Below are positions 1 through 64,000 of a DNA stretch of 64,000 nt, piece after piece. Under the pieces are notes generated by a model. The model did no database searches. It saw nothing but the letters and a program-made list of their open reading frames with translations, and was not told the origin of the DNA. Within the stretch, counting starts at the first letter, position 1; each line of letters starts with the position of its first letter. The stretch spans positions 1,163,966 to 1,227,965 of the forward strand of contig CP060531.1 of the NCBI GenBank assembly GCA_016806715.1. Direction: 5' to 3'. Made by a program: the position numbers and the translations under genes. Source of the DNA: Thermoplasmatales archaeon. GTDB lineage: Archaea; Thermoplasmatota; Thermoplasmata; Thermoplasmatales; Thermoplasmataceae.

Positions 1-69
1 TTTCTTCTTGACTCCATATCTTGGCCCAAATCTTCCGGCGGCGCCAACCTTCAATGTTCTTTTGCTCAT
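1..69 (-). CDS. rpl37ae: Ribosomal protein L37Ae, N-terminal part
   Basis: Only the first 23 codons are inside the window. The start reads MSKRTLKVGAAGRFGPRYGV, the basic, glycine-rich N-terminus typical of archaeal L37Ae, a zinc-ribbon protein of the large ribosomal subunit; the cysteines would lie beyond the edge. It starts 5 nt after the rrp42 stop codon on the same strand, the position L37Ae holds in many archaeal exosome operons, so it is probably co-transcribed with rrp4-rrp41-rrp42. The call rests on this short segment plus gene order. Confidence 0.85.
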   Translation of the reverse strand, partial: MSKRTLKVGAAGRFGPRYGVKKK

Positions 70-74
70 TTAGA

Positions 75-857
75 TCACTTCAGGTAATTTTTCCTGATTA
101 TGCTACCCGTATCACTGCTCATTTTTATAGCTTTTCTAATTTCATCCATTTCGAAGTAACCAAGATCGCCTTTCTGCATCGCCCTTATATGTCCATCTTC
201 AGTCGTTGTGATTGTTATTCTGGTCGTTGACATCTGTTCTTCCTCGAGATCGGGATCACACACCATTACGTCGTCAAGCTTAACGATAGTCACGGAAACC
301 GGTGTATTGTTGATTGGTAACTGTGAATCCGTGCCTCCATACTTTGACCCGGGGACCACAGCTGTTTTGAGTGCAGCAACAGCGCCATAGCTGCAGGCAT
401 CAAAGAGATTTCCATCGAAGTCCAGGACGTTTATGTCGACAAATACAACCCAAACTTTCTTTCCAGGCTCTATGACAAGTTTTCCGAAGTCAATCATTTT
501 GGATTCTCTTATACCTCTATCAACTACTCTTGCAACCTCTATTGACATCTCGTTCGGAGGGCCAGATTCAAAAGTGGGAAAGGCCATGGGCAAAAGTTCC
601 ACGTTTGTGGTGAATACACCAAGATTCGGAGTGTCAGGGAAAGGTTCTCCTGCATCTATTTTCACTCCGACGAGTATTTTGGTCTTTCCCAATTCTACAA
701 GCGCAGATCCGTTTGCTCTTGGTACATAGTTGGTCTGTATACGGAGTTCCCTATATTCATCAGGTTTCCTTCCGTCTCCTCTCCTGCCTTCCTTTATCTG
801 TTTGGTTATGAAACTTTTCTTGATTTCTGACAGCACTCCAAGTGCATCTTTAGGCAT
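75..857 (-). CDS. rrp42: Exosome complex subunit Rrp42
   Basis: RNase PH-fold protein of about 260 aa. In archaea Rrp42 is the catalytically inactive partner that alternates with Rrp41 in the hexameric ring of the 3'-to-5' RNA-degrading exosome. The sequence shows the family N-terminus (GRRGDGRKPDEYRELRIQTN), an ALVELGKTKILVGVK strand and LDFDGNLFDACSYGAVAAL. It lacks the phosphate-binding arginine arrangement of Rrp41, as expected. I prefer ATG at 857, with GGTGA just upstream and 2 nt from the rrp41 stop, over an in-frame GTG at 866. Third gene of the operon rrp4-rrp41-rrp42-rpl37ae. Confidence 0.96.
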   Translation of the reverse strand: MPKDALGVLSEIKKSFITKQIKEGRRGDGRKPDEYRELRIQTNYVPRANGSALVELGKTKILVGVKIDAGEPFPDTPNLGVFTTNVELLPMAFPTFESGPPNEMSIEVARVVDRGIRESKMIDFGKLVIEPGKKVWVVFVDINVLDFDGNLFDACSYGAVAALKTAVVPGSKYGGTDSQLPINNTPVSVTIVKLDDVMVCDPDLEEEQMSTTRITITTTEDGHIRAMQKGDLGYFEMDEIRKAIKMSSDTGSIIRKNYLK

Positions 858-858
858 T

Positions 859-1599
859 TTATTCACCCTGCTCCTTCTCTTTGGTCTCGTATTTTTTAGT
901 TAAGGCATCTCTCTGGATTTGCGCTATTCTCTTCGTTGCCTTCATAATCATCGATGTTGCCTGCTCAAATTCCTCAACTGAAAGGTCGCCGTCCATCTGC
1001 ATCAGAACCACCCTGTCAGACTTGGGGAGTATTCCTACTGGCAGGTCCGCCTGTCCGAAATTATCCTCTTCCTTGGAAAGGTCAAGTACAATCTTGTCTC
1101 CAACCTTGCCTGCAGTGCATCCTACAACCATGTCTCTCATTGGAATCCCTGCAGCAGCCACGGCTACTGAAGCTGCGGTCAATCCGGCAATTCTTGTTCC
1201 CGCATCTGCCTGGAGTACTTCAATGAACACGTCTATCTGTGCTCTTGGGAATAATTCAACCATTATTGCGGCTTCTAGAGCTTCAGAAACAACTTTAGAA
1301 ATTTCCACAGATCTCCTGTCGGGCCCGGGTCGCTTTCTTTCGTCTACGGAAAACGCAGCCATGTTGTACCTTGCCTTCACAATCGCCTTGTTTATGTCCT
1401 GGTTGTGTTTCGGGTATGCCTCCCTGGGTCCATAAACTGCTACCATTATCTTGTTTCCGCCCCATTCGATAAACGAGGAGCCGTCTGCCCTGTTCAGGAC
1501 ATTTGTCTCAATCTTTATTGGTCTTAGCTCTTCAGGCCCTCTTCCGTCAAGCCTGATGTTATTTTCATCAATTAACTTTATATCACTTGCTGTTCCCAT
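859..1599 (-). CDS. rrp41: Exosome complex subunit Rrp41, catalytic
   Basis: RNase PH-family phosphorolytic exoribonuclease, 246 aa, usual length. Rrp41 carries the active site of the archaeal exosome and degrades RNA 3'-to-5' with phosphate, or adds tails in reverse. Visible signatures are [19 protein letters not shown] near residue 15, [20 protein letters not shown] (around residues 89-108; the arginine-rich phosphate-binding segment) and [20 protein letters not shown] (residues 124-143), which includes the QADAGTR active-site strand. The ATG at 1599 follows GGGTGA by a short spacer and overlaps the rrp4 3' end by 17 nt, indicating translational coupling. Confidence 0.97.
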
Positions 1600-2272
1600 C
1601 TATTTCACCCTTCTTTGATTCCAGATATGCTCCCATCCTGTCTGTAAGGCCCACTGTGTGTGCCTCGTTTTCAACCATTTTTATGGCATCTATTGCTATC
1701 ATTATATTCTTTGGGATTCCGTCAAGCCATATCAGTCCGTTCTGGCCAACGACAATACGTGTTCCGGTTGCATCCTTTATCATGTTCACCATGGAACCGC
1801 CCTTGCCTATTATTCTCGGTACTTTTGGCGCCGGTATTGATATTATATGGCCCCCCTCGAGTTTTCTCAGCCCAGCATCCTTTAGCGTGACCCAACTTTC
1901 CCTCAGTTCATTAATGCTCATTATTTTTCCGTAAATATAGTCCCCAATCGCCAGATATCGCTTTATATCTCCTGCAGAAGTTCTCCATGGTGTGTCGTTC
2001 ATGTGCAGGAGGGAATGATACGGGGAATTGATATCCACTGTCCACATCGAGGGTCCAATCTCCAGTATCTTTCCTATTATCTTATCATCTTTTCTCGGAA
2101 AATATGGGCCAGTGAACGGAACAATGTCAATAAACTGCTCATTTTTCTGTACTATCCCAAAGTACTCAGAACAATATTTGTCCTGTCCGCACTTGTAGGC
2201 GCCATTGCGAACCTTTTCGCTGGTTCTCTCTATTTCGTCTCCAGGTATAACTATCTGTTTGGATTCTGTCAT
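1583..2272 (-). CDS. rrp4: Exosome complex RNA-binding subunit Rrp4
   Basis: Cap subunit of the archaeal exosome, 229 aa. Rrp4 trimers sit on the Rrp41/Rrp42 ring and guide RNA into the pore. An N-terminal domain ([22 protein letters not shown]) leads into an S1 domain at about residues 60-130, then a KH domain with the GxxG loop in [20 protein letters not shown] near residues 152-171. The start is preceded by a GGTGA Shine-Dalgarno sequence. About 200 nt separate it from SBDS upstream, with a TATA-like run near 2431-2441 on this strand, so the exosome genes may have their own promoter. Confidence 0.97.
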
Positions 2273-2286
2273 TGCTTCACCTTTAT

Positions 2287-2358
2287 TTATTGCTTCAGAC
2301 CACAGACTTCATCAAGCACGTATATGGCAATGAGGAAAACAGAACTGCTCTGCTTCAC
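2287..2358 (-). CDS. Possible 23-residue leader ORF upstream of rrp4
   Basis: A GTG-initiated frame of 23 codons plus stop ends about 14 nt before the rrp4 start, just ahead of its ribosome-binding site. The peptide contains a hydrophobic stretch (VFLIAIYVL). It lies in the roughly 200-nt space between SBDS and rrp4. I do not recognise it. It could be a leader peptide or chance; conservation in related genomes is not visible here. Confidence 0.15.
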   Translation of the reverse strand: MKQSSSVFLIAIYVLDEVCGLKQ

Positions 2359-2473
2359 TTAAAGCGCTCCACAAAGTGGTCCGGCAATATTTTTCAACTC
2401 TCTCTCTGTTCTAAAACATAGTTAAACAATATATATTTCTTGCTACGTCTGATATTCAATTCGCTAATGGGAT

Positions 2474-3169
2474 CTATTTCTTTACAATTCTTATGTCGAT
2501 ATTTCCCTTAGCCTTCCGTGAGAGATTGCTCATTATGTCTCCCTGCATTCCAGCTGGAACTTCAATCACGCCCATCCATGATCCATCATTTCCCCACTCC
2601 TCCTTTATTATGTAGCCACTTCTTGACAGATCACCGTAAACCTTTCCATAAGCATCGCCAGTTAGCTTCACTGCAAGCTTCGCCTTTTCCATTCTTATGG
2701 GTATTATAGGTTTTAGAAGCTTCAGGACACCATTCAACTGATCCTCTGCAGACTTGAAGGGATCAATATGAACCTTTGAGTCTTCCATTGCCTGGGCTAT
2801 CCTTGCAGGGGGATGTGGTGCATTTGTCTGAGGGTTTATTGACTCCCTGGATATCATCTCTATTATCTGCTTTGTTCTCTTCTGAAGCATTTCCTTTCTC
2901 TGCTCTGTAGTGAGCTGTATTTGCCCCTTTTTCACTATTTCAGAAGCGATCTCTTTAATATCGGTTGTCTTGAAAACCTCCATTAATGATTCGTCTCCCA
3001 CCTTATCTCCCTTCCTTGCATCCTTGAAAACCGTGTCGCTTGCAAGGTCTGTGTTTATGTCAAAATCACCGGATTTTATGCGTTCAGTGGCATTTGGGTC
3101 TACCAGTATTTCGAACTTGTGCCCGTGTGATTCAAATCTGGCCACTATTGAGTCCTCAACTTTGACCAT
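2474..3169 (-). CDS. sbds: SBDS family ribosome maturation protein (Sdo1)
   Basis: Archaeal orthologue of Shwachman-Bodian-Diamond syndrome protein, which with an EF-2-like GTPase promotes release of the anti-association factor aIF6 from new 50S subunits. The N-terminal FYSH domain reads MVKVEDSIVARFESHGHKFE and ILVDPNATERIKSGDFD; a central helical domain (EQRKEMLQKRTKQIIEMISR, PHPPARIAQAMEDS) and a C-terminal ferredoxin-like domain follow; 231 aa is normal. The frame is open 40 codons further upstream, but family proteins begin at MV(K/S), and a TATA-like box at 3190-3198 lies about 25 nt before this ATG, so I start here. Confidence 0.95.
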   Translation of the reverse strand: MVKVEDSIVARFESHGHKFEILVDPNATERIKSGDFDINTDLASDTVFKDARKGDKVGDESLMEVFKTTDIKEIASEIVKKGQIQLTTEQRKEMLQKRTKQIIEMISRESINPQTNAPHPPARIAQAMEDSKVHIDPFKSAEDQLNGVLKLLKPIIPIRMEKAKLAVKLTGDAYGKVYGDLSRSGYIIKEEWGNDGSWMGVIEVPAGMQGDIMSNLSRKAKGNIDIRIVKK

Positions 3170-3189
3170 ATATAGTGGATGATAAGTGT

Positions 3190-3198
3190 GTATAAAAA
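3190..3198 (-). promoter_or_regulatory. TATA-like box of SBDS
   Basis: On the minus strand this reads TTTTTATAC, centred about 25 nt upstream of the ATG at 3169. That spacing places the transcription start at or next to the start codon and is the main reason for choosing the shorter SBDS frame. Confidence 0.6.
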
Positions 3199-3319
3199 GT
3201 TCCTTAACAGGTATTTCATAAATTCCCGTAAGTTCACGATCCAGTCGCAATGAAGCTCCGACCTTCAGGGTGGAGAGGAATTGCGACACTCTTTTATATT
3301 GAATTTATATATCAATATT

Positions 3320-4426
3320 GTGCTCAAGACCCTTCAGATCAAGCTCCTTCCCGATGATAACCAGAAAGAGGCTCTTCTCAATACATTCGGACAATTTAAC
3401 GCCGCATGTAATTTTGTCTCTAAAATAGCGTGGAACCAGAAAATATTCAACAAGGTACTCCTGCAGAAAATAGTATATCATGACATAAGGGATAAATTTG
3501 GGCTGGCATCCCAGCTTGCGATCAGGGTCATTGCAAAGGTCGTGGAGACCTACAAAGCTGATAAGGCAACATTCCATGAATTCCGTGAATACGGGAGCAT
3601 CGTATATGACCAGAGGATACTGAGCTTCAAGGGCATGGATGAGGTCAGCATCAACACGGTTCAAGGCAGGATAAGAATACACATAACCATTGGGAAATAC
3701 GGTGAGATACCGTTCAGGAGGATGAGGGGGCAGTGTGACCTTGTGCGGAAAAATAAGCTTTTCTATTTAATGGTCGCTGTCGATGTCCCGGAGGAACCGC
3801 AAATAGAACCGAAAGACATTATGGGCGTTGATCTGGGGAGGGCGAACATCGCCGTTGATTCCACCGGCAAATACTATTCCGGCGATAAAATAGAAAAAGT
3901 CAGGAATAGATACTCTGCCCTCAGGGCCGACCTCTAGTCTGCAGACACCAGATCGGCGCAAAGGCATCTCAAGAAGCTCTCCGGAAAGGAGAGCAGGTTC
4001 ATGAAGGATGAAAACCATGTAATTTCCAAGGACATCGTGCAGAAAGCCAAAGGCACCTCTTCTGCCGTAGCCATTGAAAATCTCAAAGGCATCAGGGAGA
4101 GGACAACCGTTAGAAAGAGAGAGCGATACCAGCATAACTCCTGGGCTTTCCACCAGCTCAGGTCGTTCATTGAATATAAGGCTAGGATAGTTGGCGTTCC
4201 TGTAATCCCCATAAATCCAGAAAATACCAGCAGGGAATGCCCGTCCTGCCACACCATTGACAGGAGGAACACGCCAGAACGACCTAAATTCAAATGCATA
4301 TCCTGTGGTCTTGGGGGAGAAGCCGATTTCATTGCTTCCCTCAACATCAGGAACAGGGCTGCAGTCAATCAGCCCATCGTAGCGGGTGAGGCTAAGAATG
4401 CCCAGCTCCAAGCTCCGAAGCTTTAG
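3320..4426 (+). pseudogene. tnpB: TnpB (IS200/IS605-type RNA-guided nuclease), amber-interrupted
   Basis: TnpB reading frame of about 368 codons, broken only by an in-frame TAG at 3935-3937; the same frame continues directly as SADTRSAQRHLKKLSGKESR. A single C-to-T change in CAG (Gln) explains it. Catalytic features survive on both sides: RuvC-I aspartate in IMGVDLGRANIAVD before the stop; RuvC-II glutamate in SAVAIENLKGI, a four-cysteine zinc ribbon (CPSCHTID ... KFKCISCG) and RuvC-III aspartate in GEADFIASLNI after it. I start at GTG 3320 (LKTLQIKLLPDD), the usual family N-terminus. No tnpA is nearby, so this is a solitary, IS1341-like element. The nonsense codon removes RuvC-II/III, so it is probably inactive unless TAG is read through. 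Confidence 0.9.
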
Positions 4427-4433
4427 CGAGGAG
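4412..4433 (+). ncRNA. Right-end hairpin / guide-RNA scaffold tail of the tnpB element
   Basis: The last codons and stop of tnpB lie in a compact hairpin: CTCC pairs with GGAG around an inner GC-TTTA-GC. In this family the 3' end of the element, overlapping the tnpB 3' end, encodes the scaffold of the omega (re) RNA, and the sequence just outside is the guide. The same 22 bases recur at 13449-13470 without an intact gene, which supports this being the conserved element end. The next bases (TAGTTGACAG onward) would be guide sequence. Confidence 0.6.
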
Positions 4434-4478
4434 TAGTTGACAGATTAATCGAGATTGGCAGATGGCAATGGTTTGAGC

Positions 4479-5123
4479 CTAGATTTTTATCCTGACAGCA
4501 CACCCTCTCTTGGTTAGCAGGTTCGCAAATCCCTCTCCGAGATAGATGATATCATTTGCTCTCAGGTAATAGTTTCTTTCGGGTTGAGCAATGGGTGGCT
4601 GATCTTCCGTTATCCTGACGGGAACCATGTCTGATGGAGCTGTTGTTTCCGCTGCAGGCGAGGGTTTGTTCTCAATTTTCAGTGCCTCCTTGTCCTTAGG
4701 AACGGGTTCAGGAGTTTTTTCTATTTTTTTCTCCTCAGTTTTCTGCAGAATTCTGTTGAACTCATCCTGCATCTCGACATGCAGCTTCGTAAGAAAGTCC
4801 CGCTCTTCAGTAGTAAGAAGATCTATGAGATCCAGGCCAATGTCGTATATTGAAAGTACTGCTATTTTCTCAAACCTCTTCTCGAAGAACGCCTTGAAGT
4901 CACTCTCTATATTCTTTATACGCTCGTTGACCTTGATATAGTTCGTGATGTCATTCGAGTGAAGGTAACTGTCGGCCTCAAACCTGAGCGATGTCAGGAC
5001 TTCAACCATTCCCTTGTAGAAACTGTGATCCAGCTTCTTGATTTTTCTTGACTTTGTCTCGACCCGAAGCATTGATTTCAACTCTTCAGTAAATTTATCA
5101 ACCTGTGCCTGGGTAAGAGACAT
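4479..5123 (-). CDS. GINS complex protein (archaeal Gins51/Gins15 type)
   Basis: 214 aa protein with an N-terminal helical domain (residues 1-125; ending LIDLLTTEERDFLTKLHVEM), an acidic/proline-rich linker (residues 130-165) and a C-terminal small beta domain (VPVRITEDQPPIAQPERNYY, then LRANDIIYLGEGFANLLTKRG). This A-then-B order and the closing pattern are typical of archaeal GINS subunits, which join MCM helicase and Cdc45/RecJ at the replication fork. Thermoplasma-type archaea often have a single GINS protein forming a homotetramer. Start ATG at 5123. It lies on the minus strand between the TatD-like gene and the tnpB remnant. Confidence 0.8.
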   Translation of the reverse strand: MSLTQAQVDKFTEELKSMLRVETKSRKIKKLDHSFYKGMVEVLTSLRFEADSYLHSNDITNYIKVNERIKNIESDFKAFFEKRFEKIAVLSIYDIGLDLIDLLTTEERDFLTKLHVEMQDEFNRILQKTEEKKIEKTPEPVPKDKEALKIENKPSPAAETTAPSDMVPVRITEDQPPIAQPERNYYLRANDIIYLGEGFANLLTKRGCAVRIKI

Positions 5124-5219
5124 GCATGACCATAATAGGGATTTATAAATAAGTTAGGTGGTTGATTGCACAGCAGGTTTCCTGCCACGAACCTGCAGTA
5201 AAACGTAGCAGATCGGAGT

Positions 5220-6086
5220 CTATACCTGGAATCTGTCAGTTCCATATACCCTGGACGGCAAATCTGTGAATATGGTGGAAAATATCCCTTCCCAATCATC
5301 ATTTTCTGCCTTGATCATCATTGCTCTCTTAGGCACGGAGTCAACGGGTATGACCTTGTCGGGTTTGCTCCGGTCATCAACATAGTCTGTCTCCAGCATG
5401 AACGTCTTCCTGATTTTCAGTGACTCATGTACATTTCTCCTGCTTGCCAGGATTGACGCTGTAATATGGGAATTATATGCAAGATTTTCAGGCTTTTCAT
5501 GATGTTTCACCACACGATACCTGTTGATCCCCGCCCTGTCAGCCATTTCCTCAAGCTGTTTCAATGAGTTTCTGTCAAGGTCTTCCGTGTGGAGGACAAC
5601 CGCGCAGTTTTCGTCTCTTGCGAGGTCCATTGCCATTTGAATCATCCTGTTGCAGTTTTCAATTACGGTCTCTGCAACAGGAAAATGGGGTCTGCCAATT
5701 TCTCCGATTGCGTCCGCTTTCCCCTCATGAATAAGTTTTGCTGCAAGGGCAATCCCCCTGCTCATTTCCTCTACCGGGTCAAGGCCGTTTCTTTCAAAGA
5801 AAAAGTAGTCAAGCGGGTAGGGTCCCAGTGTCACAAGCGAAAATATGCTGGACTCTTTCATTACAGTCTCCGCCAACTGGATTGTATTCATGAAAATAGC
5901 TTCATAATATCCGTGCACGGGCAATGAATAATCTGGAAGATTGACGAGGTTAAATGCAGTCCCTCCGGCTTTTTCGAACCTGTTGACGGCTTCCATAAAA
6001 AAACCATCCCTTCTGAGGTGCATGTGGTCATCAAATATTGCAGTCAATGACAATACAGTGGTGCGCTCATAATGAAATTTTCTCAC
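5220..6086 (-). CDS. TatD-like metal-dependent hydrolase (TIM barrel)
   Basis: 288 aa amidohydrolase-fold protein. Metal ligands expected for this superfamily are visible: HMH in FDDHMHLRRDG (about residue 20), glutamate in DAIGEIGRPHF (about 140), histidine in AVVLHTEDL (about 167), histidines in VVKHHEKPEN (about 193) and a late aspartate in FMLETDYVDD. It matches the archaeal predicted hydrolase group related to TatD nucleases; substrate unknown. Start is GTG at 6086 (TTG at 6089 possible); a TTTATC box about 22 nt upstream fits a leaderless transcript. Divergent from psmA. Confidence 0.8.
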   Translation of the reverse strand: MRKFHYERTTVLSLTAIFDDHMHLRRDGFFMEAVNRFEKAGGTAFNLVNLPDYSLPVHGYYEAIFMNTIQLAETVMKESSIFSLVTLGPYPLDYFFFERNGLDPVEEMSRGIALAAKLIHEGKADAIGEIGRPHFPVAETVIENCNRMIQMAMDLARDENCAVVLHTEDLDRNSLKQLEEMADRAGINRYRVVKHHEKPENLAYNSHITASILASRRNVHESLKIRKTFMLETDYVDDRSKPDKVIPVDSVPKRAMMIKAENDDWEGIFSTIFTDLPSRVYGTDRFQV

Positions 6087-6172
6087 CAACGGTCCTTAAA
6101 ACCAAGGATAAAGCAAATTAACCATCTGAGGAAATAGTTAAAGACACGGTATCCAAAAAAATATGAAAAAGG

Positions 6173-6207
6173 TTTATTATCGGAATATCCTATGGGGGAT
6201 CAGGTGA
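6173..6207 (+). promoter_or_regulatory. psmA promoter and ribosome-binding site
   Basis: TTTATTAT at 6173-6180 is a TATA-like box and GGTGA at 6203-6207 is a Shine-Dalgarno sequence 5 nt before the psmA ATG. Unlike several leaderless genes in this window, psmA appears to have a short 5' leader. Confidence 0.55.
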
Positions 6208-6212
6208 ATTAA

Positions 6213-6914
6213 ATGCAGCAGGGTCAGATGGCATATGACAGAGCTATCACGGTGTTTTCGCCGGATGGTAGACTGTTTCAGGTTGAATACGCACGGGAAG
6301 CCGTAAGAAAGGGCTCCACCGCTCTTGGTATAAAGTTCAGTAATGGTGTAGCACTGATTTCTGATAAGAAGATCAGGAGCAGGCTTGTAGAGCAGAATTC
6401 CTTGGAAAAGATACAATTTATAGACGACTATGTCGCTTCAGTGACTTCAGGGCTCGTCGCCGACGCAAGGGTGCTTATAGATTTCGCGAGGATGACCGCC
6501 CAACAGGAAAAAGTCACCTACGGTTCGCTTGTAAACATTGAGAACCTGGTAAAGAAGGTCGCTGACCAGATGCAGCAGTACACTCAATACGGAGGAGTAA
6601 GGCCTTATGGTGTATCAATGATTTTTGCCGGAATCGACAGTCTTGGACCAAGACTCTTTGATTGTGACCCTGCGGGTACTATAAACGAATACAAGGCTGT
6701 TGCCATAGGTTCTGGCAGAGATGCTGTAGCCGGGTACCTTGAAAAGGAATACAAGGAAGACATGAATGAGACACAGGCAATAGCCCTTGCAATCAAGGCG
6801 CTCAAGCAGGCCCTTGAGGAAGAAGGAGGCTTGAAATCACCGGAAATTGCAACAATTTCTGCCCAGAAGAAGTTCAGGTTGTACACAAAAGAAGAAGCAG
6901 ACAAGCTCCTCTGA
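6213..6914 (+). CDS. psmA: 20S proteasome alpha subunit
   Basis: 233 aa, the same length as Thermoplasma PsmA and nearly identical at the N-terminus ([20 protein letters not shown]). The alpha-type N-terminal extension (residues 1-33), including the YDR gating segment and [10 protein letters not shown] signature, is complete; there is no N-terminal catalytic threonine, as expected for alpha subunits. Seven alpha subunits form each outer ring of the 20S particle and gate entry of unfolded substrates. A possible proteasome-assembly-chaperone (PAC2) protein lies at 31248-32003; the beta subunit is not in this window. Confidence 0.98.
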
Positions 6915-6977
6915 GTGCACCGTTTTATAAATCCAGTCCTGAATGGTGAATTTTTGGTCCATCCAAAAATCTCCACA

Positions 6978-6985
6978 TTTTTTTT
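6978..6985 (+). terminator. T-rich tract downstream of psmA
   Basis: An eight-T run about 65 nt after the psmA stop codon, without a strong hairpin. Archaeal RNA polymerase often terminates at such tracts. Position-based inference only. Confidence 0.35.
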
Positions 6986-7099
6986 AACTCATAATACTCG
7001 GGTCAGCTGAAGCAGCCCTGAGTTTCCGAGATTATTTAATTTCCTCCGAGATGTACATATGTTCGAAAAATTCATTAATTATAAAGGATATCACCAAAG

Positions 7100-7588
7100 A
7101 TGGAACGAAATAATCTCATGGCCGTGGGTGCCTTCGTCGTAATCTCAATTTTACTTGTCGGAGGTCTTGAGTTCTATAACATCAATGAAAAACCTGCTGC
7201 TAATCCAATAACGCTGACAAGAGTCGATGTGACCCAGTCATGGCTCCATTACGACTCCAGTAATCAAACCGTATATGCTAATATGACTACAGAGGAGTAT
7301 TTTATTAACTTTACGATAACGCTGAGTGGAACGGTTCCAAATGGGACCTTGGTAGTGGTACCTCCATCCGTGCACAATTCAACAGCCAATGTTACTTATT
7401 CAGCGTTCAGTGGATACAATAGCAACTTTAACTTTGTTAATGGGCTTTACACTAAGAACCTGAGCTTCGCAATAAACAGCTCGGTATACGATAACATGAC
7501 AATGGGTCATGAATATTCCGCCTTCATAACAGTGGAAAGCGGTGCCTACGCATCAAACATACTCAGTGTAAAGCTAATGCGATCCTGA
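7100..7588 (+). CDS. Membrane-anchored extracellular protein, unknown function
   Basis: 162 aa. One N-terminal hydrophobic segment (residues 7-23, MAVGAFVVISILLVGGL) is followed by a beta-rich, Asn/Ser/Thr/Tyr-rich domain with many N-glycosylation sequons (NQT, NMT, NFT, NGT, NST, NVT, NLS, NSS). Probably exported and held by the N-terminal segment. I do not recognise a family. It faces the first ABC-exporter locus (7769-12871), which encodes proteins of similar composition, so it may belong to the same surface system. A TATA-like run precedes the gene. Confidence 0.65.
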   Translation: MERNNLMAVGAFVVISILLVGGLEFYNINEKPAANPITLTRVDVTQSWLHYDSSNQTVYANMTTEEYFINFTITLSGTVPNGTLVVVPPSVHNSTANVTYSAFSGYNSNFNFVNGLYTKNLSFAINSSVYDNMTMGHEYSAFITVESGAYASNILSVKLMRS

Positions 7589-7768
7589 GACTCACGTTCC
7601 ACCGAAAGGTGTAACCAAGCCGACAATTCCAGAAATTCAAGCCAAAATCCTTTAGTCGTAGGTACATTACACTCATGAGCCTACAGTAGTAACTATTCTG
7701 TCAGAATGAATGAGTCCTCTTCGCGTTCCAGACATGCGGTAATAATGCACTTGGAAGAATTGAAGCAA

Positions 7769-8374
7769 CTATACTGGAGTCCTACTGAATTTTCGGAATT
7801 CAATGATAGAAATGCTCGTGAATGCAGCAACGGCAACTACAGAAGCCTCAAATGGAATCACATAGAAAGTCGATCCTGGCCTGCTCACAGTGGTTATGAA
7901 TTTACCCGATATGTTTGCCATTACTTTCGGAATCAAGTTTGCTAATGTCATATTGGTTTCTATGCGTACGACAAAGCTTAGCACTGGGGTTATATTGTAA
8001 TATCCGGGGCTTAGTGATAAGGCTGTGGAACCGAAATCTCCATATGTCAGGTTGTGAAACTCAAGCTTTTGGCTATTGGAAGTTGAATTAATGTAAACTG
8101 TGTAGTTTTCGGTAATTGGTCCAATAGAACTGTTAATCATGAGCCCGTCATAATAAAAAATTTTCCCTCCATTTCCATAGGATACAATCTGAAGGATTGC
8201 AGGTGAGCCGAGAGGAATGTTTGCCCGAGATGTATTGTTGTGGAGAACGATTTGGGACGGAGTATCTATGGAAAAAACAGAACCTGCAGAACTGGAATAA
8301 TACCACATACCAGAGAAGAGGACAAGAAATACCATCGAAATAAGTGCCAGTCTCACAAACTGCTTCGATTTCAT
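7769..8374 (-). CDS. Exported protein with N- and C-terminal membrane segments (ABC locus 1)
   Basis: 201 aa. Hydrophobic segment at residues 8-27 (LALISMVFLVLFSGMWYY), an extracellular beta-rich region with several sequons (NNT, NSS, NYT, NST, NLT, NMT, NIS), then a second hydrophobic segment near residues 172-192 and a short basic tail. Last gene of the locus, 4 nt after the permease stop codon. Family unknown. The other intact loci have no counterpart in this last position; its architecture is like the second genes of loci 1, 2 and 4. Confidence 0.65.
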   Translation of the reverse strand: MKSKQFVRLALISMVFLVLFSGMWYYSSSAGSVFSIDTPSQIVLHNNTSRANIPLGSPAILQIVSYGNGGKIFYYDGLMINSSIGPITENYTVYINSTSNSQKLEFHNLTYGDFGSTALSLSPGYYNITPVLSFVVRIETNMTLANLIPKVMANISGKFITTVSRPGSTFYVIPFEASVVAVAAFTSISIIEFRKFSRTPV

Positions 8375-8378
8375 CTAA

Positions 8379-9107
8379 TTACCTCCTTCCTGCTCTTAAG
8401 CTTCTCCTCTCTATGACTATCAGTGAACCGAGAAAAAGTAACAGCCCAAATATCAGTTCAATAGACCCGCCAATTATAAATACAATGGAAAATGGGTCAG
8501 AAAGCCCTATCGAGGAGAATCCCACGAAGATATATTGAAAGAAGTTATTCTCCGCACCAGTGCCGAACAGTGAGGGAGCGATAAACATGAAAAAGACAAC
8601 AAGTGAACCCGTTGAAACCACTGCATTTTTTGAAGCAGTCGCCAGCAAGAAGCCAATTCCACTTACAAAGATCGACAGACACAGAACAAAGTATGCGATT
8701 TCCGTTAGCGCTAAAATAGATCCTGTAAACGTGAAGAGGTATACGTTTACGGTGAAAATGGCAGTCATTATTGCAGTTGAATAAAATACTGCCCACAGAA
8801 ACATTGAAGCGACGACCCTTCTGGCGCTGTAACCGAATGATACCAGGGTGAGAATTTTGCCATTCTCTATAAATGTGCTAAGCATAAACACGTTAAGTGA
8901 CAGAATCAGTATATAAGGGAAATAAATAGATCTCAGTATTGAACCGGTGAAGGTATAGATATCTACAGCGGTGTTTCCGGGCTGTATTCCAAGCAAGTAG
9001 ATTACCGAGTAATCGGCTATGAAAGCTGCAAACGCTGCAAGAAATTCCACCAAGAAGTATGGATCCATCTCAAGACTTATCAGTCTGCCAAGCGTGAATT
9101 TATTCAT
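8379..9107 (-). CDS. ABC-2-like permease (ABC locus 1)
   Basis: 242 aa integral membrane protein with about six hydrophobic segments (around residues 17-38, 55-75, 95-125, 130-160, 165-185, 205-232) and little soluble sequence, the pattern of ABC-2 type exporter permeases. It overlaps the ATPase gene by 8 nt (start 9107, ATPase stop at 9100), so the two are translationally coupled and probably form one transporter. Substrate not visible; the neighbouring exported proteins are candidates. Confidence 0.75.
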   Translation of the reverse strand: MNKFTLGRLISLEMDPYFLVEFLAAFAAFIADYSVIYLLGIQPGNTAVDIYTFTGSILRSIYFPYILILSLNVFMLSTFIENGKILTLVSFGYSARRVVASMFLWAVFYSTAIMTAIFTVNVYLFTFTGSILALTEIAYFVLCLSIFVSGIGFLLATASKNAVVSTGSLVVFFMFIAPSLFGTGAENNFFQYIFVGFSSIGLSDPFSIVFIIGGSIELIFGLLLFLGSLIVIERRSLRAGRR

Positions 9108-9969
9108 AGAGAATCCTCAACTGGGACGGCAAAGAGAAAAACGACAGTATCCTGACACCCTGTTCGGAGGCTATGCGTACGCACGATCCTATGTCAAGGG
9201 AAGTTACCAGTGCTCCATTCGTAATAACGGCAGTGGAATCCAGTGTCTTGATCGAAGTCAGCATCAATGTGTTGCTATCAGTACGCAGTACGCTAACGGA
9301 GCTGGATGACCAGGTTCCGAAAGAATAATCAACGGTTCTGCCAGCAAGAATAAGCAATCCATCGGAAATCGTAAGTATCTCGTCAAAGACATGAGTCGAG
9401 ATTAGGAATAGACTCATCGACTTTCTTGACTTGTCTCTGATCGCTGTCGAAATGAGTGAACGTTTGTGAACATCGACGTTAGAATTTGGCTCATCTAGAA
9501 TGAATATTGACGAGTCTGCGCTTAGATGGCATGACAGCATTACAAGTTGCATCTCACCCATGCTGAGTGACTGAAATGTGGAAGAGAGAACTCGATCAAC
9601 TCCAAAGAGATGCATGTAATCAATTATTCTTTCTGAGCCTGTACCTTTGAAATGTGAGAACCAGTATATATGCTCCCTTACAGACGCGCCTCCAAGCACT
9701 GACGGTTTCTCAGGCATAAAAGAAACCTCCTTCATTGCCGTTGCATGCGATTTCCAAGAATCCATGCCAGAGATCATCACGTGACCAATGTCGGGTTTTA
9801 TTATCCCATTTATTAGGTAGAAGAGAGTACTCTTGCCTGATCCGTTTTCACCGGCCAGCACGTTAATGCCATTAGCAAGGCGGAAGTCCACATCCTTGAG
9901 TATTGTTCTTTTTCCGAATGATTTCGTGAGTTTATTGCATACAATAGTTTCAGTGTTACGAGCTGACAT
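9100..9969 (-). CDS. ABC transporter ATP-binding protein (ABC locus 1)
   Basis: 289 aa. Walker A GENGSGKST (about residues 40-48), signature LSMGEMQ (about 135) in place of LSGGQ, Walker B IFILDEPNSNVD and H-loop STHVFDEI. The first ~215 residues are the nucleotide-binding domain; the remaining ~75 form an extra C-terminal domain of unknown role, with no membrane segments. It starts 2 nt after the stop of the preceding membrane-anchored protein and overlaps the permease, so the four genes are an operon. Confidence 0.9.
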   Translation of the reverse strand: MSARNTETIVCNKLTKSFGKRTILKDVDFRLANGINVLAGENGSGKSTLFYLINGIIKPDIGHVMISGMDSWKSHATAMKEVSFMPEKPSVLGGASVREHIYWFSHFKGTGSERIIDYMHLFGVDRVLSSTFQSLSMGEMQLVMLSCHLSADSSIFILDEPNSNVDVHKRSLISTAIRDKSRKSMSLFLISTHVFDEILTISDGLLILAGRTVDYSFGTWSSSSVSVLRTDSNTLMLTSIKTLDSTAVITNGALVTSLDIGSCVRIASEQGVRILSFFSLPSQLRILYE

Positions 9970-9970
9970 G

Positions 9971-10819
9971 CTATTTTCTCCAGCGTCTAGATTGTCTTCT
10001 ATAAAGTGAGATTATATAAAGCGATCCTACAATCCACATCACTGCAACAATAGCTGCGTACTGCACAATGTAATGGGAAACGTTGAGAGATAGCACAGAA
10101 GAATTAGTGCTCTGGAGAGTAATATAAAATAATGTCACGCTAGATACAGAGGATGAACCAAGTATAGTAGATATAATACTGGAATTACCTGATAGCAGCA
10201 AATGGTTAAGGAACGCGCCTGAATTTGTGTTAATATAATATGCCGAATTTGCCGATAAAATTTTGGAAAGATTACCGTAGTAACCTGTTGGCTGCAAGGG
10301 TACGTTAATCATATTGACTTTCTCAGAGTATGAATAAAGTATACCTTTACTCACATTTATAGACGAGTATGCGTTAGAAGCGCCCGTAAACTGTGCCGTT
10401 TCACTGAACACATTAACAAACTGGCCGTTATGATCAAGCGCCCCTGGGAAAAATGAGTCATACAGTTTTGATGAGCTACTAACATTTGTTGAGTACGATT
10501 TTGCTAATAAGACCTGTGAATCTGTTGGTTGCCCATAAATTTTAACGGAAAAAAAAGCGTGTCCATTAGTTATGGTTATATTCAAATAGCTGGTTGCGAG
10601 CCCGAGATTTCCTATATCATTACTTATTGTATTATTATGATAAAAGTTTACAGGGCCCATTGCCCCTATTTCATATTCGAACGTGGTCCCGTTAGCCTGT
10701 GTCCCGTTTAAGAGAGAATGATTCATGTTGTACGCCTGTAGAAGGGGTGTAAATAAAGCAAATGCAGAAATTATAGCCAGCACAACGATAAACATTGCCA
10801 AAAAACTTCTTAGCTTCAT
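9971..10819 (-). CDS. Exported protein with N- and C-terminal membrane segments (ABC locus 1, second gene)
   Basis: 282 aa. N-terminal hydrophobic segment (residues 6-27), long extracellular region rich in Ser/Asn/Thr with many sequons (NHS, NGT, NNT, NIT, NVS, NLS, NSS), then a C-terminal membrane segment (residues 250-272) and a basic tail (RRQSRRWRK). The same layout is found at the same position in loci 2 and 4. Not recognised. It may be a partner that receives, holds or processes the secreted lead protein, but that is inference. Confidence 0.7.
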   Translation of the reverse strand: MKLRSFLAMFIVVLAIISAFALFTPLLQAYNMNHSLLNGTQANGTTFEYEIGAMGPVNFYHNNTISNDIGNLGLATSYLNITITNGHAFFSVKIYGQPTDSQVLLAKSYSTNVSSSSKLYDSFFPGALDHNGQFVNVFSETAQFTGASNAYSSINVSKGILYSYSEKVNMINVPLQPTGYYGNLSKILSANSAYYINTNSGAFLNHLLLSGNSSIISTILGSSSVSSVTLFYITLQSTNSSVLSLNVSHYIVQYAAIVAVMWIVGSLYIISLYRRQSRRWRK

Positions 10820-11046
10820 ATCAGCACATCTCTTCGCATTGCACCCTGTTTATTGTCAAAATAAAAATAGGATAAAAATACTGCGTTTCACAACTCACTT
10901 AGCATTTTGCTTTGTAGTGAATCATATTTTGTCTTGAAGAGGAGGTAACTGAAGTTTAGCCTCTGACTCAGAGAAGACACTGGCAATATCCTCTATACCG
11001 GTCCAGGCATTCGTTATGGCAGTATTGTCGACCCAGTATTTTATTA

Positions 11047-11054
11047 AAATATTT
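11047..11054. repeat. Target-site duplication AAATATTT, left copy
   Basis: Identical to 12320-12327 on the other side of the ISL3-type element. Collapsing the two copies restores the open frame of the interrupted gene. Confidence 0.9.
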
Positions 11055-12319
11055 GGATCTCTTGAACTCTTTGGGGGTAAGTAATATACCCTCATTCATT
11101 TACATTTCATGAATTCTGAGGAACTGTTCAGGAGACTTCTAGGTTTAGAGGAGCCGTGGATCATTAAGGAAATAAAGTTCGATCACCAGGAAAAGAGGGT
11201 GGATATCTTCATAGATTTTCCGAAGGGATCTAGATTCCCATGCCCTGTCTGTGGAATACCATATGGAGTACACGACACTGAGGAACGCACATGGAGGCAC
11301 CTGAACGTATTCCAGTATCCCACATACGTGCATGCAAGGGAACCCAGAATAAAATGTGATCAGCATGGAAAGAAGACCGCTGATCTGCCATGGGCAAGAA
11401 AGGGATCGGGATTCTCGCTGCACTTTGAAGCAATGGTTGTGGAGATGGGCAAAGAGATGCCGGTATCTTCAGTTGCAAGGATTGTGGGAATCAATGAGGA
11501 TTCTGTCTGGAGAATCCTGAAACATTATGTGGATGAGGCCAGGAAAGATCAGGATCTCTCTGGCATATCAGTGCTGGGAATAGACGAATTCTCCGTGGAG
11601 AAGCATCATGTCTATGTTACTCTCTTTTACGACATAAAGAACAGCAGGGTCATACACATCGAGGAGGGAAAGGATTCCGATGTTTTCATGAAGTTCATGC
11701 AGAAGAATCCATTCCTTGATGTCAGGAACATAGAGCACATCACAATGGACATGTGCCCGCCATACATATCCGGCGCTAAACGGTATTTTCCGGATTCATC
11801 AATTGTCTTCGATCACTTCCACGTCATAAAGATGATGAATGATGCACTTGACAGGATCAGGCGTAAGGAGTCAAGGGAGAATGAAATCCTCAAACACACA
11901 AGATATGACTGGCTGAAGAATTTCAGTGATCTCTTACAAAAGGAGAGAGATCGCCTCATGTCCGTGAAATCCCTTGATCTGCAGACATCGCATGCATATC
12001 ATTTCAAGATCGCCCTGCAGAGATTATGGCAGGTCAATGCAGGCATTGCTGAATCATACCTGAGGAAATGGATATCATGGGCATCCCGATCAAGGATGCC
12101 GGATATCATCAAGCTTGGAAAGACCATAAATCGGCATCTTGCTGGCATAATGGAAGCCATACGATCCGGAATAAATTCCGCTGTTGTTGAGGGACTGAAC
12201 AACAAGATCCGGACAGCATTCAAGCGTTCTTATGGGTTCAAGGCCCATGAGTACAGGGACACGATCATCTATCTGGTGGCAGGAGGTCTGAAATTACCCC
12301 CACAATGTTGAAGAGATCC
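11055..12319 (+). mobile_element. Intact ISL3-type insertion sequence (1265 bp)
   Basis: Terminal inverted repeats begin GGATCTCTT at the left (11055) and, read inward on the other strand, GGATCTCTTCAACATTGTGG at the right end (12319); they match over about 26 of 28 positions, ending in GGGGGTAA. An 8-bp direct repeat AAATATTT flanks both sides (11047-11054 and 12320-12327), the size typical of ISL3-family insertion. It holds one transposase. The duplicated target is itself palindromic and AT-only. Inserted in the lead gene of ABC locus 1. Confidence 0.93.
11109..12311 (+). CDS. ISL3-family transposase
   Basis: 400 aa, full length for the family. An N-terminal zinc-binding domain (CPVCGIPYGVHD ... 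CDQHGKK, about residues 40-85) is followed by a helix-turn-helix (MPVSSVARIVGINEDSVWRI) and the DDE catalytic core: aspartate in VLGIDEFSVEKHHVY (about 160), aspartate in ITMDMCPPY (about 212), FDHFHVIKMMNDALD, and the late glutamate in AVVEGLNNKIRTAFKRSYGF (about 365). No internal stop or frameshift, so it may be active. Confidence 0.93.
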   Translation: MNSEELFRRLLGLEEPWIIKEIKFDHQEKRVDIFIDFPKGSRFPCPVCGIPYGVHDTEERTWRHLNVFQYPTYVHAREPRIKCDQHGKKTADLPWARKGSGFSLHFEAMVVEMGKEMPVSSVARIVGINEDSVWRILKHYVDEARKDQDLSGISVLGIDEFSVEKHHVYVTLFYDIKNSRVIHIEEGKDSDVFMKFMQKNPFLDVRNIEHITMDMCPPYISGAKRYFPDSSIVFDHFHVIKMMNDALDRIRRKESRENEILKHTRYDWLKNFSDLLQKERDRLMSVKSLDLQTSHAYHFKIALQRLWQVNAGIAESYLRKWISWASRSRMPDIIKLGKTINRHLAGIMEAIRSGINSAVVEGLNNKIRTAFKRSYGFKAHEYRDTIIYLVAGGLKLPPQC

Positions 12320-12327
12320 AAATATTT
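12320..12327. repeat. Target-site duplication AAATATTT, right copy
   Basis: Second copy of the 8-bp repeat that flanks the element at 11055-12319. Confidence 0.9.
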
Positions 12328-13018
12328 CCGTTACCCATTACTTCGTAGTCAACGAGTATATTTGTATTCGTAATTGTGGCGGGTCCATCGACAGTTAATG
12401 CTGTATCCGCCATCGGAACATCCCCGGAATATGTTACATACTGAACTCCATTGCTGTTAGTTCCGCTTGTAAATTCATATGGGCCGTTTCTACTCATGAC
12501 TTGGCCCGGAGGGTTGCCAGAAGTATTAACTACCCTTGAGGCCGATGGACATGAGACTTGAGTACCCATCCAATTGGTGCTTGAGTTAAAATTAGCCACT
12601 TCGTTAGAATTCACCACTTACAAAAATTCACACCACGGAGCGCTGTTATGAATTTCAAGTTCTTGTGACGCCCAGGGTAAGCAAGTCCCCCACCGCCTCC
12701 ACTGGTTGGGAGGATGTTAGGCGAAATCCCGCTTGAATGAACCGCACCCTCGTCAGAGTCAAACAGCATCGAAAGCACGGCAAGAATACAAAAAGCTTCT
12801 GTCACTACAGCAATAATGTCTTTTTTGGATACTTTCTGGTCAAGTACGGTGTTATCACCTATACTTTCCATAGTCAAAATAAGATGTTTATATATTTAGA
12901 CATTTCTCTGCTCTTTAGTGTGTTGCACTCAGGCATTTCCTATTGACTCCGCATTTTAGCACCTTTTGAAACCAGGAATAAATTGTGTCGATCCCTCCTC
13001 TAAAGTACTGAACTTTAC

Positions 13019-13430
13019 TCACAGAATGACATATTTCATCCTATTTTTTCTTACCTGTTTTCTTATTTTTCTATAGCTTACGCTGCCTTGCCCTGCTTCT
13101 TCATGGTAAGCAGGGTCATGAGAGTCTATCCAAGGTACATGAACGTCACCTTTACCTTTACCCGCCTGATCATTGTTACAAACACAAGTGCACCATAAAA
13201 TATCCCCCTTTATGACAGAATACGGCCTCTCGCCGGGAGAAAGTTTCCTTGTTATCCTGCGGTTTCCCATAATCTCGTACACTGTGAGCTTATTCTTCCT
13301 TGATACCCTGTCCCTGTAAGCTGGAATGCCGGTATGCTTGGAGCGACTTTAGAATCATGGAGGGATGCCGTGGTGAAAACAAAATTCCATTCGAATGGCC
13401 TCTCCGTTTTCGGAAGGGGTTGCCATGCCA
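13019..13430 (-). pseudogene. IS5-like transposase, C-terminal remnant
   Basis: Minus-strand translation gives FVFTTASLHDSKVAP, then in other frames KLTVYEIMGNRRITRK, ERPYSVIKRG and RVKVKVTFMYLG, with stops and frameshifts between. The order (TTASLHDSK, then RPYSVIKR, then a VKVTFMYLG-type end) is that of DDE transposases of the IS5/IS4 superfamily C-terminal half. The 5' half is missing; upstream the sequence passes into the tnpB-type right end at 13449-13470. Family assignment is tentative, but decay is clear. Confidence 0.6.
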
Positions 13431-13448
13431 ACAGATCTGGAGGTGCAT

Positions 13449-13470
13449 GCTCCGAAGCTTTAGCGAGGAG
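13449..13470 (+). repeat. Solitary tnpB-element right end
   Basis: Twenty-two bases, with core GAAGCTTTAGCGAGGAG, identical to the right end of the tnpB element at 4412-4433. The preceding codons read HAPKL then TAG, matching QAPKL-TAG at the tnpB C-terminus. The rest of the gene is absent or unrecognisable. It marks a lost IS200/IS605-type copy; the bases that follow (CAATTGGCAT onward) would have been its guide. Confidence 0.65.
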
Positions 13471-13727
13471 CAATTGGCATCAAAAGGCATGGCATAGCAT
13501 GGCTGAACACGATCAATGGAAATGTTAACGCATTCACTGGAAAGATTTCGGCAAGAACGCTTAAGAACGAACTTCATGTGATGTTTCCGACCCTTCTTGG
13601 TAAATCAGAAAAATAAATAGGATTTAGTTCTGCCATTTTCATATATGTGGAATAATAAAAAAGATTAGAACATAAGAAAAAATCTAGTGGAATTTTGACG
13701 ACATCTATCGCAGCTATAGTTGACCGT

Positions 13728-13739
13728 TAATAATAAATT
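13728..13739 (+). promoter_or_regulatory. TATA-like box of the RNase P RNA gene
   Basis: TTAATAATAAAT centred about 24 nt before the inferred 5' end of the RNA, the spacing expected for archaeal TBP/TFB promoters. Confidence 0.6.
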
Positions 13740-13756
13740 CAGGTGTTCAATTCTTT

Positions 13757-14084
13757 GATGAACAAAAGCCCGAGGGCAACTTACGCTCGAAAGAGTGAGG
13801 AAAGTCCCCCCTCCTCGACAGGTTCCAATCAACTCAAGTTGATATCCCGAGAGGGATGGTAAAGAGAAAAGAAATTCACGGTTTCATGTTAAGAATGACT
13901 CGAAAAGACGACGTTTCATGAAGAGCCGATGGGAACTCTCCCTGGATGGAGCAAGTCTAAAGAGACCCTATGAGACTGTCGTGAGGGTCAGGTAAGACGC
14001 ATGTCCCAATGGGACAAAAGTCGAATGTTGCCAACCGTAAAAGCGGCCAACAGAAGGGGGCTTATTCCGGGCATTTGTTCAATT
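13757..14084 (+). ncRNA. rnpB: RNase P RNA
   Basis: About 328 nt. The universally conserved blocks are present: GAGGAAAGTCCCCC near 13796 (CR-I region) and ACAGAAGGGGGCTTA near 14050 (CR-V region). The ends pair as helix P1: TGAACAAA near 13759 with TTTGTTCA near 14074, continued by GCCCG with CGGGC. This is the catalytic RNA of the ribonucleoprotein that cuts 5' leaders from pre-tRNA. Neighbours on both sides are transposon remnants, yet the core motifs are intact. End positions are set by the P1 helix and may be off by a few bases. Confidence 0.93.
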
Positions 14085-14249
14085 CGCTCCCCTAATGCGG
14101 TGAAATTACCTGGAGTAATAATATAGCGTTTTGAGTACTATTAACCCGGAGCTCCTGCTGTGTTGCACAAATATATAAACGGGTTATAGCTTGAGAATGC
14201 TCATCTCCACATAGCCCGGAATCACTTTCCACATCCAGTGATCAGCTCC

Positions 14250-14410
14250 TTATTCACTGATCATGTCCTTCACCTTCTCAAGGTCTGTTTCCCTTGTCAT
14301 TATCATGCCCTTCTCATACCTGACGGAGGGTATCTCCTCAAGCAATCCTTTCTTGCGCTTATTGTGCTTGTTATAGTTCAAATGCGTTTCGTAGCCGTAT
14401 AGCTTCCTGA
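14250..14410 (-). other. Short open tail, possible transposase remnant
   Basis: Minus-strand peptide ending in EKGMIMTRETDLEKVKDMISE, with a basic stretch (NKHNKRKKGLLEE) before it. It looks like a protein C-terminus but has no recognisable start, because it runs into the IS110-type remnant upstream. Not identified. Confidence 0.2.
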
Positions 14411-15000
14411 AACAAAGGACAACTTCTCCATGAAGAGGCGAAAGGCCATGAGGGAGATCAGATTCGGAAACGGGAAGAATCTGGTGCTGAAGACAATGCT
14501 CGATCGCCTTGAATTCCTTGAAAAACAGATGATTCCCCTGAAACGGAGATAAAGAAGACGACAAAGGATTCAGAGGATGCAAGACTCCTGATGTACATAT
14601 ACCCGGTATTGATTATTACCCTGCCTCACTGCTATCATCGTACATAGGTGACATTAAGCGATTTGAGAGCAGTGACAAACTGGCATCATTCTTCGGTATC
14701 ATTTCAAGCACAAAGGATTCCTCCTCAATAAAGAGGAGAAGACACATGTCAAAGGAGGGTACACAGACTGCAAGATGGGCATTATAAATTGCAGTCGACA
14801 GAACCATGATGCTCAACAAACCCATCCGTGAATATTACGATTCAGTGAAGAACAGGAAAGGTTTGAAAAAGTTTGCTCATGTGTCGGCTAGGCGAAAACT
14901 TGTCAGGATGATATTCACAATGCTCACGGAAAGGAAGGAGTGGAAATATGAGAAACCAGCACTGACAGAGAACAAACTGTCAAAGCTGGAGAAGGGCTGA
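14400..15000 (+). pseudogene. IS110/IS1111-type transposase, C-terminal remnant
   Basis: Plus-strand fragments with the features of the transposase_20 (C-terminal) domain of IS110-family DEDD recombinases: MLDRLEFLEKQMIPLKREI (helical linker), then PGIDYYPASLLSSYIGDI, FESSDKLASFFGI and HMSKEGTQTARWAL, ending in a helical tail with stop at 14998-15000. The first two blocks are in different frames; an extra TA near 14602 (ACATATACCC) explains the shift. The N-terminal DEDD catalytic half is missing. Degenerate. Confidence 0.65.
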
Positions 15001-15230
15001 ACTGTCCGGATAAACGGGTCAACAGAATCTCCTGCATGGCTTGGGGAAGCTGAGTCGAATCCATGATCTCTTGTATTTGGGTGCCAGTATCTGTCTTCGC
15101 TGTATCATCAGATTGCATCCTTGAACGCTTAAGCGTGTTTGCGAAAAGTGAGATCTTGCACCGGTCCAAAGGGCATGTTCATAAATAAGGTGATAATGAT
15201 CATGTAGCAACGGAAGGCTGACCTGAGGAT

Positions 15231-15330
15231 TTACATGCGTGCTTCCCTCACAGCTAGGAGTGTATCAGGTTCTCCCATGTAATACTGCATCGGTGTAAGA
15301 TAGTTCAGTGAGGAAAGCGACAAGGACATT
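15231..15330 (-). pseudogene. IS3/IS481-type integrase-core transposase, C-terminal tail
   Basis: Minus-strand peptide SLSSLNYLTPMQYYMGEPDT followed by LLAVREARM and a stop. The LNxxTPMxYY pattern is the end of the rve integrase core in IS3- and IS481-type transposases. Nothing upstream continues it. The sequence between 15001 and 15230 shows no gene. Confidence 0.5.
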
Positions 15331-15472
15331 CAAGCGCAGCAGGATTAAGAGTATTGTTCCAACATAATTTCCCATAGGCTCATCACTCGGTGTCCAACTA
15401 TCTCTCCCAAGACCCGCACCATGAAAAAGTTAATATGGGTGTCTCCTAATATAATCACAGGAGGTATGCACA

Positions 15473-16120
15473 TTGAAAGAAAGTAATTTAATCCATAATA
15501 TGAGAAAAAAGACTGAACGAGAGACAATAGAACTTCCATCGAAGATAGGTTCTATGAATAACAACGAACGGATTGTGTTTGGTAAAAGGGTAGTATCCGG
15601 TGAAGTTCCTAAAGAGTTTATTCATTCTGAAAACAAGAAAATTATTGCAATTTCGTTGATAGTGCTTTTTGGTATAAGCGTGACTTTCGGTTTGCTTTTC
15701 TCGTATCAGCCACCTCACTCAACATCTCCGGCTGCAACTCCTGCTGATACTGTGTACTATGGAAATGAGTACACTGTGAGTGAGTCAGGGCATGATACTT
15801 TTGGATTGTGGTTGGGAACTGCTACCACCGTTTGGACGTTCGGGTATGATACATCGGTAGGGCAGTTCGTTCTCAATGGTAATTCTTTTTTCTCCGCAAC
15901 AGAGACTCACGCATGGTATGGTTCAGCTTCAATTGACGGTACTACCAATACTCCGACCATCTCCGAACTGAGTAGTTCCACACAATACACAATTAGTGGA
16001 AGTACTGGTACTATAATTAACAATGTGGTTGCCCAGAGCAATGATATGGTGGGAACATATGGATATCTACTAGGCCAATCATCTACGGAGATTTTCTTTG
16101 TCATTCCCCTTGACGATTAG
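15473..16120 (+). CDS. Lead secreted protein of ABC locus 2
   Basis: 215 aa. A charged N-terminal stretch (about 55 residues) precedes one membrane segment (IIAISLIVLFGISVTFGLLF, residues 57-76). The rest is an extracellular Ser/Thr/Gly/aromatic-rich beta-type domain ending in EIFFVIPLDD. Cysteine-free. Unknown family. The GGAGG sequence at 15461-15465 supports a TTG start at 15473; ATG at 15500 (MRKKTERE) is an alternative. First gene of the best-preserved module. It resembles the lead proteins of loci 1 and 4 in architecture, not obviously in sequence. Confidence 0.65.
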   Translation: MKESNLIHNMRKKTERETIELPSKIGSMNNNERIVFGKRVVSGEVPKEFIHSENKKIIAISLIVLFGISVTFGLLFSYQPPHSTSPAATPADTVYYGNEYTVSESGHDTFGLWLGTATTVWTFGYDTSVGQFVLNGNSFFSATETHAWYGSASIDGTTNTPTISELSSSTQYTISGSTGTIINNVVAQSNDMVGTYGYLLGQSSTEIFFVIPLDD

Positions 16121-16152
16121 AAATTAATTTAAACCCATGTAATGTATAGCCT

Positions 16153-17010
16153 TTGATGGTGAATCGTAAGACTTACGGTAAGAGGGTTTCCAAACGAAGA
16201 AAGGGGACCTCAAGGTACTCCACATATTTTTTCATTTTTTTCATTCTTTTTGGCATAGTCATTAATACAATTCCAATGTTTTCTTTTTATTTTGGCACCT
16301 ATACTCACGATACAGTACACAGTCCGACAGCAAGCGGTGCTGAACTCAATTATTACGGCATCTATGGGTTTGAAGCTGAACCGAATCTTACTGGCTATGG
16401 GTATGGATTTAAAGTTTCAGTAGATGGGCTTGGAAATGATCAGTATCATGTTGCAATAACGGTCTATAACATTTCTGGAACACATGTTGGTCTGAACGAA
16501 AAGAACTTACAGAAAGCTCCCTTTATAGGGAGTACAATTACGAAAATCTACTCGAGCAATGTTAACATAAGTTATCAAGACGACCCATTTCTGCAGTTTA
16601 TTCTCCCGGCAAACACAACCCCTGTAAGCAGCTATATGACTATGAAAATAACTGGGAGCACCAGAGAATACGCAGCTGAGGCATATCTTGGTTACCCATC
16701 ATACCTGAACACAACAACTACGGCAAGTGGCAGTTTGGTTAATTATGTATCAGTTGATGGTCATTATACTCTGGCCAACTTTGAATACACCGGTGACTTT
16801 TATAGTTTCTTCAGCACTCTGTATCCCGGGGCAAAGGCATTTACAGTACCTGTTTTTTCTACTATTATCTTAGGTTCTGGAAATGTAGCGATCAGCCAGA
16901 ACTGGCTTGGCTGGTTCTCATACGGTTTTGATATCTCATACCCGGCAAATGTTGCACTACTTGCAGTTGGCGGGGTCCTGGGCATTATAAGATTCAGAAA
17001 AGGGTTTTGA
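16153..17010 (+). CDS. Exported protein with N- and C-terminal membrane segments (ABC locus 2, second gene)
   Basis: 285 aa. Very basic N-terminus (NRKTYGKRVSKRRKG), membrane segment at about residues 24-46 (FFIFFILFGIVINTIPMFSF), extracellular beta-rich domain with few sequons (NIS, NTT), and a C-terminal membrane segment (NVALLAVGGVLGII) with a basic end (RFRKGF). Positive residues at both ends place both termini inside. Lies 32 nt after the lead gene and overlaps the ATPase frame start, so part of one operon. Not recognised. Confidence 0.68.
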   Translation: MMVNRKTYGKRVSKRRKGTSRYSTYFFIFFILFGIVINTIPMFSFYFGTYTHDTVHSPTASGAELNYYGIYGFEAEPNLTGYGYGFKVSVDGLGNDQYHVAITVYNISGTHVGLNEKNLQKAPFIGSTITKIYSSNVNISYQDDPFLQFILPANTTPVSSYMTMKITGSTREYAAEAYLGYPSYLNTTTTASGSLVNYVSVDGHYTLANFEYTGDFYSFFSTLYPGAKAFTVPVFSTIILGSGNVAISQNWLGWFSYGFDISYPANVALLAVGGVLGIIRFRKGF

Positions 17011-17015
17011 TATAT

Positions 17016-17837
17016 ATGCGAATAAAATTCAGGAACCTTAGTGTATCGTTCAGAGACTCGGTTGCCCTAAACAATGTTGATTTGGATATTGACGCAAAAA
17101 GGGTTGTCCTTTTGGGGCAAAACGGTTCCGGAAAGACAACACTTATGGCTGTAATGTCCGGGTTATTGCGTCCAACTAATGGGGAGGCATATATCAACGA
17201 TACTTGCCCATACAACGAACGGGAAATTTCTTTGGATCAATTATCATACATGTTTGGGGTTTCAAGATATCCCTATAGAATCAGGGTAAGGGATTTCCTG
17301 CGATTTCTGCAGAAAACTAGGTCATGCGGGGATGTCGCAGATTTAGCATTTTACGCGGAAATCCTCGGGCAGATCATGGATAAGAGGATGAATGAACTTT
17401 CATCCGGTGAGACCAAGCTAGTTGCCGTGATCAATGCCATTTACTGCACAAGGAGTACACTGATACTGGACGAACCCTTTGCTTTCCTGGACGCATTCAG
17501 AAGTTCAAAACTAATAGATCAACTGGTTAAAAGTGGAAGAGAATATGTTTTCTCAACACATATTCCGGAAGAAGCGGAAGGAGTGGGGGATTACTTCGTC
17601 CTGCTTGACAGGGGAGAGATTAAATGGAACGGAACGTTTGACGACCTCTATCGGGATGAGATCTTTGAGGTGTACATTAGCCCCGGATACGTACCAGAAT
17701 TTGGGTTCATTTTCAGGTATGGCAACGTTTGCCTTGTAAAGGGCGAGAGTGAAAAATTATATGAAAGCATGAAGAGAGGAGAAATTCGTGGATTCAGACA
17801 GGCCGGTGTCAGAAGAGTTTACTATGAAACTAGGTAA
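17016..17837 (+). CDS. ABC transporter ATP-binding protein (ABC locus 2)
   Basis: 273 aa. Walker A LGQNGSGKTT (about residue 33), signature LSSGETK in place of LSGGQ, Walker B LILDEPFAFLDA, H-loop STHIPEEA. The last ~70 residues extend beyond the nucleotide-binding domain. ATG at 17016 is preferred; a TTG at 17007 overlapping the previous stop is possible. The 3' end overlaps the permease start by 14 nt, indicating coupling. Confidence 0.9.
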   Translation: MRIKFRNLSVSFRDSVALNNVDLDIDAKRVVLLGQNGSGKTTLMAVMSGLLRPTNGEAYINDTCPYNEREISLDQLSYMFGVSRYPYRIRVRDFLRFLQKTRSCGDVADLAFYAEILGQIMDKRMNELSSGETKLVAVINAIYCTRSTLILDEPFAFLDAFRSSKLIDQLVKSGREYVFSTHIPEEAEGVGDYFVLLDRGEIKWNGTFDDLYRDEIFEVYISPGYVPEFGFIFRYGNVCLVKGESEKLYESMKRGEIRGFRQAGVRRVYYETR

Positions 17838-18519
17838 TGCATTAAGATGGTACTTCAAGGATACATTTCCGCATCCGCAGACGGAGATAGTTTTGTTCGT
17901 TCTTGTAGCCATTCAATATTTATCATTGAAGGACCCTGTCTTTGACCCAAGTACTAGCATTTACCTGGTATCAGAATTCCTAGTGATACCTTTCATGGTA
18001 ATGTTCAATGGACTGGTATACCTAAAGGAGGACGAGATAACAATCTTTGAGATAACGTTGATAGGGAGTTGGAGGGCGGTCGCTGCAGGCAGGATTTTTT
18101 CACTTTTATTGAGTTTTATACCGTTCCTTGCAATAGAAGCTATTTTCTTTTATTTCTTCTCATCAATTACTGTGTTTTTGATTTTAGCTATGACCGTGGT
18201 TATGGAAAGTGCAGTTGTTATGCTTGCTTCTGTTATTCCGAGTAAGCCTGGCGCCCTCATTGTGATCCTGTCTACAACAATCATGCTGCCCCTTGCATCA
18301 TTTGTTGTACTTCAGAGTTATACGTCGCTTTCCATTGCAATCTCACCCGCAATGGGCGCAATACTCTACCTACTATCACCTCTTTTAACATATATGCTGT
18401 TTAACAATGGGATTGTGCCTATTGGTCCTTATTGGGGAATAGCTGTAATAGGCACGTTCTCTATCATGGCTGGATTTCTTTATACGCTTATATTCGGAAA
18501 GCTGCAATTTAAACCATGA
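17824..18519 (+). CDS. ABC-2-like permease (ABC locus 2)
   Basis: 231 aa with about six hydrophobic segments and a short N-terminal amphipathic part (MKLGNALRWYFKDTFPHPQ). The EDEITIFEITLIGSWRAVAAG stretch between segments 2 and 3 resembles the coupling region of ABC-2 permeases, and the locus 1 permease has a comparable segment (ENGKILTLVSFGYSARRVVA). ATG at 17824 is chosen; an upstream GTG at 17788 would add 12 residues inside the ATPase gene. Last gene of the operon. Confidence 0.75.
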   Translation: MKLGNALRWYFKDTFPHPQTEIVLFVLVAIQYLSLKDPVFDPSTSIYLVSEFLVIPFMVMFNGLVYLKEDEITIFEITLIGSWRAVAAGRIFSLLLSFIPFLAIEAIFFYFFSSITVFLILAMTVVMESAVVMLASVIPSKPGALIVILSTTIMLPLASFVVLQSYTSLSIAISPAMGAILYLLSPLLTYMLFNNGIVPIGPYWGIAVIGTFSIMAGFLYTLIFGKLQFKP

Positions 18520-18543
18520 AACGTGACTTTACACGATTTATCC

Positions 18544-18758
18544 TCACATAATTCCAGGGGTGCGTAAATTTCTGCTTTTTGTTATGGCATGTGTGTAGAT
18601 GCATATAGTGAATTCATGTGCAATAGTGTGTTCCGGCTTGAGTTCCTCATGACATACATTGTCAATGTGGGATCCTGAATCTTTACTTTTCGGTGTTCTC
18701 TTAACATTGTTGAAAAGATCCGGTGCATTCGGGGGTGTGAGAAGCTTTCCGGTATTGA
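18544..18758 (-). other. Probable transposase remnant after the DUF2080-type gene
   Basis: This stretch follows the small IS-associated gene at 18759-18911 on the same strand, where the main transposase would be expected. Only short broken frames are seen, and no transposase motif survives that I can name. Together with 18759-18911 it is the stub of an insertion sequence. Confidence 0.3.
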
Positions 18759-18911
18759 TCATAGAATTACTAAATACACCGTTCTCCATATGAATTGCTT
18801 TGGGCAATCTACGTTGGCGCTTGTCCCAAAGCTTGTAACTGTCTTGACAAAGAATCCCTTTAGACCCCTTATTTCAAGTCGATTAGTCGCATTAATTGGC
18901 ACCTTTTCCAT
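18759..18911 (-). CDS. DUF2080-type transposase-associated protein (orphan)
   Basis: 50 aa, too short for usual gene calling. Sequence MEKVPINATNRLEIRGLKGF, then FVKTVTSFGTSANVDCPKQF and a short VYLVIL tail. It aligns along its length with the 50-aa protein at 62161-62313 (LEIRGLKGFFVKTV against LDIDGIEGYFIRTV; VDCPK against IDCPK). Archaeal insertion sequences often encode such a small DUF2080 protein just upstream of the transposase; its role is unclear, with an AbrB-like fold a possibility. Here the transposase is gone. Confidence 0.6.
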   Translation of the reverse strand: MEKVPINATNRLEIRGLKGFFVKTVTSFGTSANVDCPKQFIWRTVYLVIL

Positions 18912-19065
18912 GAGATATCCACACGATTTCAATCACGCCTGAATAAATATTTCAGTGAACGAAGAAAGACTATTCTATAGAATTATTGTAACTCCTGAAT
19001 AATTATATTCTGAGATACTGATGCATCCAAAATGTTTATTTAGTGCTGTTGTAATATATAGTATT

Positions 19066-19578
19066 ATGAACATGGATAGCTCCAGCGGTAAATCTTCTCT
19101 TTCAGGCAGGGAATTCGGAAAGGTGAGGGAAGACATTCTGAGAAAGACAATCAGGATGAAAGAGAAAATAGGAAACAGATACAACCTGATGTCGCAGGAG
19201 TCAAACATGGACAACGTTAAAAGCATCCTCAGGAACCTTGCTCAACAGGAACTGGAAGACAAGGCCCTTATAGAGAAGCTCATTAAAGCAGGCAAGACAG
19301 CATACAACACACCGATATCAGATGTCAGGGATTACGAAATGCTTGATCACCTGATTTCAGATGATCTAGAGCATGTCAGTGCGAATGACCTGAACGGGGT
19401 GCTTCTGTCTGCAATAAAGACTACCAAGGATTTGCACAACCTTCTTGAGCTTATGTCAAAGGAATATACTGAACCGGAAATCAGCGGAGTTCTTAACATG
19501 CTTGCCCAGCATGAACTCAGGAACAAGGGTAAGATTGAGGAACTATACGAGGAATTTGTAAACAAGAACTACTGGTAA
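19066..19578 (+). CDS. Ferritin-like / four-helix protein, unknown function
   Basis: 170 aa, almost wholly helical and highly charged. Two similar halves each carry an NxLAQxEL segment (LRNLAQQELEDKALIEKLI near residue 62 and LNMLAQHELRNKGKIEELY near 146), suggesting an internal duplication as in rubrerythrin/ferritin-like four-helix bundles. The usual ExxH metal pairs are only partly visible (AQHE), so metal binding is uncertain. ATG at 19066 is chosen: a TTTATTTA box lies about 27 nt upstream. Monocistronic. Confidence 0.5.
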   Translation: MNMDSSSGKSSLSGREFGKVREDILRKTIRMKEKIGNRYNLMSQESNMDNVKSILRNLAQQELEDKALIEKLIKAGKTAYNTPISDVRDYEMLDHLISDDLEHVSANDLNGVLLSAIKTTKDLHNLLELMSKEYTEPEISGVLNMLAQHELRNKGKIEELYEEFVNKNYW

Positions 19579-19782
19579 TCCGGAACGATTAAGGCACAAT
19601 AATCCAGTATTACCATAATACGACGGAACAACTCTTTTTCTTGAACTTCAATGTGTAAATGGACTTCTGCGTTAGCTTGTTAAAATACGGAAAAGTATAC
19701 TTATAAAAGGATAATCTCCTTTTATGCATTATATTTGCACTATCCCTGATTCATTGTATGATTCATCCTGGGGGTACTTTTA

Positions 19783-21351
19783 GTGGCCTCAAGGGAAACT
19801 TCTGCTCCTCCCGCCGGGATAAGGGGACGGGAACTTAGAGCCCTCTTTATACTGTATCCAGTATTTCGAAGATATTCCCGCGATCGTAGAAGCACCAGGA
19901 GGGAAAAGGACGGGGATTGGAATTACAGGAGACAGAGAAATGGTGAACATGCCGTTAAGGTCTTTATAAAACTGGGTCCGACATTCATAAAGCTGGGACA
20001 GGTCATTTCAGCCAGGCCGGATCTGCTGCCGAAGGAATATCTCGCAGCTTTTGAGAAGCTCCAGGACAACGTACCCCCATCAGATTTTGCGAAGGTCAAG
20101 CCTATAATAGAAAGAAATCTGGGGAAAATCGAAGAAGTTTTTGATTCATTCAATGAAGACGCGATTTCAGGGGCATCGCTTGGCCAGGTATACAGGGCAG
20201 TGTACCACGGCGAGGAGGTTGCGGTAAAGGTCAACAGGCCTGGTGTAAGGGAGAATCTAAAAGTAGATCTGCTGGTCATAAAGAGGCTGCTCAAGATCGG
20301 TAAGAGATTCATCGAGAATTTCCTTTATTTCAGCATAAACAACGTGATAGAGGACTTCAGCTCAAGGATTTTTGATGAAGCCAATTACATCAAGGAAGCA
20401 GAAAACATAAACAGGATACGCAAGAATATAAGTGGCAGGGAAGATGTGGTAATTCCACATGTGATACCAGAGGTCAGCACGGATGAGGTCATGGTCATGT
20501 CATACATATCCGGGATAAAGATCTCGGATTTTGAAGGTCTCAGGCAGGGAAAAATTGACATGAAACGCCTCGCCTGGAAGCTGGATCTTCTATTTATGAG
20601 AATGCTCCTTAGAGACGACATCTTTCATGCTGATCCTCACCCGGGGAATATTTCTGTAACTGGTGACGGCAAAATAATCCTTTACGATTTTGGCATGGTC
20701 GGAAGTCTTGACAAGAAGACCCGGTTTCAACTTCTCTCCCTATACGATGGACTGGTATCGGAGGATCCCGATGCAATTATTGATGCGCTGCTGGGTCTCA
20801 ACGCACTTTCGCCTGCAGCAAACAGGGGTGTCATAAGGCAGAGCATGAGCATGATCATCGCCGGCATGCAGGGGAAGAACCCGAATGAAATGGAAATACG
20901 GGAATTGCTTGAGATAGCTAATGGAGTGATATTTGAATTTCCTTTCAAGCTCCCGCGGCCGCTGGTACTTTACATGAGGATGTCATCCCTGCTCGAGGGC
21001 ATCTGCATGCAGCTTGATCCTGATTTCCAGTTTGTGAAGGTATTGAGGGAAATGCTATACAACGAAGGTCTTCTTCAGGAGCTTTACAGGAGCCAACTGG
21101 AGATCATGGCAGGAAAGGCAGTGAAGGCAATAGAGAAAGGGATGGACGCCATACCGCTCCTTAAAAGGCAGCTTGAGGATTTATCAATACCGGTTCAGCA
21201 CAAAGACTCTTCCAGGCGCGTCTCAGCATCCATTTTCCTTGGATCCATCTTGCTTGCATCCGTGATATTTTATGCGAGGTTTCCGCTCTATTCAAGGATC
21301 AGCATTATTCTTGACCTGATAGCTTTCGTGGCAGTGATTCTGAAAAAATAA
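19783..21351 (+). CDS. ubiB: UbiB/ABC1/AarF-family atypical kinase
   Basis: 522 aa, usual length. Family signatures in order: the KxGQ motif in FIKLGQVISARPDLLPKEY (about residue 68), Ala-rich loop ISGASLGQVYRA (125), EVAVKVNRPGV (catalytic lysine region), FDEANYIKEAENI (ExD-type motif, 205), HADPHPGNISV (catalytic loop, 285) and ILYDFGMVG (metal-binding DFG, 305). Two C-terminal hydrophobic segments (about residues 477-520) anchor it in the membrane. In other organisms the family supports isoprenoid-quinone metabolism. GTG start at 19783 follows a GGGGG ribosome-binding sequence by 8 nt. Confidence 0.92.
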   Translation: MASRETSAPPAGIRGRELRALFILYPVFRRYSRDRRSTRREKDGDWNYRRQRNGEHAVKVFIKLGPTFIKLGQVISARPDLLPKEYLAAFEKLQDNVPPSDFAKVKPIIERNLGKIEEVFDSFNEDAISGASLGQVYRAVYHGEEVAVKVNRPGVRENLKVDLLVIKRLLKIGKRFIENFLYFSINNVIEDFSSRIFDEANYIKEAENINRIRKNISGREDVVIPHVIPEVSTDEVMVMSYISGIKISDFEGLRQGKIDMKRLAWKLDLLFMRMLLRDDIFHADPHPGNISVTGDGKIILYDFGMVGSLDKKTRFQLLSLYDGLVSEDPDAIIDALLGLNALSPAANRGVIRQSMSMIIAGMQGKNPNEMEIRELLEIANGVIFEFPFKLPRPLVLYMRMSSLLEGICMQLDPDFQFVKVLREMLYNEGLLQELYRSQLEIMAGKAVKAIEKGMDAIPLLKRQLEDLSIPVQHKDSSRRVSASIFLGSILLASVIFYARFPLYSRISIILDLIAFVAVILKK

Positions 21352-21410
21352 TACTGGAACAAGGTTATCAAACAATAAAGAATGGCTTTGGGGAAACCCC
21401 ATAAATAATG

Positions 21411-21800
21411 TTACTCTACTTTTATTGTGTTTATTCCCTTGATTGGGATACTGACTGTCAGAACCCCGTCTTTATATTTTGCAGTGTAATCAACGGCATA
21501 ATCTATTTCCACGGGAAGAGCAATCCTCTTATGAACATTTTCCGGTCTCTGGTCCATGTATATCATCCCTGATCTGCTAATCTTCCTGTTTGCTGAGAAA
21601 GTCAGGGAGTCCTTGTCAAGCACTACTCTTATATCCTCTTTCTTGAATCCAGGCAAATCGGCCTCTATTACTATCTCTCCGGACTCCTCATACATTGTCA
21701 CCGGTGGGTACACAAAACTCATAACTTCTTTCACCCTGTTCCCAATTCCCTTCATGAATTCGTCAGCATAAAATTTAAGTGGAGCATCCATTCCTGCCAT
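21411..21800 (-). CDS. hsp20: Small heat-shock protein Hsp20
   Basis: 129 aa alpha-crystallin-domain chaperone that holds unfolding proteins. Core domain at about residues 35-120: EIVIEADLPGFKKEDIRVVL, then RIALPVEIDYAVDYTAKYKDGVL (the A-x-x-x-n-GVL motif) and LTVSIPI; an I-x-I-type C-terminal tail (INTIKVE) allows oligomer contacts. The ATG at 21800 is preferred over one 14 codons upstream, because a TTTAAATAAAC box lies about 25-30 nt before it. Convergent with ubiB, divergent to nothing: its upstream neighbour meaB is on the same strand. Confidence 0.92.
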   Translation of the reverse strand: MAGMDAPLKFYADEFMKGIGNRVKEVMSFVYPPVTMYEESGEIVIEADLPGFKKEDIRVVLDKDSLTFSANRKISRSGMIYMDQRPENVHKRIALPVEIDYAVDYTAKYKDGVLTVSIPIKGINTIKVE

Positions 21801-21846
21801 ACAAAACGATTTAATTTGTTTATTTAAATCTTGACATTCCATACAA

Positions 21847-22800
21847 CTACAAATCAGGTCTTCTGGTTTTCAAAATCTTCATTGCAGCTGAGTAAGGGTC
21901 TACTTTTTCTTCTGCAATGTCTTTTATTCTTTCATCGTTGTTCAGCAGTTCCTTTGTTTCCAGTACGTACCTTCTCCTTATCTCAGCCTGGAGGGCCATC
22001 TCCACTTCCTTCCTGAATCTCTTTATCCTTAACTGCGGTCTGGCCTTATTGAATTTTCCGTGCTCCATTATTTTAGCAACAAGCTCATCGTATCCATCGC
22101 CGTTCATGCTATTAACCCCGATCACAGGTACTTTCCACTCTTTCTGCGGAGTCATAGAAAGAGAATCCTGGATATCCTTCATTGCCAAAAAGGCACCGTC
22201 ACGGTCCATCTTGTTCACTACGAATATATTTCCAATCTCCATTATGCCTGCTTTTATTGCCTGTATTTCGTCACCAAGTCCCGGTCCAAGTACGACAATC
22301 ACGGTATCTGCAAGGTTCACAATATCAAGGTCAGCCTGGCCTGCTCCAACAGTTTCTATTATTATAAAGTCGTTTCCTGCTGCGTCCAGGATCTTGACAG
22401 CATCCCATGTTGACCTGGATAAACCTCCATTCACTCCCCTGTTTGCCAGGCTTCGCATGAATATTCCGTTTTCCGTCAGAGACTCCTGCATCCGTATGCG
22501 GTTCCCAAGCAATGATCCTCCGGAAAAGGGGCTTGAAGCATCAACTGCAATAACTGACACCTTCCCGTTGTCTTCTGAAAGCAGCCTGGAGAGTCTCCCG
22601 ATCATTGTGCTCTTCCCAATGCCTGGTGGACCGGTAATGCCAATCACGTGAGCTCTTCCCGTATGATTGAAAATCCCCCTTATCACCTCGGATGACTCCT
22701 CTATCTTTTCGTCATCCTCAACAATGGAAATCCCTCTTGCAATGCTCCTTCTATCTCCCCTGAGAATTCCCTCTATGATATCCTGAATTTTCAAGACCAC
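21847..22800 (-). CDS. meaB: Methylmalonyl-CoA mutase accessory GTPase (MeaB/ArgK family)
   Basis: 317 aa G3E-family P-loop GTPase. Walker A GPPGIGKSTM (about residue 57), switch region VSVIAVDASSPFSGGSLLGN, ETVGAGQADLDIV and the base-recognition NKMD (about 190). MeaB-type proteins guard and reload adenosylcobalamin in methylmalonyl-CoA mutase. Its gene begins 2 nt after the small mutase subunit and is part of a three-gene operon with both subunits, which supports this role over the older arginine-transport label. Confidence 0.95.
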   Translation of the reverse strand: MVLKIQDIIEGILRGDRRSIARGISIVEDDEKIEESSEVIRGIFNHTGRAHVIGITGPPGIGKSTMIGRLSRLLSEDNGKVSVIAVDASSPFSGGSLLGNRIRMQESLTENGIFMRSLANRGVNGGLSRSTWDAVKILDAAGNDFIIIETVGAGQADLDIVNLADTVIVVLGPGLGDEIQAIKAGIMEIGNIFVVNKMDRDGAFLAMKDIQDSLSMTPQKEWKVPVIGVNSMNGDGYDELVAKIMEHGKFNKARPQLRIKRFRKEVEMALQAEIRRRYVLETKELLNNDERIKDIAEEKVDPYSAAMKILKTRRPDL

Positions 22801-22802
22801 AC

Positions 22803-23267
22803 CTATTGCATCTTCCTCGATCTGGCTTCCGTGGCCCTTTCAGTTATATGTTGCACTATTGTTGATATGGGTGTGCCCGGTCCATAGTTTCCAGTTATCC
22901 CAAGTTTTTCAAGCTTTGGCTTATCGCCGTCAGGAATGGTTCCGCCACCTACAACTGCTATGTCTTCTATGCTCCTTTTCTTCAGCAGATCAGAAATTTT
23001 TTTGAATACCGTCAGGTGTGCGCCGTTTAGCAGGCTCAGGGCTATTACGTCCACATCCTCGTTAATCGCAGTATCCACGACCTCCTCCGGTGTAGGCAGA
23101 AGGCCTGCATAAAGTACTTCCATTCCAGCGTCCCTGAATGCTTTTGCAAGTACAAGCACTCCCCTGTCATGCCCGTCGATCCCGGGTTTCGCCAGGAGCA
23201 CCTTGATTGGTTTGTCTCTAAACAAGGATAGGTTCTTTCCATCCGCCAAATACATTCCTCCCGACAT
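22803..23267 (-). CDS. mcmB: Methylmalonyl-CoA mutase, small (cobalamin-binding) subunit
   Basis: 154 aa B12-binding domain. Shows the base-off cobalamin motif DGHDRGVLVLAKAF (DxHxxG, about residue 32), SLLNGAHLTVFKKI and VVGGGTIPDGDK. In archaea the mutase is split in two, with this subunit holding adenosylcobalamin and the large one holding the barrel. ATG at 23267 is used (an ATG 8 codons upstream is also open). It overlaps the large-subunit gene by about 50 nt in another frame. Confidence 0.95.
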   Translation of the reverse strand: MSGGMYLADGKNLSLFRDKPIKVLLAKPGIDGHDRGVLVLAKAFRDAGMEVLYAGLLPTPEEVVDTAINEDVDVIALSLLNGAHLTVFKKISDLLKKRSIEDIAVVGGGTIPDGDKPKLEKLGITGNYGPGTPISTIVQHITERATEARSRKMQ

Positions 23268-24939
23268 TTGATATTTCCTCCAGCGTTGCATACGACTCTA
23301 CAGCATCTATTATGTAAGGCATCGAGTTTTCTTCAGGGTTTCTCAGGACCTGTTCCAGTTCCGAGAGTGCATGTTTTACCCTGTTCTCATCTCTTTCCTG
23401 CTTTACGGAGAGCAGTTTCGATACCTGTGATTTCTGCGCTTTCCTGCTTATTTTCAGTATGTTGATCGGCTTCTCGTCGCTCTCTGCGTACTTGTTGACC
23501 CCGACCATAACTTCCTTGCCCTGCTCGATCCTTATCTGCCTGCGATAGGATGTAGCTGCTATCTCCTTCTGTATGTAGCCTGTCTTGACTGCCTGCAGGA
23601 TTCCGCCCATTTTTTCAATTTCATTGAAGTACCTGAAAGCCTCCTCTTCCATCCTGTCTGTCAGCCACTCCACGTAATACGACCCTCCAAGAGGATCTAT
23701 GGTATCTGCCAGTCCTGTTTCCTCAGCTATGATCTGCTGAGTCCTGAGCGCCACTTTCACAGCCTGCTCAGAAGGAAGGGCCCAAGCCTCGTCATATGAA
23801 TTTGTATGAAGACTCTGCGTACCTCCCATCACGGCCGCCATGGCCTCCACTGTTGTCCTCACAATATTATTCAGGGGCTGTTGCCAGGTCAGAGTATACC
23901 CGGATGTCTGCGTGTGGAACCTGAGGTACAAGCTCCGTTCATCGTTAACACCATACTTCTCCCTGAGAACCGTTGCCCATATCCTCCGGGAAGCCCTTAA
24001 TTTGGCTACCTCCTCGAAGAAGTTTATGGATGAATTGAAGAAAAAGGATAGTCTTGGTGCAAAGTCAGACGGATCCAGTCCAGCCTCAATTCCCATATCG
24101 ACATAGTGAAAACCATCGGCAAGCGTAAATGCCAGTTCCTGTGCTGCGCTTGATCCCGCTTCCCTGATATGATATCCAGAAATGCTTATGTAATTCCATT
24201 TCGGAACATTCCTTGTGCAATAGACCATCATGTCCCTTATCAGCCTCAGGTGTGCTTCCGGTGGATAAATCCATTCCTTCTGGGCTATGTATTCCTTAAG
24301 TATATCGGCCTGGACCGTTCCTGAAATCCTGTCCAGGGGAACTCCCTGCTTCCTTGCCACAGCTATGTACATTGCAGTAAGGACGGCAGCCGGGGCATTT
24401 ATGGTCATTGATGTGCTCACCTTCCCAAGGTCAATCCCGGAGAGGATGTCTTCCATGTCCCGCAGGGAAGATACATTAACGCCGCATCTCCCGACCTCCC
24501 CATCTGCTCTCTTGTTGTCACAGTCATAGCCGTAAAGCGTTGGCATGTCAAACGCAATGCTCAATCCGGATTCTCCGTGTTCAATCAGATACTTAAGTCT
24601 CCTGTTTGTATCCTCCGGGGTTCCAAAACCTGAAAACATCCTCATTGTCCACAGTTTTCCCCTATACATGTTCGGATAAACTCCCCTTGTGAATGGGTAT
24701 GTACCCGGAAATCCAAGGTATTTATCGTCAAAACTTTTCCTGAGGTCATCGCGGGTATAGAGTTCGTCTATCTTTATATCCGAAGAGTTGGTGTATTCGC
24801 GCTCCTCATATTTTGTTCTGGAGTTCCATGGGTCCAGTACTTCCTTTTTCCATTTCCTGGACCTTTCACCTCTTGTCCCTGAGTCAGCACTGAACTCTGA
24901 CAGTTTTCTCTCCCAGTAATTCTTATTCTCTCCCGCCAT
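23218..24939 (-). CDS. mcmA: Methylmalonyl-CoA mutase, large (catalytic) subunit
   Basis: 573 aa TIM-barrel subunit, usual archaeal length. Signatures: YPFTRGVYPNMYRGKLWTMR (about residue 78), MRMFSGFGTPEDTNRRLKYL, GLSIAFDMPTLYGYD, ISISGYHIREAGSSAAQEL (about 255) and RFHTQTSGYTLTWQQP (about 348). Converts (R)-methylmalonyl-CoA and succinyl-CoA, the final step of propionyl-CoA use from odd-chain or branched substrates. The methylmalonyl-CoA epimerase is not in the window. First gene of the operon mcmA-mcmB-meaB. Confidence 0.97.
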   Translation of the reverse strand: MAGENKNYWERKLSEFSADSGTRGERSRKWKKEVLDPWNSRTKYEEREYTNSSDIKIDELYTRDDLRKSFDDKYLGFPGTYPFTRGVYPNMYRGKLWTMRMFSGFGTPEDTNRRLKYLIEHGESGLSIAFDMPTLYGYDCDNKRADGEVGRCGVNVSSLRDMEDILSGIDLGKVSTSMTINAPAAVLTAMYIAVARKQGVPLDRISGTVQADILKEYIAQKEWIYPPEAHLRLIRDMMVYCTRNVPKWNYISISGYHIREAGSSAAQELAFTLADGFHYVDMGIEAGLDPSDFAPRLSFFFNSSINFFEEVAKLRASRRIWATVLREKYGVNDERSLYLRFHTQTSGYTLTWQQPLNNIVRTTVEAMAAVMGGTQSLHTNSYDEAWALPSEQAVKVALRTQQIIAEETGLADTIDPLGGSYYVEWLTDRMEEEAFRYFNEIEKMGGILQAVKTGYIQKEIAATSYRRQIRIEQGKEVMVGVNKYAESDEKPINILKISRKAQKSQVSKLLSVKQERDENRVKHALSELEQVLRNPEENSMPYIIDAVESYATLEEISNVGRNVFGGWKEPILV

Positions 24940-24986
24940 CATTTCAATAGTCTACACTCGAATTAAAATTTTTTCCAATCTTGGGC

Positions 24987-25778
24987 TCATCGTTTACCGA
25001 AGAGGGAACAACTCACATAACCCAACGTGGCAGAAATTGAGCGGAGAAGATAAAGGGGATTTAGGCTGGATACTATGACATTTTCCGTATTGAGATGAGA
25101 CCATGATTCCGGATGTTTCCTTGCCAGTTGTTTTCTGCCATAACCGTTCCAGAATGCCTGCTCCATCATTCCGGAAAGCGAATCTCTTGTGCGGTTCTGT
25201 ACTATACACTGATCGCATACAGCAATCTTTGCTCCGGCTTTTACACACCTTATGTTGAGGTCTATGTCCTCAGCAGTTATGAAAGATTCGTCAAACCCTC
25301 CAAGCCTGTCAAACAGGCTCTTGCTATACCCCAGGTTAGCGGAAGGTGCGGTGACCTCATAACCGCCGTAGATAAGCTCCACCCTGTTGAGTTCCCTGAA
25401 TTTTTCATTTCCGACCTGCCTTACTTTTCCTATTACCATCTCGTATCCTTGCATGATGAATTTTCGCATGGAGCTTAGCCATTCATGATCGGCTATCGCG
25501 TCCCCATCCGTGAATGCCACAAAGTCATATCTGGCTTTGCTGACTCCGATATTCCTGCCTCCGCCACGGCTGCACCTGATCCTGAAGTGCCTTACCAGCT
25601 GTTGGCTTCCGGCATACTTCTCCAGTATCTCAGAAGTGCCGTCGTTGCTCATGGAATCCACTACAATTATCTCCTTGGGATCTTCCTGCAAAAGGAGGCT
25701 CTCCATAAGGTCTGCAATGGAATCGGCGTTGTTGTAAACGGTAATGACTATTGATATCCCTGGGATTTCACTGATCAT
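24987..25778 (-). CDS. Family 2 glycosyltransferase
   Basis: 263 aa GT-A fold. N-terminal ISIVITVYNNADSIADLMES, IIVVDSMSNDGTSEIL, the metal-binding DxD in FTDGDAIADHEW (about residue 90) and the acceptor-side ED motif in FITAEDIDLNIRC (about 165). A weakly hydrophobic C-terminal stretch may contact the membrane. Acceptor and sugar are not visible; many exported proteins in this window carry N-glycosylation sites, and this class of enzyme builds such glycans. Starts 8 nt after the small zinc protein gene on the same strand. Confidence 0.87.
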   Translation of the reverse strand: MISEIPGISIVITVYNNADSIADLMESLLLQEDPKEIIVVDSMSNDGTSEILEKYAGSQQLVRHFRIRCSRGGGRNIGVSKARYDFVAFTDGDAIADHEWLSSMRKFIMQGYEMVIGKVRQVGNEKFRELNRVELIYGGYEVTAPSANLGYSKSLFDRLGGFDESFITAEDIDLNIRCVKAGAKIAVCDQCIVQNRTRDSLSGMMEQAFWNGYGRKQLARKHPESWSHLNTENVIVSSLNPLYLLRSISATLGYVSCSLFGKR

Positions 25779-25785
25779 GCCGAGT

Positions 25786-25977
25786 TCAGACCCAGTCCAT
25801 CCTCTTCAGTTCCCTGTCTTTCTTGGTGTTTCTTTTGTATTCCTTATAGTGGTCCTTGCAGAGGTGTACCTTTGTTTTTTTCTCCTTCATCTCAAACACC
25901 TTGATTGCAAGGTCAGCCTCTACTGTCTGGAAACTTTCCTTCTCACAGCCAACAACATCACATATCTTTTCTTTCAT
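25786..25977 (-). CDS. Small putative zinc-binding protein
   Basis: 63 aa. Four possible ligands: C6 and C11 (CDVVGCEKE) and CxxH (HLCKDHYKEYKR, about residues 40-43), a treble-clef-like arrangement, followed by a strongly basic tail (YKRNTKKDRELKRMDW). Possibly nucleic-acid binding. No named family recognised. Same strand as, and just upstream of, the glycosyltransferase gene. Confidence 0.6.
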   Translation of the reverse strand: MKEKICDVVGCEKESFQTVEADLAIKVFEMKEKKTKVHLCKDHYKEYKRNTKKDRELKRMDWV

Positions 25978-26061
25978 TTCACGTAATAATTGTTAGGAAG
26001 TATAAAGGTTGTCTCTGCGGTAGGAAGGAAAAGCTTAATGTATTATCGATATGACCAAAAC

Positions 26062-26712
26062 ATGCGTGTATCCCCGTCCATAATATCCGCAAGACTTTAT
26101 GATCTTCAGGGAGAAATAAGGCAATGTGAGGAGGCGGGTGCATCATCCTTCCACCTGGACGTTATGGATGGACATTTTGTTCCAAACCTCACAATAGGGC
26201 CGGATTTTGTAAAGGCCGTTAAGCACTGCTCCCACATACCATTGGAGACGCACTTGATGATCGATCGGCCAGATAAGTATTACATGGTATTTGTGGACGC
26301 AGGGTCTGATGTTATCATGGTACATTACGAGACTCCCATTGACGTGGTCTCTCTCTTTCGTAAGCTTGATCATGAAGGGGTAAAGAGGAGTCTGGTGATC
26401 AATCCCGAGACGCAGATCAGGGAGGTAGAAGACCTGATTCCGGGTTGCAGTTCATTGCTGGTGATGTCAGTACACCCAGGTTTTTCAGGGCAGAAATTCA
26501 TAACGGACTCCGTAGGGAAGCTCAAGGAAGCAAGGGAATTCCTCAATGAAAATGCCCCCGACACCCTTCTTGAGATAGATGGCGGAATAAACCTTGAAAC
26601 GGGAAAACTATGTGCTGAAGCTGGCGCGGATGTCCTCATCTCAGCTTCATACATTTTCGGGAATGAAATAGCGAAATCGATCACAAGCCTCAGGAACCTG
26701 CAGAAACACTAA
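26062..26712 (+). CDS. rpe: Ribulose-phosphate 3-epimerase
   Basis: 216 aa TIM barrel. Conserved blocks: VSPSIISARLYDL (start), FHLDVMDGHFVPNLTIGPDFV (metal-binding HxD and DG, about residue 33), LETHLMIDRPDKY, VMSVHPGFSGQKFI (about 140) and LEIDGGINLETG with the catalytic aspartate (about 175). Interconverts ribulose 5-phosphate and xylulose 5-phosphate in the pentose phosphate network. Family proteins begin at the MRVSPSI segment, so ATG 26062 is preferred over in-frame starts at 25990 and 26038. Confidence 0.94.
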   Translation: MRVSPSIISARLYDLQGEIRQCEEAGASSFHLDVMDGHFVPNLTIGPDFVKAVKHCSHIPLETHLMIDRPDKYYMVFVDAGSDVIMVHYETPIDVVSLFRKLDHEGVKRSLVINPETQIREVEDLIPGCSSLLVMSVHPGFSGQKFITDSVGKLKEAREFLNENAPDTLLEIDGGINLETGKLCAEAGADVLISASYIFGNEIAKSITSLRNLQKH

Positions 26713-27686
26713 TTTTCGAGTATTATCCTCCCACCCACTTTTGTCTCAAAGAATCCCATCGCATCCTTCAGGTCATAAAGGTTGAATTTTTTTGCAACCC
26801 TAACCATGAAGGATTTCCTTGCTGTCATCTTTATCAGTTCAACAAGCTCCTTCCGGTTTCCTCCAGTTGATCCTATCATCTGTATTTCCCTCGTATACAG
26901 GTCTCCTATATCGAGTTTTGATTCCCTTCCAGTCTGTACACCGAAGGTCACTATTGAACCGCCATTTGTTACATGCTTTACGGAATTTTCCCAGAATGAG
27001 GCACCCAAAGAATCTATCACGATGTCTACCTTGAAATTATCCGGTATCCCATTGGGACTGAATACTTCTGTTGCACCGAATTCAGTCACCCAGCTGTTCC
27101 TGGAAACTGCATATACTTCAAGACCCATGGAAGCCGCAATCTGCATTGCAAATGTACCCGTGTTGCCAGACGCTCCGTAAACAAGTACGCTCTGGCCTGG
27201 CGCCGCGTTGGCACGTTTCAATGCATGATATGCGGTAAGGCCACCCACTGGAAGGCTCACTGCGATATCACTGTCCATATCGCGGTCCAGCTTGAAGACC
27301 TGCTTTTCAGGCACTGACACATAATCGGTATAGCCACCGTTGCTGACAACTCCCCAGATACCGCCATTCGGGCACAGGTATTCCCGTCCACTGAGGCAGT
27401 ATTCACAGGTGCCATCAAAAACGCGCGGATAAATGATGACAGCATCGCCCTTCTTCACGTGTTTCCCATCTGTTTCCACTGTACCGTATATTTCAGAACC
27501 AGGAACATGAGGAAGTGGAGCGAGGTTGTACAGTATCTTCCCATTGATCACGTTATAATCCACCGGATTCAGCCCTGCCTTCTTTACCCTGATGGTCACG
27601 TTTCCTTCAATTTCTGCAGGTTTCTGGGTTTCCTCTATTCTGAGGTTTTCCTTTCCGAACGGAGACGATATCACAAAACTTTTCAT
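26709..27686 (-). CDS. Zinc-type alcohol dehydrogenase / quinone reductase-like protein
   Basis: 325 aa medium-chain dehydrogenase. GroES-like part: KKAGLNPVDYNVINGK, HVPGSEIYGTVETDG; four cysteines spaced as a structural zinc loop (CEYCLSGREYLC plus none further) are only partial; Rossmann part SVLVYGASGNTGTFAMQIAA (about residue 155). Substrate unknown; NAD(P)H-dependent oxidation or reduction is expected. The frame is open 46 codons upstream, but ATG 27686 has a TATA-like AATAAAAAG 25 nt before it and matches the family N-terminus (MKSFVISSPFG). Divergent from xerA. Confidence 0.85.
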   Translation of the reverse strand: MKSFVISSPFGKENLRIEETQKPAEIEGNVTIRVKKAGLNPVDYNVINGKILYNLAPLPHVPGSEIYGTVETDGKHVKKGDAVIIYPRVFDGTCEYCLSGREYLCPNGGIWGVVSNGGYTDYVSVPEKQVFKLDRDMDSDIAVSLPVGGLTAYHALKRANAAPGQSVLVYGASGNTGTFAMQIAASMGLEVYAVSRNSWVTEFGATEVFSPNGIPDNFKVDIVIDSLGASFWENSVKHVTNGGSIVTFGVQTGRESKLDIGDLYTREIQMIGSTGGNRKELVELIKMTARKSFMVRVAKKFNLYDLKDAMGFFETKVGGRIILEN

Positions 27687-27787
27687 GATAACATGAATGA
27701 TGGCAGAATAAAAAGTGTTTCTGAGATCGTACGGCAGTAAGGGCAACAATCCTGATATAATGATTAAGACATGCATGGTTGCATCCC

Positions 27788-28633
27788 ATGGCAGAAAACC
27801 AGGCAGTAAAATCATTTGAGTCATATATGGTGGCTGAACGCAAGAGCCGGTACACGATCAAGGAGTACCTGTTTCTGGTGGGGCATTTCCTTGATTACGT
27901 GAAAAAAGATCTGCCTGATATAGATGCTTTTGACATTGAGCGGTTCAAGAAGTTTCTGGCCACTGAGAAGAATTACTCAAAGAGCAGCCAGTACCTGGCA
28001 GTAAAGGCAATAAGACTTCTTTACAGGTCCAGATCCATTTTACCGCCACCTAACCTCACACCGCCAAAACGTTCGAGGAAAATGCCATTATACCTCAGCG
28101 AGACAGAAGCAGGGCAGCTCATTGAAAAAGCTAAAGGTAACTATAAAAATCTTGCAATAATATCAATGCTGCTTTACACCGGAATAAGGGTAGGCGAACT
28201 GTGCAAGCTGGACATAGATGACGTAGACACAGAGTCCGGCATAGTGAGAATCATGGCTGGTAAGGGCGACAAGGACCGGATAGTTATAATCTCCAAGCAG
28301 CTTTCAGCACTTATTGATAGTTACATCGCAACAAGGCAACTTATTGATACAGAATCAAAAGCCCTGTTCGTAAGCTCCAGGAAGAGGCGATTTGACACAT
28401 CCACTGTGGAGAGGATCATCCGGAAAGCCGGAATCGATGCGGGTATTTCCAAGAGGGTAACTCCGCACGTGCTGAGGCACACCTTTGCAACATCCGTTCT
28501 AAGGAACGGTGGAGACATAAGGTTCATCCAGCAGATACTGGGTCATTCAAGCCTTGCCACCACGCAGATATACACACACATAGACGAAAATGTGCTAAAA
28601 GAGATGTATCAGAAATTCGGTCCCAGGTTCTAG
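27788..28633 (+). CDS. xerA: XerA-like tyrosine recombinase
   Basis: 281 aa, single-protein archaeal Xer recombinase. N-terminal SAM-like core-binding domain (residues 1-85), then the catalytic domain with all expected residues: Arg in LLYTGIRVGELCKLDIDDVD (about 138), Lys in AGKGDKDRIV (about 162), HVLRHTFATSVLRNG (HxxR, about 229), GHSSLATTQIYTH (His/Trp position and nucleophile Tyr, about 255-265). Resolves chromosome dimers at dif in archaea. No adjacent integrated element is seen, so a housekeeping role is likelier than integrase. ATG 27788 has a TATA-like run about 30 nt upstream. Confidence 0.92.
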   Translation: MAENQAVKSFESYMVAERKSRYTIKEYLFLVGHFLDYVKKDLPDIDAFDIERFKKFLATEKNYSKSSQYLAVKAIRLLYRSRSILPPPNLTPPKRSRKMPLYLSETEAGQLIEKAKGNYKNLAIISMLLYTGIRVGELCKLDIDDVDTESGIVRIMAGKGDKDRIVIISKQLSALIDSYIATRQLIDTESKALFVSSRKRRFDTSTVERIIRKAGIDAGISKRVTPHVLRHTFATSVLRNGGDIRFIQQILGHSSLATTQIYTHIDENVLKEMYQKFGPRF

Positions 28634-29682
28634 TTCTTCCTGTTTACCAGATAATCGGCAAACCAGTCCAGGAAATTTTTTACCTCCGGATTTCCCCTGA
28701 TCTTTTGAAGGTGATCCCTGGCATCCCTGACCAGTTTCGAAGTCATCTCCTTTGAGTAGTCGAGGGACCCCGTGCTGATCACAATATTCCTGATCCTTTC
28801 GAAATCGTTGTCAGATACATTCCCGCTTTTCAGGCATTCCCGTATGAACCTCGCATCGGCAACCGGTGATCTCTCAATAGCCTTCAGCATCAGCAAAGTT
28901 TTCTTTCCCTCATTAACGTCGCTCTTCACGGATTTTCCTGTAACCGCTTCTTCACCAAACAGTCCTATTATATCGTCCTGAAGCTGGAACGCAACTCCAA
29001 GGGAGTCGCCGAAAGCAAGCAGTTCACTTATATCTTCCTCAGTTCCGCTGAGTATCGCACCCATCTTCAGCGGACCTTCAACAGTATACTTCGCGGTTTT
29101 CCAGAGGTGCAGTGTCATCAGGTTTTCTTCATTGAAACCGTCATTAAAAGATGATTCAATATCTATGAGCTGCCCGTATCCAGTCTTCTCAATAATGTTG
29201 GAGAGTTCCAGTGACGCAAGGTAGGCCTGCCGGAACGGTACTCCGGATTCGAGAATAGCCTGGTGAGCGTAGCTCTCAGCAAGGTCACCTGCAACGATCG
29301 CAAGGTTTTCCGCAATCCTCTTCACCGCCTTGGTCCTGCCTGAAAGTGAAGCCTCAACCTGTTTGTGGTAACTGGGTTTCCCCCGCCTGTAATCGCTCTG
29401 GTCAATTATGTCATCATGTATGAGGAGATAGGTCTGCAGTATCTCAATGCTAGCGGATGCCATAACAACGCCTTTTTCCTCACTGCTGTACAGGTCGTGT
29501 CCCATCTGGACCAATATAGGCCTAACTCTTTTTCCACCGTTAAGGGTAAAATCCCTTATCTTAGAAACCAGATCCAAAATGAATGGATCTGAAATCCCCT
29601 TCATTTTCCCGCGAAAGAACTCTGAAAGTGAATCTTCAATTATCTTCCTTTTTTCCAGCATAATGGTGCTATAATCACCCAA
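28630..29682 (-). CDS. Polyprenyl (geranylgeranyl/farnesyl) diphosphate synthase
   Basis: 350 aa trans-prenyltransferase. First aspartate-rich motif LLIHDDIIDQSDYRRGKPSY (about residue 92) and second QLQDDIIGLFGE (about 237), with LNGGKRVRPILV near residue 55. It condenses isopentenyl diphosphate units; the product, probably C20, feeds archaeal tetraether lipids and quinone tails. Chain length cannot be read with certainty. Overlaps the xerA 3' end by 4 nt, convergent. Confidence 0.93.
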   Translation of the reverse strand: MGDYSTIMLEKRKIIEDSLSEFFRGKMKGISDPFILDLVSKIRDFTLNGGKRVRPILVQMGHDLYSSEEKGVVMASASIEILQTYLLIHDDIIDQSDYRRGKPSYHKQVEASLSGRTKAVKRIAENLAIVAGDLAESYAHQAILESGVPFRQAYLASLELSNIIEKTGYGQLIDIESSFNDGFNEENLMTLHLWKTAKYTVEGPLKMGAILSGTEEDISELLAFGDSLGVAFQLQDDIIGLFGEEAVTGKSVKSDVNEGKKTLLMLKAIERSPVADARFIRECLKSGNVSDNDFERIRNIVISTGSLDYSKEMTSKLVRDARDHLQKIRGNPEVKNFLDWFADYLVNRKN

Positions 29683-29853
29683 AACAGACCACTCTTATTC
29701 GCCTATCATTGTATTTTTTCATATAACACTTTTGCCCATAATCACAGATATTCCATTAACAACCGGTTGATTTAACCGTTTGTCCCAGTGTCAGACCTAA
29801 CTGCACGAGATGGAAAAACTTGATTAACACCTGTCTGCTGGCATTCCGCTGAA

Positions 29854-30480
29854 ATGTTGCAATGCGGAATAGACGAGGCTGGCAGGGGTCCCGTGCTCGG
29901 GCCTATGGTCATAGCCATGGTATGCGCAGACGATAATGCTCTGAGAACCATGGGGGTAAGGGATTCCAAGGCGCTATCTCCACACCAGAGAGAAAGGCTT
30001 TTCACCCTCATTATGGGGGAGTCTCAAAGAGTTGTAACTGAAATTATCTCGTCATCAAAGATTAACGAAATGATGAAACAGATGTCCCTCAATGAAGTTG
30101 AGTATATCCATTACTCAAAGCTCATTAAGGAATCCACGGGAAAGGTGTATCTTGACTGCTTTGACACCTTGACCGAGAGGGCGGAAAGGCGCTTCCATAT
30201 GGAAACCGGGAAGGATGTGGTTTGCGAGCACAAGGCAGATGCAAAGTACCCCGCCGTGTCAGCAGCGTCCATAATAGCAAAGGTTACCAGGGACAGGGAG
30301 ATTGAGAAAATCAGGGAAAAGTTTGGGGAGGTCGGATCAGGCTATCCCTCTGATCCATATACAATAGAGTTCATGAAAAGGGCAGTCTCAACTGGTATTG
30401 ATATTTCAGGTATTGTGAGAACAGAGTGGGCCACTTTCAGGCGAATCAAGCAGGAAACAACCAATAGAAAGCTATTCTGA
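29854..30480 (+). CDS. rnhB: Ribonuclease HII
   Basis: 208 aa. Catalytic residues: DE in QCGIDEAGRGPVLGPMVIA (residues 6-7), aspartate in GKVYLDCFD (about 95) and the ADAKYPAVSAASIIAKVTRD block (about 128) with a further aspartate. C-terminal IVRTEWATFRRIKQ. Cleaves RNA in RNA/DNA hybrids, removing primers and single ribonucleotides. Spaced from the convergent prenyl synthase by 170 nt holding no gene. Confidence 0.95.
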   Translation: MLQCGIDEAGRGPVLGPMVIAMVCADDNALRTMGVRDSKALSPHQRERLFTLIMGESQRVVTEIISSSKINEMMKQMSLNEVEYIHYSKLIKESTGKVYLDCFDTLTERAERRFHMETGKDVVCEHKADAKYPAVSAASIIAKVTRDREIEKIREKFGEVGSGYPSDPYTIEFMKRAVSTGIDISGIVRTEWATFRRIKQETTNRKLF

Positions 30481-30546
30481 CCACACATGCTTCTGTAACG
30501 ACCTGAGTGAAAAAGAGTTAAAATAGGAGCATGGGGATCAACCCTC

Positions 30547-31245
30547 GTGGCAAAAGATTTCATTTTACAGGATAAGACAGAGCAGGCTGATGACTACAAT
30601 GAAAGAGGGATATCATACTTCAACCTCATGAAATATCCTGAAGCTATACAGCAGTTTACAAAGGCTATCAAGATCAATGGAAAAGATCCGGACTATTACT
30701 TCAACAGGGGCTTGACATATTATTCAATGAAGATGCTTGAGCAGTCCATTTCAGACTACCGCAAAGCAATAGAACTTTTCGGGGAACACTCCGATTACCA
30801 CAATGCGCTCGGTTCGGCACTTGAGGATCTGGGCCAGCTTGATGAAGCCATGTCGGAGTTCAATGAAGCTATCAAAATTGAGGGCGACGTGCCTGATTAT
30901 TATTATAACAGGGGAAACGTGTTCTGGAGAAAGAAGAACTTCGATGAGGCCATCAAGGATTACAGCAGAGCCGTTGACCTGAATTCGGCAGATCAGATAT
31001 TCATTTACAAACGTTACCAGGCATACCTTGAACTCAAGGAATATGAAAAGGCGCTCAGGGATATTGATGCAGCCCTGAAACTGGTGCCGGAAGGATACCT
31101 TTACAAGATGGAAAAGGCGAACCTTCTCGTGAAGCTTTCCAGAAGAGACGAGGCTGTCGCGTTGCTTGAATCAATAGTAGATACTGCCCCTGATGGAACA
31201 GCCATTCAGGACAGGATAGATGAGATCAGGGCTAACAAGCCATGA
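30547..31245 (+). CDS. TPR-repeat protein
   Basis: 232 aa made of about six tetratricopeptide repeats: AxxxxxxGxxYFNLxxYPEAIQQFTKAI (residues 15-45), then units starting near 48, 82, 116, 150 and 182, each with the A/G-Y-N-A-P spacing. No signal peptide. A protein-interaction scaffold; partner unknown. GTG start at 30547, 66 nt after rnhB on the same strand, possibly co-transcribed. Confidence 0.85.
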   Translation: MAKDFILQDKTEQADDYNERGISYFNLMKYPEAIQQFTKAIKINGKDPDYYFNRGLTYYSMKMLEQSISDYRKAIELFGEHSDYHNALGSALEDLGQLDEAMSEFNEAIKIEGDVPDYYYNRGNVFWRKKNFDEAIKDYSRAVDLNSADQIFIYKRYQAYLELKEYEKALRDIDAALKLVPEGYLYKMEKANLLVKLSRRDEAVALLESIVDTAPDGTAIQDRIDEIRANKP

Positions 31246-31247
31246 TC

Positions 31248-32003
31248 CTACCTGTACATAGATTCTTCTGATGGTTTCCCAGTTTTCTTCGCCTGGGCGT
31301 CTGCGTACTGTTTTATCACTGCCGACATCTCTTCATGCATCTTGTTTACGCTCTCCTGCAGCAGTTTTGTATCTACTTTTATTCCGGTCTTAAGCGTTAT
31401 GGCCTGGATAAGTGAAAGTGCAGATCCCGGGTCGGGTATATCAACAGAGCAAGGAGTTATCAGGGAACTTCCCTTGAAACCTTTTACGAGGCATTCATTG
31501 AGAAGGCTCCCGCCAATGCCGGTTATTATTGCTGACTGTGCCCCTGGGATGCCATTCTTTTTGCAGTTTTCCAGTTCTTCACTCTCAGCGATGCAGTAGG
31601 ACTTTCTTGTCTCCATTATCACATCCACTGGTATTCCATCAAGAATTATTATCTCGGAAGCGCTAATGCTCCTGGCCCAGTCTATAATGGATGCGGAAAT
31701 CTCGTAAAGTCCCAGGTCGCTGATTGGAACCTCGCTTATTATCGCAAGCGTATCGCCCTTCTTGTTGCTGTATATCCTGAACGGGTGGCGAAGCTTATTT
31801 CCGACAAAAACTGCAACCGGAGGGATGTAATGAGACCTGACATGCGCGACTTGGTGCATTCCAAGCTGTTCTATAAGGTACCCGACTGATAGCAGCCCAG
31901 CCATGGTGCTGCCAGCGAACCCGCCGATTATTATCGGGTGGTTGTACTCGCGCTTCTCAATCTCTACTACTGCCGTTGAAAATAGATCTGTCTTTTCGGA
32001 CAT
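31248..32003 (-). CDS. PAC2-family protein (proteasome assembly chaperone-like)
   Basis: 251 aa. The PAC2 pattern is clear: NHPIIIGGFAGSTMAGLLSVGYLIEQL (residues 21-47), RSHYIPPVAVFVGNKLRHPF, IIDWARSISASEIIILDGIP and IPGAQSAIITGIGGSLLNEC (about 153). Archaeal PAC2 members such as PbaB act as ATP-independent proteasome-related chaperones; psmA is at 6213 in this window. ATG at 32003 (MSEKTDLF) is preferred over an open frame 21 codons longer, which begins with hydrophobic sequence unlike the family. Confidence 0.82.
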   Translation of the reverse strand: MSEKTDLFSTAVVEIEKREYNHPIIIGGFAGSTMAGLLSVGYLIEQLGMHQVAHVRSHYIPPVAVFVGNKLRHPFRIYSNKKGDTLAIISEVPISDLGLYEISASIIDWARSISASEIIILDGIPVDVIMETRKSYCIAESEELENCKKNGIPGAQSAIITGIGGSLLNECLVKGFKGSSLITPCSVDIPDPGSALSLIQAITLKTGIKVDTKLLQESVNKMHEEMSAVIKQYADAQAKKTGKPSEESMYR

Positions 32004-32113
32004 TATTCCACAGGTATTAATGACAGGAAGCATAATTAATATTCTGTGCATAAAAATATCATGCAAAAAGGCAAGGTTATTACAATGAACGATAATTATG
32101 TTTACGTGATTTC

Positions 32114-33967
32114 GTGCAGGACACCATAGCTCTAAGGGAATACCAGAAAAATGTCATAGATTTTGTAACTGCCAGTGTCAGGCTAGGTGGCTCTGCCGCA
32201 GTGGAAGCGCCCACAGGATCCGGGAAGACAATAATGGGGCTTATTTCTGCACTTAACCTTTCGGATAATGGTGCCAGGAAAATCCTCTACCTTACAAGAA
32301 CCAATTCCCAGCAGGAACAGGTAATCAGTGAGTTGAGGAAAATTGGGAAATCTTTCGGAGTAAAGGCGGTAGCGCTGCAGGGCCGGACAAACCTCTGTGC
32401 GCTTTATAAGGAGGTGGAGGATTCGGCAGACTTTACAGCAGAGTCACTTTCAAGGTTCTGTTCCCTGCGGAAGAGGAAGGTAATGTCAGGTGACACTTCA
32501 GCTTGCAGGTATTTCAATGATACTGTAAGGTCGAAGGCCGTGCAGGGCTATCTATTCGATAACAATCCCACGGCAGAGGAATTCTTTGTCTATGCAAAGG
32601 AAAATGGATTCTGCGCGTACGAGAGCCTCAAGTTCTCATTGAAAGACGCAAACATGGTTATTGCCCCTTACGCATTGCTCCTCAATCCCGTGACTTCCGG
32701 GAGGCTTATATACAACTGGGGGGTTTCAAGGAACCAGTTAATTGTGATCTTGGACGAGGCGCACAATCTTCCCGATATCGCAAGGGAATTCGCATCCTTC
32801 TCGGTCAGCGTGAACCAGTTGAACATGGCAGAAAGGGAAAGCACGGAATTTGGTGATTTTGAACTTATGCAGCGAGTTAGAACATCAGATTTCATTGAAA
32901 TGCTCCGGAATGCAATATCAGATCTCGTCCGGGACAAAATAGGCGAAAGCGGAGAAGCCCGCATCAGGTTTGACGAGTTTCGCGAGTACATGATGATCGA
33001 GAATTCCATGAATTCAGAGAAATATCACAGCCTGGTAGACTACATGAGTATATTCGGGGATTACATAGCTGAGAAGCGTGAAAAGGATGGCAAGGTTCCA
33101 AGAACAGTTGTGCTGTCGGTAGCCGATCGCCTGCGGGCATGGGAAACGCTTGATGATGAAGTCTATGCCGCAATTGTTTCGAAGGATCGCCTTGGTACAA
33201 TTGAGGCAGTATGCCTCGACCCCTCGAAGATACTTGATCCATTGAGGGAATCCTGGACCATTCACATGTCAGGGACACTCGACCCTATCGAGGTGTACAA
33301 AAACGTGACGGGTTTCCCGGAAATGACCCACATGATTGTCCCGTATATTTTTCCGGAAGAGAACAGGAAGATAGTTTATGACGGAAGCATGACAACAAAA
33401 TATGATGAATTCGATGAGCGAGAAGCTTCGAAAATGCATGATATGATCGAGAACCTTATCACTAAGGTGGGACGAAACACCATCGTATTCTTTCCATCTT
33501 ACAGTACAATGGAAAAGGTCACCAGCCAGGGATTTGAATTCAGCTACTTTTCGGAGCGAAGGGACATAGATCAGGGCTCACTTATGGAAATGATCCGAAA
33601 ATTCAGGGCAGGTAAATCCGCTATCTTTGCGGTTTCCGGTGGAAGGATGTCGGAAGGCATGAATTTCCCCGGAGTAGAACTGGAAATGGTTATCATCGCA
33701 GGCATTCCGTACCCCAGGCCGGATGCAAGGCATAAGGCAATAATGGAATACTATGAGAGAAAATACGGGAATGGGTGGCTGTATTCGGTCATTTTTCCCA
33801 CAGCCATAAAAATGAAGCAGGCAATCGGGCGGCTGATCAGGAATGAAAATGACAGGGGCATGGCTGTGATTCTTGACAGGAGAGCTGCATCGTTCAAAAA
33901 ATATATGCCCGGTCTGGAACTGTCCACAAATCCGGAAAAGACGGTTTCTGACTTTTTCTCCAGGTGA
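32114..33967 (+). CDS. xpd: XPD/Rad3-family DNA helicase
   Basis: 617 aa superfamily 2 helicase. Walker A VEAPTGSGKTIMGL (about residue 31), motif Ia YLTRTNSQQEQV, four cysteines that ligate the 4Fe-4S cluster (in NLCALY, SRFCSL, TSACRY and GFCAYE, about residues 95-175), DEAH box VILDEAHNLPD (about 212), motif V region SGGRMSEGMNFPG and motif VI QAIGRLIRNENDRG (about 572). 5'-to-3' unwinding in repair. GTG start at 32114, with ATAATTATG about 25 nt upstream. Confidence 0.96.
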   Translation: MQDTIALREYQKNVIDFVTASVRLGGSAAVEAPTGSGKTIMGLISALNLSDNGARKILYLTRTNSQQEQVISELRKIGKSFGVKAVALQGRTNLCALYKEVEDSADFTAESLSRFCSLRKRKVMSGDTSACRYFNDTVRSKAVQGYLFDNNPTAEEFFVYAKENGFCAYESLKFSLKDANMVIAPYALLLNPVTSGRLIYNWGVSRNQLIVILDEAHNLPDIAREFASFSVSVNQLNMAERESTEFGDFELMQRVRTSDFIEMLRNAISDLVRDKIGESGEARIRFDEFREYMMIENSMNSEKYHSLVDYMSIFGDYIAEKREKDGKVPRTVVLSVADRLRAWETLDDEVYAAIVSKDRLGTIEAVCLDPSKILDPLRESWTIHMSGTLDPIEVYKNVTGFPEMTHMIVPYIFPEENRKIVYDGSMTTKYDEFDEREASKMHDMIENLITKVGRNTIVFFPSYSTMEKVTSQGFEFSYFSERRDIDQGSLMEMIRKFRAGKSAIFAVSGGRMSEGMNFPGVELEMVIIAGIPYPRPDARHKAIMEYYERKYGNGWLYSVIFPTAIKMKQAIGRLIRNENDRGMAVILDRRAASFKKYMPGLELSTNPEKTVSDFFSR

Positions 33968-34053
33968 GAGAACTGAGCATTTCGTTTCAGTGCTGAATGT
34001 GCCCTCCAAAAATTAAATACTCTACGGTTATTTAGTAATCCTCTGAATATAAG

Positions 34054-35847
34054 ATGCATGATCTTGCAAGCAGGATAGATAATTTCATTGCCAGGGGGCA
34101 AATTAGAAAGTGGGTTATTGTCGGTATCCTCATTGGAATCGCAGCGGGCCTCGGATCATATGCCCTATATTATGGTATAAAACTGTTCACGGTAATTATG
34201 TTGACGGGGATAACGGGTTTTACTCCTCCGGTTACTGCAGCTTCAGGCGGTTCTCCCACTTACGTTATAGCCAATTTTGATAGATTACTGATACCGGTGT
34301 CAACAACTCTTGGAGGGCTCATTTCGGGAATAATTGTGTACCGTTTCGCCCCTGAGGCGGAGGGTCACGGCACAGATGCTGCCATTGACGCCTTTCATAA
34401 CAAGAATGGTAAAATCAGGAGGCGTGTACCCCTTGTAAAAACCATTGCATCGGCTGTAACTATAGGATCTGGCGGGAGTGCCGGTAGGGAGGGACCTACT
34501 GCCCAGATCGCAGCTGGTTTTGGGTCATTTGTCGCAGACACTTTCAGGATGAACGATCACGATCGCAGGATAGCCATGGCTGCAGGCATAGGGGCAGGAA
34601 TAGGAAGTATATTCCTGGCACCACTGGGCGGTGCACTGCTAAGCACTGAAATCCTTTACAGGAAAGATTTTGAGGTCGATGCACTCATACCCTCAATCAT
34701 AGCGTCTGTTACAGGGTACATAATATTCGGGTACAATTTTCGATACCAGCCTCTCTTTTCAATACCCGGTGCCGGATTGCTTGGCTTCAGTCATCCGGAA
34801 TCCCTTCTGTTGTATTCACTGGTTGGTGTTGTTGCAGGTTTATTTGGCGTGTTTTACGTAATCTCTTTTTACGGGATACAACGCATTTTCAAGAGGGCAA
34901 GGAAGGTACCAAATTTTGTGAAACCTGCAATCGGTGGACTTATTGTCGGATTGATAGCTATATTCTTTCCACAGATCATGGGACTGGGATACGGGTGGGT
35001 GCAGTTGATATTCTACGAAAAGCTGTCGCTATTTCCTATCTGGCTTCTGCTGGGACTCATAATTGCCAAGATCGTTGCAACCTCTCTCACCATTGGCTCG
35101 GGAGCATCTGGCGGGGTATTTGCACCTGGTATGGTGACAGGTGCATTCGTTGGGGCGCTTATGGGCATAATCTTCGTGCCATTCTTCCCGTATCTCAATG
35201 TCGTTGAGGTGACAATAATTGGCATGATCTCGTTTTTTGGCGGGATATCCAAGGCCCCGATCTCCATCATAATAATGGGCACGGAGATGACGGGAGGTTA
35301 TACGCTTTTCCTGCCGCTAATGATCGCCACCGTGATCTCTTATTACATTTCCGGGCAGAAATACTCAATATACAGCAAGCAGCTTCCCAACAGGCAGAGT
35401 TCTCCCGCCCACAAACTGGAATACGAAAGGCCTATTCTTGACGACATAACGGCATACGAATCAATGAAGAGGGACTATTACTGGGTTTCCCCTGACATGC
35501 CATTGCGGGAGGCCCTTCAGACAATAAGGGAGAGCAAGACCAAGGGGGTGGTTGTTCAGGAAAACGGCCTTCTTATGGGGTTCCTTTCAGAAGAAGCTAT
35601 CAAGCCATCTATGGACATAGACAGCGTAAAGGTCAGGGATATAATGGATACTGACGTGAAGTACGTCAAGGCCAGTGCAACAATGCATACGGCCCTGGAT
35701 TTGCTGACCGCTACCACGACCGGCAAGCTAGTTGTGGTTGACGACGTAAACCCAAAAATCGTAATTGGGACAATTGGGTTAGCGGACATAGCCGAAGCAT
35801 ACAATCGAGAAATTCGGAAAATCAAGCAGAATCAGTCTGAGGATTGA
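34054..35847 (+). CDS. ClC-family chloride channel/transporter with CBS domains
   Basis: 597 aa. About ten to twelve membrane helices (residues 20-430) with the three ClC filter segments: GSGGSAGREGPTAQI (gating glutamate in REGP, about 150), GSGASGGVFAPGMVTGAFVG (about 350) and the N-terminal G-rich helix end. Residues 455-590 form two CBS domains (MKRDYYWVSPDMPLREALQ, VRDIMDTDVKYVKASATMHT), which bind adenine nucleotides in many proteins. Probably involved in ion or acid balance, relevant to an acidophile. ATG 34054 has TTATTTAG about 27 nt before it. Confidence 0.94.
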   Translation: MHDLASRIDNFIARGQIRKWVIVGILIGIAAGLGSYALYYGIKLFTVIMLTGITGFTPPVTAASGGSPTYVIANFDRLLIPVSTTLGGLISGIIVYRFAPEAEGHGTDAAIDAFHNKNGKIRRRVPLVKTIASAVTIGSGGSAGREGPTAQIAAGFGSFVADTFRMNDHDRRIAMAAGIGAGIGSIFLAPLGGALLSTEILYRKDFEVDALIPSIIASVTGYIIFGYNFRYQPLFSIPGAGLLGFSHPESLLLYSLVGVVAGLFGVFYVISFYGIQRIFKRARKVPNFVKPAIGGLIVGLIAIFFPQIMGLGYGWVQLIFYEKLSLFPIWLLLGLIIAKIVATSLTIGSGASGGVFAPGMVTGAFVGALMGIIFVPFFPYLNVVEVTIIGMISFFGGISKAPISIIIMGTEMTGGYTLFLPLMIATVISYYISGQKYSIYSKQLPNRQSSPAHKLEYERPILDDITAYESMKRDYYWVSPDMPLREALQTIRESKTKGVVVQENGLLMGFLSEEAIKPSMDIDSVKVRDIMDTDVKYVKASATMHTALDLLTATTTGKLVVVDDVNPKIVIGTIGLADIAEAYNREIRKIKQNQSED

Positions 35848-35909
35848 TGTTGCAACCCACATTCAATTCCAAAATATATATATTGATAGCACATAACTGG
35901 AAGACTGAT

Positions 35910-36062
35910 ATGTCCGGGAAATGGAGATCAATCTGTGCTCCTGTGAGCAACTGCCAAAATAAAGACGTACCGGAGCGCGCGGCTTTATCGAGCTTTCTGG
36001 GCATGTTTAGACTGAACACCGGACGCCGTTTACATGGAGCTAATGAATATGGCCGCAGTTAG
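35910..36062 (+). CDS. Possible 50-residue ORF
   Basis: ATG-initiated frame of 50 codons (starts MSGKWRSICAPVSNCQNKDV) whose start lies about 33 nt after an AATATATATAT box. It overlaps the start of the acetyltransferase gene in another frame. No family recognised, two cysteines. It could be a leaderless small gene, or only the 5' part of the acetyltransferase transcript. Confidence 0.2.
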   Translation: MSGKWRSICAPVSNCQNKDVPERAALSSFLGMFRLNTGRRLHGANEYGRS

Positions 36063-36510
36063 AGATGCAGCGGTTGCAGGTACGAGAAAATTCGCTCCGG
36101 ACGATATCAGTGAAGTAGTAAAGATAGGGAACAATTCATTGACTGAATATTACACCGAAACTCTTCTCCTTGACTTATTTGAGGCATGGCCCAACTCCTT
36201 CATGGTTTACACAGTCAATGGCAGGATAGTAGGTTTCATCGTGGGATCCAAGTTCTCAAAGACAGAGGCAAGGATACTTCTGCTGGCTGTAGACGCGAAA
36301 TTCAGGAGGATGGGAATCGGCAGGGCACTGATGAATGGCTTTGTCGAGGTATGCAACCATGAGAATCTTCTCTCTGCCAGGCTTGAAGTCAGGACTGACA
36401 ATGACCAGGCCATAGGTTTTTACAAGAAATTAGGGTTTTCAACAATCTCCGTCATAAGGTCTTATTATAGTGACGCTTCCGACGCGTATCTAATGTGGAA
36501 ACTGCTCTAA
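36043..36510 (+). CDS. rimI: GNAT acetyltransferase, RimI/Ard1-like
   Basis: 155 aa. GNAT motif A with acetyl-CoA loop: ILLLAVDAKFRRMGIGRALMNGFV (about residues 83-106; RRMGIG), motif B ARLEVRTDNDQAIGFYKKLGFSTI (about 117) with the conserved tyrosine, and an SDAYLMWK end. Matches N-terminal (ribosomal-protein-alanine) acetyltransferases of the archaeal Ard1/RimI group. ATG 36043 used; ATG 36034 is possible. Confidence 0.88.
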   Translation: MNMAAVRDAAVAGTRKFAPDDISEVVKIGNNSLTEYYTETLLLDLFEAWPNSFMVYTVNGRIVGFIVGSKFSKTEARILLLAVDAKFRRMGIGRALMNGFVEVCNHENLLSARLEVRTDNDQAIGFYKKLGFSTISVIRSYYSDASDAYLMWKLL

Positions 36511-36532
36511 AAATTTAAAAATTGGAAGGGGA

Positions 36533-37762
36533 TTAGAAAACTGAAATTTCCCCGTTTACAAACTTATTGGTAAGGTCTGATATATTTTCCAGTCTCTGGT
36601 CAGCGATACTTCGAATGTTTGACCTGTGCCTTGACCTGTCCGCGCCAGGTGCATATATCATCTGGATGCTGGCTACGTGCGGTTCGTCTATGGGTCTTCC
36701 TATCTGTGAAACAATCCTGACCATGACTTCCTCAATATCTCCGGCACTCTCCTTGATTATGTCTGCTGCTATGATGTTGGAAAGTACGTTGTACAGCTTT
36801 CCGACATGGGTAACAGGGTTCTTGCCTGCTGCAGCTTCCATGCTCATTGGCCTGTAAGGAGTTATAATTCCATTCACTCTGTTTCCTCTTCCAACGGAAC
36901 CGTCATCTCCATTCTCCATGGATAATCCTGTCACTGTGAGGTAATATACATTGTCATCCTTCAGGTCGCCGGTGTTGATGAATATCTTGACATTCAGTTC
37001 AGTCTGTTTCTTCACAAAGTCAGTTACAAGGCTTGTAAGTTCTTCCTTTATGGAAAAGTACTCGCCTTTATCCTTGACAAACTTGTCGACATATGCTGCA
37101 GCAATGGTGAGATTAATGGTGTCTTTCTGCCTGAATCCCATGACCTTGATATCATACCCAATCGCGGGAAGTTTCTTCTTGATTTCGCCATTCAGGTATC
37201 TCTCCGTTTTCAGTACCAGGTTTTCTGTGTCTGTAAAGGGTGCGAAGCCCACTCCGAATGAAGTGTCATTTGCCTTGTGTTTCCTTGTATCGTACAACCC
37301 CCTGAGATCCACAGACCCGTGGCCTATCCTGGAATCTATCATTACATCAGCATCCAGATCAAGATGCTTGAAATTTGTTGCAAGGAACTCCTTCGTTGAC
37401 TTCACAGATATTGACTTGTACGGTATCCTCTCGCCGTCAACAGTTGTCGTCGCCCTTCCGCTGAGCAGAATATAAACTGGCTCCAGAACCTTTCCACCGC
37501 CGAATTTCGGGGCAGACTGTCCTCCAACGACCTCAACCTGATCGGTGTTGTGGTGCAGAATCCTTCCGTATTCCTTCAGGTAATACTTGCTCAGTCCCCT
37601 GCTTACAGCTTCGGCTATTCCATCGCATACGCTGTCCGGATGACCTACTCCCTTCCTTTCAACTAGCTCGACTTCTCTCTGGTAAACCGGTGTCTGGTTC
37701 AATTCCTCAATTGAAATATTCCTGTCAGTTCCCTGTTTTTGCTTGACTACAGTTGTTTCCAT
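36533..37762 (-). CDS. mat: Archaeal S-adenosylmethionine synthetase
   Basis: 409 aa, the archaeal type 2 family. Blocks: ERKGVGHPDSVCDGIAEAVS (about residue 34), HHNTDQVEVVGGQSAPKFGG (about 70), GVGFAPFTDTENLVL (about 175), VGRGNRVNGIITPYRPMSME (about 290) and GKNPVTHVGKLYNVLSN. Makes S-adenosylmethionine from methionine and ATP. A TATA-like run lies just upstream (TTTATATAT around 37793). Confidence 0.97.
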   Translation of the reverse strand: METTVVKQKQGTDRNISIEELNQTPVYQREVELVERKGVGHPDSVCDGIAEAVSRGLSKYYLKEYGRILHHNTDQVEVVGGQSAPKFGGGKVLEPVYILLSGRATTTVDGERIPYKSISVKSTKEFLATNFKHLDLDADVMIDSRIGHGSVDLRGLYDTRKHKANDTSFGVGFAPFTDTENLVLKTERYLNGEIKKKLPAIGYDIKVMGFRQKDTINLTIAAAYVDKFVKDKGEYFSIKEELTSLVTDFVKKQTELNVKIFINTGDLKDDNVYYLTVTGLSMENGDDGSVGRGNRVNGIITPYRPMSMEAAAGKNPVTHVGKLYNVLSNIIAADIIKESAGDIEEVMVRIVSQIGRPIDEPHVASIQMIYAPGADRSRHRSNIRSIADQRLENISDLTNKFVNGEISVF

Positions 37763-37885
37763 TGACTTTATCCTCTACAGAAGCCATATATAAATTATAT
37801 TAAACATTTTGTCAGCGATCCCGATAAATTACCATCATTCTATAATTATTACCCTCCGTAATATTTGGCCGCAAACAAACAAAAC

Positions 37886-37894
37886 GTTTTATCG
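37886..37894 (+). promoter_or_regulatory. TATA-like box of purH
   Basis: GTTTTATCG centred about 26 nt before the ATG at 37916. This favours the shorter PurH over a frame open 17 codons further upstream. Confidence 0.5.
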
Positions 37895-37915
37895 TTTTTT
37901 CCCTATGGCTACTGG

Positions 37916-39409
37916 ATGAGAGCACTTATCAGTGTTTATGATAAATCCGGGCTTTTAGATTTCCTTGGGGAATGTGGCAGCTCAATTGATGAGATTTATG
38001 CTACGGGAAGCACAGGGGAGTATCTGAAAAAGAACGGGCTTTCCGCGAAAAGCACGTCGGAAATTACCGGCTTTGAACAGCTTCTCGGAGGGCGTGTCAA
38101 GACTCTCCACCCCATGATCTTTGCAGGAATACTCTCTGATGAGACGGCCAGGTCTGCCAGGGAGAAGGATTATCTTGATTTTGACCTAGTTATTTGCAAT
38201 TTCTATCCATTCAGGGCAGTGTCTGGGGGTAGCGATACAGGGAAAATGATAGAAAACATCGACATAGGCGGCGTATCGCTGGTAAGGGCGGCCGCAAAGA
38301 ATTATCATAATGTAATCGTGCTGTCTGACCCATCCGATTACGGGATGGTTTCAGAATCCATCAGGAATAGCGGTGTCGTACCTGAAAATATGCGGGAAAA
38401 ACTCGCGGTGAGGTCTTTCCAGCGGGTTTCAGATTATGATATCCTGATCTATAACTCACTTTTCAGGGTTTTTGAAGGCGGTATCCCGGACAGCTTACTC
38501 ATAAGCGGCATAAACGGTCAAAAGCTGAGATACGGAGAAAACCCGGACCAGAGAGGATACCTGTACTCTGATGGATCGGGAAGCGGCATAGCCAATGCAA
38601 AGAAGATCTCCGGAAAGGAATTGTCATACAACAACCTCATGGATTCTGACTCTGCATACTCCACGGTTATGGAATTTGACGACCCTGCATGTGTTATAGT
38701 CAAGCATAATACGCCCTGTGGGGCTGCGGTTGGAAAGAATATCCTTGAAGCGTTTGAAATGGCGCTTGAGACAGACAAGGAGTCTGCATACGGCTCTGTT
38801 ATCGCTTTCAACAGGCAGGTTGATGGCAGTACTGCCAGCGCCCTCTCGCATCTGTTTGTTGAAGTCATTGTGGCTCCGGGATATAGCGAATCCTCTCTGG
38901 AAATTCTCGTTAAGAAAAAGAACCTGAGAATTATTGAGGCTAAACCTGGAACAATTAAAGGCCTCAGGGTAAGATCGATATCGGGCGGCTACCTGCTCCA
39001 GGACGAGTTGACCTCCAGATTCGACAAATCCGACCTGAAGACTTCAAGGAAGGCGTCAGATGATCAGGTGGATGACCTGATTTTTGCATGGAAGATTGTA
39101 ACTCATTGCAGGAGCAATGCCATAGTCCTTGCGAGAAATGGTTCCACCGTCGCAATCGGGGCAGGGCAGACGTCCAGGGTAGAAGCCCTGAGGATAGCCA
39201 TAGCAAAGGCAGGACAGAGGTGTATTGGTTCCGTTATGGCATCAGATGCGTTTTTCCCGTTTTCCGACAGCGTAGAACTTGCAGGCGCAAACGGTATAGC
39301 AGCTATAATACAACCGGGAGGATCAATTCGGGACAGTGAAGTCATAGCGATGGCAGAGGAGAAGAACATCCCTATGTATTTCACTGGGAAAAGGGTTTTC
39401 CTGCACTGA
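37916..39409 (+). CDS. purH: Bifunctional AICAR transformylase / IMP cyclohydrolase
   Basis: 497 aa. The N-terminal MGS-like IMP cyclohydrolase domain begins MRALISVYDKSGLLDFL and includes YATGSTGEYL, RVKTLHPMIFAGIL and ENIDIGGVSLVRAAAKNYHN (about residue 110). The C-terminal transformylase domain has LRYGENPDQRGYLY (about 190), ACVIVKHNTPCGAAVG with Lys-His (about 252) and VTHCRSNAIVLARNG. It performs the last two steps of IMP synthesis. A full two-domain PurH is bacterial-like; many archaea use PurP/PurO instead. Confidence 0.96.
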   Translation: MRALISVYDKSGLLDFLGECGSSIDEIYATGSTGEYLKKNGLSAKSTSEITGFEQLLGGRVKTLHPMIFAGILSDETARSAREKDYLDFDLVICNFYPFRAVSGGSDTGKMIENIDIGGVSLVRAAAKNYHNVIVLSDPSDYGMVSESIRNSGVVPENMREKLAVRSFQRVSDYDILIYNSLFRVFEGGIPDSLLISGINGQKLRYGENPDQRGYLYSDGSGSGIANAKKISGKELSYNNLMDSDSAYSTVMEFDDPACVIVKHNTPCGAAVGKNILEAFEMALETDKESAYGSVIAFNRQVDGSTASALSHLFVEVIVAPGYSESSLEILVKKKNLRIIEAKPGTIKGLRVRSISGGYLLQDELTSRFDKSDLKTSRKASDDQVDDLIFAWKIVTHCRSNAIVLARNGSTVAIGAGQTSRVEALRIAIAKAGQRCIGSVMASDAFFPFSDSVELAGANGIAAIIQPGGSIRDSEVIAMAEEKNIPMYFTGKRVFLH

Positions 39410-39411
39410 AG

Positions 39412-40623
39412 TCAGAATGGAAACTCAGGAAGTTTTTCAACCTTCTTCCCGATATCATCCATCTTCATGCCGTTCATGCTTCTGATCCAGTGCCTGTACA
39501 GGCATTTACCCTTTATCGACGAATTTTTCCACATGGTGATTTCATCAGCATATACGTTCCTGGCCGAAGTGTCATTTTTCATGTGGAGTATGATCGCGTA
39601 TACATCCTCAGCCTGCACCCCTCTTGAAAAAACTACCTGGTCGCCGTATATAGGGCCTGTTACCGAACAGTTCTTTCCAAGAATGATCATGCTTGCCTTT
39701 GCACCCTTTTGCGTATGCAGCACTTTTCCAGATTCAAGATTCATCCTGCAGGTTATCATTCTGGCACGTATTTCACTTCCAGCCTCCAGCGTGTTGCACT
39801 CAATCTCTCCATCCGCGCTTATCAGCTCTCCGACCCTGATATCTCCAGTAGCCACTACCTTTCCAAGGGATTTAATGGACTCATTCACAATTATTTCATT
39901 TGCATTGATATCCGCGCACTCCATTGAACTGCCTACCTTCAGTTCGTCGACTTCAATTTTTCCCTTTGCGAGAACGTTTCCCCCAACGTTCATCGTGTCG
40001 CACTTCACTGTGTTGAATTCTGCATTTTTTTCAGTTGTGATAAGTGATCCATCCAGGTGTCCGGAACTCACAAGGTTCCCATCAACGCTAGCGGAGTCGA
40101 ATTTTCCATCAGTTAATCTGGCTTCTCTGCCAATCCTTAAATTTCTGCAGTCCAGTAGGTTGATGTCAGCAGAATCCGCTTGAATCTCCTCGCAACTGAT
40201 CTCCCTGCCTTTCAGCATTCCGCCAACAGAGACTGTCCTGCAGTCCATCTTCTCAACAAAAATGATGTCGTTTCCCGCAACCGCTTTTTCACAGGAAATG
40301 GAACCGGCGGTGATTGTACGGTCCACATCTATAGTCTTTGCTCTCAGGTTTCCATTGACAGAGAGGCTGCTCCGTGACGCGGTTATACCCTCTAGCGCTT
40401 CGAGGTTTCCCGCAACCTCTAGATCCGCTTTCAAGGCAACTCTGCGGCATGTAATGCTTCCCGGTATCCTGGTGGTTACCTCAACGAACATGTCTCCTTT
40501 CACAGTGAGGGAAGCAACAGATTCCGATATCTTGCCACCCCTAAAATAGAGACTGCCACTCACCGTTTTCTCTTCGTATACTTCCCCTCTTGAGAGAATT
40601 ATGTCTCCTGATTGCCTGAACAT
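39412..40623 (-). CDS. Bactofilin-like polymer-forming repeat protein
   Basis: 403 aa almost entirely of short beta-strand repeats of 16-20 residues with alternating hydrophobics (for example LEVAGNLEALEGITA, LSVNGNLRAKTIDV, MNVGGNVLAKGKIEV, VVATGDIRVGELISA), the pattern of a right-handed beta-helix as in bactofilins. No signal peptide or membrane segment, so cytoplasmic. Bactofilins self-assemble into filaments; this one is two to three times the usual length and lacks long disordered ends except a short helical C-terminus (KMDDIGKKVEKLPEF). Ends 3 nt from the convergent purH. Confidence 0.75.
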   Translation of the reverse strand: MFRQSGDIILSRGEVYEEKTVSGSLYFRGGKISESVASLTVKGDMFVEVTTRIPGSITCRRVALKADLEVAGNLEALEGITASRSSLSVNGNLRAKTIDVDRTITAGSISCEKAVAGNDIIFVEKMDCRTVSVGGMLKGREISCEEIQADSADINLLDCRNLRIGREARLTDGKFDSASVDGNLVSSGHLDGSLITTEKNAEFNTVKCDTMNVGGNVLAKGKIEVDELKVGSSMECADINANEIIVNESIKSLGKVVATGDIRVGELISADGEIECNTLEAGSEIRARMITCRMNLESGKVLHTQKGAKASMIILGKNCSVTGPIYGDQVVFSRGVQAEDVYAIILHMKNDTSARNVYADEITMWKNSSIKGKCLYRHWIRSMNGMKMDDIGKKVEKLPEFPF

Positions 40624-40695
40624 TTACATGGAGAAAAAAAATCCCGGTATTAAACAATCGCTCTTCGTCAAAGTATTTTATCAGATCTACGCATC

Positions 40696-40878
40696 TTAAA
40701 ATATGGGTCTTGGTAAATGATGCGTAAGAATCCTGCCTGTTTTACATAGAAAGCCGTAGATTTCAGAGCTATTGAAATAAGTAAGCATATTCGGGCAGGT
40801 CAGACGATAGACACGATCATAGTCCAACTTGTCATGAAAAAGGGATTCTTCGAGGAATCTTTTAGAAACTAGCTTCAT
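40696..40878 (-). other. Short unidentified frame, possibly a gene remnant
   Basis: A 60-residue frame (MKLVSKRFLEESLFHDKLDY...) between the bactofilin-like gene and the unknown gene at 41049. The composition looks protein-like, but there is no family match I can name. The rest of 40624-41048 shows nothing recognisable. Confidence 0.2.
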
Positions 40879-41048
40879 GTAGCTCTCTGTCAGTTGTTGA
40901 AAAACAATAAATATAGGGTTTGCCGGGTATCAATTAGCTCAAAGGTTTCTATTTGATATTCCCGCTACTTGATTCAGCAGTCTCCACTGAATGGGTAGTC
41001 ACAGGTGCATCAATGCAAGCAGACTTTTAAGCCGGTTGTGATGAAGTA

Positions 41049-41573
41049 TCACAGGGGCAAGTGCTGCCAGTCAATCAGGTCCTTATTGCTGAGCGACCTT
41101 ATTTCAATATTTTCAAGAATATCGGTCAGCAAGTCATCCTCAACGTAGTCCCTGTCAAGTCTTTTCCCAAAATGCTTGGTGATCATGGAGTTTATTGCCC
41201 CGGTTGCCATTGCAGTTCTCATTTTAGACACATCGACCGAATCTTTCTTCACCTGCTGTTCGAATTTATGGTATAATTCCCCCCTCTTCAGGTCAGCCAT
41301 AAAATCGTCCGCTGTTTCTTCCAGCTTCTTGTTGTCATCCTCGGCCAGAACTATGCGAACTTTGTATGTAGGGGTAAATTCGATCTTATCATCCGAAACA
41401 CTGAACCATTTGATTGCATCAGTTTCAAAGAAAACAGCAGCTAGCGCTTCGGCCGTTACGCGAGGCTTTATAAAATTCACTCCTTTTGTGAGATCGTATG
41501 TAACCAATCCCCCATCCTCTGACACTTTTCTGTTATTGGAAATGGCAGATCTGATTTCAAGTTCTGAAGTCAT
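41049..41573 (-). CDS. Conserved-looking protein of unknown function
   Basis: 174 aa soluble protein with mixed alpha/beta composition: an N-terminal strand-rich part (GLVTYDLTKGVNFIKPRVTA, IKWFSVSDDKIEFTPTYKVR) and a charged helical C-terminal half (LEETADDFMADLKRGELYHK, AINSMITKHFGKRLDRDYVE). No motif recognised. ATG 41573 is chosen because a TATATAG box lies about 28 nt upstream; an ATG 8 codons earlier is open. Confidence 0.55.
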   Translation of the reverse strand: MTSELEIRSAISNNRKVSEDGGLVTYDLTKGVNFIKPRVTAEALAAVFFETDAIKWFSVSDDKIEFTPTYKVRIVLAEDDNKKLEETADDFMADLKRGELYHKFEQQVKKDSVDVSKMRTAMATGAINSMITKHFGKRLDRDYVEDDLLTDILENIEIRSLSNKDLIDWQHLPL

Positions 41574-41753
41574 AGGATTTACAATACCAAACCTCACTAT
41601 ATATGTTATCCCAAATCAACAGGCTTTGATTTAAGATGCAACATCCATGTGAACCCAGGTGAAAGTTCAAAAGAAGGAAAGTGGGGCATAATTCAACCAG
41701 TCTTTCACTTTAAATGAGCATGTTTATATTTTGTTTAGTTCTGATATTTCTTG

Positions 41754-42068
41754 ATGAAAGTTGAAAAGGTTGAAGAAGGCCAGTGGGTCCTAAACGACAG
41801 GATAAGGATTAGATTCAGCGCTGGCATCTTTACCCGCAAGGTTGCTTTAACCTACTGGATTTTCATTTTCATCATATTTGGGCCTATACAACTGCTTCTT
41901 CATAATAACTCATACGAGGGTGCTGTTATTTTTGGCAACGATCCATTCGCTTATTTTATGACCCAGGGACTCTTCATAGCTACTTTTGCTATAGGTTTTA
42001 TGTACCTGATAAACTGGATTGTGAAGAGGAGAAAGCGAACCAAATCGTTGGCCGCACCGTATTTATAG
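41754..42068 (+). CDS. Small membrane protein, unknown function
   Basis: 104 aa with two membrane segments (VALTYWIFIFIIFGPIQLLL, about residues 28-48; FIATFAIGFMYLINWIV, about 72-90), an acidic-to-basic N-terminal tail and a basic C-terminus (KRRKRTKSLAAPYL), so both ends are probably cytoplasmic. ATG 41754 has a TTTATATTTT box about 28 nt upstream. No family recognised. Confidence 0.6.
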   Translation: MKVEKVEEGQWVLNDRIRIRFSAGIFTRKVALTYWIFIFIIFGPIQLLLHNNSYEGAVIFGNDPFAYFMTQGLFIATFAIGFMYLINWIVKRRKRTKSLAAPYL

Positions 42069-42165
42069 ACTTTGACATAATTAATTTATCCATATATTCT
42101 TTTTCAGGACCATGGGCAGGAAAAAATACTCGTTGTGAAGAAACTCGTGAGTGAAACCGATCTAA

Positions 42166-43799
42166 CCTAACTTTGCCCCATTGTAGTACTACAGCTTTCT
42201 GATTATCAGCTACATGACCGGTTCTGGTAATAAAAAGATCTTTATACTATGTAGTGATATTATCATTACATTGACCTACACCAGAAGGATCATCAGGGGC
42301 AGGAATACCTACCTGTACCGGGTAACAAGCTTCAGGGACAGGGAAACGGGCAAAGTGAGGCAGCGATCTGAGTATCAGGGGAAGGAGATCATTAAGGGTA
42401 ACGTAAAGACGATACAGAAACCGAGAAACCGCATACAGGTGAGAAAGGTGCTGGAATCTGCACCATATGTCTTATACAGGAATGCCGAGAATTTCGGCAT
42501 TAACGATGATTTTATCACTGCTATGCAGGGCCTGACAAACATGAGGGAGCCTGCAAGGCGCATCGTCATGCTCGCTGCATCTTGCGTGACAGGAATGGCA
42601 GGCTCACTGGAAATTCACACCGGAATCAGGGATTCCACTGTCAAGGAGGAGCGTGATCTTGTCGATTTCATTGGATCTAAGGACCCAGATATCATATCGA
42701 TCCTGGAGAGTGCAATGTCCCAAAGGATTGTCAGGGCATATGGCTCACACGGAATTGTGTATGATCTCAGTGCAGTCAGGTATCTGGGATCTGAGAATGA
42801 TCTTGCCATGTACGGTCACTATTACCATACGAATGGCGGTAACAGGGAGATCAACTTTGTTCTCGCCGTTACGAGAGAGGGCGGCATACCGGTGCATCAC
42901 CGCATCATGCCCGGTAACATTGTATCGGTGAGTACCGTCAGTACGTTCGCCATGGAACTGCGGGATCTCGGGATCCGTACAATCATGGTAGTCATGGACA
43001 GGGGATTCTATTCCACGCAGAATATCAAGGACCTCAAGGGTTATTCGCTGATAGGTGCCATACCGGCATCCCTGAAGATATATCATGATCTGCTTGCCAA
43101 ATCAGGGAACATTGAGAATTCAAGGAACTACATCCAGTACCATAAAGAGACGGTGTTCTTCAGGGAACACCGCATTGACTCCATACGGTATATTGTGTAC
43201 TTCTCCGCACAAAGCAGGGCAGACAGGATGCAGGCATTCTATTCGCATCTGTCGGATATCGAAAGAGATCTGAAGGCCCTCCAGGACAAGAGATTCGACT
43301 CAGAACAGGACATGATGCACACTGCGATGTCTGCAACCGGAGACATGGCGAGGTACTTTGACCTGAGAGCATTGAAAGGGTCGCTCACATACAGGCTGAA
43401 GCACAATGCCATACAGGCGAGAACCAAGAGGATGGGTTTCTTCATCCTCTTCACAAATACCATGCTTGGCGCGGATGAGATACTGAGGATATACAGGGAG
43501 AAGGACGTGGTGGAGAAAGCTTTCATGCATTCAAGGCCATCCATGCAACCGGTGTATGCAAGAACCGAGGAAGGGACAAGGGCAAGGATATTCCTTTCCA
43601 TCTTGGGATATTCCATGATGAGGATGATCGCGCACAGGTGCGATCTTTCATACGAAGAGACTGAGAGAATCCTTTTAGGATTAAAGGAAGTTGTTTACAG
43701 CAATGGGTCACATGCACCTGGGGAACTCACAAAGGAGCAGAAATCCCTGCTCCAAAAGGTTTCAATTGAATTGTAGTGATACAAAGGGGCAAAGATAGG
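42166..43799 (+). mobile_element. Intact IS1634-type insertion sequence (1634 bp)
   Basis: Inverted repeats of about 28 bp: CCTAACTTTGCCCCATTGTA at the left end; read inward from the right end, CCTATCTTTGCCCCTTTGTA. A 6-bp direct repeat ATCTAA flanks it (42160-42165 and 43800-43805). One full-length transposase. It separates the small membrane-protein gene from the LysR gene and disrupts no gene I can see. Confidence 0.92.
42214..43776 (+). CDS. IS1634-family (IS4 superfamily) transposase
   Basis: 520 aa DDE transposase. N-terminal YLYRVTSFRDRETGKVRQR, then catalytic aspartate in GIVYDLSAVRYLGSEND (about residue 188), second in IMVVMDRGFYSTQNI (about 268) and the late YREKDVVEKAFMHSRPSMQP with YREK glutamate (about 430). 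No stop or shift, so possibly active. The start is uncertain: ATG 42214, or a TTG near 42271 (LTYTRRIIRGRNTYLY) that lies about 27 nt after a TTTATACT box. Confidence 0.92.
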   Translation: MTGSGNKKIFILCSDIIITLTYTRRIIRGRNTYLYRVTSFRDRETGKVRQRSEYQGKEIIKGNVKTIQKPRNRIQVRKVLESAPYVLYRNAENFGINDDFITAMQGLTNMREPARRIVMLAASCVTGMAGSLEIHTGIRDSTVKEERDLVDFIGSKDPDIISILESAMSQRIVRAYGSHGIVYDLSAVRYLGSENDLAMYGHYYHTNGGNREINFVLAVTREGGIPVHHRIMPGNIVSVSTVSTFAMELRDLGIRTIMVVMDRGFYSTQNIKDLKGYSLIGAIPASLKIYHDLLAKSGNIENSRNYIQYHKETVFFREHRIDSIRYIVYFSAQSRADRMQAFYSHLSDIERDLKALQDKRFDSEQDMMHTAMSATGDMARYFDLRALKGSLTYRLKHNAIQARTKRMGFFILFTNTMLGADEILRIYREKDVVEKAFMHSRPSMQPVYARTEEGTRARIFLSILGYSMMRMIAHRCDLSYEETERILLGLKEVVYSNGSHAPGELTKEQKSLLQKVSIEL

Positions 43800-43992
43800 A
43801 TCTAAACAGGCGGATCAAGGAGGAGAAAATTTCTCAAAAAGCAAATCATTCTGCAAAAATGGGTAGAGGTCGTCGTAAATGTATAAGGGTACAATGTTAT
43901 ATCAAATACTATAGATTCAAGCAACACAGCAAAGAAGAAAGTAAAGGTTAAAATAGCAGGTATCTTCTCAACGTTGTGCACGGAGAATTGAA

Positions 43993-44916
43993 ATGACTCT
44001 GGATATGGAACAGATTAGGACCTTCTGTGATGTCTGCTTGAGCAGGAACTTTACAAAAACGGCATCGAAATTGGGAATAACTGAATCTACCGTGAGTTAC
44101 AGAATAAAGGAAATGGAGAAATTCTTCGAGAGAAAGCTTTTCAATCGAAGGGAAGACAAATCAGTTGAATGCACAGAATTCGGGAATGCATTTTTTGCCG
44201 AGGCCCAGGAAATCCTTTCTATTGTAGACAAATACAAGAATGTAGGAATAGATGGTGAGCTCATAGGTACAATTAAGGTCTCTGCCGGAGAGATTGGTGG
44301 AGTATTCCTGCTCCCTCCTATAGTAAGGGCGTTTGAAAGTAAATTCACGAAGATAAGGGTGAAAATTGAGATCAATAATTCGTTGAAGACGCTGAAAAAA
44401 CTCAGTGAAGGTGAGTGCGACCTTGGAGTCACAGCAAGTGTAGACTTTGAGCCGAATCCTTATTTAAAAAATGTTCTGATACACAAGCTTCTCCGCCTCA
44501 CTTACGGTATCATAACCCCTGCTGGCCATCCGCTTTCAAACAGTGATTCGCTCAATGTGTCTAAGCTTATAGGCTTGCCCTACATATCAAGAGATGATAG
44601 TTCAGGCTCTCAAAGGGAGATTTTAAAGATTTTCGAAGAGAACAGGATCCGGGAGAGTGATCTGAACGTTGTTTGGAGATTCGATAACTCCTCTTCGGTC
44701 ATAAATGCTGTTGCAGAAGGACTGGGGTTGTCAATTGTAAGCAGAGTGCAGGCATCAAAGTACGTGCAGGGAGGACTAATAAGATTCATACCAATAGATA
44801 CCAGGGTTGAATCTTATGTCAATTTGCTTGACATATGGAAAGGAACCAATAAGCTGGTCAATGTCTTTGTGAATTTTGCCAAGTATTACGTTGAGGCATC
44901 CAAGCTTATGTTCTAG
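43993..44916 (+). CDS. LysR-type transcriptional regulator
   Basis: 307 aa. N-terminal winged helix-turn-helix (MEQIRTFCDVCLSRNFTKTA, SKLGITESTVSYRIKEMEKF, residues 5-60), linker helix (residues 62-90), then a periplasmic-binding-protein-type effector domain (GTIKVSAGEIGGVFLLPPIV near residue 92; DLGVTASVDFEP near 138; VAEGLGLSIVSR near 240). LysR regulators are mostly bacterial and uncommon in archaea. Next gene on the same strand is the interrupted MFS transporter, which it may control together with the MmgE/PrpD and dehydrogenase genes. Probably acquired by transfer. Confidence 0.9.
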   Translation: MTLDMEQIRTFCDVCLSRNFTKTASKLGITESTVSYRIKEMEKFFERKLFNRREDKSVECTEFGNAFFAEAQEILSIVDKYKNVGIDGELIGTIKVSAGEIGGVFLLPPIVRAFESKFTKIRVKIEINNSLKTLKKLSEGECDLGVTASVDFEPNPYLKNVLIHKLLRLTYGIITPAGHPLSNSDSLNVSKLIGLPYISRDDSSGSQREILKIFEENRIRESDLNVVWRFDNSSSVINAVAEGLGLSIVSRVQASKYVQGGLIRFIPIDTRVESYVNLLDIWKGTNKLVNVFVNFAKYYVEASKLMF

Positions 44917-44927
44917 ACGCTATAATA

Positions 44928-44994
44928 CAGCAGGAGACATCAATCTTATTATGATTTATATTGCACGTACAAACTTGCTGAACCAGCAGGAGAC
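44928..44994. promoter_or_regulatory. Direct repeat GCAGGAGAC, possible LysR operator
   Basis: GCAGGAGAC occurs near 44930 and again near 44986, both preceded by CA, about 56 nt apart in the space between the LysR gene and the MFS start. The repeats flank an AT-rich stretch (TCTTATTATGATTTATATTG). They could be regulator sites for the MFS gene; no LysR T-N11-A dyad is clear, so this is tentative. Confidence 0.25.
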
Positions 44995-45093
44995 CTATTG
45001 CCAGATCACTTCAACTTTGAAATTCGCTTTTTTGAACGCACTAATGCCTACGTGATTCAAATCTTGCATTGATATTGATATTACAATAAATTC

Positions 45094-45099
45094 TTATAT
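45094..45099 (+). promoter_or_regulatory. TATA-like box of the MFS gene
   Basis: TTATAT centred 25 nt before ATG 45121, favouring this start over ATG 45109, which would be too close. Confidence 0.5.
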
Positions 45100-45796
45100 T
45101 GATACTTCATGGTATTTTCAATGGAAAGTTCAGATGTAACAAAAAGAATAGGTGTAGGCGCAAGGTTGGATCGCTTGCCCTCAAGCAATCTACAGCGCAT
45201 ATTCATAAGTCAGTTGGGAGTTGGAGTATGGTTCGATCTTTTTATACTTTTTACTGGTGGACCACTAGCTTTGCCAATTGCCAAGACACTTAATGTAAGT
45301 CAGTCAACTGCGACATTTTACGTAGCTGCGTTTCCGTTTATTGGAGCATTCCTTGGCTCCATAATCTATGGAGTACTAGGGGACAGATATGGAAGAAGGA
45401 TCACTTTCCTGACGAGCCTGCTGGGTTTTGGAATATTCTCCATAATCAGCGCCTTTTCTACCAATATCTATGAACTCGGCGCACTGAGATTTGTTTCATA
45501 CTTGAGCGTCGGTGGAGAAATTGCTATAGTTGATACCTACGTTAGTGAATTCATTACAAGAGCCAAAAGAGGAAACTGGCTTTCGTGGATGTATACTCTT
45601 GCATGGACATCGTCTCCAGTTGGGGCCTTGCTTGTTTATCTATTTGCTCCTGTCAGTTATGTACTACCAGGATGGAGGTGGGTTCTCCTTATCAGTGGGA
45701 TAGGAGGAATAGCAGCTTGGTTGTACAGATTCAGGCTTTATGAATCACCTAGGTGGCTTGAGAGTCATGGTAAGATCAAAGAAGCTGACGATATAA

Positions 45797-45802
45797 TATA
45801 TG
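45797..45802. repeat. Target-site duplication TATATG, left copy
   Basis: Six bases repeated at 47915-47920 on the other side of the 2112-bp element; collapsing the pair restores the MFS reading frame. Confidence 0.8.
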
Positions 45803-45816
45803 GCGTCAAAATAGTC

Positions 45817-47427
45817 TTAGATTTTGATCGATTTAATCCATGCTTTCACTTCTTTGGTCGGCAGATCCTCATGCGTTTCAAGTATCTTCACCAGGGCATC
45901 AAGAACCGGCTTCCTCTCCCTGTCTTTTCTTACTATTGGTTCACATGGGTTCGGCCTTATTAGTTTCCTTGCATTATCCATCTCCTCGGGGGTGATGGAT
46001 ACAAACTCATTCAGGAAATCTATCCTTGAGAGGACTTTCTCAATGTAATTCTTATTCTCAATGTTGGAGAGTATCGCTGTCAGGGCACCATACATGCCCA
46101 TCTCCTTTGCAGTCTGTGATCTTCCGGTGCGTCTGCGGATGTGCATCCTGCTCCACCTGTGACCGATCTCCTCTATTCCGTTGTGCCTTTTGACGTTGAT
46201 TGTTTTGCCATCAACAGTCACAGGGGATAGGAGCTCATCCCTGTGATCCTCTATCCGATTCTTTATTGTTCTTGATATTCTTTCCAGTTCACCGCCTGCG
46301 AACTCCCCCTCCTTTGTTATTGATCTCAGCGAAGCGTTGAGATCATTCCCTATTGCAGCTATATCGGCAGGTTCCCTGGCAGATTCGCCGGAATTCATCT
46401 CCCTTGAAACCCTCAGCGACTTCCTTATGGACTCGAACCATGACCATACTCGTGACAGTATGCGGTATCTTTCCATCACAGCAGGATCCATGCTGATCTC
46501 CTTTACAGCAGAGTGGAATGCCATGACAGGTTTCACGACCTTCATGTGGGAGGCATTCCACCCTATGATGGATTTCATCATGTTCCTGATCTCGATGCAT
46601 CTCTCGAGCACCTGTAGATATGGTAAAACGAATGGAAACTTGCTCGGTATGGTTCTTGGATAGAGGATGTATTCAGCGGCTACTGCGATCCATATCTTCT
46701 CTGCATACAGTATTCCATCATTCCCGTTTTTTTCCGGTAATGTCATGCGCGAGATCAGTGCAAGCGCCTCTGTCGATACCATGGAGTCTCTCAGTTCCTG
46801 ATAGGAGGAGAATACATCCTTCCCCAGCGCCTTTGTGAAATGGTAATGACAGATAAGCTGCAGTATGCCAGGAAAAACAGCAGTTGCAGATCCCTTTATT
46901 GCAATCCCCATGTCCCTGAGGATTGCAACCGGAATTCCGAAAACATCCTTTATGCCCTCAAGGAAGGGTGTGACGTACTCACTGCTCTCCGATGGCATTA
47001 TCACCGCATCCATCGTTATATTAGTGAGACCGTCCTTGGCCATGAACACGATCTCGCCGCCGGATTCGCCTGTACCGTCAAGGTGAAGTATGTATACTAT
47101 CAGGCCAAGATCCTTCATGTGCCTCCTGTGGATGCAGTAAAACCTGAGCAGGAATTCCCTGGAGAGAAAGGATATCTCTCCCGTGGATATCCTTATGCCA
47201 CGGGATTCCAGGAGTATCTGTATCTCCGATCGCTGGTAGTCCATGATCCATCTCAGGATACCGACAGCCATGGTTATGCCGGGATCGAAACCGGAATCTT
47301 TTAGCACGGAGTGAATGGCATTCCTGTTCGTCTTCCTGTGATCGGGGCACCTTCTCGCATGAACCTTCAGATCGACGGATCCGGAAAGGGTCATGATAGT
47401 TCTCCTGTAACTGTACAGTTCATTCAT
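45817..47427 (-). CDS. Transposase, main (downstream) frame of the 2112-bp element
   Basis: 536 codons counted from the first ATG, but the same frame is open further upstream and encodes LLFPLPPEEKIIRSAEKCEI then CGKRMNEL, a half zinc knuckle (CEICG) that pairs with ARRCPDHRK downstream. It therefore looks like the continuation of the frame at 47424-47789, entered by a -1 shift. Probable catalytic residues: aspartate in ILHLDGTGESGGE, aspartate in VAILRDMGIAIKGSA, then LQLICHYHFTKALGKDVF, a DDE-type pattern with a D-x-G-x-G start. Family not assigned; no internal stop. Confidence 0.8.
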   Translation of the reverse strand: MNELYSYRRTIMTLSGSVDLKVHARRCPDHRKTNRNAIHSVLKDSGFDPGITMAVGILRWIMDYQRSEIQILLESRGIRISTGEISFLSREFLLRFYCIHRRHMKDLGLIVYILHLDGTGESGGEIVFMAKDGLTNITMDAVIMPSESSEYVTPFLEGIKDVFGIPVAILRDMGIAIKGSATAVFPGILQLICHYHFTKALGKDVFSSYQELRDSMVSTEALALISRMTLPEKNGNDGILYAEKIWIAVAAEYILYPRTIPSKFPFVLPYLQVLERCIEIRNMMKSIIGWNASHMKVVKPVMAFHSAVKEISMDPAVMERYRILSRVWSWFESIRKSLRVSREMNSGESAREPADIAAIGNDLNASLRSITKEGEFAGGELERISRTIKNRIEDHRDELLSPVTVDGKTINVKRHNGIEEIGHRWSRMHIRRRTGRSQTAKEMGMYGALTAILSNIENKNYIEKVLSRIDFLNEFVSITPEEMDNARKLIRPNPCEPIVRKDRERKPVLDALVKILETHEDLPTKEVKAWIKSIKI

Positions 47428-47789
47428 TCTTTTTCCGCAGATCTCGCATTTCTCTGCTGACCTGATGATCTTCTCCTCTGGAGGGAGAGGGAAAAGGAGT
47501 TTTTTTTAAAATCATAGAAGAGGCCGATCCTTTCCAGGTTCTCCCTGCCTATGCGATGACCCATGCTCTCTATCATGTTGAAGAGTTCATCCGGGGTGAG
47601 ATCACCCTGCATCAGCCTTGTTGCTATGTAACCGAAATGTACCTTTTCAAGCGGAATGTGATCAGGACTGTCCTTGTCCCTGCCTATGTATCTCAGGTGT
47701 CTCTGCACAACCTTTCCGTTTACCCTAACATTCTCAACCTCTGAATAATAGATTTTACCACCAACCTTCTTGGCACGTATAAACGACAT
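47424..47789 (-). CDS. Transposase N-terminal frame (before the frameshift)
   Basis: 121 codons. Begins MSFIRAKKVGGKIYYSEVEN and VRVNGKVVQRHLRYIGRD, the short N-terminal strand domain found in many DDE transposases that begin with xYxYxxxx-R-xGKVxQRxxxYLG. It runs to a stop overlapping the ATG of the main frame. A slippery heptamer A-AAA-AAC sits at 47499-47505, where a -1 shift after residue ~93 would join it to the zinc knuckle and catalytic core. The residues after that site (SFSLSLQRRRSSGQQ) are low-complexity and probably not normally used. Confidence 0.65.
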   Translation of the reverse strand: MSFIRAKKVGGKIYYSEVENVRVNGKVVQRHLRYIGRDKDSPDHIPLEKVHFGYIATRLMQGDLTPDELFNMIESMGHRIGRENLERIGLFYDFKKNSFSLSLQRRRSSGQQRNARSAEKE

Positions 47790-47914
47790 TAGTAGTGCAT
47801 AGTGGACACTACTATTTAACCACTACGAACGTTCGAAAAAACACTCAGAAATTATGGTGGATTAAGGAAAATTAGAAATATTTATGACCCAAGGATCTAA
47901 GAGGATTTTGACGC

Positions 47915-47920
47915 TATATG
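47915..47920. repeat. Target-site duplication TATATG, right copy
   Basis: Second copy of the repeat at 45797-45802 flanking the 2112-bp element. Confidence 0.8.
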
Positions 47921-48628
47921 ATATAATGGATAAAATCGAGGGCAGGATTAAGAGGATGAATAATATTTCGGCGTTCCCGGCTGCGGAATATGTTCCCTAC
48001 ACAACGGAAGAGGCTCATGTTCCGATCAGCGATCTTTTCAAGGCAGAATACAAGGCGAGAACTGTGATGATATGGATATTGCAGTTTCTACAGGGCGGAA
48101 TGAGTTTCATAATAGGAACACTTGCGCCGCTCGTGCTCGTTGCAGCGGGATTCACTGTTATTCACAGCCTTCTGTTCACCGTAGTAATAGACAGTGGATA
48201 TGTGATCGGTTCACTTCTCGCCTCATTTGTTCTGGACAGATATGACAGAAAGGCGGAAATAATAGTTTTTGCAATTTTGCTGGGCATTGATGGATTTGCC
48301 TTCTCTCTCATTCATCTAGTTGGACTTATATTGTTCTTCGGAACGGCTTATACGTTCCTGGACAATTTTTTCAACAATTCCTGGCACATATACCAGGCCG
48401 AAATCTATCCGACAAGGGTAAGAACAACTGGCACAGGAGCAGCATTTTCATTGAGTAGAATTGGCACTTTTATCTTTCTTTCCACTTTTGTTGTAATTCT
48501 GGATCTATACGGAGCCGTGCCAGTGTTCTCCATAAACTTCCTTTTTGGGATTATAATAGCAATTGCAGTGTTCATTCTTGGGCCAAAAACAACTGGAAAG
48601 ATACTCGAAATGATTTCCAAGTAACACC

Positions 48629-48648
48629 AATTTTTTTATATTTTTTTA
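48629..48648 (+). terminator. T-rich tracts after the MFS gene
   Basis: Two seven-T runs directly after the MFS stop codon, a typical archaeal termination signal. The following 200 nt to 48855 hold no gene that I can see. Confidence 0.4.
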
Positions 48649-48855
48649 TTCCCAATATTTTTCTGACAAGTCATTGAATTAGGGCTATGCCAAAAATAAT
48701 TATTTATTCCGGCGAAATATCACTATAAAAAAAGAATGGTTCGCATTAAAAATAGCGTATTTCAATGCTTTTTTTGAATGTGTCAGCTGTAGTATATTTG
48801 CTATTAGCTCTATCGTCAGCAGAAATGTAGTATTTTTGGATTAAATTTCCCGGGA

Positions 48856-50169
48856 TCAGCTGAAAAGTTCCTTTATCTCTGCAACATCTTCTTTATTCTG
48901 TATTTTAGAGAAATAGGCCCAAACTTCTCTTGCTTTTTCAGGGCCCAGCACCGGATCGACCAGATGGGAGAATTTCGAACTGATATCCTTTTCATCCATA
49001 GGCTTAGAGGGCGTTTCGGGTCCCCTGTTTAAGTCTACAGTCTCCTTTCCTCCATTCTTGAATTTCACGTTTATTACGGTTTGGCCCCTATTTATAGATT
49101 CTCGTTCGTGCACTCTTATTTTTTTTCTTATCATCAAGGTTAATGGATCTTTGACCGCACTGTCAGAAAAGTGCTCTGGAAATAGTTTTCCGTAGGCCAG
49201 TGCAGCAGCTATTGCATGAGTCACGCTGAATTTCGATTCCAGCCCAGATTTCGGCTCCATTATCGCTGTCAGGACCATTACTACAGGATTCACTTCCACA
49301 TCAATCTCCTCTACATCGTCAAATGGGATGTTTTTTTCTCGCATCTCCACCGCTGCATCAATGCCGGGGTGAAGCACGACTCCACACGGATAAGGTTTCA
49401 GGAAGTTGTTAAGAACGTTCCACTTTTCTCCAAGGTCGTCCGTAAGTATCCCTAAATTTTGCTTCCCGGATAGCGAAATTGCAAATGTGTTTACGATGTT
49501 CTTTGATACTGAAATCCCATTTTTTGAAGCAATTGAGCTCATTATACCTTCAGCTGAAGATCTCCCTACTTGAAAACTCTTGCTTTCCGTCCCTCTATTA
49601 GAAAGAAATCCTGTGGCAACTGTAAGACCCTGGAGAAACGATGAAGATACCAACTCGGAGCTAGAATGAAACATTATTGATGAAGCGACAGCGGAAGCTG
49701 AAGATCCAAAAAGAGAGGTATTGTGCCAATCAGAATATCTCTCGTCCAGTCCAACCGCCAGTGCGAGTCTTATTGCAACCTCCATCCCAATGGCAGAGGC
49801 GTAAATTACATCACGACCTATTCCATGATTATCCGATCCAATTGCGAGCGCACTGGGTATCACGGGAGCGCTTGGATGAACTATTGACTCAAGATGAGTA
49901 TCGTCAAAGTCCAAAAGATGTGATAAACTTGAATTTGCCCATGCCGAAGTGATCATGGCCGCGTGCTCTCCAGATCCATATATTGGAAAGTCCCCACTCT
50001 GAATTTCCTTGCACGCATTTATTATATTTCTCGATTGGGGGTACCTGTTTGCGCCAATAGAAACGGACAAAAGATTCAAAATAGCCAGTCTGGTTCCTTC
50101 TCTAACTTTCTCAGGAAGGGAAGAGAAATTATTGCTTGCTGCGAATTCACCAATAACGTCAGATTGCAT
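48856..50169 (-). CDS. MmgE/PrpD-family protein
   Basis: 437 aa. Typical features: AILNLLSVSIGANRYPQSRN near the N-terminus, SHLLDFDDTHLESIVHPSAPVIPSALAIG (about residue 86; the family DDTH motif), FGSSASAVASSIMFH and a C-terminal VTHAIAAALAYGKLF block (about 324). Members act on tri- or dicarboxylates (2-methylcitrate dehydratase, cis-aconitate decarboxylase, iminodisuccinate epimerase). With the LysR, MFS and dehydrogenase neighbours, it suggests use of an organic acid; the exact substrate cannot be read. Divergent from the dehydrogenase. Confidence 0.9.
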   Translation of the reverse strand: MQSDVIGEFAASNNFSSLPEKVREGTRLAILNLLSVSIGANRYPQSRNIINACKEIQSGDFPIYGSGEHAAMITSAWANSSLSHLLDFDDTHLESIVHPSAPVIPSALAIGSDNHGIGRDVIYASAIGMEVAIRLALAVGLDERYSDWHNTSLFGSSASAVASSIMFHSSSELVSSSFLQGLTVATGFLSNRGTESKSFQVGRSSAEGIMSSIASKNGISVSKNIVNTFAISLSGKQNLGILTDDLGEKWNVLNNFLKPYPCGVVLHPGIDAAVEMREKNIPFDDVEEIDVEVNPVVMVLTAIMEPKSGLESKFSVTHAIAAALAYGKLFPEHFSDSAVKDPLTLMIRKKIRVHERESINRGQTVINVKFKNGGKETVDLNRGPETPSKPMDEKDISSKFSHLVDPVLGPEKAREVWAYFSKIQNKEDVAEIKELFS

Positions 50170-50295
50170 TGATTTAGCATACCACTTTAATATTTAATTC
50201 TTAGTTTAATAACCATTGAATTTTTAGATTGTAAATCATGTGGAGTCCATTCTCAACCATGAGAATGATAATAAAAGACTGTCGCATCATGAGGC

Positions 50296-51369
50296 ATGGA
50301 CATAATGGTTCTGGAAGGAGATGGAATAGGTCCGGAAATCATTAAAAATTCTCTAAGAATACTCAAAGTTTTACAGGATAACTTCGGATTAAAACTAAAT
50401 CCCGTTTCATACAACATTGGAGCTAGAACACTCAATGAGGGGAAATGGGATCTACAAAAAATTCTCGATGAAGCCGGAAATTATAAAGCCATTCTCAAGG
50501 CCCCGATGGGTGATCCAAAACTCGTAGGAGAGTCCGGTACTGAAAAAGCACTTGACATAATCCTGGGGCTGAGGTTCAACTTCGACCTGTTTGCAAATGT
50601 AAGGCCTATACGGCTGTTACCTGGCATAACCTCGGTGCTGAGGGGTGTGGATGATGAAAGAACAATAGACTACATCCTTGTAAGGGAAAACAGTGAGGGG
50701 CTTTATTCCAGTCACTTCGGCGGAATGGTTCTCAGGGATTCCGTTGCCATTGACAACCAGATAATCACGCGGGCGGGTTCTGAAAGGATATCACGAATGG
50801 CATTTGAGCTTGCGCGTGATAGTCATGGCGCTCCAGCAAACGGCAAAAGAACTGTAACCTGCGTCGACAAGAGCAACGTCCTGAAATCTTTTGCTTTCTT
50901 CAGGAGAGTATTCAACGAAGTTGCAAAGGACTTCCCTGAAATTGGAACTCAGTATGCATATGGCGATGCTATGGCACAATACATGCTGTTTCACCCGCAG
51001 AACCTTAATGTGATTGTTACAGAGAATATGTTTGGCGATATATTATCAGATCTCGGAGCTGCAACTGTTGGAGGATTGGGGTTTGCATACAGTGCAAATC
51101 TTTCCAGAGAAATGGGGATGTTTGAGCCTGTCCATGGGAGTGCCGTGGATATAGCCGGGAAAGGCATAGCGAATCCTGTCGCAATGATCCTTTCAATGCT
51201 AATGATGATAGAATGGTCCGGATTCAAGAGATACAGGGAAATCGTCGAGAATGCCATGTTTTCGGCCATCAGGAAAGGCAGCAGCACCCCGGATATGGGA
51301 GGAAAAATGAAAACAGAGGCTTTTACTGATGAAATTCTGAAGGAATTGACGAGTCCTCATCCGGCTTAA
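50296..51369 (+). CDS. Isopropylmalate/isocitrate-type (beta-decarboxylating) dehydrogenase
   Basis: 357 aa. Conserved blocks: MVLEGDGIGPEIIKNSLRIL (nucleotide/substrate), VRPIRLLPGITSVLRG (arginines for the carboxylates, about residue 102), YILVRENSEGLYSS (about 128), KRTVTCVDKSNVLKSFAFFR with catalytic Lys (about 198), VTENMFGDILSDLGAATVGG (metal-binding aspartates, about 241) and FEPVHGSAVDIAGKGIANP (about 275). Could be isopropylmalate, homoisocitrate or tartrate/malate dehydrogenase. No leucine-biosynthesis genes are adjacent; a catabolic role with MmgE/PrpD and MFS is the contextual guess. Confidence 0.88.
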   Translation: MDIMVLEGDGIGPEIIKNSLRILKVLQDNFGLKLNPVSYNIGARTLNEGKWDLQKILDEAGNYKAILKAPMGDPKLVGESGTEKALDIILGLRFNFDLFANVRPIRLLPGITSVLRGVDDERTIDYILVRENSEGLYSSHFGGMVLRDSVAIDNQIITRAGSERISRMAFELARDSHGAPANGKRTVTCVDKSNVLKSFAFFRRVFNEVAKDFPEIGTQYAYGDAMAQYMLFHPQNLNVIVTENMFGDILSDLGAATVGGLGFAYSANLSREMGMFEPVHGSAVDIAGKGIANPVAMILSMLMMIEWSGFKRYREIVENAMFSAIRKGSSTPDMGGKMKTEAFTDEILKELTSPHPA

Positions 51370-51534
51370 TGAATCTGGTATTGCTTCAATATATTCTAAA
51401 AGGGAAACCTTGCCGAATCATGCCTGCATTACGGCAAGGACAAGTAACATCAGCGTAAAAATAGCATGTATGTATCATTCTAGAAAGAACCAAAATATAA
51501 ATGTCAGAAAAATGTGATACTGCGACAGGAATTC

Positions 51535-52452
51535 TCAGTGTGAAAACATGATAAAAGCGGCAAGGAATCCAAGTATGGCTCCTGTGTTTATGTAAGGCAG
51601 CCCGGGAGCAGGCTTCTCCACATTTGTAAAGAAAAGTACCGTCATTGCTGCCAGCACTCCAACCATTGTGAATAGGACAAAGTAGAACCAGTTAACCGGG
51701 TAGCTGTAGGTGAATGCGGACACAACCAGGATACTGGGCATTGCTATGTCACCAAAGCCAAGCATCATTGCACCGTGCTCTCCCCTTCCGGCAAAAGTGA
51801 TATCGTTGAGTTTAGTGCCTCGTCTTGATGGTATGACAAACAACAGGGGAAGATTCTCGTCAACTGCGGCCTCCGCGAGAGCTATCATGTGCTTTGTCTT
51901 GTAAACAGAAATATAGTCGTACACAGCAAATATTATCAGGAGAGCAACTGCAGCCCAGATTCCTACTATAACGCCCCAGACGGACGATACGCCTGCAACA
52001 AGCATAATTCCCGAGGCGTCAACAACGTACCACTCGTTTCTGAATGCCAGGAGATAAAGGAACAGCAATGGCAGGATAATCAATATTGCAAGGGATATAA
52101 CGTTGAACTCAAAGAGCGTATTAGCAAAGTACGCAGCAATTGGAACTGATATTATCAGGGAAACATAGAACACCACATAAGTGACCATAAGGATGAATAT
52201 CCATTTCAGGAATCGCACCCTCTTTTTCCTGGCTAGGAATATAACAGCAAAGGAGAAAACGATTATCAGGGGTATGAATATGAGTACATTCCCTATCCCT
52301 CCGGTGGTGCTGGTAGCCTTGATTCCAGCGTCCTGTATGATCAGCTGCTGAGAAACGTAAATAGCGAAAAGGGAAGATGCTACAAATATGATCATTGCCG
52401 ATAACTCAGGCAGTACTCTTCTTATTTTTCTCACTCCTTTTCTTCTTTCCAT
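51535..52452 (-). CDS. Presenilin-like intramembrane aspartyl protease
   Basis: 305 aa, about nine membrane segments. The two catalytic aspartates are in FAVYDYISVYKTKHMIAL (YD motif, about residue 178) and MMLGFGDIAMPSILV (GxGD, about 230), and the PAL-type motif in the last segment is PAPGLPYIN (about 280). These define the presenilin/signal-peptide-peptidase group of archaea, which cuts peptides inside the membrane. It overlaps the topA 3' end by 47 nt in another frame, so co-transcription is likely. Confidence 0.93.
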   Translation of the reverse strand: MERRKGVRKIRRVLPELSAMIIFVASSLFAIYVSQQLIIQDAGIKATSTTGGIGNVLIFIPLIIVFSFAVIFLARKKRVRFLKWIFILMVTYVVFYVSLIISVPIAAYFANTLFEFNVISLAILIILPLLFLYLLAFRNEWYVVDASGIMLVAGVSSVWGVIVGIWAAVALLIIFAVYDYISVYKTKHMIALAEAAVDENLPLLFVIPSRRGTKLNDITFAGRGEHGAMMLGFGDIAMPSILVVSAFTYSYPVNWFYFVLFTMVGVLAAMTVLFFTNVEKPAPGLPYINTGAILGFLAAFIMFSH

Positions 52453-54712
52453 TGTATTCGCAGTCTATTTTGGGGCAGAATTTCCATTTCCTGCCTTTTC
52501 CCGTCATTATTATGAGTGGGGCGGAACAGTGTGGGCACTTTTCGCCCGTAACTGATAAAAGCCCCATCTGGGGGAGTGCATACGTAACCTTGCAGTCCGG
52601 GTAGTTAGAGCAGCCAAGGAACCGTTTGCCGAATCTCGACTGTCTTACAACAAGGCTTCCGCCGTCGGATGGGCATTCACCGAATGAATCTTTTGTCCGG
52701 TTGTATTCGCATCTAGGGTTTATGCAGCGTATATCCGGGGACTGCCCTTTTCTTATGACCTTTATCTTGGGAAGCGAGCACACTGGGCACTTATCTTCGA
52801 GCAGTTGAATGAGTGATCTTCCCGGCACATTGAAGTTTATTTTGCACCCGTCGACTTCACATTTTATCGTGTAGAAATCACGGTTCTTGAGAAGTATGAT
52901 ATTCTTGTTTTCATGGAAGGGGCATTTACCCAGTGTTTCTCCCCTCCTCAATGATCCATCAATGGTGTCTTTTATCTCATTCTCCCTGTTCTCAAAATCA
53001 GTCAGAACGGAATGCAGCATTGACCTGGACTGGGAAACCACCTCCCCCTTCTTCATTTCCTTTCCTGCGATCCTATCCATCTCGCTTTCAAGTTCTGCTG
53101 TCATTTCCGGCTCTGATATCTTTGACTTAACTTTCGTGACTGAGTCTATGAGCCCCATCCCAAGGTTAGTGGGCCTGACAGGGTTTCCTTCAATAAACCC
53201 CCTGTCCTGAAGCTTGCCAATTATGTCATGCCTTGTACTTTTTGTACCGAGTGAGAGTTCTTCCATGGTCTTTAAGAGAGATGCCATGTCATATCTTCTT
53301 GGCGGTTTGGTCTCCTCTCCTATCTTGTTCCATTCAGTTGCCTTCACTTCTTCGTTTTTTTCAAGGTCAGGATGGTAGAATTCATCAATCCTTCTGTAGG
53401 GATAGAGCTCCAGCCAGCCAGGCTTCGTAACTTTTACCCCTCTGGTCTTGAAGTTGTATCCTCCGACATCTACAGTCGCTTCCTTTATTTCCCTCTCCCC
53501 AGCAATGTAAAGTGTGGCCAGGAAGCGTCTCAGGATAAGTTCGTAAACCCTGGCGTAATCTCCCTTAAGCACACCTTTTTTCACTGTATTTACCGGATAT
53601 ATAGGTGGGTGGTCCATTGCTTCCGTTCTTCCCCGGGAAGGGATGATTTTCTCCTGGGAAAGTACTTTCTTCACGTCTTCCGAAAACTCGGAAGCAACAA
53701 GTTTGTTAAGCACGGATTTCAGCGATATTGATCTCTGATAAACCGTGTTGTCCGTCCTTGGGTAACTTATGTAACCCCTCGTGTAGAGTACCTCAGCTAT
53801 GGACATTGCCTTTGCGGGAGGAACCCCAATCCTGGAAGCCTCCCTCAGGAAGTCGGTTGTATTGAACGGCGATGGTTTACCAATCCTCTCCAGGTGTTTT
53901 TCAAATTCCACCACAACCCCGTTTTTTCCGTTTATTTCATTGAATATCTTTTCCGCCTCAGCCTCTTCCTTTAAGTTGCCCTTCTCATACTCCCCCTGAA
54001 ATGCCCCTTTCTTGAAGAAGGTTACGAGGAGTCTCCAGTAAGGCTCGGGCTTGAAATCCATAATCTCTTTTTCCCTTTTCACTATCAGTGCAAGGGTTGG
54101 CGTCTGGACTCTGCCTATTGACAGGAAGTTTTTTCCATACCTGTGTGCGGCAAGTGAAAAGAAACGCGTCAGAACAGCACCCCAAATAAGGTCTATTTCC
54201 TCCCTTGCCTCGGCAGAATCAGCAAGGTTGTAATCAACGGTTATGGGTTCAGAGAAAGCCTGCCTTATTTCCTCACCTGTCAGTGCACTGAATTTTGCCC
54301 TCAGTATCTCCGGTCTCTTATCCAGCGTCTTGATCTCATTGAGTATTATATCGAGTGCTTCCACGCCAATGAGTTCCCCCTCCCGGTCGTAGTCAGTGGC
54401 TATAATCACCTTGTCAGCATCTGGGGCAAAATGCTTGAGTGTATTGTATGCGGTCCTGTTCTTCACATTTTTGAGTATCTTTGAATCAACCAGTGTAGAG
54501 AGCTTCACGGACTTCCAGTCATTCATCTCCTTCGGAAAATCTATCTCTATAATGTGGCCACTCAGTGGTATCACCACAGTACGGTCACCTTCTCCATATT
54601 CAATGTAGCTGAGCCCCTTAGCTCTCTTCTGTTTTGAATTTCCGTCCGAAAGAAAATACGATATACGCCTTGCAGCGTCTGCTTTTTCTGCTATGATCAG
54701 CGTAAGAGTCAA
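52406..54712 (-). CDS. topA: DNA topoisomerase I (type IA)
   Basis: 768 aa. Toprim domain at the start (LTLIIAEKADAARRISYFLS; DYDREGELIGVEAL near residue 107), catalytic tyrosine in YTRGYISYPRTDNTVY (about 320), then a C-terminal series of zinc-ribbon modules: CPFHENKNII...CEVDGC, CPVCSLPK...CINPRC, CPSDGGS...CSNYPDC and CPHCSAPL...CPKIDC. Relaxes negative supercoils. The protein is complete, ATG start at 54712. The following 200 nt (54713-54903) hold no gene. Confidence 0.96.
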   Translation of the reverse strand: MTLTLIIAEKADAARRISYFLSDGNSKQKRAKGLSYIEYGEGDRTVVIPLSGHIIEIDFPKEMNDWKSVKLSTLVDSKILKNVKNRTAYNTLKHFAPDADKVIIATDYDREGELIGVEALDIILNEIKTLDKRPEILRAKFSALTGEEIRQAFSEPITVDYNLADSAEAREEIDLIWGAVLTRFFSLAAHRYGKNFLSIGRVQTPTLALIVKREKEIMDFKPEPYWRLLVTFFKKGAFQGEYEKGNLKEEAEAEKIFNEINGKNGVVVEFEKHLERIGKPSPFNTTDFLREASRIGVPPAKAMSIAEVLYTRGYISYPRTDNTVYQRSISLKSVLNKLVASEFSEDVKKVLSQEKIIPSRGRTEAMDHPPIYPVNTVKKGVLKGDYARVYELILRRFLATLYIAGEREIKEATVDVGGYNFKTRGVKVTKPGWLELYPYRRIDEFYHPDLEKNEEVKATEWNKIGEETKPPRRYDMASLLKTMEELSLGTKSTRHDIIGKLQDRGFIEGNPVRPTNLGMGLIDSVTKVKSKISEPEMTAELESEMDRIAGKEMKKGEVVSQSRSMLHSVLTDFENRENEIKDTIDGSLRRGETLGKCPFHENKNIILLKNRDFYTIKCEVDGCKINFNVPGRSLIQLLEDKCPVCSLPKIKVIRKGQSPDIRCINPRCEYNRTKDSFGECPSDGGSLVVRQSRFGKRFLGCSNYPDCKVTYALPQMGLLSVTGEKCPHCSAPLIIMTGKGRKWKFCPKIDCEYNGKKKRSEKNKKSTA

Positions 54713-54903
54713 AACTTAGCACTCCAGATAGTGAATTGCCCCACCTCGCGGAAAAGGCTTCCTGTTTTTGATTTATTAACGGGGGGTACTCCGTTCCATT
54801 TTTTGCACCATTCCCGCTTCCGTTTCTGCACAGGCATGAATTTGGATCGCACAGACCCTATAAGTTCAGCATTTTTGTGATCAATATAACGGTTTCGCTA
54901 TTT

Positions 54904-55388
54904 TTGGTGTGGGACACTATTCTAAAATCGACTCATATTGAATAAATTGTGCCACACATTTGTGCAGAATAGTACATTATTGATCCTGTCATCCATCTTT
55001 TGTGCTATGTTCCAACCAAGCATCTTCTTGGCCGCTGCGAATCTAGGTTCGGAATTGCTTCTCTGATGGTACTGTTCCAGGTATTTCGTGGTATCCTCAA
55101 CAAACTCCTTCATGGTGATTTCCACTTCTGCGAGCCGTTGAGTGTGGCATTCTTCTTCGGGATCACGAAGACCTTTGTGTCACCAAGTTTATCCATGTAC
55201 GACGGGGATAAATAATACCTGCCAAGGGGGAGCGAATCCAGGATCATGTCCGTGGATTCGAGAAGACTCATTGCACGATCATAGGCTCCTCTCTCGGATT
55301 TCATGTAAGATACGAAGGCGATGAACATTTCACAACGCTCTATCAAATACTGCCCGTGAGTCGTCAACCATTTTCCGTTCTTCTGCAA
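54904..55388 (-). pseudogene. Transposase C-terminal remnant with IS end
   Basis: Minus-strand frames VFVIPKKNATLNGSQKWKS and TMKEFVEDTTKYLEQYHQRS continue across one frameshift near 55110, then KKMLGWNIAQKMDDRINNVL and VWHNLFNMSRF with a stop at 54922-54924. The pattern is the end of a DDE transposase I cannot assign to a named family. The upstream half is missing: the remnant meets the ABC permease gene at 55389. A near-identical stub of the same end lies at 57017-57118. Confidence 0.65.
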
Positions 55389-56195
55389 TCATAGCTGTCT
55401 CATTGCCTCAACATCCTGTGGTTTAATCTTTTTGATTATATAAACGTCTAAAACGAATATAACAAGTAACCACAGAATGATACTTATCAGGAGTGTCACC
55501 CAGTTTAACGTAATTGGAGAAGTTGAAACGAAGCTGTTAACAGGTTGGGTATTAGTATATAAAGAAAACAGAAGACTTGGCATTGAATTCCACGGTGAGA
55601 TATAAACCATAAGTTCCGGGACCGACCCAAAAATCATCTGATAGGATAGGACAAAGACTAGCAGCATAGGGATGAAAGAGAGGAATGTTACAGATTTTAC
55701 GTTAGAATAGGCCAGTACCAGTGAAACCAATAAAATCGCCAGGAGCATGAAAAACGTCCCAACCAGGATATCCAGCAGAAATGTCTCGAGGAAGGATGTG
55801 TATCCCGGAAACACATTGACGCCAGATGCAAGATAGAACATTGCCCCAGTGAACAGGATACTAAAGACAGCTAAGAAAATTGCAATCGATATCCATGCTA
55901 TGATAAGGTCTAACAGATATCTTGTTCTTGATAATTTGGAAAATTTGAACGAAAAAACGAGGGCATTCGCAGACCAGCCCAGTGACATCATTATAGTTAC
56001 CGCTATTGAGGAAAATGAAATTAGCACTATTATGGAAAACCATGCTGCCGTAACACCCATGGCGTCGGTTGCTGTCAGGGAACTCCTGTCAATTATGAAT
56101 GCGCCTAACACTGCCCATATAAAGCTGAAAAAAACTCCCCAGAACCATAGATGTTTATTAGATATCAAAGCTCGAAAATAATACTTTGCGATCAT
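55389..56195 (-). CDS. ABC-2-like permease (ABC locus 3)
   Basis: 268 aa with about six hydrophobic segments (residues 14-35, 48-68, 98-122, 136-160, 165-187, 235-255). No soluble domain beyond a short extracellular loop (MFGSVPELMVYISPWNSMPS). It starts 4 nt inside the ATPase gene end, so the two are coupled. Its stop is directly next to a transposase remnant, yet the C-terminus (KKIKPQDVEAMRQL) looks natural. Confidence 0.75.
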   Translation of the reverse strand: MIAKYYFRALISNKHLWFWGVFFSFIWAVLGAFIIDRSSLTATDAMGVTAAWFSIIVLISFSSIAVTIMMSLGWSANALVFSFKFSKLSRTRYLLDLIIAWISIAIFLAVFSILFTGAMFYLASGVNVFPGYTSFLETFLLDILVGTFFMLLAILLVSLVLAYSNVKSVTFLSFIPMLLVFVLSYQMIFGSVPELMVYISPWNSMPSLLFSLYTNTQPVNSFVSTSPITLNWVTLLISIILWLLVIFVLDVYIIKKIKPQDVEAMRQL

Positions 56196-56983
56196 CTCAA
56201 CACCTCTTGAATGGCATTGTCTAGATCCAGTGATGAGGAGAGCGGGGTGTCACCACTGTCCATGGTTATGGAAAATGTACCGTAATTTGTCCGTATGGTC
56301 GAGAGCGGTTTTGGAGCCTCCCCTTTCGTCAGGTATAACCTATTTATATCGCTGGAATTGAATTTTCCGTAAAGTTTCCCCTCTATGATCAGATACAGAT
56401 CCCAGTCTGAAAGTGATTTAAGGGCGCCAAAGTCATGAGTGTTGATGAGCAGACTTCCCTTGAATCTGTTAAGATCCTCTATGGTCATAATCCGCCTCTT
56501 CACATCCAGTGTTTCAAAGGGCTCGTCAAGAAGAGCGAGTCTGTATCCAATATTCAGTGCCATGATGTTGCAGAAGATCTTGTCCTGACCTGTACTCAGC
56601 TCCATTGTTCTCTTGTTCAGGATATTAGATAAATCATACCTTTCTATCTGCTTGAAGGCATTTGTCGGGTCAATGCCTGCCATCGAACAGTACATTTCTA
56701 TCTTTAATTTTATCGGAAGGTCCAGCAGTCTGTAGATCTGATCCAGATTGGCTGCGACACCGACTATATTCGATATGGTTTTCAGGCTCTGACCAAATAC
56801 CTTCAGATCCCCTGCAGTTATTTGAGAAAGCCCGATAATTCCTTTCAACAATGTTGTTTTACCCGAGCCATTCGATCCCACAATTGCCATCTTTCCCATG
56901 TTGAGCGAGAGGTTTATACCGGATAGAATATCCTTTTTGATTCCCTTATATGAAAGATTTAGGTTCTTTAATTCAAGATCCAT
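56192..56983 (-). CDS. ABC transporter ATP-binding protein (ABC locus 3)
   Basis: 263 aa. Walker A VGSNGSGKTT (about residue 36), signature LSTGQDK in place of LSGGQ, Walker B LALLDEPFETLD, H-loop NTHDFGAL. The C-terminal ~55 residues lie outside the nucleotide-binding domain, as in the ATPases of loci 1, 2 and 4. Its first 20 codons and its promoter recur, diverged, at 63492-63595. Locus 3 keeps ATPase and permease intact while the upstream genes are eroded. Confidence 0.9.
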   Translation of the reverse strand: MDLELKNLNLSYKGIKKDILSGINLSLNMGKMAIVGSNGSGKTTLLKGIIGLSQITAGDLKVFGQSLKTISNIVGVAANLDQIYRLLDLPIKLKIEMYCSMAGIDPTNAFKQIERYDLSNILNKRTMELSTGQDKIFCNIMALNIGYRLALLDEPFETLDVKRRIMTIEDLNRFKGSLLINTHDFGALKSLSDWDLYLIIEGKLYGKFNSSDINRLYLTKGEAPKPLSTIRTNYGTFSITMDSGDTPLSSSLDLDNAIQEVLR

Positions 56984-57002
56984 TATAATGAATATAAGGA
57001 TA

Positions 57003-57012
57003 ATATATATAT
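57003..57012 (-). promoter_or_regulatory. TATA-like box of the locus 3 ATPase
   Basis: TATATATATA centred about 25 nt before ATG 56983. The corresponding sequence near 63580 (TATATACTACC) precedes the truncated copy at the same spacing. Confidence 0.55.
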
Positions 57013-57016
57013 AACT

Positions 57017-57118
57017 GGGGGCGGGGCACTATTCTAAAATCGACCCATATTGAATAAATTGTGCCACACATTTGTGCAGAACGAGGCATTTTCGATCCAG
57101 TCATCCCTCTTCTGAAGA
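57017..57118 (-). repeat. Second copy of an IS end, transposase C-terminal stub
   Basis: About 100 bp closely matching 54904-55005 on the same strand, encoding FCTNVWHNLFNMGRF with a stop (compare FCTNVWHNLFNMSRF). Two same-direction stubs now bracket the ATPase-permease pair of locus 3. Confidence 0.75.
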
Positions 57119-57151
57119 GGCATGTTAACGCGGTTAACGAAAATCGCAATC

Positions 57152-57553
57152 TTACTTAGCTACCTGTTTACGTTCCCATTCCCTAAATCTTCTTTTGTAG
57201 TTTAATATATTCAAGTTTTTCATTTCACTCTCAGATAGCCCGTATTTTTGTTTCAGTCTTTTAGCAGCTAAACGTCCCAGAGAATTCATTGCAATAAAGG
57301 ACCAAAATGCACTCAAACCCCCAACGATTCCAAGAATGTTCTTAAGATTCCAGATATAAGAATTCCCTGGGGCCAAACTCGTGGCGTAAGTTCCATAGAG
57401 GAAAAACAGGATTAAGATTGAAACTACGACCGTTGGTAGGCAAATAGACTTTAGTATCTCCTTCCGTGTAGCCTTCAGCGCAATAACTTCTTCCAAATAA
57501 AGTAGGTAAAGGAATACAGTTAGAACGACAAGAAGAGTTACGATTATTCCCAT
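57152..57553 (-). CDS. Membrane protein of ABC locus 3, unknown function
   Basis: 133 aa with three hydrophobic segments (residues 2-22, 34-55, 70-93) and a charged C-terminal helix (LKQKYGLSESEMKNLNILNY). No family recognised. It lies about 10 nt after the end of the truncated gene at 57563 and is cut off from the ATPase by an IS stub. It occupies the second-gene position of the module but is shorter than, and unlike, the proteins there in the other loci. Confidence 0.6.
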   Translation of the reverse strand: MGIIVTLLVVLTVFLYLLYLEEVIALKATRKEILKSICLPTVVVSILILFFLYGTYATSLAPGNSYIWNLKNILGIVGGLSAFWSFIAMNSLGRLAAKRLKQKYGLSESEMKNLNILNYKRRFREWERKQVAK

Positions 57554-57562
57554 AAATACACC

Positions 57563-57655
57563 TCAGACTACGAATTGACCCCATCCTCCGGAGGGGTTTG
57601 CCATATACACCTTGTTGTTGGGTTGGTCCCATATTGTGAGATTAGATTTGCTTCT
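57563..57655 (-). pseudogene. C-terminal remnant of an exported protein, locus 3 lead position
   Basis: Minus-strand frame ends SNLTIWDQPNNKVYMANPSG then GWGQFVV and a stop at 57563. The Asn/Trp/Tyr/Gly-rich composition and the sequon NLT resemble the exported proteins of the other loci. It is cut off upstream by the IS3-type remnant, so its N-terminus is lost. Too short for a family call; position 10 nt before the next gene supports that it was the first gene of locus 3. Confidence 0.4.
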
Positions 57656-57689
57656 TAGCAATCATCACCCCTTCTATTATATTTTTCTT

Positions 57690-58855
57690 CTATTCTTCAT
57701 ATGTATCTCTCAGTGCTCTGTAATTTATTGCTGAATGCAGCCTCTCATTGTTGTAGAATGCAATGAACCTGTCTATCGTGTCCATTTTATCCTCAAAGGG
57801 TGAGAGCTCGAATCTTCTTATCACTTCATTCTCCAGGATGGAATTATACGATTCTATTTGTATGTCCTCTCTTGTGTGGTAGGATGAATCCTCTCATGTG
57901 GAATGCAGAGGGACGAGAAGAATAGTTCTTCTAATCTTACCCACAAATTGAGTGCCATTGTCGATTCTTACACGCACCCCAGATATATTGCATAAATGCC
58001 TCTATCCATGAATGCAAAATCCATCGCCATCCTCACGTCGTGCGAAGTGCAGTGTTAGCTAAGGTGCTTTTCCACGATCTTTCTGGAAAAGCAGTCTATT
58101 ATGACAAAGAGGTATGCCGTTCCGTTCTCTCCCGAGATGCACTTTGTATTCATCTCTCTGGCCCCATTGGGTGCATTGACATATACTACGGAATCAACAA
58201 CCCTCTTTGCAGGACTGCGGTAATTGTATCTGTGGTTCAGGAGATTATTCTCCTACAGGATACGGAAGACCTTCTTCCCGTTGATCTGATAGTCGGAGTG
58301 ATGCAAGTACTTTGTGACCTTCTTTTAGTCATAACAGACGAATTCCCTCCTGAGCAGCTCCCAGATCTCTTTCAGGATCTCCGTGTCGGGGATCTGGATG
58401 CTCTCATTTCACGTTGAGAACATCGTTGTACTTTGATTTCATACCCTCTCCAGGCCCACCATTAGGGGTTTCCGGTAATAGGTACTCTCAGGAATCTGGA
58501 GAAGATCTAGAATCCCGAAGATCATGAGACTCCTATTTCTGTACTCGTCGGTCAGGACTGCCGCCTCCTTGTTTTTAATGTGCTTCCTGCAGCAATGATA
58601 CTCCAAGTTCCTTCTCTGCAAGCATCTTTATCAACCTTTCGTTCTCCTTCCTGAGTTTCCTTATGCTGGGATCGGCTTTCCCTGTTCTCGATCTGAGGCC
58701 ATCCACTCCATAGGTGTGTAATATTTCCTTTCAGGTGTAGAACATGGATGGATCGACGCCGTATTTCCTGGAGGTTTCCACGACCTGGTCCTTCTCCCTG
58801 ATCTCGCTGATAAGGGCAAGCTTTTCCTCTGCTTTCCAACGCCTTCGTTCGGTCA
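57690..58855 (-). pseudogene. IS3-type insertion sequence, degenerate orfA/orfB
   Basis: OrfA-like start: MTERRRWKAEEKLALISEIR, then QVVETSRKYGVDPSMFYT and a TGA where a Trp codon is expected (YTWKE), continuing KADPSIRKLRKENERLIKML, the leucine-zipper-like helix. OrfB end at the other side: FIAFYNNERLHSAINYRALR with stop at 57690, the IS3 integrase-core C-terminus. The middle (about 57840-58550) has many stops and shifts. An IS3-family remnant, inactive. Confidence 0.75.
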
Positions 58856-58972
58856 TTGTGCCCCCAAGACCCCATTCAATTCATTTCTTAATATATTAGT
58901 ATAATTATTAGGCAATCTTCTCCAATAATTTAATGGGTCAGTGCACCACAAAGAGATCAAGGGAACCTCTTA

Positions 58973-59668
58973 TTATAAGAATTTATAAAAGACACGCCAT
59001 CCGATTAAGTAAGTGAGTAAAAATGATATACTTGCAGAAACACATATTGCGGTAAAAAAAATCCAATTAAGTACAGTACCAAAACCCTTGTCGCCAAGAA
59101 GCAGCAGAGGGAACAGATAACTGACTTCAATAGTTGAAACAGATGTTAATATTATATAGAATATGCCAAGAAAAAACAGTATAGAAAAAAGCTCCGAAAA
59201 AATTCCGAACCTTGATAATAAAATGACAATGCATCCTAAAGCAACATTGTAGACTATAATGAAAAATATAGAAAGAAAAAGAAGATGGGTATCAAAACTC
59301 GATGGATAACTCAATACAATCCACGCAAAGCACAATCCAAAAATCAAAAAAGGAATAGCAAAAAGGACTTTGACCATCAATTTAGATATAAAATAGGAAT
59401 AGCCATTCAACTGGGGATAAGAAATATATGTTTTAATAACTCCGTCCGACAAGTCGTTTTTTACGCTCTCAGTGGTTGAAATAGATACATAGAGGCCACT
59501 GAGAACAAAATAAAAAAAGAAGAACGACAAAAATTTCATACTTTCAAGAGCAAAGTTGAATCGGATATAGAGGGAGAGTCCAATTGCCATTAGGATCAAA
59601 ACGATGCCAAGTTGGAACTTTTTTACTCTCTCAAATTCAAGAGTCATTAGAGGTTGAATTAAACTCAC
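58973..59668 (-). CDS. ABC-2-like permease (ABC locus 4)
   Basis: 231 aa with about six hydrophobic segments, starting with a short cytoplasmic helix (MSLIQPLMTLEFERVKKFQL). The segment STTESVKNDLSDGVIKTYIS between helices 2 and 3 resembles the corresponding loops of ABC-2 permeases. Overlaps the ATPase gene by 32 nt. Last gene of the operon. Confidence 0.75.
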   Translation of the reverse strand: MSLIQPLMTLEFERVKKFQLGIVLILMAIGLSLYIRFNFALESMKFLSFFFFYFVLSGLYVSISTTESVKNDLSDGVIKTYISYPQLNGYSYFISKLMVKVLFAIPFLIFGLCFAWIVLSYPSSFDTHLLFLSIFFIIVYNVALGCIVILLSRFGIFSELFSILFFLGIFYIILTSVSTIEVSYLFPLLLLGDKGFGTVLNWIFFTAICVSASISFLLTYLIGWRVFYKFL

Positions 59669-60488
59669 TCCTTATCTTCTCATCCATTTCCTGTATTTTA
59701 ATATTAGAAATGCTACCATTGTACCCTCTTAATGTGTCGTATAGTAGATTGAAATTTTTTGGAAATGCAATTACTCTTTTACCGTCTATTATATTCTCGA
59801 TGTTGTTTGCTTTTAAAAAAGTAGACAATGCAGCGAAATCGTTACCAATCAATTCAACAGAAAGTTTATCCTTTCCTGGTTCAAGTAATTTTAACGTGCC
59901 ATTGTTTCTTAACATCAATATTTTATCTGAAACAAGGGTTAATTCTCTTATGTCATGTGAAGAAATCAAGAATGAAACCCCTCTTGATTTTGACTCTCGT
60001 ATATAAGAAAGAATTGCGTCTACTGTTGCCGGGTCTATGTTGGAGAACGGCTCATCCGCTATTACCAGTTTTGCATTCTGCATAGATGCTACTAATAGTG
60101 CCAACCTTTTTAAATAGCCGGCCGATAAATTTCCTATTTTTTCATCTAGAACATCTTTAATTTTAAGCAGGTCAGACAGATGTATCTGAGAGAGTGTGCC
60201 AGGCAGCTTAGCAATGAATTGCAGATACTTCTGTACTGTTACTTCTTTTGGGAATGATGGTCTTTCTAGGACAACAGATATTATAGACTTTCCATTTATC
60301 GATGGTAGATAGTAATTTATTTTTCCAGCACTGACGCGCCTAAGACCTGAAATTAACTCAATAAGGGTAGTCTTTCCTGCGCCATTAGGACCAATCAGTC
60401 CAGTCACTCCCTGAGAGATTTCTAGATCCATTAATGGGATTACTTTCTTTCGACCGTATGATTTCTCTATCCCGTTGATTTTAACCAA
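59637..60488 (-). CDS. ABC transporter ATP-binding protein (ABC locus 4)
   Basis: 283 aa. Walker A IGPNGAGKTT (about residue 33), signature LSAGYLKRLALL in place of LSGGQ, Walker B LVIADEPFSNIDP, H-loop SSHDIREL. A C-terminal ~75 residue extension (KLSVELIGNDFAALSTFLKA...) is present as in locus 2. More lysine- and isoleucine-rich and AT-richer than the housekeeping genes, suggesting transfer. Confidence 0.9.
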   Translation of the reverse strand: MVKINGIEKSYGRKKVIPLMDLEISQGVTGLIGPNGAGKTTLIELISGLRRVSAGKINYYLPSINGKSIISVVLERPSFPKEVTVQKYLQFIAKLPGTLSQIHLSDLLKIKDVLDEKIGNLSAGYLKRLALLVASMQNAKLVIADEPFSNIDPATVDAILSYIRESKSRGVSFLISSHDIRELTLVSDKILMLRNNGTLKLLEPGKDKLSVELIGNDFAALSTFLKANNIENIIDGKRVIAFPKNFNLLYDTLRGYNGSISNIKIQEMDEKIRSEFNSTSNDS

Positions 60489-60524
60489 AAGCGTCAGTTA
60501 ACCAGTCCCCTCTTAGTATTTGGC

Positions 60525-61427
60525 TCATTTTGATCCCTCAGTCTTTTGTCTCTTCTTCCGACGATAAAAGAACAAGCCTAATAAAATAACAGTAGCAATC
60601 AAAATAATCGGTAATCCCACAATGATCCCAACGACAAGGTATACGCCTATAACATAAAGCCAGTTTATTTGCCCAATGCTAAAGTTTGTTTTTGTGAGTG
60701 TTAGTGAGAAAGGAGGGTGAAAATATCCTGTTGATCCTTTAACCGACAAATTCAGTATGTACGATAAGACTGGATCAGTTCCTTCAAAGTTATACAAAAG
60801 CTTTGAGCCAAAACCAAATTCATAAATCGGTGGGAAACTATAATCCTTGTAGGGTTCAGTGGACGATGCAGACACATTCGCGAGATAGAGATCATTATAA
60901 TTAACATAACCTGTGAAGGTAGGGTAAACCATGTACACCTCATGGTATTTTCCCAAGCCAGAACTTGTATCCAGGACTTGTTGTACTTGGCCTTTATTTG
61001 TGACATTTATGTAAACAGAATTATAGTGGGATATGACATGTGAGTTGTAGATAAATGGCAAAGTCACTGCAGAATTGTTCCAGATGTATCCTGATTTAGA
61101 AATTGTGAAATCCGCTGTCTCGTTAATGGTTCGGTTGTCTGGAAAAAATCCATCTCTTCTGGCAAATTTAATCTCAACGTTTACAGTAATAATAACTTGG
61201 CTCGGTTCCTTAGTAAAATTCAAGGTTCCATTGATGTTTGAACCGTTCAAATAGTAGTCACCGAAAAAGGAGGATTGCGACGTCCCATTTCCGCTTGTTT
61301 CAGCAGTTGCCAATTGGGATCCAGACATGTTCGGTGTAAATATCATAGCAAAAATTAAAAATGAAGCCAAAATTGAAAATATAGGGATGATTGAAGGTAT
61401 TCTGAATAAATCTCGCAAGGTGACCAC
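60525..61427 (-). CDS. Exported protein with N- and C-terminal membrane segments (ABC locus 4, second gene)
   Basis: 300 aa from GTG 61427. N-terminal membrane segment (IIPIFSILASFLIFAMIF), a large extracellular beta-rich domain with many sequons (NMS, NGT, NGS, NFT, NRT, NET, NNS, NVT, NVS), a strong C-terminal membrane segment (WLYVIGVYLVVGIIVGLPII plus following LLGLFF) and a basic tail (YRRKKRQKTEG). Same layout as the second genes of loci 1 and 2. GTG 61427 is 2 nt after the lead-gene stop; an upstream in-frame start at 61487 would overlap it by 58 nt. Confidence 0.68.
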   Translation of the reverse strand: MVTLRDLFRIPSIIPIFSILASFLIFAMIFTPNMSGSQLATAETSGNGTSQSSFFGDYYLNGSNINGTLNFTKEPSQVIITVNVEIKFARRDGFFPDNRTINETADFTISKSGYIWNNSAVTLPFIYNSHVISHYNSVYINVTNKGQVQQVLDTSSGLGKYHEVYMVYPTFTGYVNYNDLYLANVSASSTEPYKDYSFPPIYEFGFGSKLLYNFEGTDPVLSYILNLSVKGSTGYFHPPFSLTLTKTNFSIGQINWLYVIGVYLVVGIIVGLPIILIATVILLGLFFYRRKKRQKTEGSK

Positions 61428-61429
61428 TT

Positions 61430-61924
61430 TTAGGAAACGGTTCCAGATCCATGAATAAAGCTGAACTCTCCCCCAATTCCAAACCAAATTTCAGAATAGA
61501 ATGGACCACTTAAATGAAAAGAACCAATGCCTATGTCTTGGCTGCCGTCACCATAAGCATAGTAGGTGCCATTGTTGTTGTTAACGATACCGTGACCTGT
61601 GCTAACAGTCCAACTTCCAAAAAGCCACCAAGGTGTTGTGCCAACATTCCAATATGGCGGATTTTCATAACTTACTACGCTTCCAGATTGGGAGGTACTC
61701 CAGTGTTCTTGAAGGGTTGTGGTGTACAAGAGTAGACCTACTAGGTCATATGTACCAATGGTCAAACTTTCAACGTGGGAATACGTTGTAGAAGCTGGAT
61801 TTCCAAATGTTCCATTGCCTGCATCCCCCTCCACTTCAATCAAAGCAGCTAACGATAGCCCAACAACCAAAGTTGTCACAACTATAGCTAACACTATGCG
61901 ATTTATATTATTCTTTTTTCGCAT
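61430..61924 (-). CDS. Lead secreted protein of ABC locus 4
   Basis: 164 aa. Short basic N-terminus (MRKKNNINR), membrane segment (IVLAIVVTTLVVGLSLAALI, residues 10-29), then an extracellular Gly/Ser/Thr/aromatic-rich domain with sequons (NGT). Ends in a glycine-rich, aromatic stretch (FYSEIWFGIGGEFSFIHGSG). No cysteine. Family unknown. A TATA-like box at 61943-61955 lies 25 nt before the ATG, so the operon is probably transcribed from here as a leaderless message. Confidence 0.68.
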   Translation of the reverse strand: MRKKNNINRIVLAIVVTTLVVGLSLAALIEVEGDAGNGTFGNPASTTYSHVESLTIGTYDLVGLLLYTTTLQEHWSTSQSGSVVSYENPPYWNVGTTPWWLFGSWTVSTGHGIVNNNNGTYYAYGDGSQDIGIGSFHLSGPFYSEIWFGIGGEFSFIHGSGTVS

Positions 61925-61942
61925 ATGATAATATACGTTTTA

Positions 61943-61955
61943 TTATATATAAATA
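61943..61955 (-). promoter_or_regulatory. TATA-like box of ABC locus 4
   Basis: Minus-strand TATTTATATATAA centred about 25 nt before ATG 61924, followed by no Shine-Dalgarno sequence. Confidence 0.55.
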
Positions 61956-62000
61956 TGTTCATTAGCCTATTATAAGTAGATTAGACTGGTCTGCCACAGA

Positions 62001-62018
62001 ACAATGTTGAAGAGATCC
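62001..62018 (+). repeat. Solitary ISL3-type terminal repeat
   Basis: ACAATGTTGAAGAGATCC is identical to the last 18 bases of the intact ISL3-type element (12302-12319). No transposase of that family is nearby. It is the trace of a former insertion about 75 bp upstream of ABC locus 4. Confidence 0.7.
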
Positions 62019-62132
62019 TTCATAACTTTGTTAACCCGCTACCCCAGATGCAGTATCTCCAAAGTTAAATATCATTTTTTGCGAATAATATTCATTTCTT
62101 TTAAAATCATTTAGAACACCAAAACACAAATT

Positions 62133-62140
62133 TTATTATT
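62133..62140 (+). promoter_or_regulatory. TATA-like box of the DUF2080-type gene
   Basis: TTTTATTA centred about 24 nt before ATG 62161, consistent with a leaderless transcript. Confidence 0.5.
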
Positions 62141-62160
62141 GGATATGCACCGTATATCCT

Positions 62161-62313
62161 ATGAAGAAGAGACCGCTGACGCCTGCCACGAGACTGGATA
62201 TAGATGGCATAGAGGGGTATTTCATCAGAACAGTCAATACATTTGGAAACAGTGCCAAGATAGACTGTCCAAAGGAGTATCTTGGAAAGACTGTCTATGT
62301 AATAGTTGCATGA
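62161..62313 (+). CDS. DUF2080-type transposase-associated protein
   Basis: 50 aa, too short for usual gene calling. Begins MKKRPLTPATRLDIDGIEGY, then FIRTVNTFGNSAKIDCPKEY and LGKTVYVIVA. The GNSAKIDxPKEYxGKxVYV pattern is that of DUF2080 proteins encoded just before the transposase in many archaeal insertion sequences. Frame intact with its own TATA box. It matches the orphan at 18759-18911 over its whole length. Confidence 0.7.
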   Translation: MKKRPLTPATRLDIDGIEGYFIRTVNTFGNSAKIDCPKEYLGKTVYVIVA

Positions 62314-63396
62314 ACAGAGTCGGGTTGCTTGCTTCCTGAGGCCCTTGGAAAATTTCACCAAAGATTCTGTTGCACTGAAGCACTACACACAATATCTGAA
62401 CGGATTTCACTACAACAGGGACCTGCTGAATGCTGCTGGCGCAAACACATACGGGGAGACTGTTAGCAGCAGGTCTGTTTTCCTGTATAGTGCAGTGGAG
62501 AATTCCACTGTTGATACCGTGAAGAAAATCCGGTTTACTAGAATGTCAGCAATAAGGTGACCCACAAGCATGGACGAAAGGAGACACATAATAGCCTTTG
62601 ACTACACAACAGAGGACTTCTACGGTGACAGGCACGGCTTGTGTATACATGGTTGAACCAGTGATCATGGCGTTACCAAAAAATACTCGTACCTTACTGC
62701 GAACATTGTCAATAAGAATCTGAGGCTGCCAATATTATACATCCCTTCACCAATGGACGGCGACATACCCGGGGGAGGCATCTGGCATACTTCGGAGAAT
62801 GAGCAGCAACACTCACGATATTGATCTTGTGCTGTTCGACAGGGGATTCTACTCCAAGGAAAACAGCCTTGCACTCCCCGGTATGTGCGTGCCATATCTC
62901 ATATTCGTGCTGAACCATAAGTCTGTGAAAAGCTAACTCGGCTCCATGATACCTGAGGTGAAGAAGATCATTCTCCATAAGTTCTCCTTCTACCGCGATG
63001 GTCAAGAAGGTTGTTGGGGGCATAAGCCTTGTATTCCCGAGGCAGATTTATGATCACCGCCAATATGAGTATTACAACAGGGGGGTGTTTGCAGCAAACG
63101 TTTCGAATACGAATCTTGAAAAGATTGTCAGGCAGTACAAGGCACGGTGGCGCATAGAGACCATGTTCCGGGTGCAGGATGAATACCGCATAAATACCAA
63201 AAGCAAGGACATTCGCGCTCGGTACTTCCGGTTTGCATACGAGCAGATGGTTGAATCAATCTGGTATCTTTTCTACCATGAGGAGGTGAGTTTCAAGAAA
63301 TTTCTCACTGAGCTGAGCAGTGTGCTCAGCACGCTGGCGGATATGAGGAGAGAAGGGGAACAACCAATTCATAGGACATTCTGGGTTCATGAATAG
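62314..63396 (+). pseudogene. DDE transposase of the DUF2080-type element, degenerate
   Basis: The 5' two thirds hold short fragments in several frames with many stops. The last third (62998-63396) is an open frame: ISLVFPRQIYDHRQYEYYNR, then IVRQYKARWRIETMFRVQDE and RINTKSKDIRARYFRF, the YKxRWxIE...F...K block that contains the catalytic glutamate of IS4-superfamily transposases. Disrupted, so not functional. Confidence 0.75.
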
Positions 63397-63491
63397 TGAG
63401 CTCGCTGTCTGCGTTCTCAAGCGATTCAGCAGCGCAAGCAACCTAAAAACTTAGCTTAACTTGGAGAAACTGCGTGTTGAACGAAGGGTTA

Positions 63492-63595
63492 ATACTGAAT
63501 AGAATATCATTTTTGATTCCTTTATATGAAAGATTTAGGTACTTTAGTTCTAGGTCCATTATAATGAATATAATGGTAGTATATACATTACCTAG
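63492..63595 (-). pseudogene. 5' stub of a fifth ABC ATPase gene with its promoter
   Basis: About 100 bp aligning with 56920-57015. The start codon at 63559 is followed by MDLELKYLNLSYKGIKNDIL (compare MDLELKNLNLSYKGIKKDIL in locus 3). Homology ends around 63492, where the transposon-derived sequence begins. The upstream TATA-like sequence is also kept. No Walker motifs remain. Confidence 0.8.
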
Positions 63596-63674
63596 TATGT
63601 GACTCTATTTTTGAACCAGCTGGAAACCCTGATGTTTTTTTATCGTAAAAAATAATTTGGAAGAAAGACAATAT

Positions 63675-64000
63675 TTACTGCCCTGCAATTTTCTTCAGTC
63701 TTTCCGATAGTTCTTTGAGTTTCTCTGAATAAGGTTTCACTTTCTCTGCATCCGAGACCTTCAGGTCCTCCATGTAGGAAAGGAAGCTTCCCATTTCAGA
63801 GACCATGTCTTCAACACTTCTTGGATTGTGGCTTCCAAACATCCCTCCGAATCCGGCATTGGCTTTTCCTTCTTTGGTCAGTTCGTATCTCCCATCCTCT
63901 TTCTTGACTATGAGCCCTTCATCGGAAAGACTCTCCAAAAGCGGGTAAATCGACCCTGGCGATGGCTTCCAGAAGCCCATGCTGCTCGACTCTATCTCAT
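63675..64000 (-). CDS. PadR-family transcriptional regulator, C-terminal part
   Basis: The frame runs to the window edge; about 107 codons are seen, reading IESSSMGFWKPSPGSIYPLL, then LSDEGLIVKKEDGRYELTKE. WxPSxGSxYPxLxxLxxxGxI is the PadR winged-helix signature, with the C-terminal helices (residues 60-101) for dimer formation. PadR proteins often repress transport or stress genes. An ATG at 63980 lies in this motif but is internal; the real start is outside the window. It could regulate the adjacent ABC locus, but that is a guess. Confidence 0.85.
   Translation of the reverse strand, partial: EIESSSMGFWKPSPGSIYPLLESLSDEGLIVKKEDGRYELTKEGKANAGFGGMFGSHNPRSVEDMVSEMGSFLSYMEDLKVSDAEKVKPYSEKLKELSERLKKIAGQ

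Follow-up and report, generated by a model that had tools for sequence, protein, structure and literature searches.

The isolated right end at 13449-13470 is very probably part of the decayed 3′ portion (about 13360-13478) of a gene-less, PATE-like mini-element related to IS200/IS605 transposons, rather than what is left of a tnpB copy. This orphan is most likely an ordinary relic, probably dead, of a class already described; PATEs of Haloquadratum include core-deleted, terminal-only ones, according to the accessible portion of PMC3119063. It lies in a window of 64,000 nucleotides (the whole stretch of DNA analysed) from a Thermoplasmatales archaeon whose genome is a single contig of 1,959,588 bases.

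A pattern scan of the window found the 22-mer GCTCCGAAGCTTTAGCGAGGAG exactly at both 4412-4433 and 13449-13470, the identity from which the initial annotation had started, and nowhere else at three or fewer mismatches (shuffled sequences, mean 0.00). That annotation had held that a lack of further copies of the motif would speak against it; further copies exist, and the genome holds 13 at three or fewer mismatches, four of them exact. It had also described the hairpin and the QAPKL/HAPKL-stop codons as kept without a gene. This was borne out: QAPKL-stop and HAPKL-stop, the latter at 13446-13463 in the orphan, are legible straight from the sequence, and tblastn with three TnpB proteins found no tnpB match in the 3-kb orphan locus. 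The same search recovered tnpB in four other loci (L001, L003, L004 and L123) and missed a weak relic (L006). The orphan and its surroundings contain the following features.

13046..13316, no strand assigned: piece of a different repeated element bordering the relic, with longer matches in G004, G013, G016, G039 and at 2 other places in this genome
13360..13376, plus strand: probable remnant of the core motif GAGGGATTCGGTGGTGA, with 2 mismatches; sole match in 64 kb at three or fewer mismatches
13402..13448, plus strand: remnant of a mini-element guide scaffold, 5′ of the end hairpin; 84% identity to L010 and L102/L116
13449..13470, plus strand: right-end hairpin (the 22-mer), exact match to 4412-4433; 13 genome copies at three or fewer mismatches
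13471..13478, plus strand: altered terminal 8-mer of the right end, reading CAATTGGC and 3 transitions from TAGTTGAC
13479..13494, plus strand: expected place of a 16-nt guide were the element intact; genomic targets not above control

Two traits of IS200/IS605-type ends can be read here. The subterminal hairpin common to tnpB elements is present in the orphan in 22 of 22 bases; the conserved terminal TRGYTGAC beside the flank is not, its place at 13471-13478 being taken by CAATTGGC. The likeness to the gene-less element L010 exceeds the 22-mer and spans 13402-13470 (69 bp at 84%), and that to L116 spans 13402-13463 (62 bp at 84%, L102/L116, another genus). The ends of tnpB elements match the orphan only from 13446 (L001) and 13441 (L003) onward. 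When 13397-13478 was aligned globally, identity to gene-less elements was 83% (L010), 83% (L121), 82% (L116), 80% (L120) and 75% (L113), with lower values for L118 (73%) and L135 (71%); identity to the window’s own tnpB end was 73%, with large gaps. The L156 row was left out of this comparison. Percent identity over the whole stretch thus cannot by itself tell a gene-less from a tnpB ancestry, and the case for a mini-element depends on the extent of the match. Two loci from other genera (L129 and L139) retain just the orphan’s segment, also without tnpB by tblastn, and thus such remnants recur.

The core motif is a more ambiguous witness. At three or fewer mismatches, GAGGGATTCGGTGGTGA is expected 0.15 times in the window, and one or more matches turned up in 13 of 100 shuffles. 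The local alignment score of the core region was reached by 2 of 300 shuffles against L118 and 3 of 300 against L121, and by 49 of 300 against L010 and 267 of 300 against L116. The match speaks for the mini-element reading, with the reservations that the pattern was picked post hoc, after the alignment had been seen, and that the likeness to L010 and L116 is weak.

The history implied by the initial annotation, which called the feature an orphan tnpB right end, is a tnpB copy whose gene was deleted so that only its right end was left. We consider this quite unlikely. The feature is indeed an IS200/IS605-type end without a nuclease gene, its 22-mer is identical to the tnpB ends of L001, L003 and L004, and core deletions are known for IS605-type elements (accessible portion of PMC3119063). 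However, upstream of the 22-mer the match goes to gene-less elements, none of the five loci read that carry the 13402-13448 segment (L010, L102/L116, L113, L129 and L139) matches tnpB, and a mini-element core motif lies at 13360-13376. The decayed mini-element therefore remains our preferred account of the orphan. Its ancestor would have been mobilised in trans by a single-strand transposase, and would later have been truncated beside another repeat and have drifted since. A crude motif filter applied to short ORFs beside eight other tnpB loci found no Y1-type transposase.

The other copies show how much of the right end the orphan has lost. Most of these have about 8 further conserved bases after the 22-mer before variable flank begins. 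The usual endings are TAGTTGAC, TAGCTGAC, TTGTTGAC or TGGTTGAC; departing ones are TAGTTTCC (L004), TAGCAGAC (L044), TATCTGAT (L050) and TAGCTGGC (L058), and a second lineage of right ends has endings such as AGTATGTCAG. The arms of the end hairpin covary among relatives. In the alignment, the final six bases of first-kind ends can pair with GTCAAC or GTCAGC, with a span of 78-97 bases from strand to end. Of the 25 other right ends, taken as extracted, 20 form all six pairs; among the five that do not, two were rows at a wrong offset (L060 and L074). Shuffling the strands among the 13 distinct strand pairs gave no significance (972 of 5000 shuffles reached the observed value); in alignment A5, 96.4% of the cells of this helix are paired, and one pair changes from A-U in 11 sequences to G-C in 3. 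By analogy, the putative pseudoknot agrees with that of ISDra2, in which positions -5 to -3 pair with -105 to -103 (accessible portion of PMC10097598).

Aligned with these relatives, the orphan lacks the pseudoknot strand GTCAACC, the ATTGTG of the outer stem and most of the core; its final 8 bases read CAATTGGC as against TRGYTGAC, and no left end was found. The guide-side pseudoknot of TnpB omegaRNAs is thus missing, the GTCAAC strand being gone. We scored the orphan with a covariance model (R1) built from 25 right ends, the orphan being outside the training set. It obtained 30.1 bits (E 4.7e-4), whereas seven other copies reached 57-94 bits. The trained copies scored 69-94 bits, and two of the seven strong copies were also untrained (86.3 and 57.3 bits). 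Five further matches gave 15.6-17.8 bits, four of the five being hairpins of the second TnpB lineage; since these TnpB ends also score low, a low R1 score is no proof of decay. Other points count against decay as well: the 22-mer of the orphan is perfect, its CAATTGGC is no more than 3 transitions away from TAGTTGAC, and L004, an exact 22-mer copy, likewise departs in its 8-mer (TAGTTTCC) yet reaches 86 bits.

The initial annotation had gone further, proposing that the scaffold could be served by a TnpB made elsewhere and that the guide begins at 13471. As a functional stand-alone guide scaffold, the orphan would be transcribed, bound by TnpB in trans and guided by its flank. Its end hairpin is intact, R1 still detects it (E 4.7e-4), and open tnpB copies exist in the genome, so that a nuclease could be provided in trans. 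What fails is the scaffold itself, which is truncated and altered: the GTCAAC strand is gone, the outer stem is broken, the guide-side 8-mer is changed, and its R1 score falls far under those of the seven strong copies. About 81 nt are left, as against the 116-nt ISDra2 scaffold with its pseudoknot (accessible portion of PMC10097598). Because the conserved end takes in another 8 or so bases after the 22-mer, to 13478, a guide of the orphan would start at 13479, and the register from 13471 began 8 bases too early. The suggested genome search for a guide target beside an adjacent motif gave no site at two or fewer mismatches in either register, and no TAM-flanked target or donor joint was found in the orphan’s own genome. 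With 18-nt patterns, the locus itself set aside, the two registers gave 2 and 3 sites at three mismatches, and reversed-pattern controls gave 2 and 3. These five sites are thus at control level, and none of them follows TCAC, the presumed adjacent motif. When viral contigs were scanned with a 16-mer, the raw count of exact matches was 35, and a search of viral contigs for relatives of the open TnpB found none. We therefore regard a working stand-alone scaffold at this locus as very unlikely, and the orphan would no longer yield a working guide RNA. The intact relatives L010, L005 and L152 suit the notion of a nuclease-free scaffold much better than the orphan does.

That the host has co-opted the hairpin, perhaps as a terminator or as a processing site ahead of the RNase P RNA gene, is extremely unlikely: the hairpin does lie 293 bases upstream of that gene (13764-14076; archaeal RNase P RNA, RF00373, 171.9 bits) on the same strand, but the interval between the two matches only 2 of 41 genomes, G002 of the same genus (40 bp, 13723-13762) and G050 (31 bp, 13654-13684), and the hairpin was not seen beside either match.

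For the repeat that borders the relic at 13046-13316, the longer matches, found in several genera and twice in this genome, are 67-71% identical, and Pfam gives no match; by eye, it resembles a transposase C-terminus on the minus strand. An apparently intact ISL3-family transposase of 400 aa occupies 11109-12311. A 47-aa frame just 3′ of the orphan has no Pfam match and only weak matches in 3 other genomes among 61 (E 0.018-0.039, 32-41% over 27-37 residues). These matches were set aside as chance on the strength of two of them: the one in L096 lies opposite a 341-aa ORF, and that in L097 falls within a 404-aa frame antisense to a 446-aa ORF. In a Parvarchaeota MAG (KMA_Bin10, L040), two right-end-like hairpins occur about 1 kb apart; the contig comes from the same bin series as several Thermoplasmata matches, and transfer or misbinning may account for it.

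The elements to which we assign the orphan, here called type 1, are best seen in L010 and L116. These are gene-less, 324 and 325 bp long, and consist of a left end that starts from TCACGATCC and has a hairpin, a core and a right end; both ends are visible in L010, L116 and L118. The core is carried by ten fetched type-1 loci from 6 genomes and 5 genera, several of them with internal deletions. No tnpB was found in these ten by tblastn, and both ends are visible in 8 of them; the exceptions are L117, with no recognisable right end, and L135, which begins at a contig edge. With the L116 element as query, matches were obtained in 19 of the 77 family genomes, in a survey that scored only part of the candidates per genome and in which many matches were mere ends of other elements. 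No empty site for L116 was found among 10 genomes of its genus (g10); its flanks match in 8 of these 10, 7 of them not its source, and the matches in these seven start at least 47 bases beyond the element. The predicted type-1 fold is wanting in covariation support (8 of the 72 pairs and a covariation term of +1.04, from 5 sequences). Rfam, queried at E up to 0.5, returned no match for the mini-elements or for their extra RNA domain, the sole match in nine loci being RNase P.

The tnpB elements have ends of the same family. Those in the window are as follows.

3234..3297, plus strand: tnpB left end, of an end family in common with the mini-elements; 64-bp match between L001 and L010, G000:1167199-1167251
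3317..4426, plus strand: tnpB of the window, with one in-frame TAG at 3935-3937; PF07282 match in its second part
4412..4441, plus strand: right end of this tnpB element, made up of the 22-mer and TAGTTGAC; flank from 4442, R1 73.7 bits for 4364-4441

Apart from that single in-frame TAG, the window’s tnpB is full length. A paralogue (L003) in an open frame of 372 codons, with 92% identity to it over 205 residues, maps near 1250802-1251915 on the minus strand. The genome has 17 PF07282 matches, 13 of them in open frames of at least 350 codons; a partial match below the cut-off marks L006, missed by tblastn, as a probable tnpB relic. In three genomes (G012, G028 and G074), matches to the left and right ends of mini-elements are separated by about 1.2 kb; the interval in G074 encodes a TnpB with 72% identity over 361 residues (L123). 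Gene-bearing and gene-less elements thus have ends in common. Several left ends, of type-1 as well as tnpB elements, start with TCAC. At about 1100-1535 in L008 and L009 we observed short elements of the second lineage with the endings AGTATGCCAA and AGTATGTCAG, which match the last 23-32 residues of that lineage’s TnpB only. As these keep just the C-terminal bit, both TnpB lineages here have gene-less companions.

A second, related type of mini-element (type 2) is represented in this genome by L005 and L152. Type-2 matches occur in at least 29 of the 117 genomes of the order, when the best five or fewer candidates per genome were scored; by our reading of the table, at least 17 genomes have core matches of more than 130 bp, at least 6 have short core pieces and at least 6 have the scaffold only. 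We compared 18 loci by BLAST and aligned the 14 that reach the right end (13 genomes, 9 genera, 3 families), with L005 replacing its duplicate L185 and with L168, L170, L174 and L182 omitted as incomplete. The predicted RNA is about 290 nt long and ends in a TnpB-type guide scaffold. RNAalifold placed 71 pairs, 19 of them with compensatory changes; pairing holds in 95.6% of cells, both sides are changed in 49 cells, and 0 of 500 shuffles reach either value. When the partner strand was slid, 1-9 compensated pairs and 33-48% pairing were left. One of five measures, the number of further pair types, was reached by 21 of 500 shuffles. Relatedness inflates the covariation counts, and the structure was derived from the same sequences. 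Even so, four compensated pairs fall in an internal helix (89-99/142-152) that is part of neither transposon end.

The longest open frame in type-2 elements plus up to 170 bases upstream is 149 codons from stop to stop. Across 34 loci, tblastn with three TnpB proteins returned only short C-terminal pieces (L008, L009, and L161 as a neighbour). Over 70 bases, the scaffold of L152 shares 96% identity with the end at L006, also in this genome; farther upstream the two do not match, which suggests that scaffolds may have been exchanged between elements. Left ends of type 2 are apparently of two kinds, with TCAC fittingly placed in 3 of 14. The right flanks of L162 and L166, from different species, are similar and may represent one site adjacent to a putative tRNA gene.

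Judged from their sequences, the intact relatives L010, L005 and L152 are plausible candidates for trans-acting guide RNAs. The RNA of an intact mini-element would end in a TnpB-type scaffold, and its 3′ neighbour would be host flank. A TnpB made elsewhere could then cut the empty donor site by means of this RNA, which would favour retention of the mini-element. We tentatively propose, at somewhat short of an even chance, that gene-less transposon families of this order carry as their cargo a single RNA of about 290 nt, composed of the scaffold and a conserved additional 5′ domain, and enlist TnpB in trans, with the orphan as a dead member. Each family would use host flank as guide, and TnpB supplied elsewhere would cut the empty donor site.

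What is new over known PATE remnants is the conserved RNA core of the intact relatives together with a TnpB-type scaffold. The intact relatives are candidate guide RNAs that would spread without a nuclease, and the use of TnpB in trans by non-autonomous IS605 elements for their persistence would become directly testable. The orphan itself cautions against taking isolated right ends for guide RNAs.

A literature search found nothing joining Thermoplasmatales and TnpB. Among the matches listed, judged by title and the start of the abstract and with subscription literature thinly covered, none concerned gene-less guide elements (TnpB with MITEs, PATEs, or stand-alone or non-autonomous elements). 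Stand-alone omegaRNA loci were reportedly described for IscB by Altae-Tran et al. in 2021, and Meers et al. are said to have discussed IS605 PATEs in 2023.

The comparison with known systems that follows refers to the accessible portions of the sources cited. Like the omegaRNA (reRNA) of ISDra2 TnpB, the relatives of the orphan are predicted to have a right-end scaffold, a guide taken from the right flank and a pseudoknot in which the bases next to the guide pair with a strand some 100 nt upstream (PMC8612924, PMC10097598). In ISDra2, however, the RNA overlaps tnpB in cis, whereas the mini-elements are gene-less and the orphan has lost its pseudoknot strand. The circular omegaRNAs of archaeal IS200/IS605 elements offer a parallel in archaeal omegaRNA expression; six terms for gene-less or trans-acting elements are all absent from the text of PMC12558985. 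The PATE-like element of Halanaerobium hydrogeniformans is similarly gene-less, with a left-end hairpin, the final 58 nt of tnpB and a complete right end (PMC7290912). It differs in being a single copy with the look of a deletion derivative, and a separate conserved core is unmentioned in the accessible text of that source. PATEs are likewise short, without a transposase gene, have near-terminal palindromes in common with IS605-type elements, and include terminal-only remnants (PMC3119063). They are defined there by their palindromes, a conserved RNA core being unmentioned in the accessible portion. In contrast, the relatives of the orphan within the order Thermoplasmatales add to this plan a conserved core, supported by covariation in type 2, and a guide scaffold.

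What the first reader, a model, noticed from the sequence alone, without database searches (positions are those of the whole stretch)
55389..57655. ABC locus 3: ATPase and permease kept, lead gene and spacing eroded by two insertion sequences
From the 5' side on the minus strand there is a C-terminal remnant of an Asn/Trp/Gly-rich exported protein (57563-57655), a 133-aa membrane protein, an IS stub, then an intact ATPase-permease pair with its own TATA box. As in locus 1, the lead gene is lost and the transporter kept. In bacteriocin-type systems the exporter or immunity pump commonly outlives the toxin gene; this pattern would fit that, but other explanations remain.
Basis: partly seen in the sequence, partly recalled or inferred. 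Interest (0 to 1): 0.6.

Follow-up and report, generated by a model that had tools for sequence, protein, structure and literature searches.

The report
Transporter beside an orphaned immunity-like gene
What looked like one damaged transport locus is two unrelated gene sets pushed together by insertion sequences: an intact membrane transporter that has lost its regulator, and the surviving membrane gene of a hitherto unnamed, toxin-immunity-like gene pair found across a family of acid-loving archaea.

Summary
The listed features exist, but they are not one locus. The genome matches Ca. Scheffleriplasma hospitalis (1,959,588 bp). The ATPase-permease pair (55389-56983) is the front half of a four-gene operon (ATPase, permease, ~220-aa membrane protein, winged-helix regulator) found in seven other genomes of the family, never beside an exported lead gene. 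Here gene 3 is cut after 20 codons, the regulator's orthologue is missing from the genome, and an IS end replaces the palindrome that sits 5' of the TATA box in relatives. The transporter lost its control genes, not a lead gene.

The lead remnant and 133-aa protein (57152-57625) are a separate module: a ~400-aa secreted protein followed by a 100-160-aa three-helix membrane protein. The secreted family shows N/C-terminal recombination (95% DNA identity over ~720 nt, then sharp divergence), its C-terminus co-varies with the partner (r = 0.75), partners occur in tandem, and the secreted gene is broken more often than the partner. This resembles a polymorphic toxin/immunity pair with an orphaned immunity-like gene; toxicity is untested. 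'Immunity outlives toxin' may hold for the 133-aa gene, not the pump.

The parts
56192..56983 (-). ABC-type ATPase, gene 1 of a conserved four-gene operon; intact
   Evidence: PF00005 6.9e-15; 59-65% identical to the operon ATPases of G017 and G016; clade support 99/97; third-position excess of substitutions, 176 of 283 against G016
55389..56195 (-). ABC permease, about 6 TM, gene 2 of the operon; intact
   Evidence: 57-60% identical to the G017 and G016 permeases; no Pfam or NCBIfam hit
55333..55392 (-). 5' stub (20 codons) of operon gene 3, the ~220-aa membrane protein, overlapping the permease stop by ATGA as in relatives
   Evidence: MIAEERKMVDDSRAVFDRAL aligns with MISEDEKYLKESRSLIEKAF of G016
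54899..55332 (-). 5'-truncated IS (DDE transposase 3' end) that replaces the rest of gene 3 and gene 4
   Evidence: 54899-55181 is 90% identical to G000:C1:1049339-1049622; transposase-like frame 55110-55388. The inner edge near 55330 is approximate
57000..57014 (-). TATA-like element of the ATPase gene
   Evidence: sequence; region kept in the second copy
57023..57114 (+). Solo end of the same IS, in the same orientation as 54911-55002; takes the place of the palindrome found upstream in relatives
57152..57553 (-). 133-aa membrane protein (2-3 TM), immunity-like partner; intact
   Evidence: 65% identical over 51 aa to the protein after the lead fragment in G048, dN/dS 0.24; 35% to the partner of the full-length lead in G014
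57563..57625 (-). 3' remnant (21 codons) of a secreted ~400-aa lead protein
   Evidence: 83% identical over 18 aa to the lead C-terminus in G048; DNA homology continuous with the 133-aa gene
57626..58937 (-). Degenerate IS3-like element that truncates the lead gene; ends inferred from imperfect CCAT...ATGG inverted repeats
   Evidence: ends approximate to a few bases
63475..63591 (-). Second copy of the ATPase 5' end (29 codons, TATA region); its degenerate palindrome lies at 63602-63616
   Evidence: 76% aa identity, DNA alignment, operator scan

Best explanation
The interval holds two unrelated modules joined by insertion sequences. (A) An ABC transporter: ATPase plus permease of a conserved four-gene operon that encodes its own likely regulator. 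IS insertions removed its third gene and its regulator and replaced the palindrome upstream of its TATA box, so the pair is probably expressed without its former control (inferred). (B) The remains of a secreted-protein/membrane-partner module. In relatives the first gene makes a ~400-aa protein with an N-terminal signal-like helix, a fairly constant N-terminal domain, a glycine-rich hydrophobic hairpin and a variable Trp-rich C-terminus; the second makes a matching three-helix membrane protein. The likeliest mechanism is a bacteriocin-like, probably membrane-active toxin released by the cell, with the membrane partner giving the producer self-protection. In the window the toxin-like gene is reduced to its last 21 codons while the partner stays intact, as expected if retained immunity protects against kin that still make the toxin. 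Shown: gene content, loss, recombination, co-variation, constraint on the partner. Inferred: secretion, toxicity, immunity, loss of control.
For: A: orthologous operon in seven genomes with no lead gene; tree; gene-3 stub; orthologues of the regulator score 1e-45 to 1e-52 in operon genomes, best in this genome 4e-9 from a different protein; GTTCAANNNTTGAAC 51-55 nt upstream in five orthologues, GTCT-AAATTT-AGAC-type in two, absent in the window copy. B: full-length lead plus partner in G014, G009, G086, G059, G057, G020, G006, G091, with the partner just 5' of the lead in G069; G014 and G009 leads 95% identical in DNA to nt 723, then divergent, while G009 and G086 are alike in C-terminus and partner; Mantel r = 0.75, p = 5e-5 over 12 loci, and no N-terminal effect once the C-terminus is controlled (partial 0.08, ten loci); tandem partners in G059 and G009; broken lead with intact partner in the window, at G000:C1:600763-601798, twice in G014 and once in G089.
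Against: No toxicity or immunity data. No known toxin domain, no structural match (best Foldseek E 0.1, model pLDDT 64). G087 has an intact lead but a stop in the partner, the opposite of the expected order. In G069 the partner lies 5' of the lead. The broken/intact imbalance (5 to 1, or 7 to 1 with orphan partners) is small. Co-variation could partly reflect shared ancestry or transfer as a block. Operator function is inferred from position and symmetry only.
Confidence: 0.62

Rival explanations
1. One reading: one ABC export/immunity locus whose toxin-like lead gene was lost while the pump remained.
For: ATPase-permease intact, lead remnant upstream on the same strand; other ABC loci in the window do carry exported lead genes.
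Against: Seven orthologous operons have no lead gene; the lead family lies beside a membrane partner and without an adjacent ABC pair in the full-length loci read; ATPase not related to loci 1, 2, 4 beyond the superfamily; an IS end separates the modules.
Confidence: 0.04
2. The secreted protein and its membrane partner are a recognition or adhesion pair (self-nonself surface module), not toxin and immunity.
For: A hypervariable secreted protein plus subfamily-matched membrane proteins is also the pattern of the Thermococcales VARTIG modules, for which no toxin was found (PMC8416519); no toxin domain detected here.
Against: Small size (~400 aa), glycine-rich hydrophobic hairpin, frequent decay of the secreted gene with retained partner, and tandem partner copies fit toxin-immunity better.
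Confidence: 0.2
3. The 133-aa gene is a decaying leftover without function; survival is chance.
For: Region is riddled with IS; only 51 codons can be compared.
Against: Full-length frame; dN/dS 0.24 against G048; a second own-genome partner (125 aa) is also intact while its lead is ruined, dN/dS 0.33.
Confidence: 0.17
4. The ATPase-permease pair is itself decaying after loss of its partners rather than a working, deregulated exporter.
For: Two of four genes and the palindrome are gone; a second ATPase copy is a stub at 63475-63591.
Against: Both frames intact, motifs kept, TATA element kept, substitutions concentrated at third positions; but too little can be said about the time since the IS insertions.
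Confidence: 0.2

Closest known systems
Polymorphic toxin systems (Zhang et al. 2012, PMC3482391)
   Same: Constant N-terminus with variable C-terminus exchanged by recombination; matched partner gene next to it; tandem partner genes; displaced C-terminal tips.
   Different: No recognised toxin domain or processing peptidase; proteins short (~400 aa); membrane partner only; toxicity untested.
Archaeocins (halocins, sulfolobicins; PMC6759562, PMC12893001)
   Same: Secreted proteinaceous product of archaea; partner as candidate self-protection.
   Different: No sequence link was found through family libraries; direct comparison with halocin H4 or sulfolobicin sequences was not made; no inhibition data.
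VARTIG hypervariable modules of Thermococcales (PMC8416519)
   Same: Variable surface/secreted protein with subfamily-specific membrane proteins encoded next to it; no known toxin domain.
   Different: No Ig domain or large lead protein detected here; different order of archaea.
YtrA-type regulator plus membrane-protein operons (YtrASa of Sulfolobus acidocaldarius, PMC6746942)
   Same: Small winged-helix regulator in an operon with membrane proteins; (semi-)palindromic site at the operon's promoter.
   Different: Regulator here matches HTH_34/ArsR-like models, not GntR; binding not tested; operon encodes an ABC ATPase and permease.

Membership tests
Polymorphic toxin system | Diverse C-termini joined to a common N-terminus by recombination | tested here: met
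   G014 (L076) vs G009 (L133): 718 of 754 nt identical to nt 723, then about 40% aa identity; G009 vs G086 the reverse
Polymorphic toxin system | Cognate immunity gene adjacent, matched to the C-terminus | tested here: inconclusive
   Adjacent membrane partner co-varies with the C-terminus (Mantel r 0.75); protective function not testable
Polymorphic toxin system | Tandem (poly)immunity genes and displaced C-terminal cassettes | tested here: met
   Three tandem partners in G059 (L136), two in G009; C-terminal tips with partner in G048, the window and G014
Polymorphic toxin system | Recognisable toxin domain | tested here: not met
   No convincing Pfam, NCBIfam, PADLOC or PDB match; Foldseek best E 0.1
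Archaeocin (halocin/sulfolobicin) | Secreted protein that inhibits related archaea | not testable with these tools
   N-terminal signal-like helix seen; no assay
ABC bacteriocin exporter/immunity pump | Genetic association with a toxin or lead gene | tested here: not met
   None of seven orthologous operons has one
ABC transporter | ATPase with Walker A, signature and Walker B motifs plus a membrane permease | tested here: met
   GSNGSGKTT, LSTGQ, LALLDEP in 56192-56983; PF00005 6.9e-15; permease with six predicted TM stretches
GntR/YtrA-regulated membrane operon | GntR-family regulator | tested here: not met
   Operon gene 4 matches HTH_34 (1e-10 and 9e-13)

The most novel reading that the evidence does not exclude
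An undescribed family of polymorphic, membrane-active secreted toxins with three-helix membrane immunity proteins occurs across one Thermoplasmatales family, recombining N- and C-terminal halves, and its immunity genes persist as orphans in non-producers such as the host archaeon Ca. Scheffleriplasma hospitalis.
Probability: 0.5. Interest if true: 0.72.

Novelty: new variant of a known kind. Interest (0 to 1): 0.5.

Why it matters
Antagonism among extreme acidophiles is hardly known. A recombining secreted-protein/membrane-partner family without a convincing match in the Pfam, NCBIfam and PADLOC libraries searched would be a concrete, testable candidate for archaeocins in Thermoplasmatales. 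The window's genome matches a cultured strain that lives with an ectosymbiont (PMC8975820), so orphan immunity-like genes could be tested there. The case also shows how IS elements can place unrelated genes side by side and suggest a false operon.

Tried and rejected
First operator pattern search used the wrong spacing (16 instead of 15 nt) and is not used. A regulator search with one sequence gave an empty answer without a control; repeated as a profile with positive controls. First structure model with four sequences was poor (pLDDT 46); twelve sequences gave 64, still without a PDB match. dS between ATPase or permease orthologues is saturated, so no dN/dS ratio is given for them. No lead relatives in viral contigs. 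The mBio 2019 survey of archaeal toxins is not held, so overlap with its families could not be checked. Weak hits of the partner (HisKA_7TM, DUF350, a T6SS model) and of one lead (LeoB in PADLOC, 2e-4 over a hydrophobic stretch) were judged chance.

Full report
Setting. The window is G000:C1:1163966-1227965 of a 1,959,588-bp single-contig genome. That is exactly the chromosome length published for Ca. Scheffleriplasma hospitalis, GC 44.4%, the Thermoplasmatales host of Ca. Micrarchaeum harzensis (PMC8975820); window GC is 43.9%. The identification rests on this match.

The ATPase, the permease, the TATA-like element, the IS stub, the 133-aa membrane protein and the peptide are all there. They do not form one locus.

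Module A, the transporter. The ATPase is 65% and 59% identical to proteins of G016 and G017 and 34-40% to those of six further genomes. Whole operons were read in G016, G017, G005, G015, G007, G014 and G021. In all seven the order is ATPase, permease, a 214-242-aa membrane protein, a 111-124-aa winged-helix protein, and no exported lead gene stands before the ATPase. The fourth gene matches PF13601 HTH_34. A tree places the window ATPase in this set (99/97) and apart from the ATPases of the window's loci 1, 2 and 4.

Damage to module A. The permease stop overlaps the ATG of the next gene (ATGA) as in relatives, but that gene runs for only 20 recognisable codons before a stop. A 5'-truncated IS (54899 to about 55330) follows; its end is 90% identical to a copy at 1,049,339. 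A profile of the regulator scores 1e-45 to 1e-52 in the seven operon genomes but only 4e-9 here, from a different 240-aa frame that has counterparts in congeners, so the orthologue is lost. In five orthologues a perfect GTTCAANNNTTGAAC lies 51-55 nt before the ATG (0 of 1000 shuffles each); G016 and G017 have GTCT(G/A)AAATTTAGAC in the same place. In the window copy this position is occupied by the IS end 57023-57114 and no site is left. A second 5' stub of the ATPase (63475-63591) keeps the TATA region and a decayed site (3 mismatches, shuffle frequency 0.07). That the palindrome is the operator of the lost regulator is inference. Both remaining genes are intact with third-position excess of changes; synonymous sites are saturated, so recent relaxation cannot be excluded.

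Module B, the lead remnant and 133-aa protein. A search of 77 genomes of the family with the peptide and, separately, with the 133-aa protein met at one place in G048: an 83% match to the last 18 residues directly followed by a 65% match to the first 51 residues of the membrane protein, where the contig ends. DNA similarity is continuous from window 57620 to 57400. This shows that the remnant and the 133-aa gene belong together.

Full-length relatives. G014 has a 412-aa and a 435-aa lead, each followed by a 138-148-aa three-helix protein. A profile search of 117 genomes of the order found the family in 21 genomes (12 of 33 genera), all in the same family; some of these are weak matches to the signal region only. 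Intact leads with a partner stand in G009, G086, G059, G057, G020, G006 and G091 (downstream) and G069 (upstream). Named MAG records are Thermoplasmata isolates YF2.bin89, MAS3.bin138, HSP1.bin41, WH5.bin26 and UBA447. Leads share an N-terminal hydrophobic helix, a conserved middle, a glycine-rich hydrophobic stretch and a Trp-rich C-terminus. Neither protein has a convincing match in Pfam, NCBIfam or PADLOC.

Why toxin and immunity. First, leads of G014 (L076) and G009 (L133) are 95% identical in DNA from -31 to +723 and then fall to about 40% in protein; G009 and G086 (L134) differ in the N-terminal part but agree in the C-terminal part and in the partner. Second, over 12 loci the C-terminal similarity follows partner similarity (r = 0.75, p = 5e-5); in the ten full-length loci the partial correlation is 0.65 for the C-terminus and 0.08 for the N-terminus. 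Third, partners occur in tandem (three in G059, two in G009). Fourth, the lead is broken and the partner whole at five places: the window; 600763-601798 of the same genome (partner 125 aa); G014 L080 (in-frame stop); G014 L076, where a lead with a huge internal deletion fuses the signal region to the last ~35 residues ahead of an intact 143-aa partner; and G089. Orphan partners stand in G075 and G054. The reverse is seen once (G087, stop in the partner). Fifth, the 133-aa gene shows dN/dS 0.24 over 51 codons and the 125-aa one 0.33. These are marks of polymorphic toxin systems (PMC3482391), but also of hypervariable surface modules such as VARTIG (PMC8416519), so the toxin reading stays an inference. 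A structure model (pLDDT 64) has no PDB neighbour, which neither helps nor hurts.

Verdict. The finding's grouping is wrong; its general idea is half right for a different gene. The transporter is an ordinary ABC operon that lost its regulatory half. The neighbouring orphan points to an unnamed and testable archaeal gene-pair family.

Noticed in passing
G000:C1:600763-601798 (L139:3264-4706): Second ruined lead gene of the same family (stops and frameshifts) followed by an intact 125-aa three-helix partner.
   Followed up: yes
window 63475-63616: Second 5' stub of the ATPase gene with TATA region and decayed palindrome, next to the IS at 62140-63396; further on lies a PadR-like regulator gene.
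   Followed up: partly
window 7769-10819, 15473-18519, 58973-61924: Three further cassettes of exported proteins plus ABC ATPase and permease; their ATPases do not group with the one studied here. A similar set lies at G000:C1:1047000-1049200.
   Followed up: partly
L076 (G014) 7130-7696: Lead gene with a large internal deletion: signal region fused to the last ~35 residues, followed by an intact 143-aa partner.
   Followed up: yes
L073 (G048) 3182-4012: C-terminal part of a lead fused behind what looks like the start of a VapC frame after a VapB-like gene, then the partner gene.
   Followed up: no
L144, L145, L146, L147, L148, L149: Other 250-420-aa exported proteins that share only the N-terminal signal region with the lead family, each followed by a 101-126-aa membrane protein; may be further branches of the same kind of module.
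   Followed up: partly
PMC8975820 Table 2: The one host gene raised in co-culture with the ectosymbiont encodes a DUF1648 membrane protein, linked in that paper to a Bacillus toxin-immunity pathway; two repressed genes are ABC ATPases, one numbered Thermo_01181, which might lie in this window (locus tags could not be mapped).
   Followed up: no
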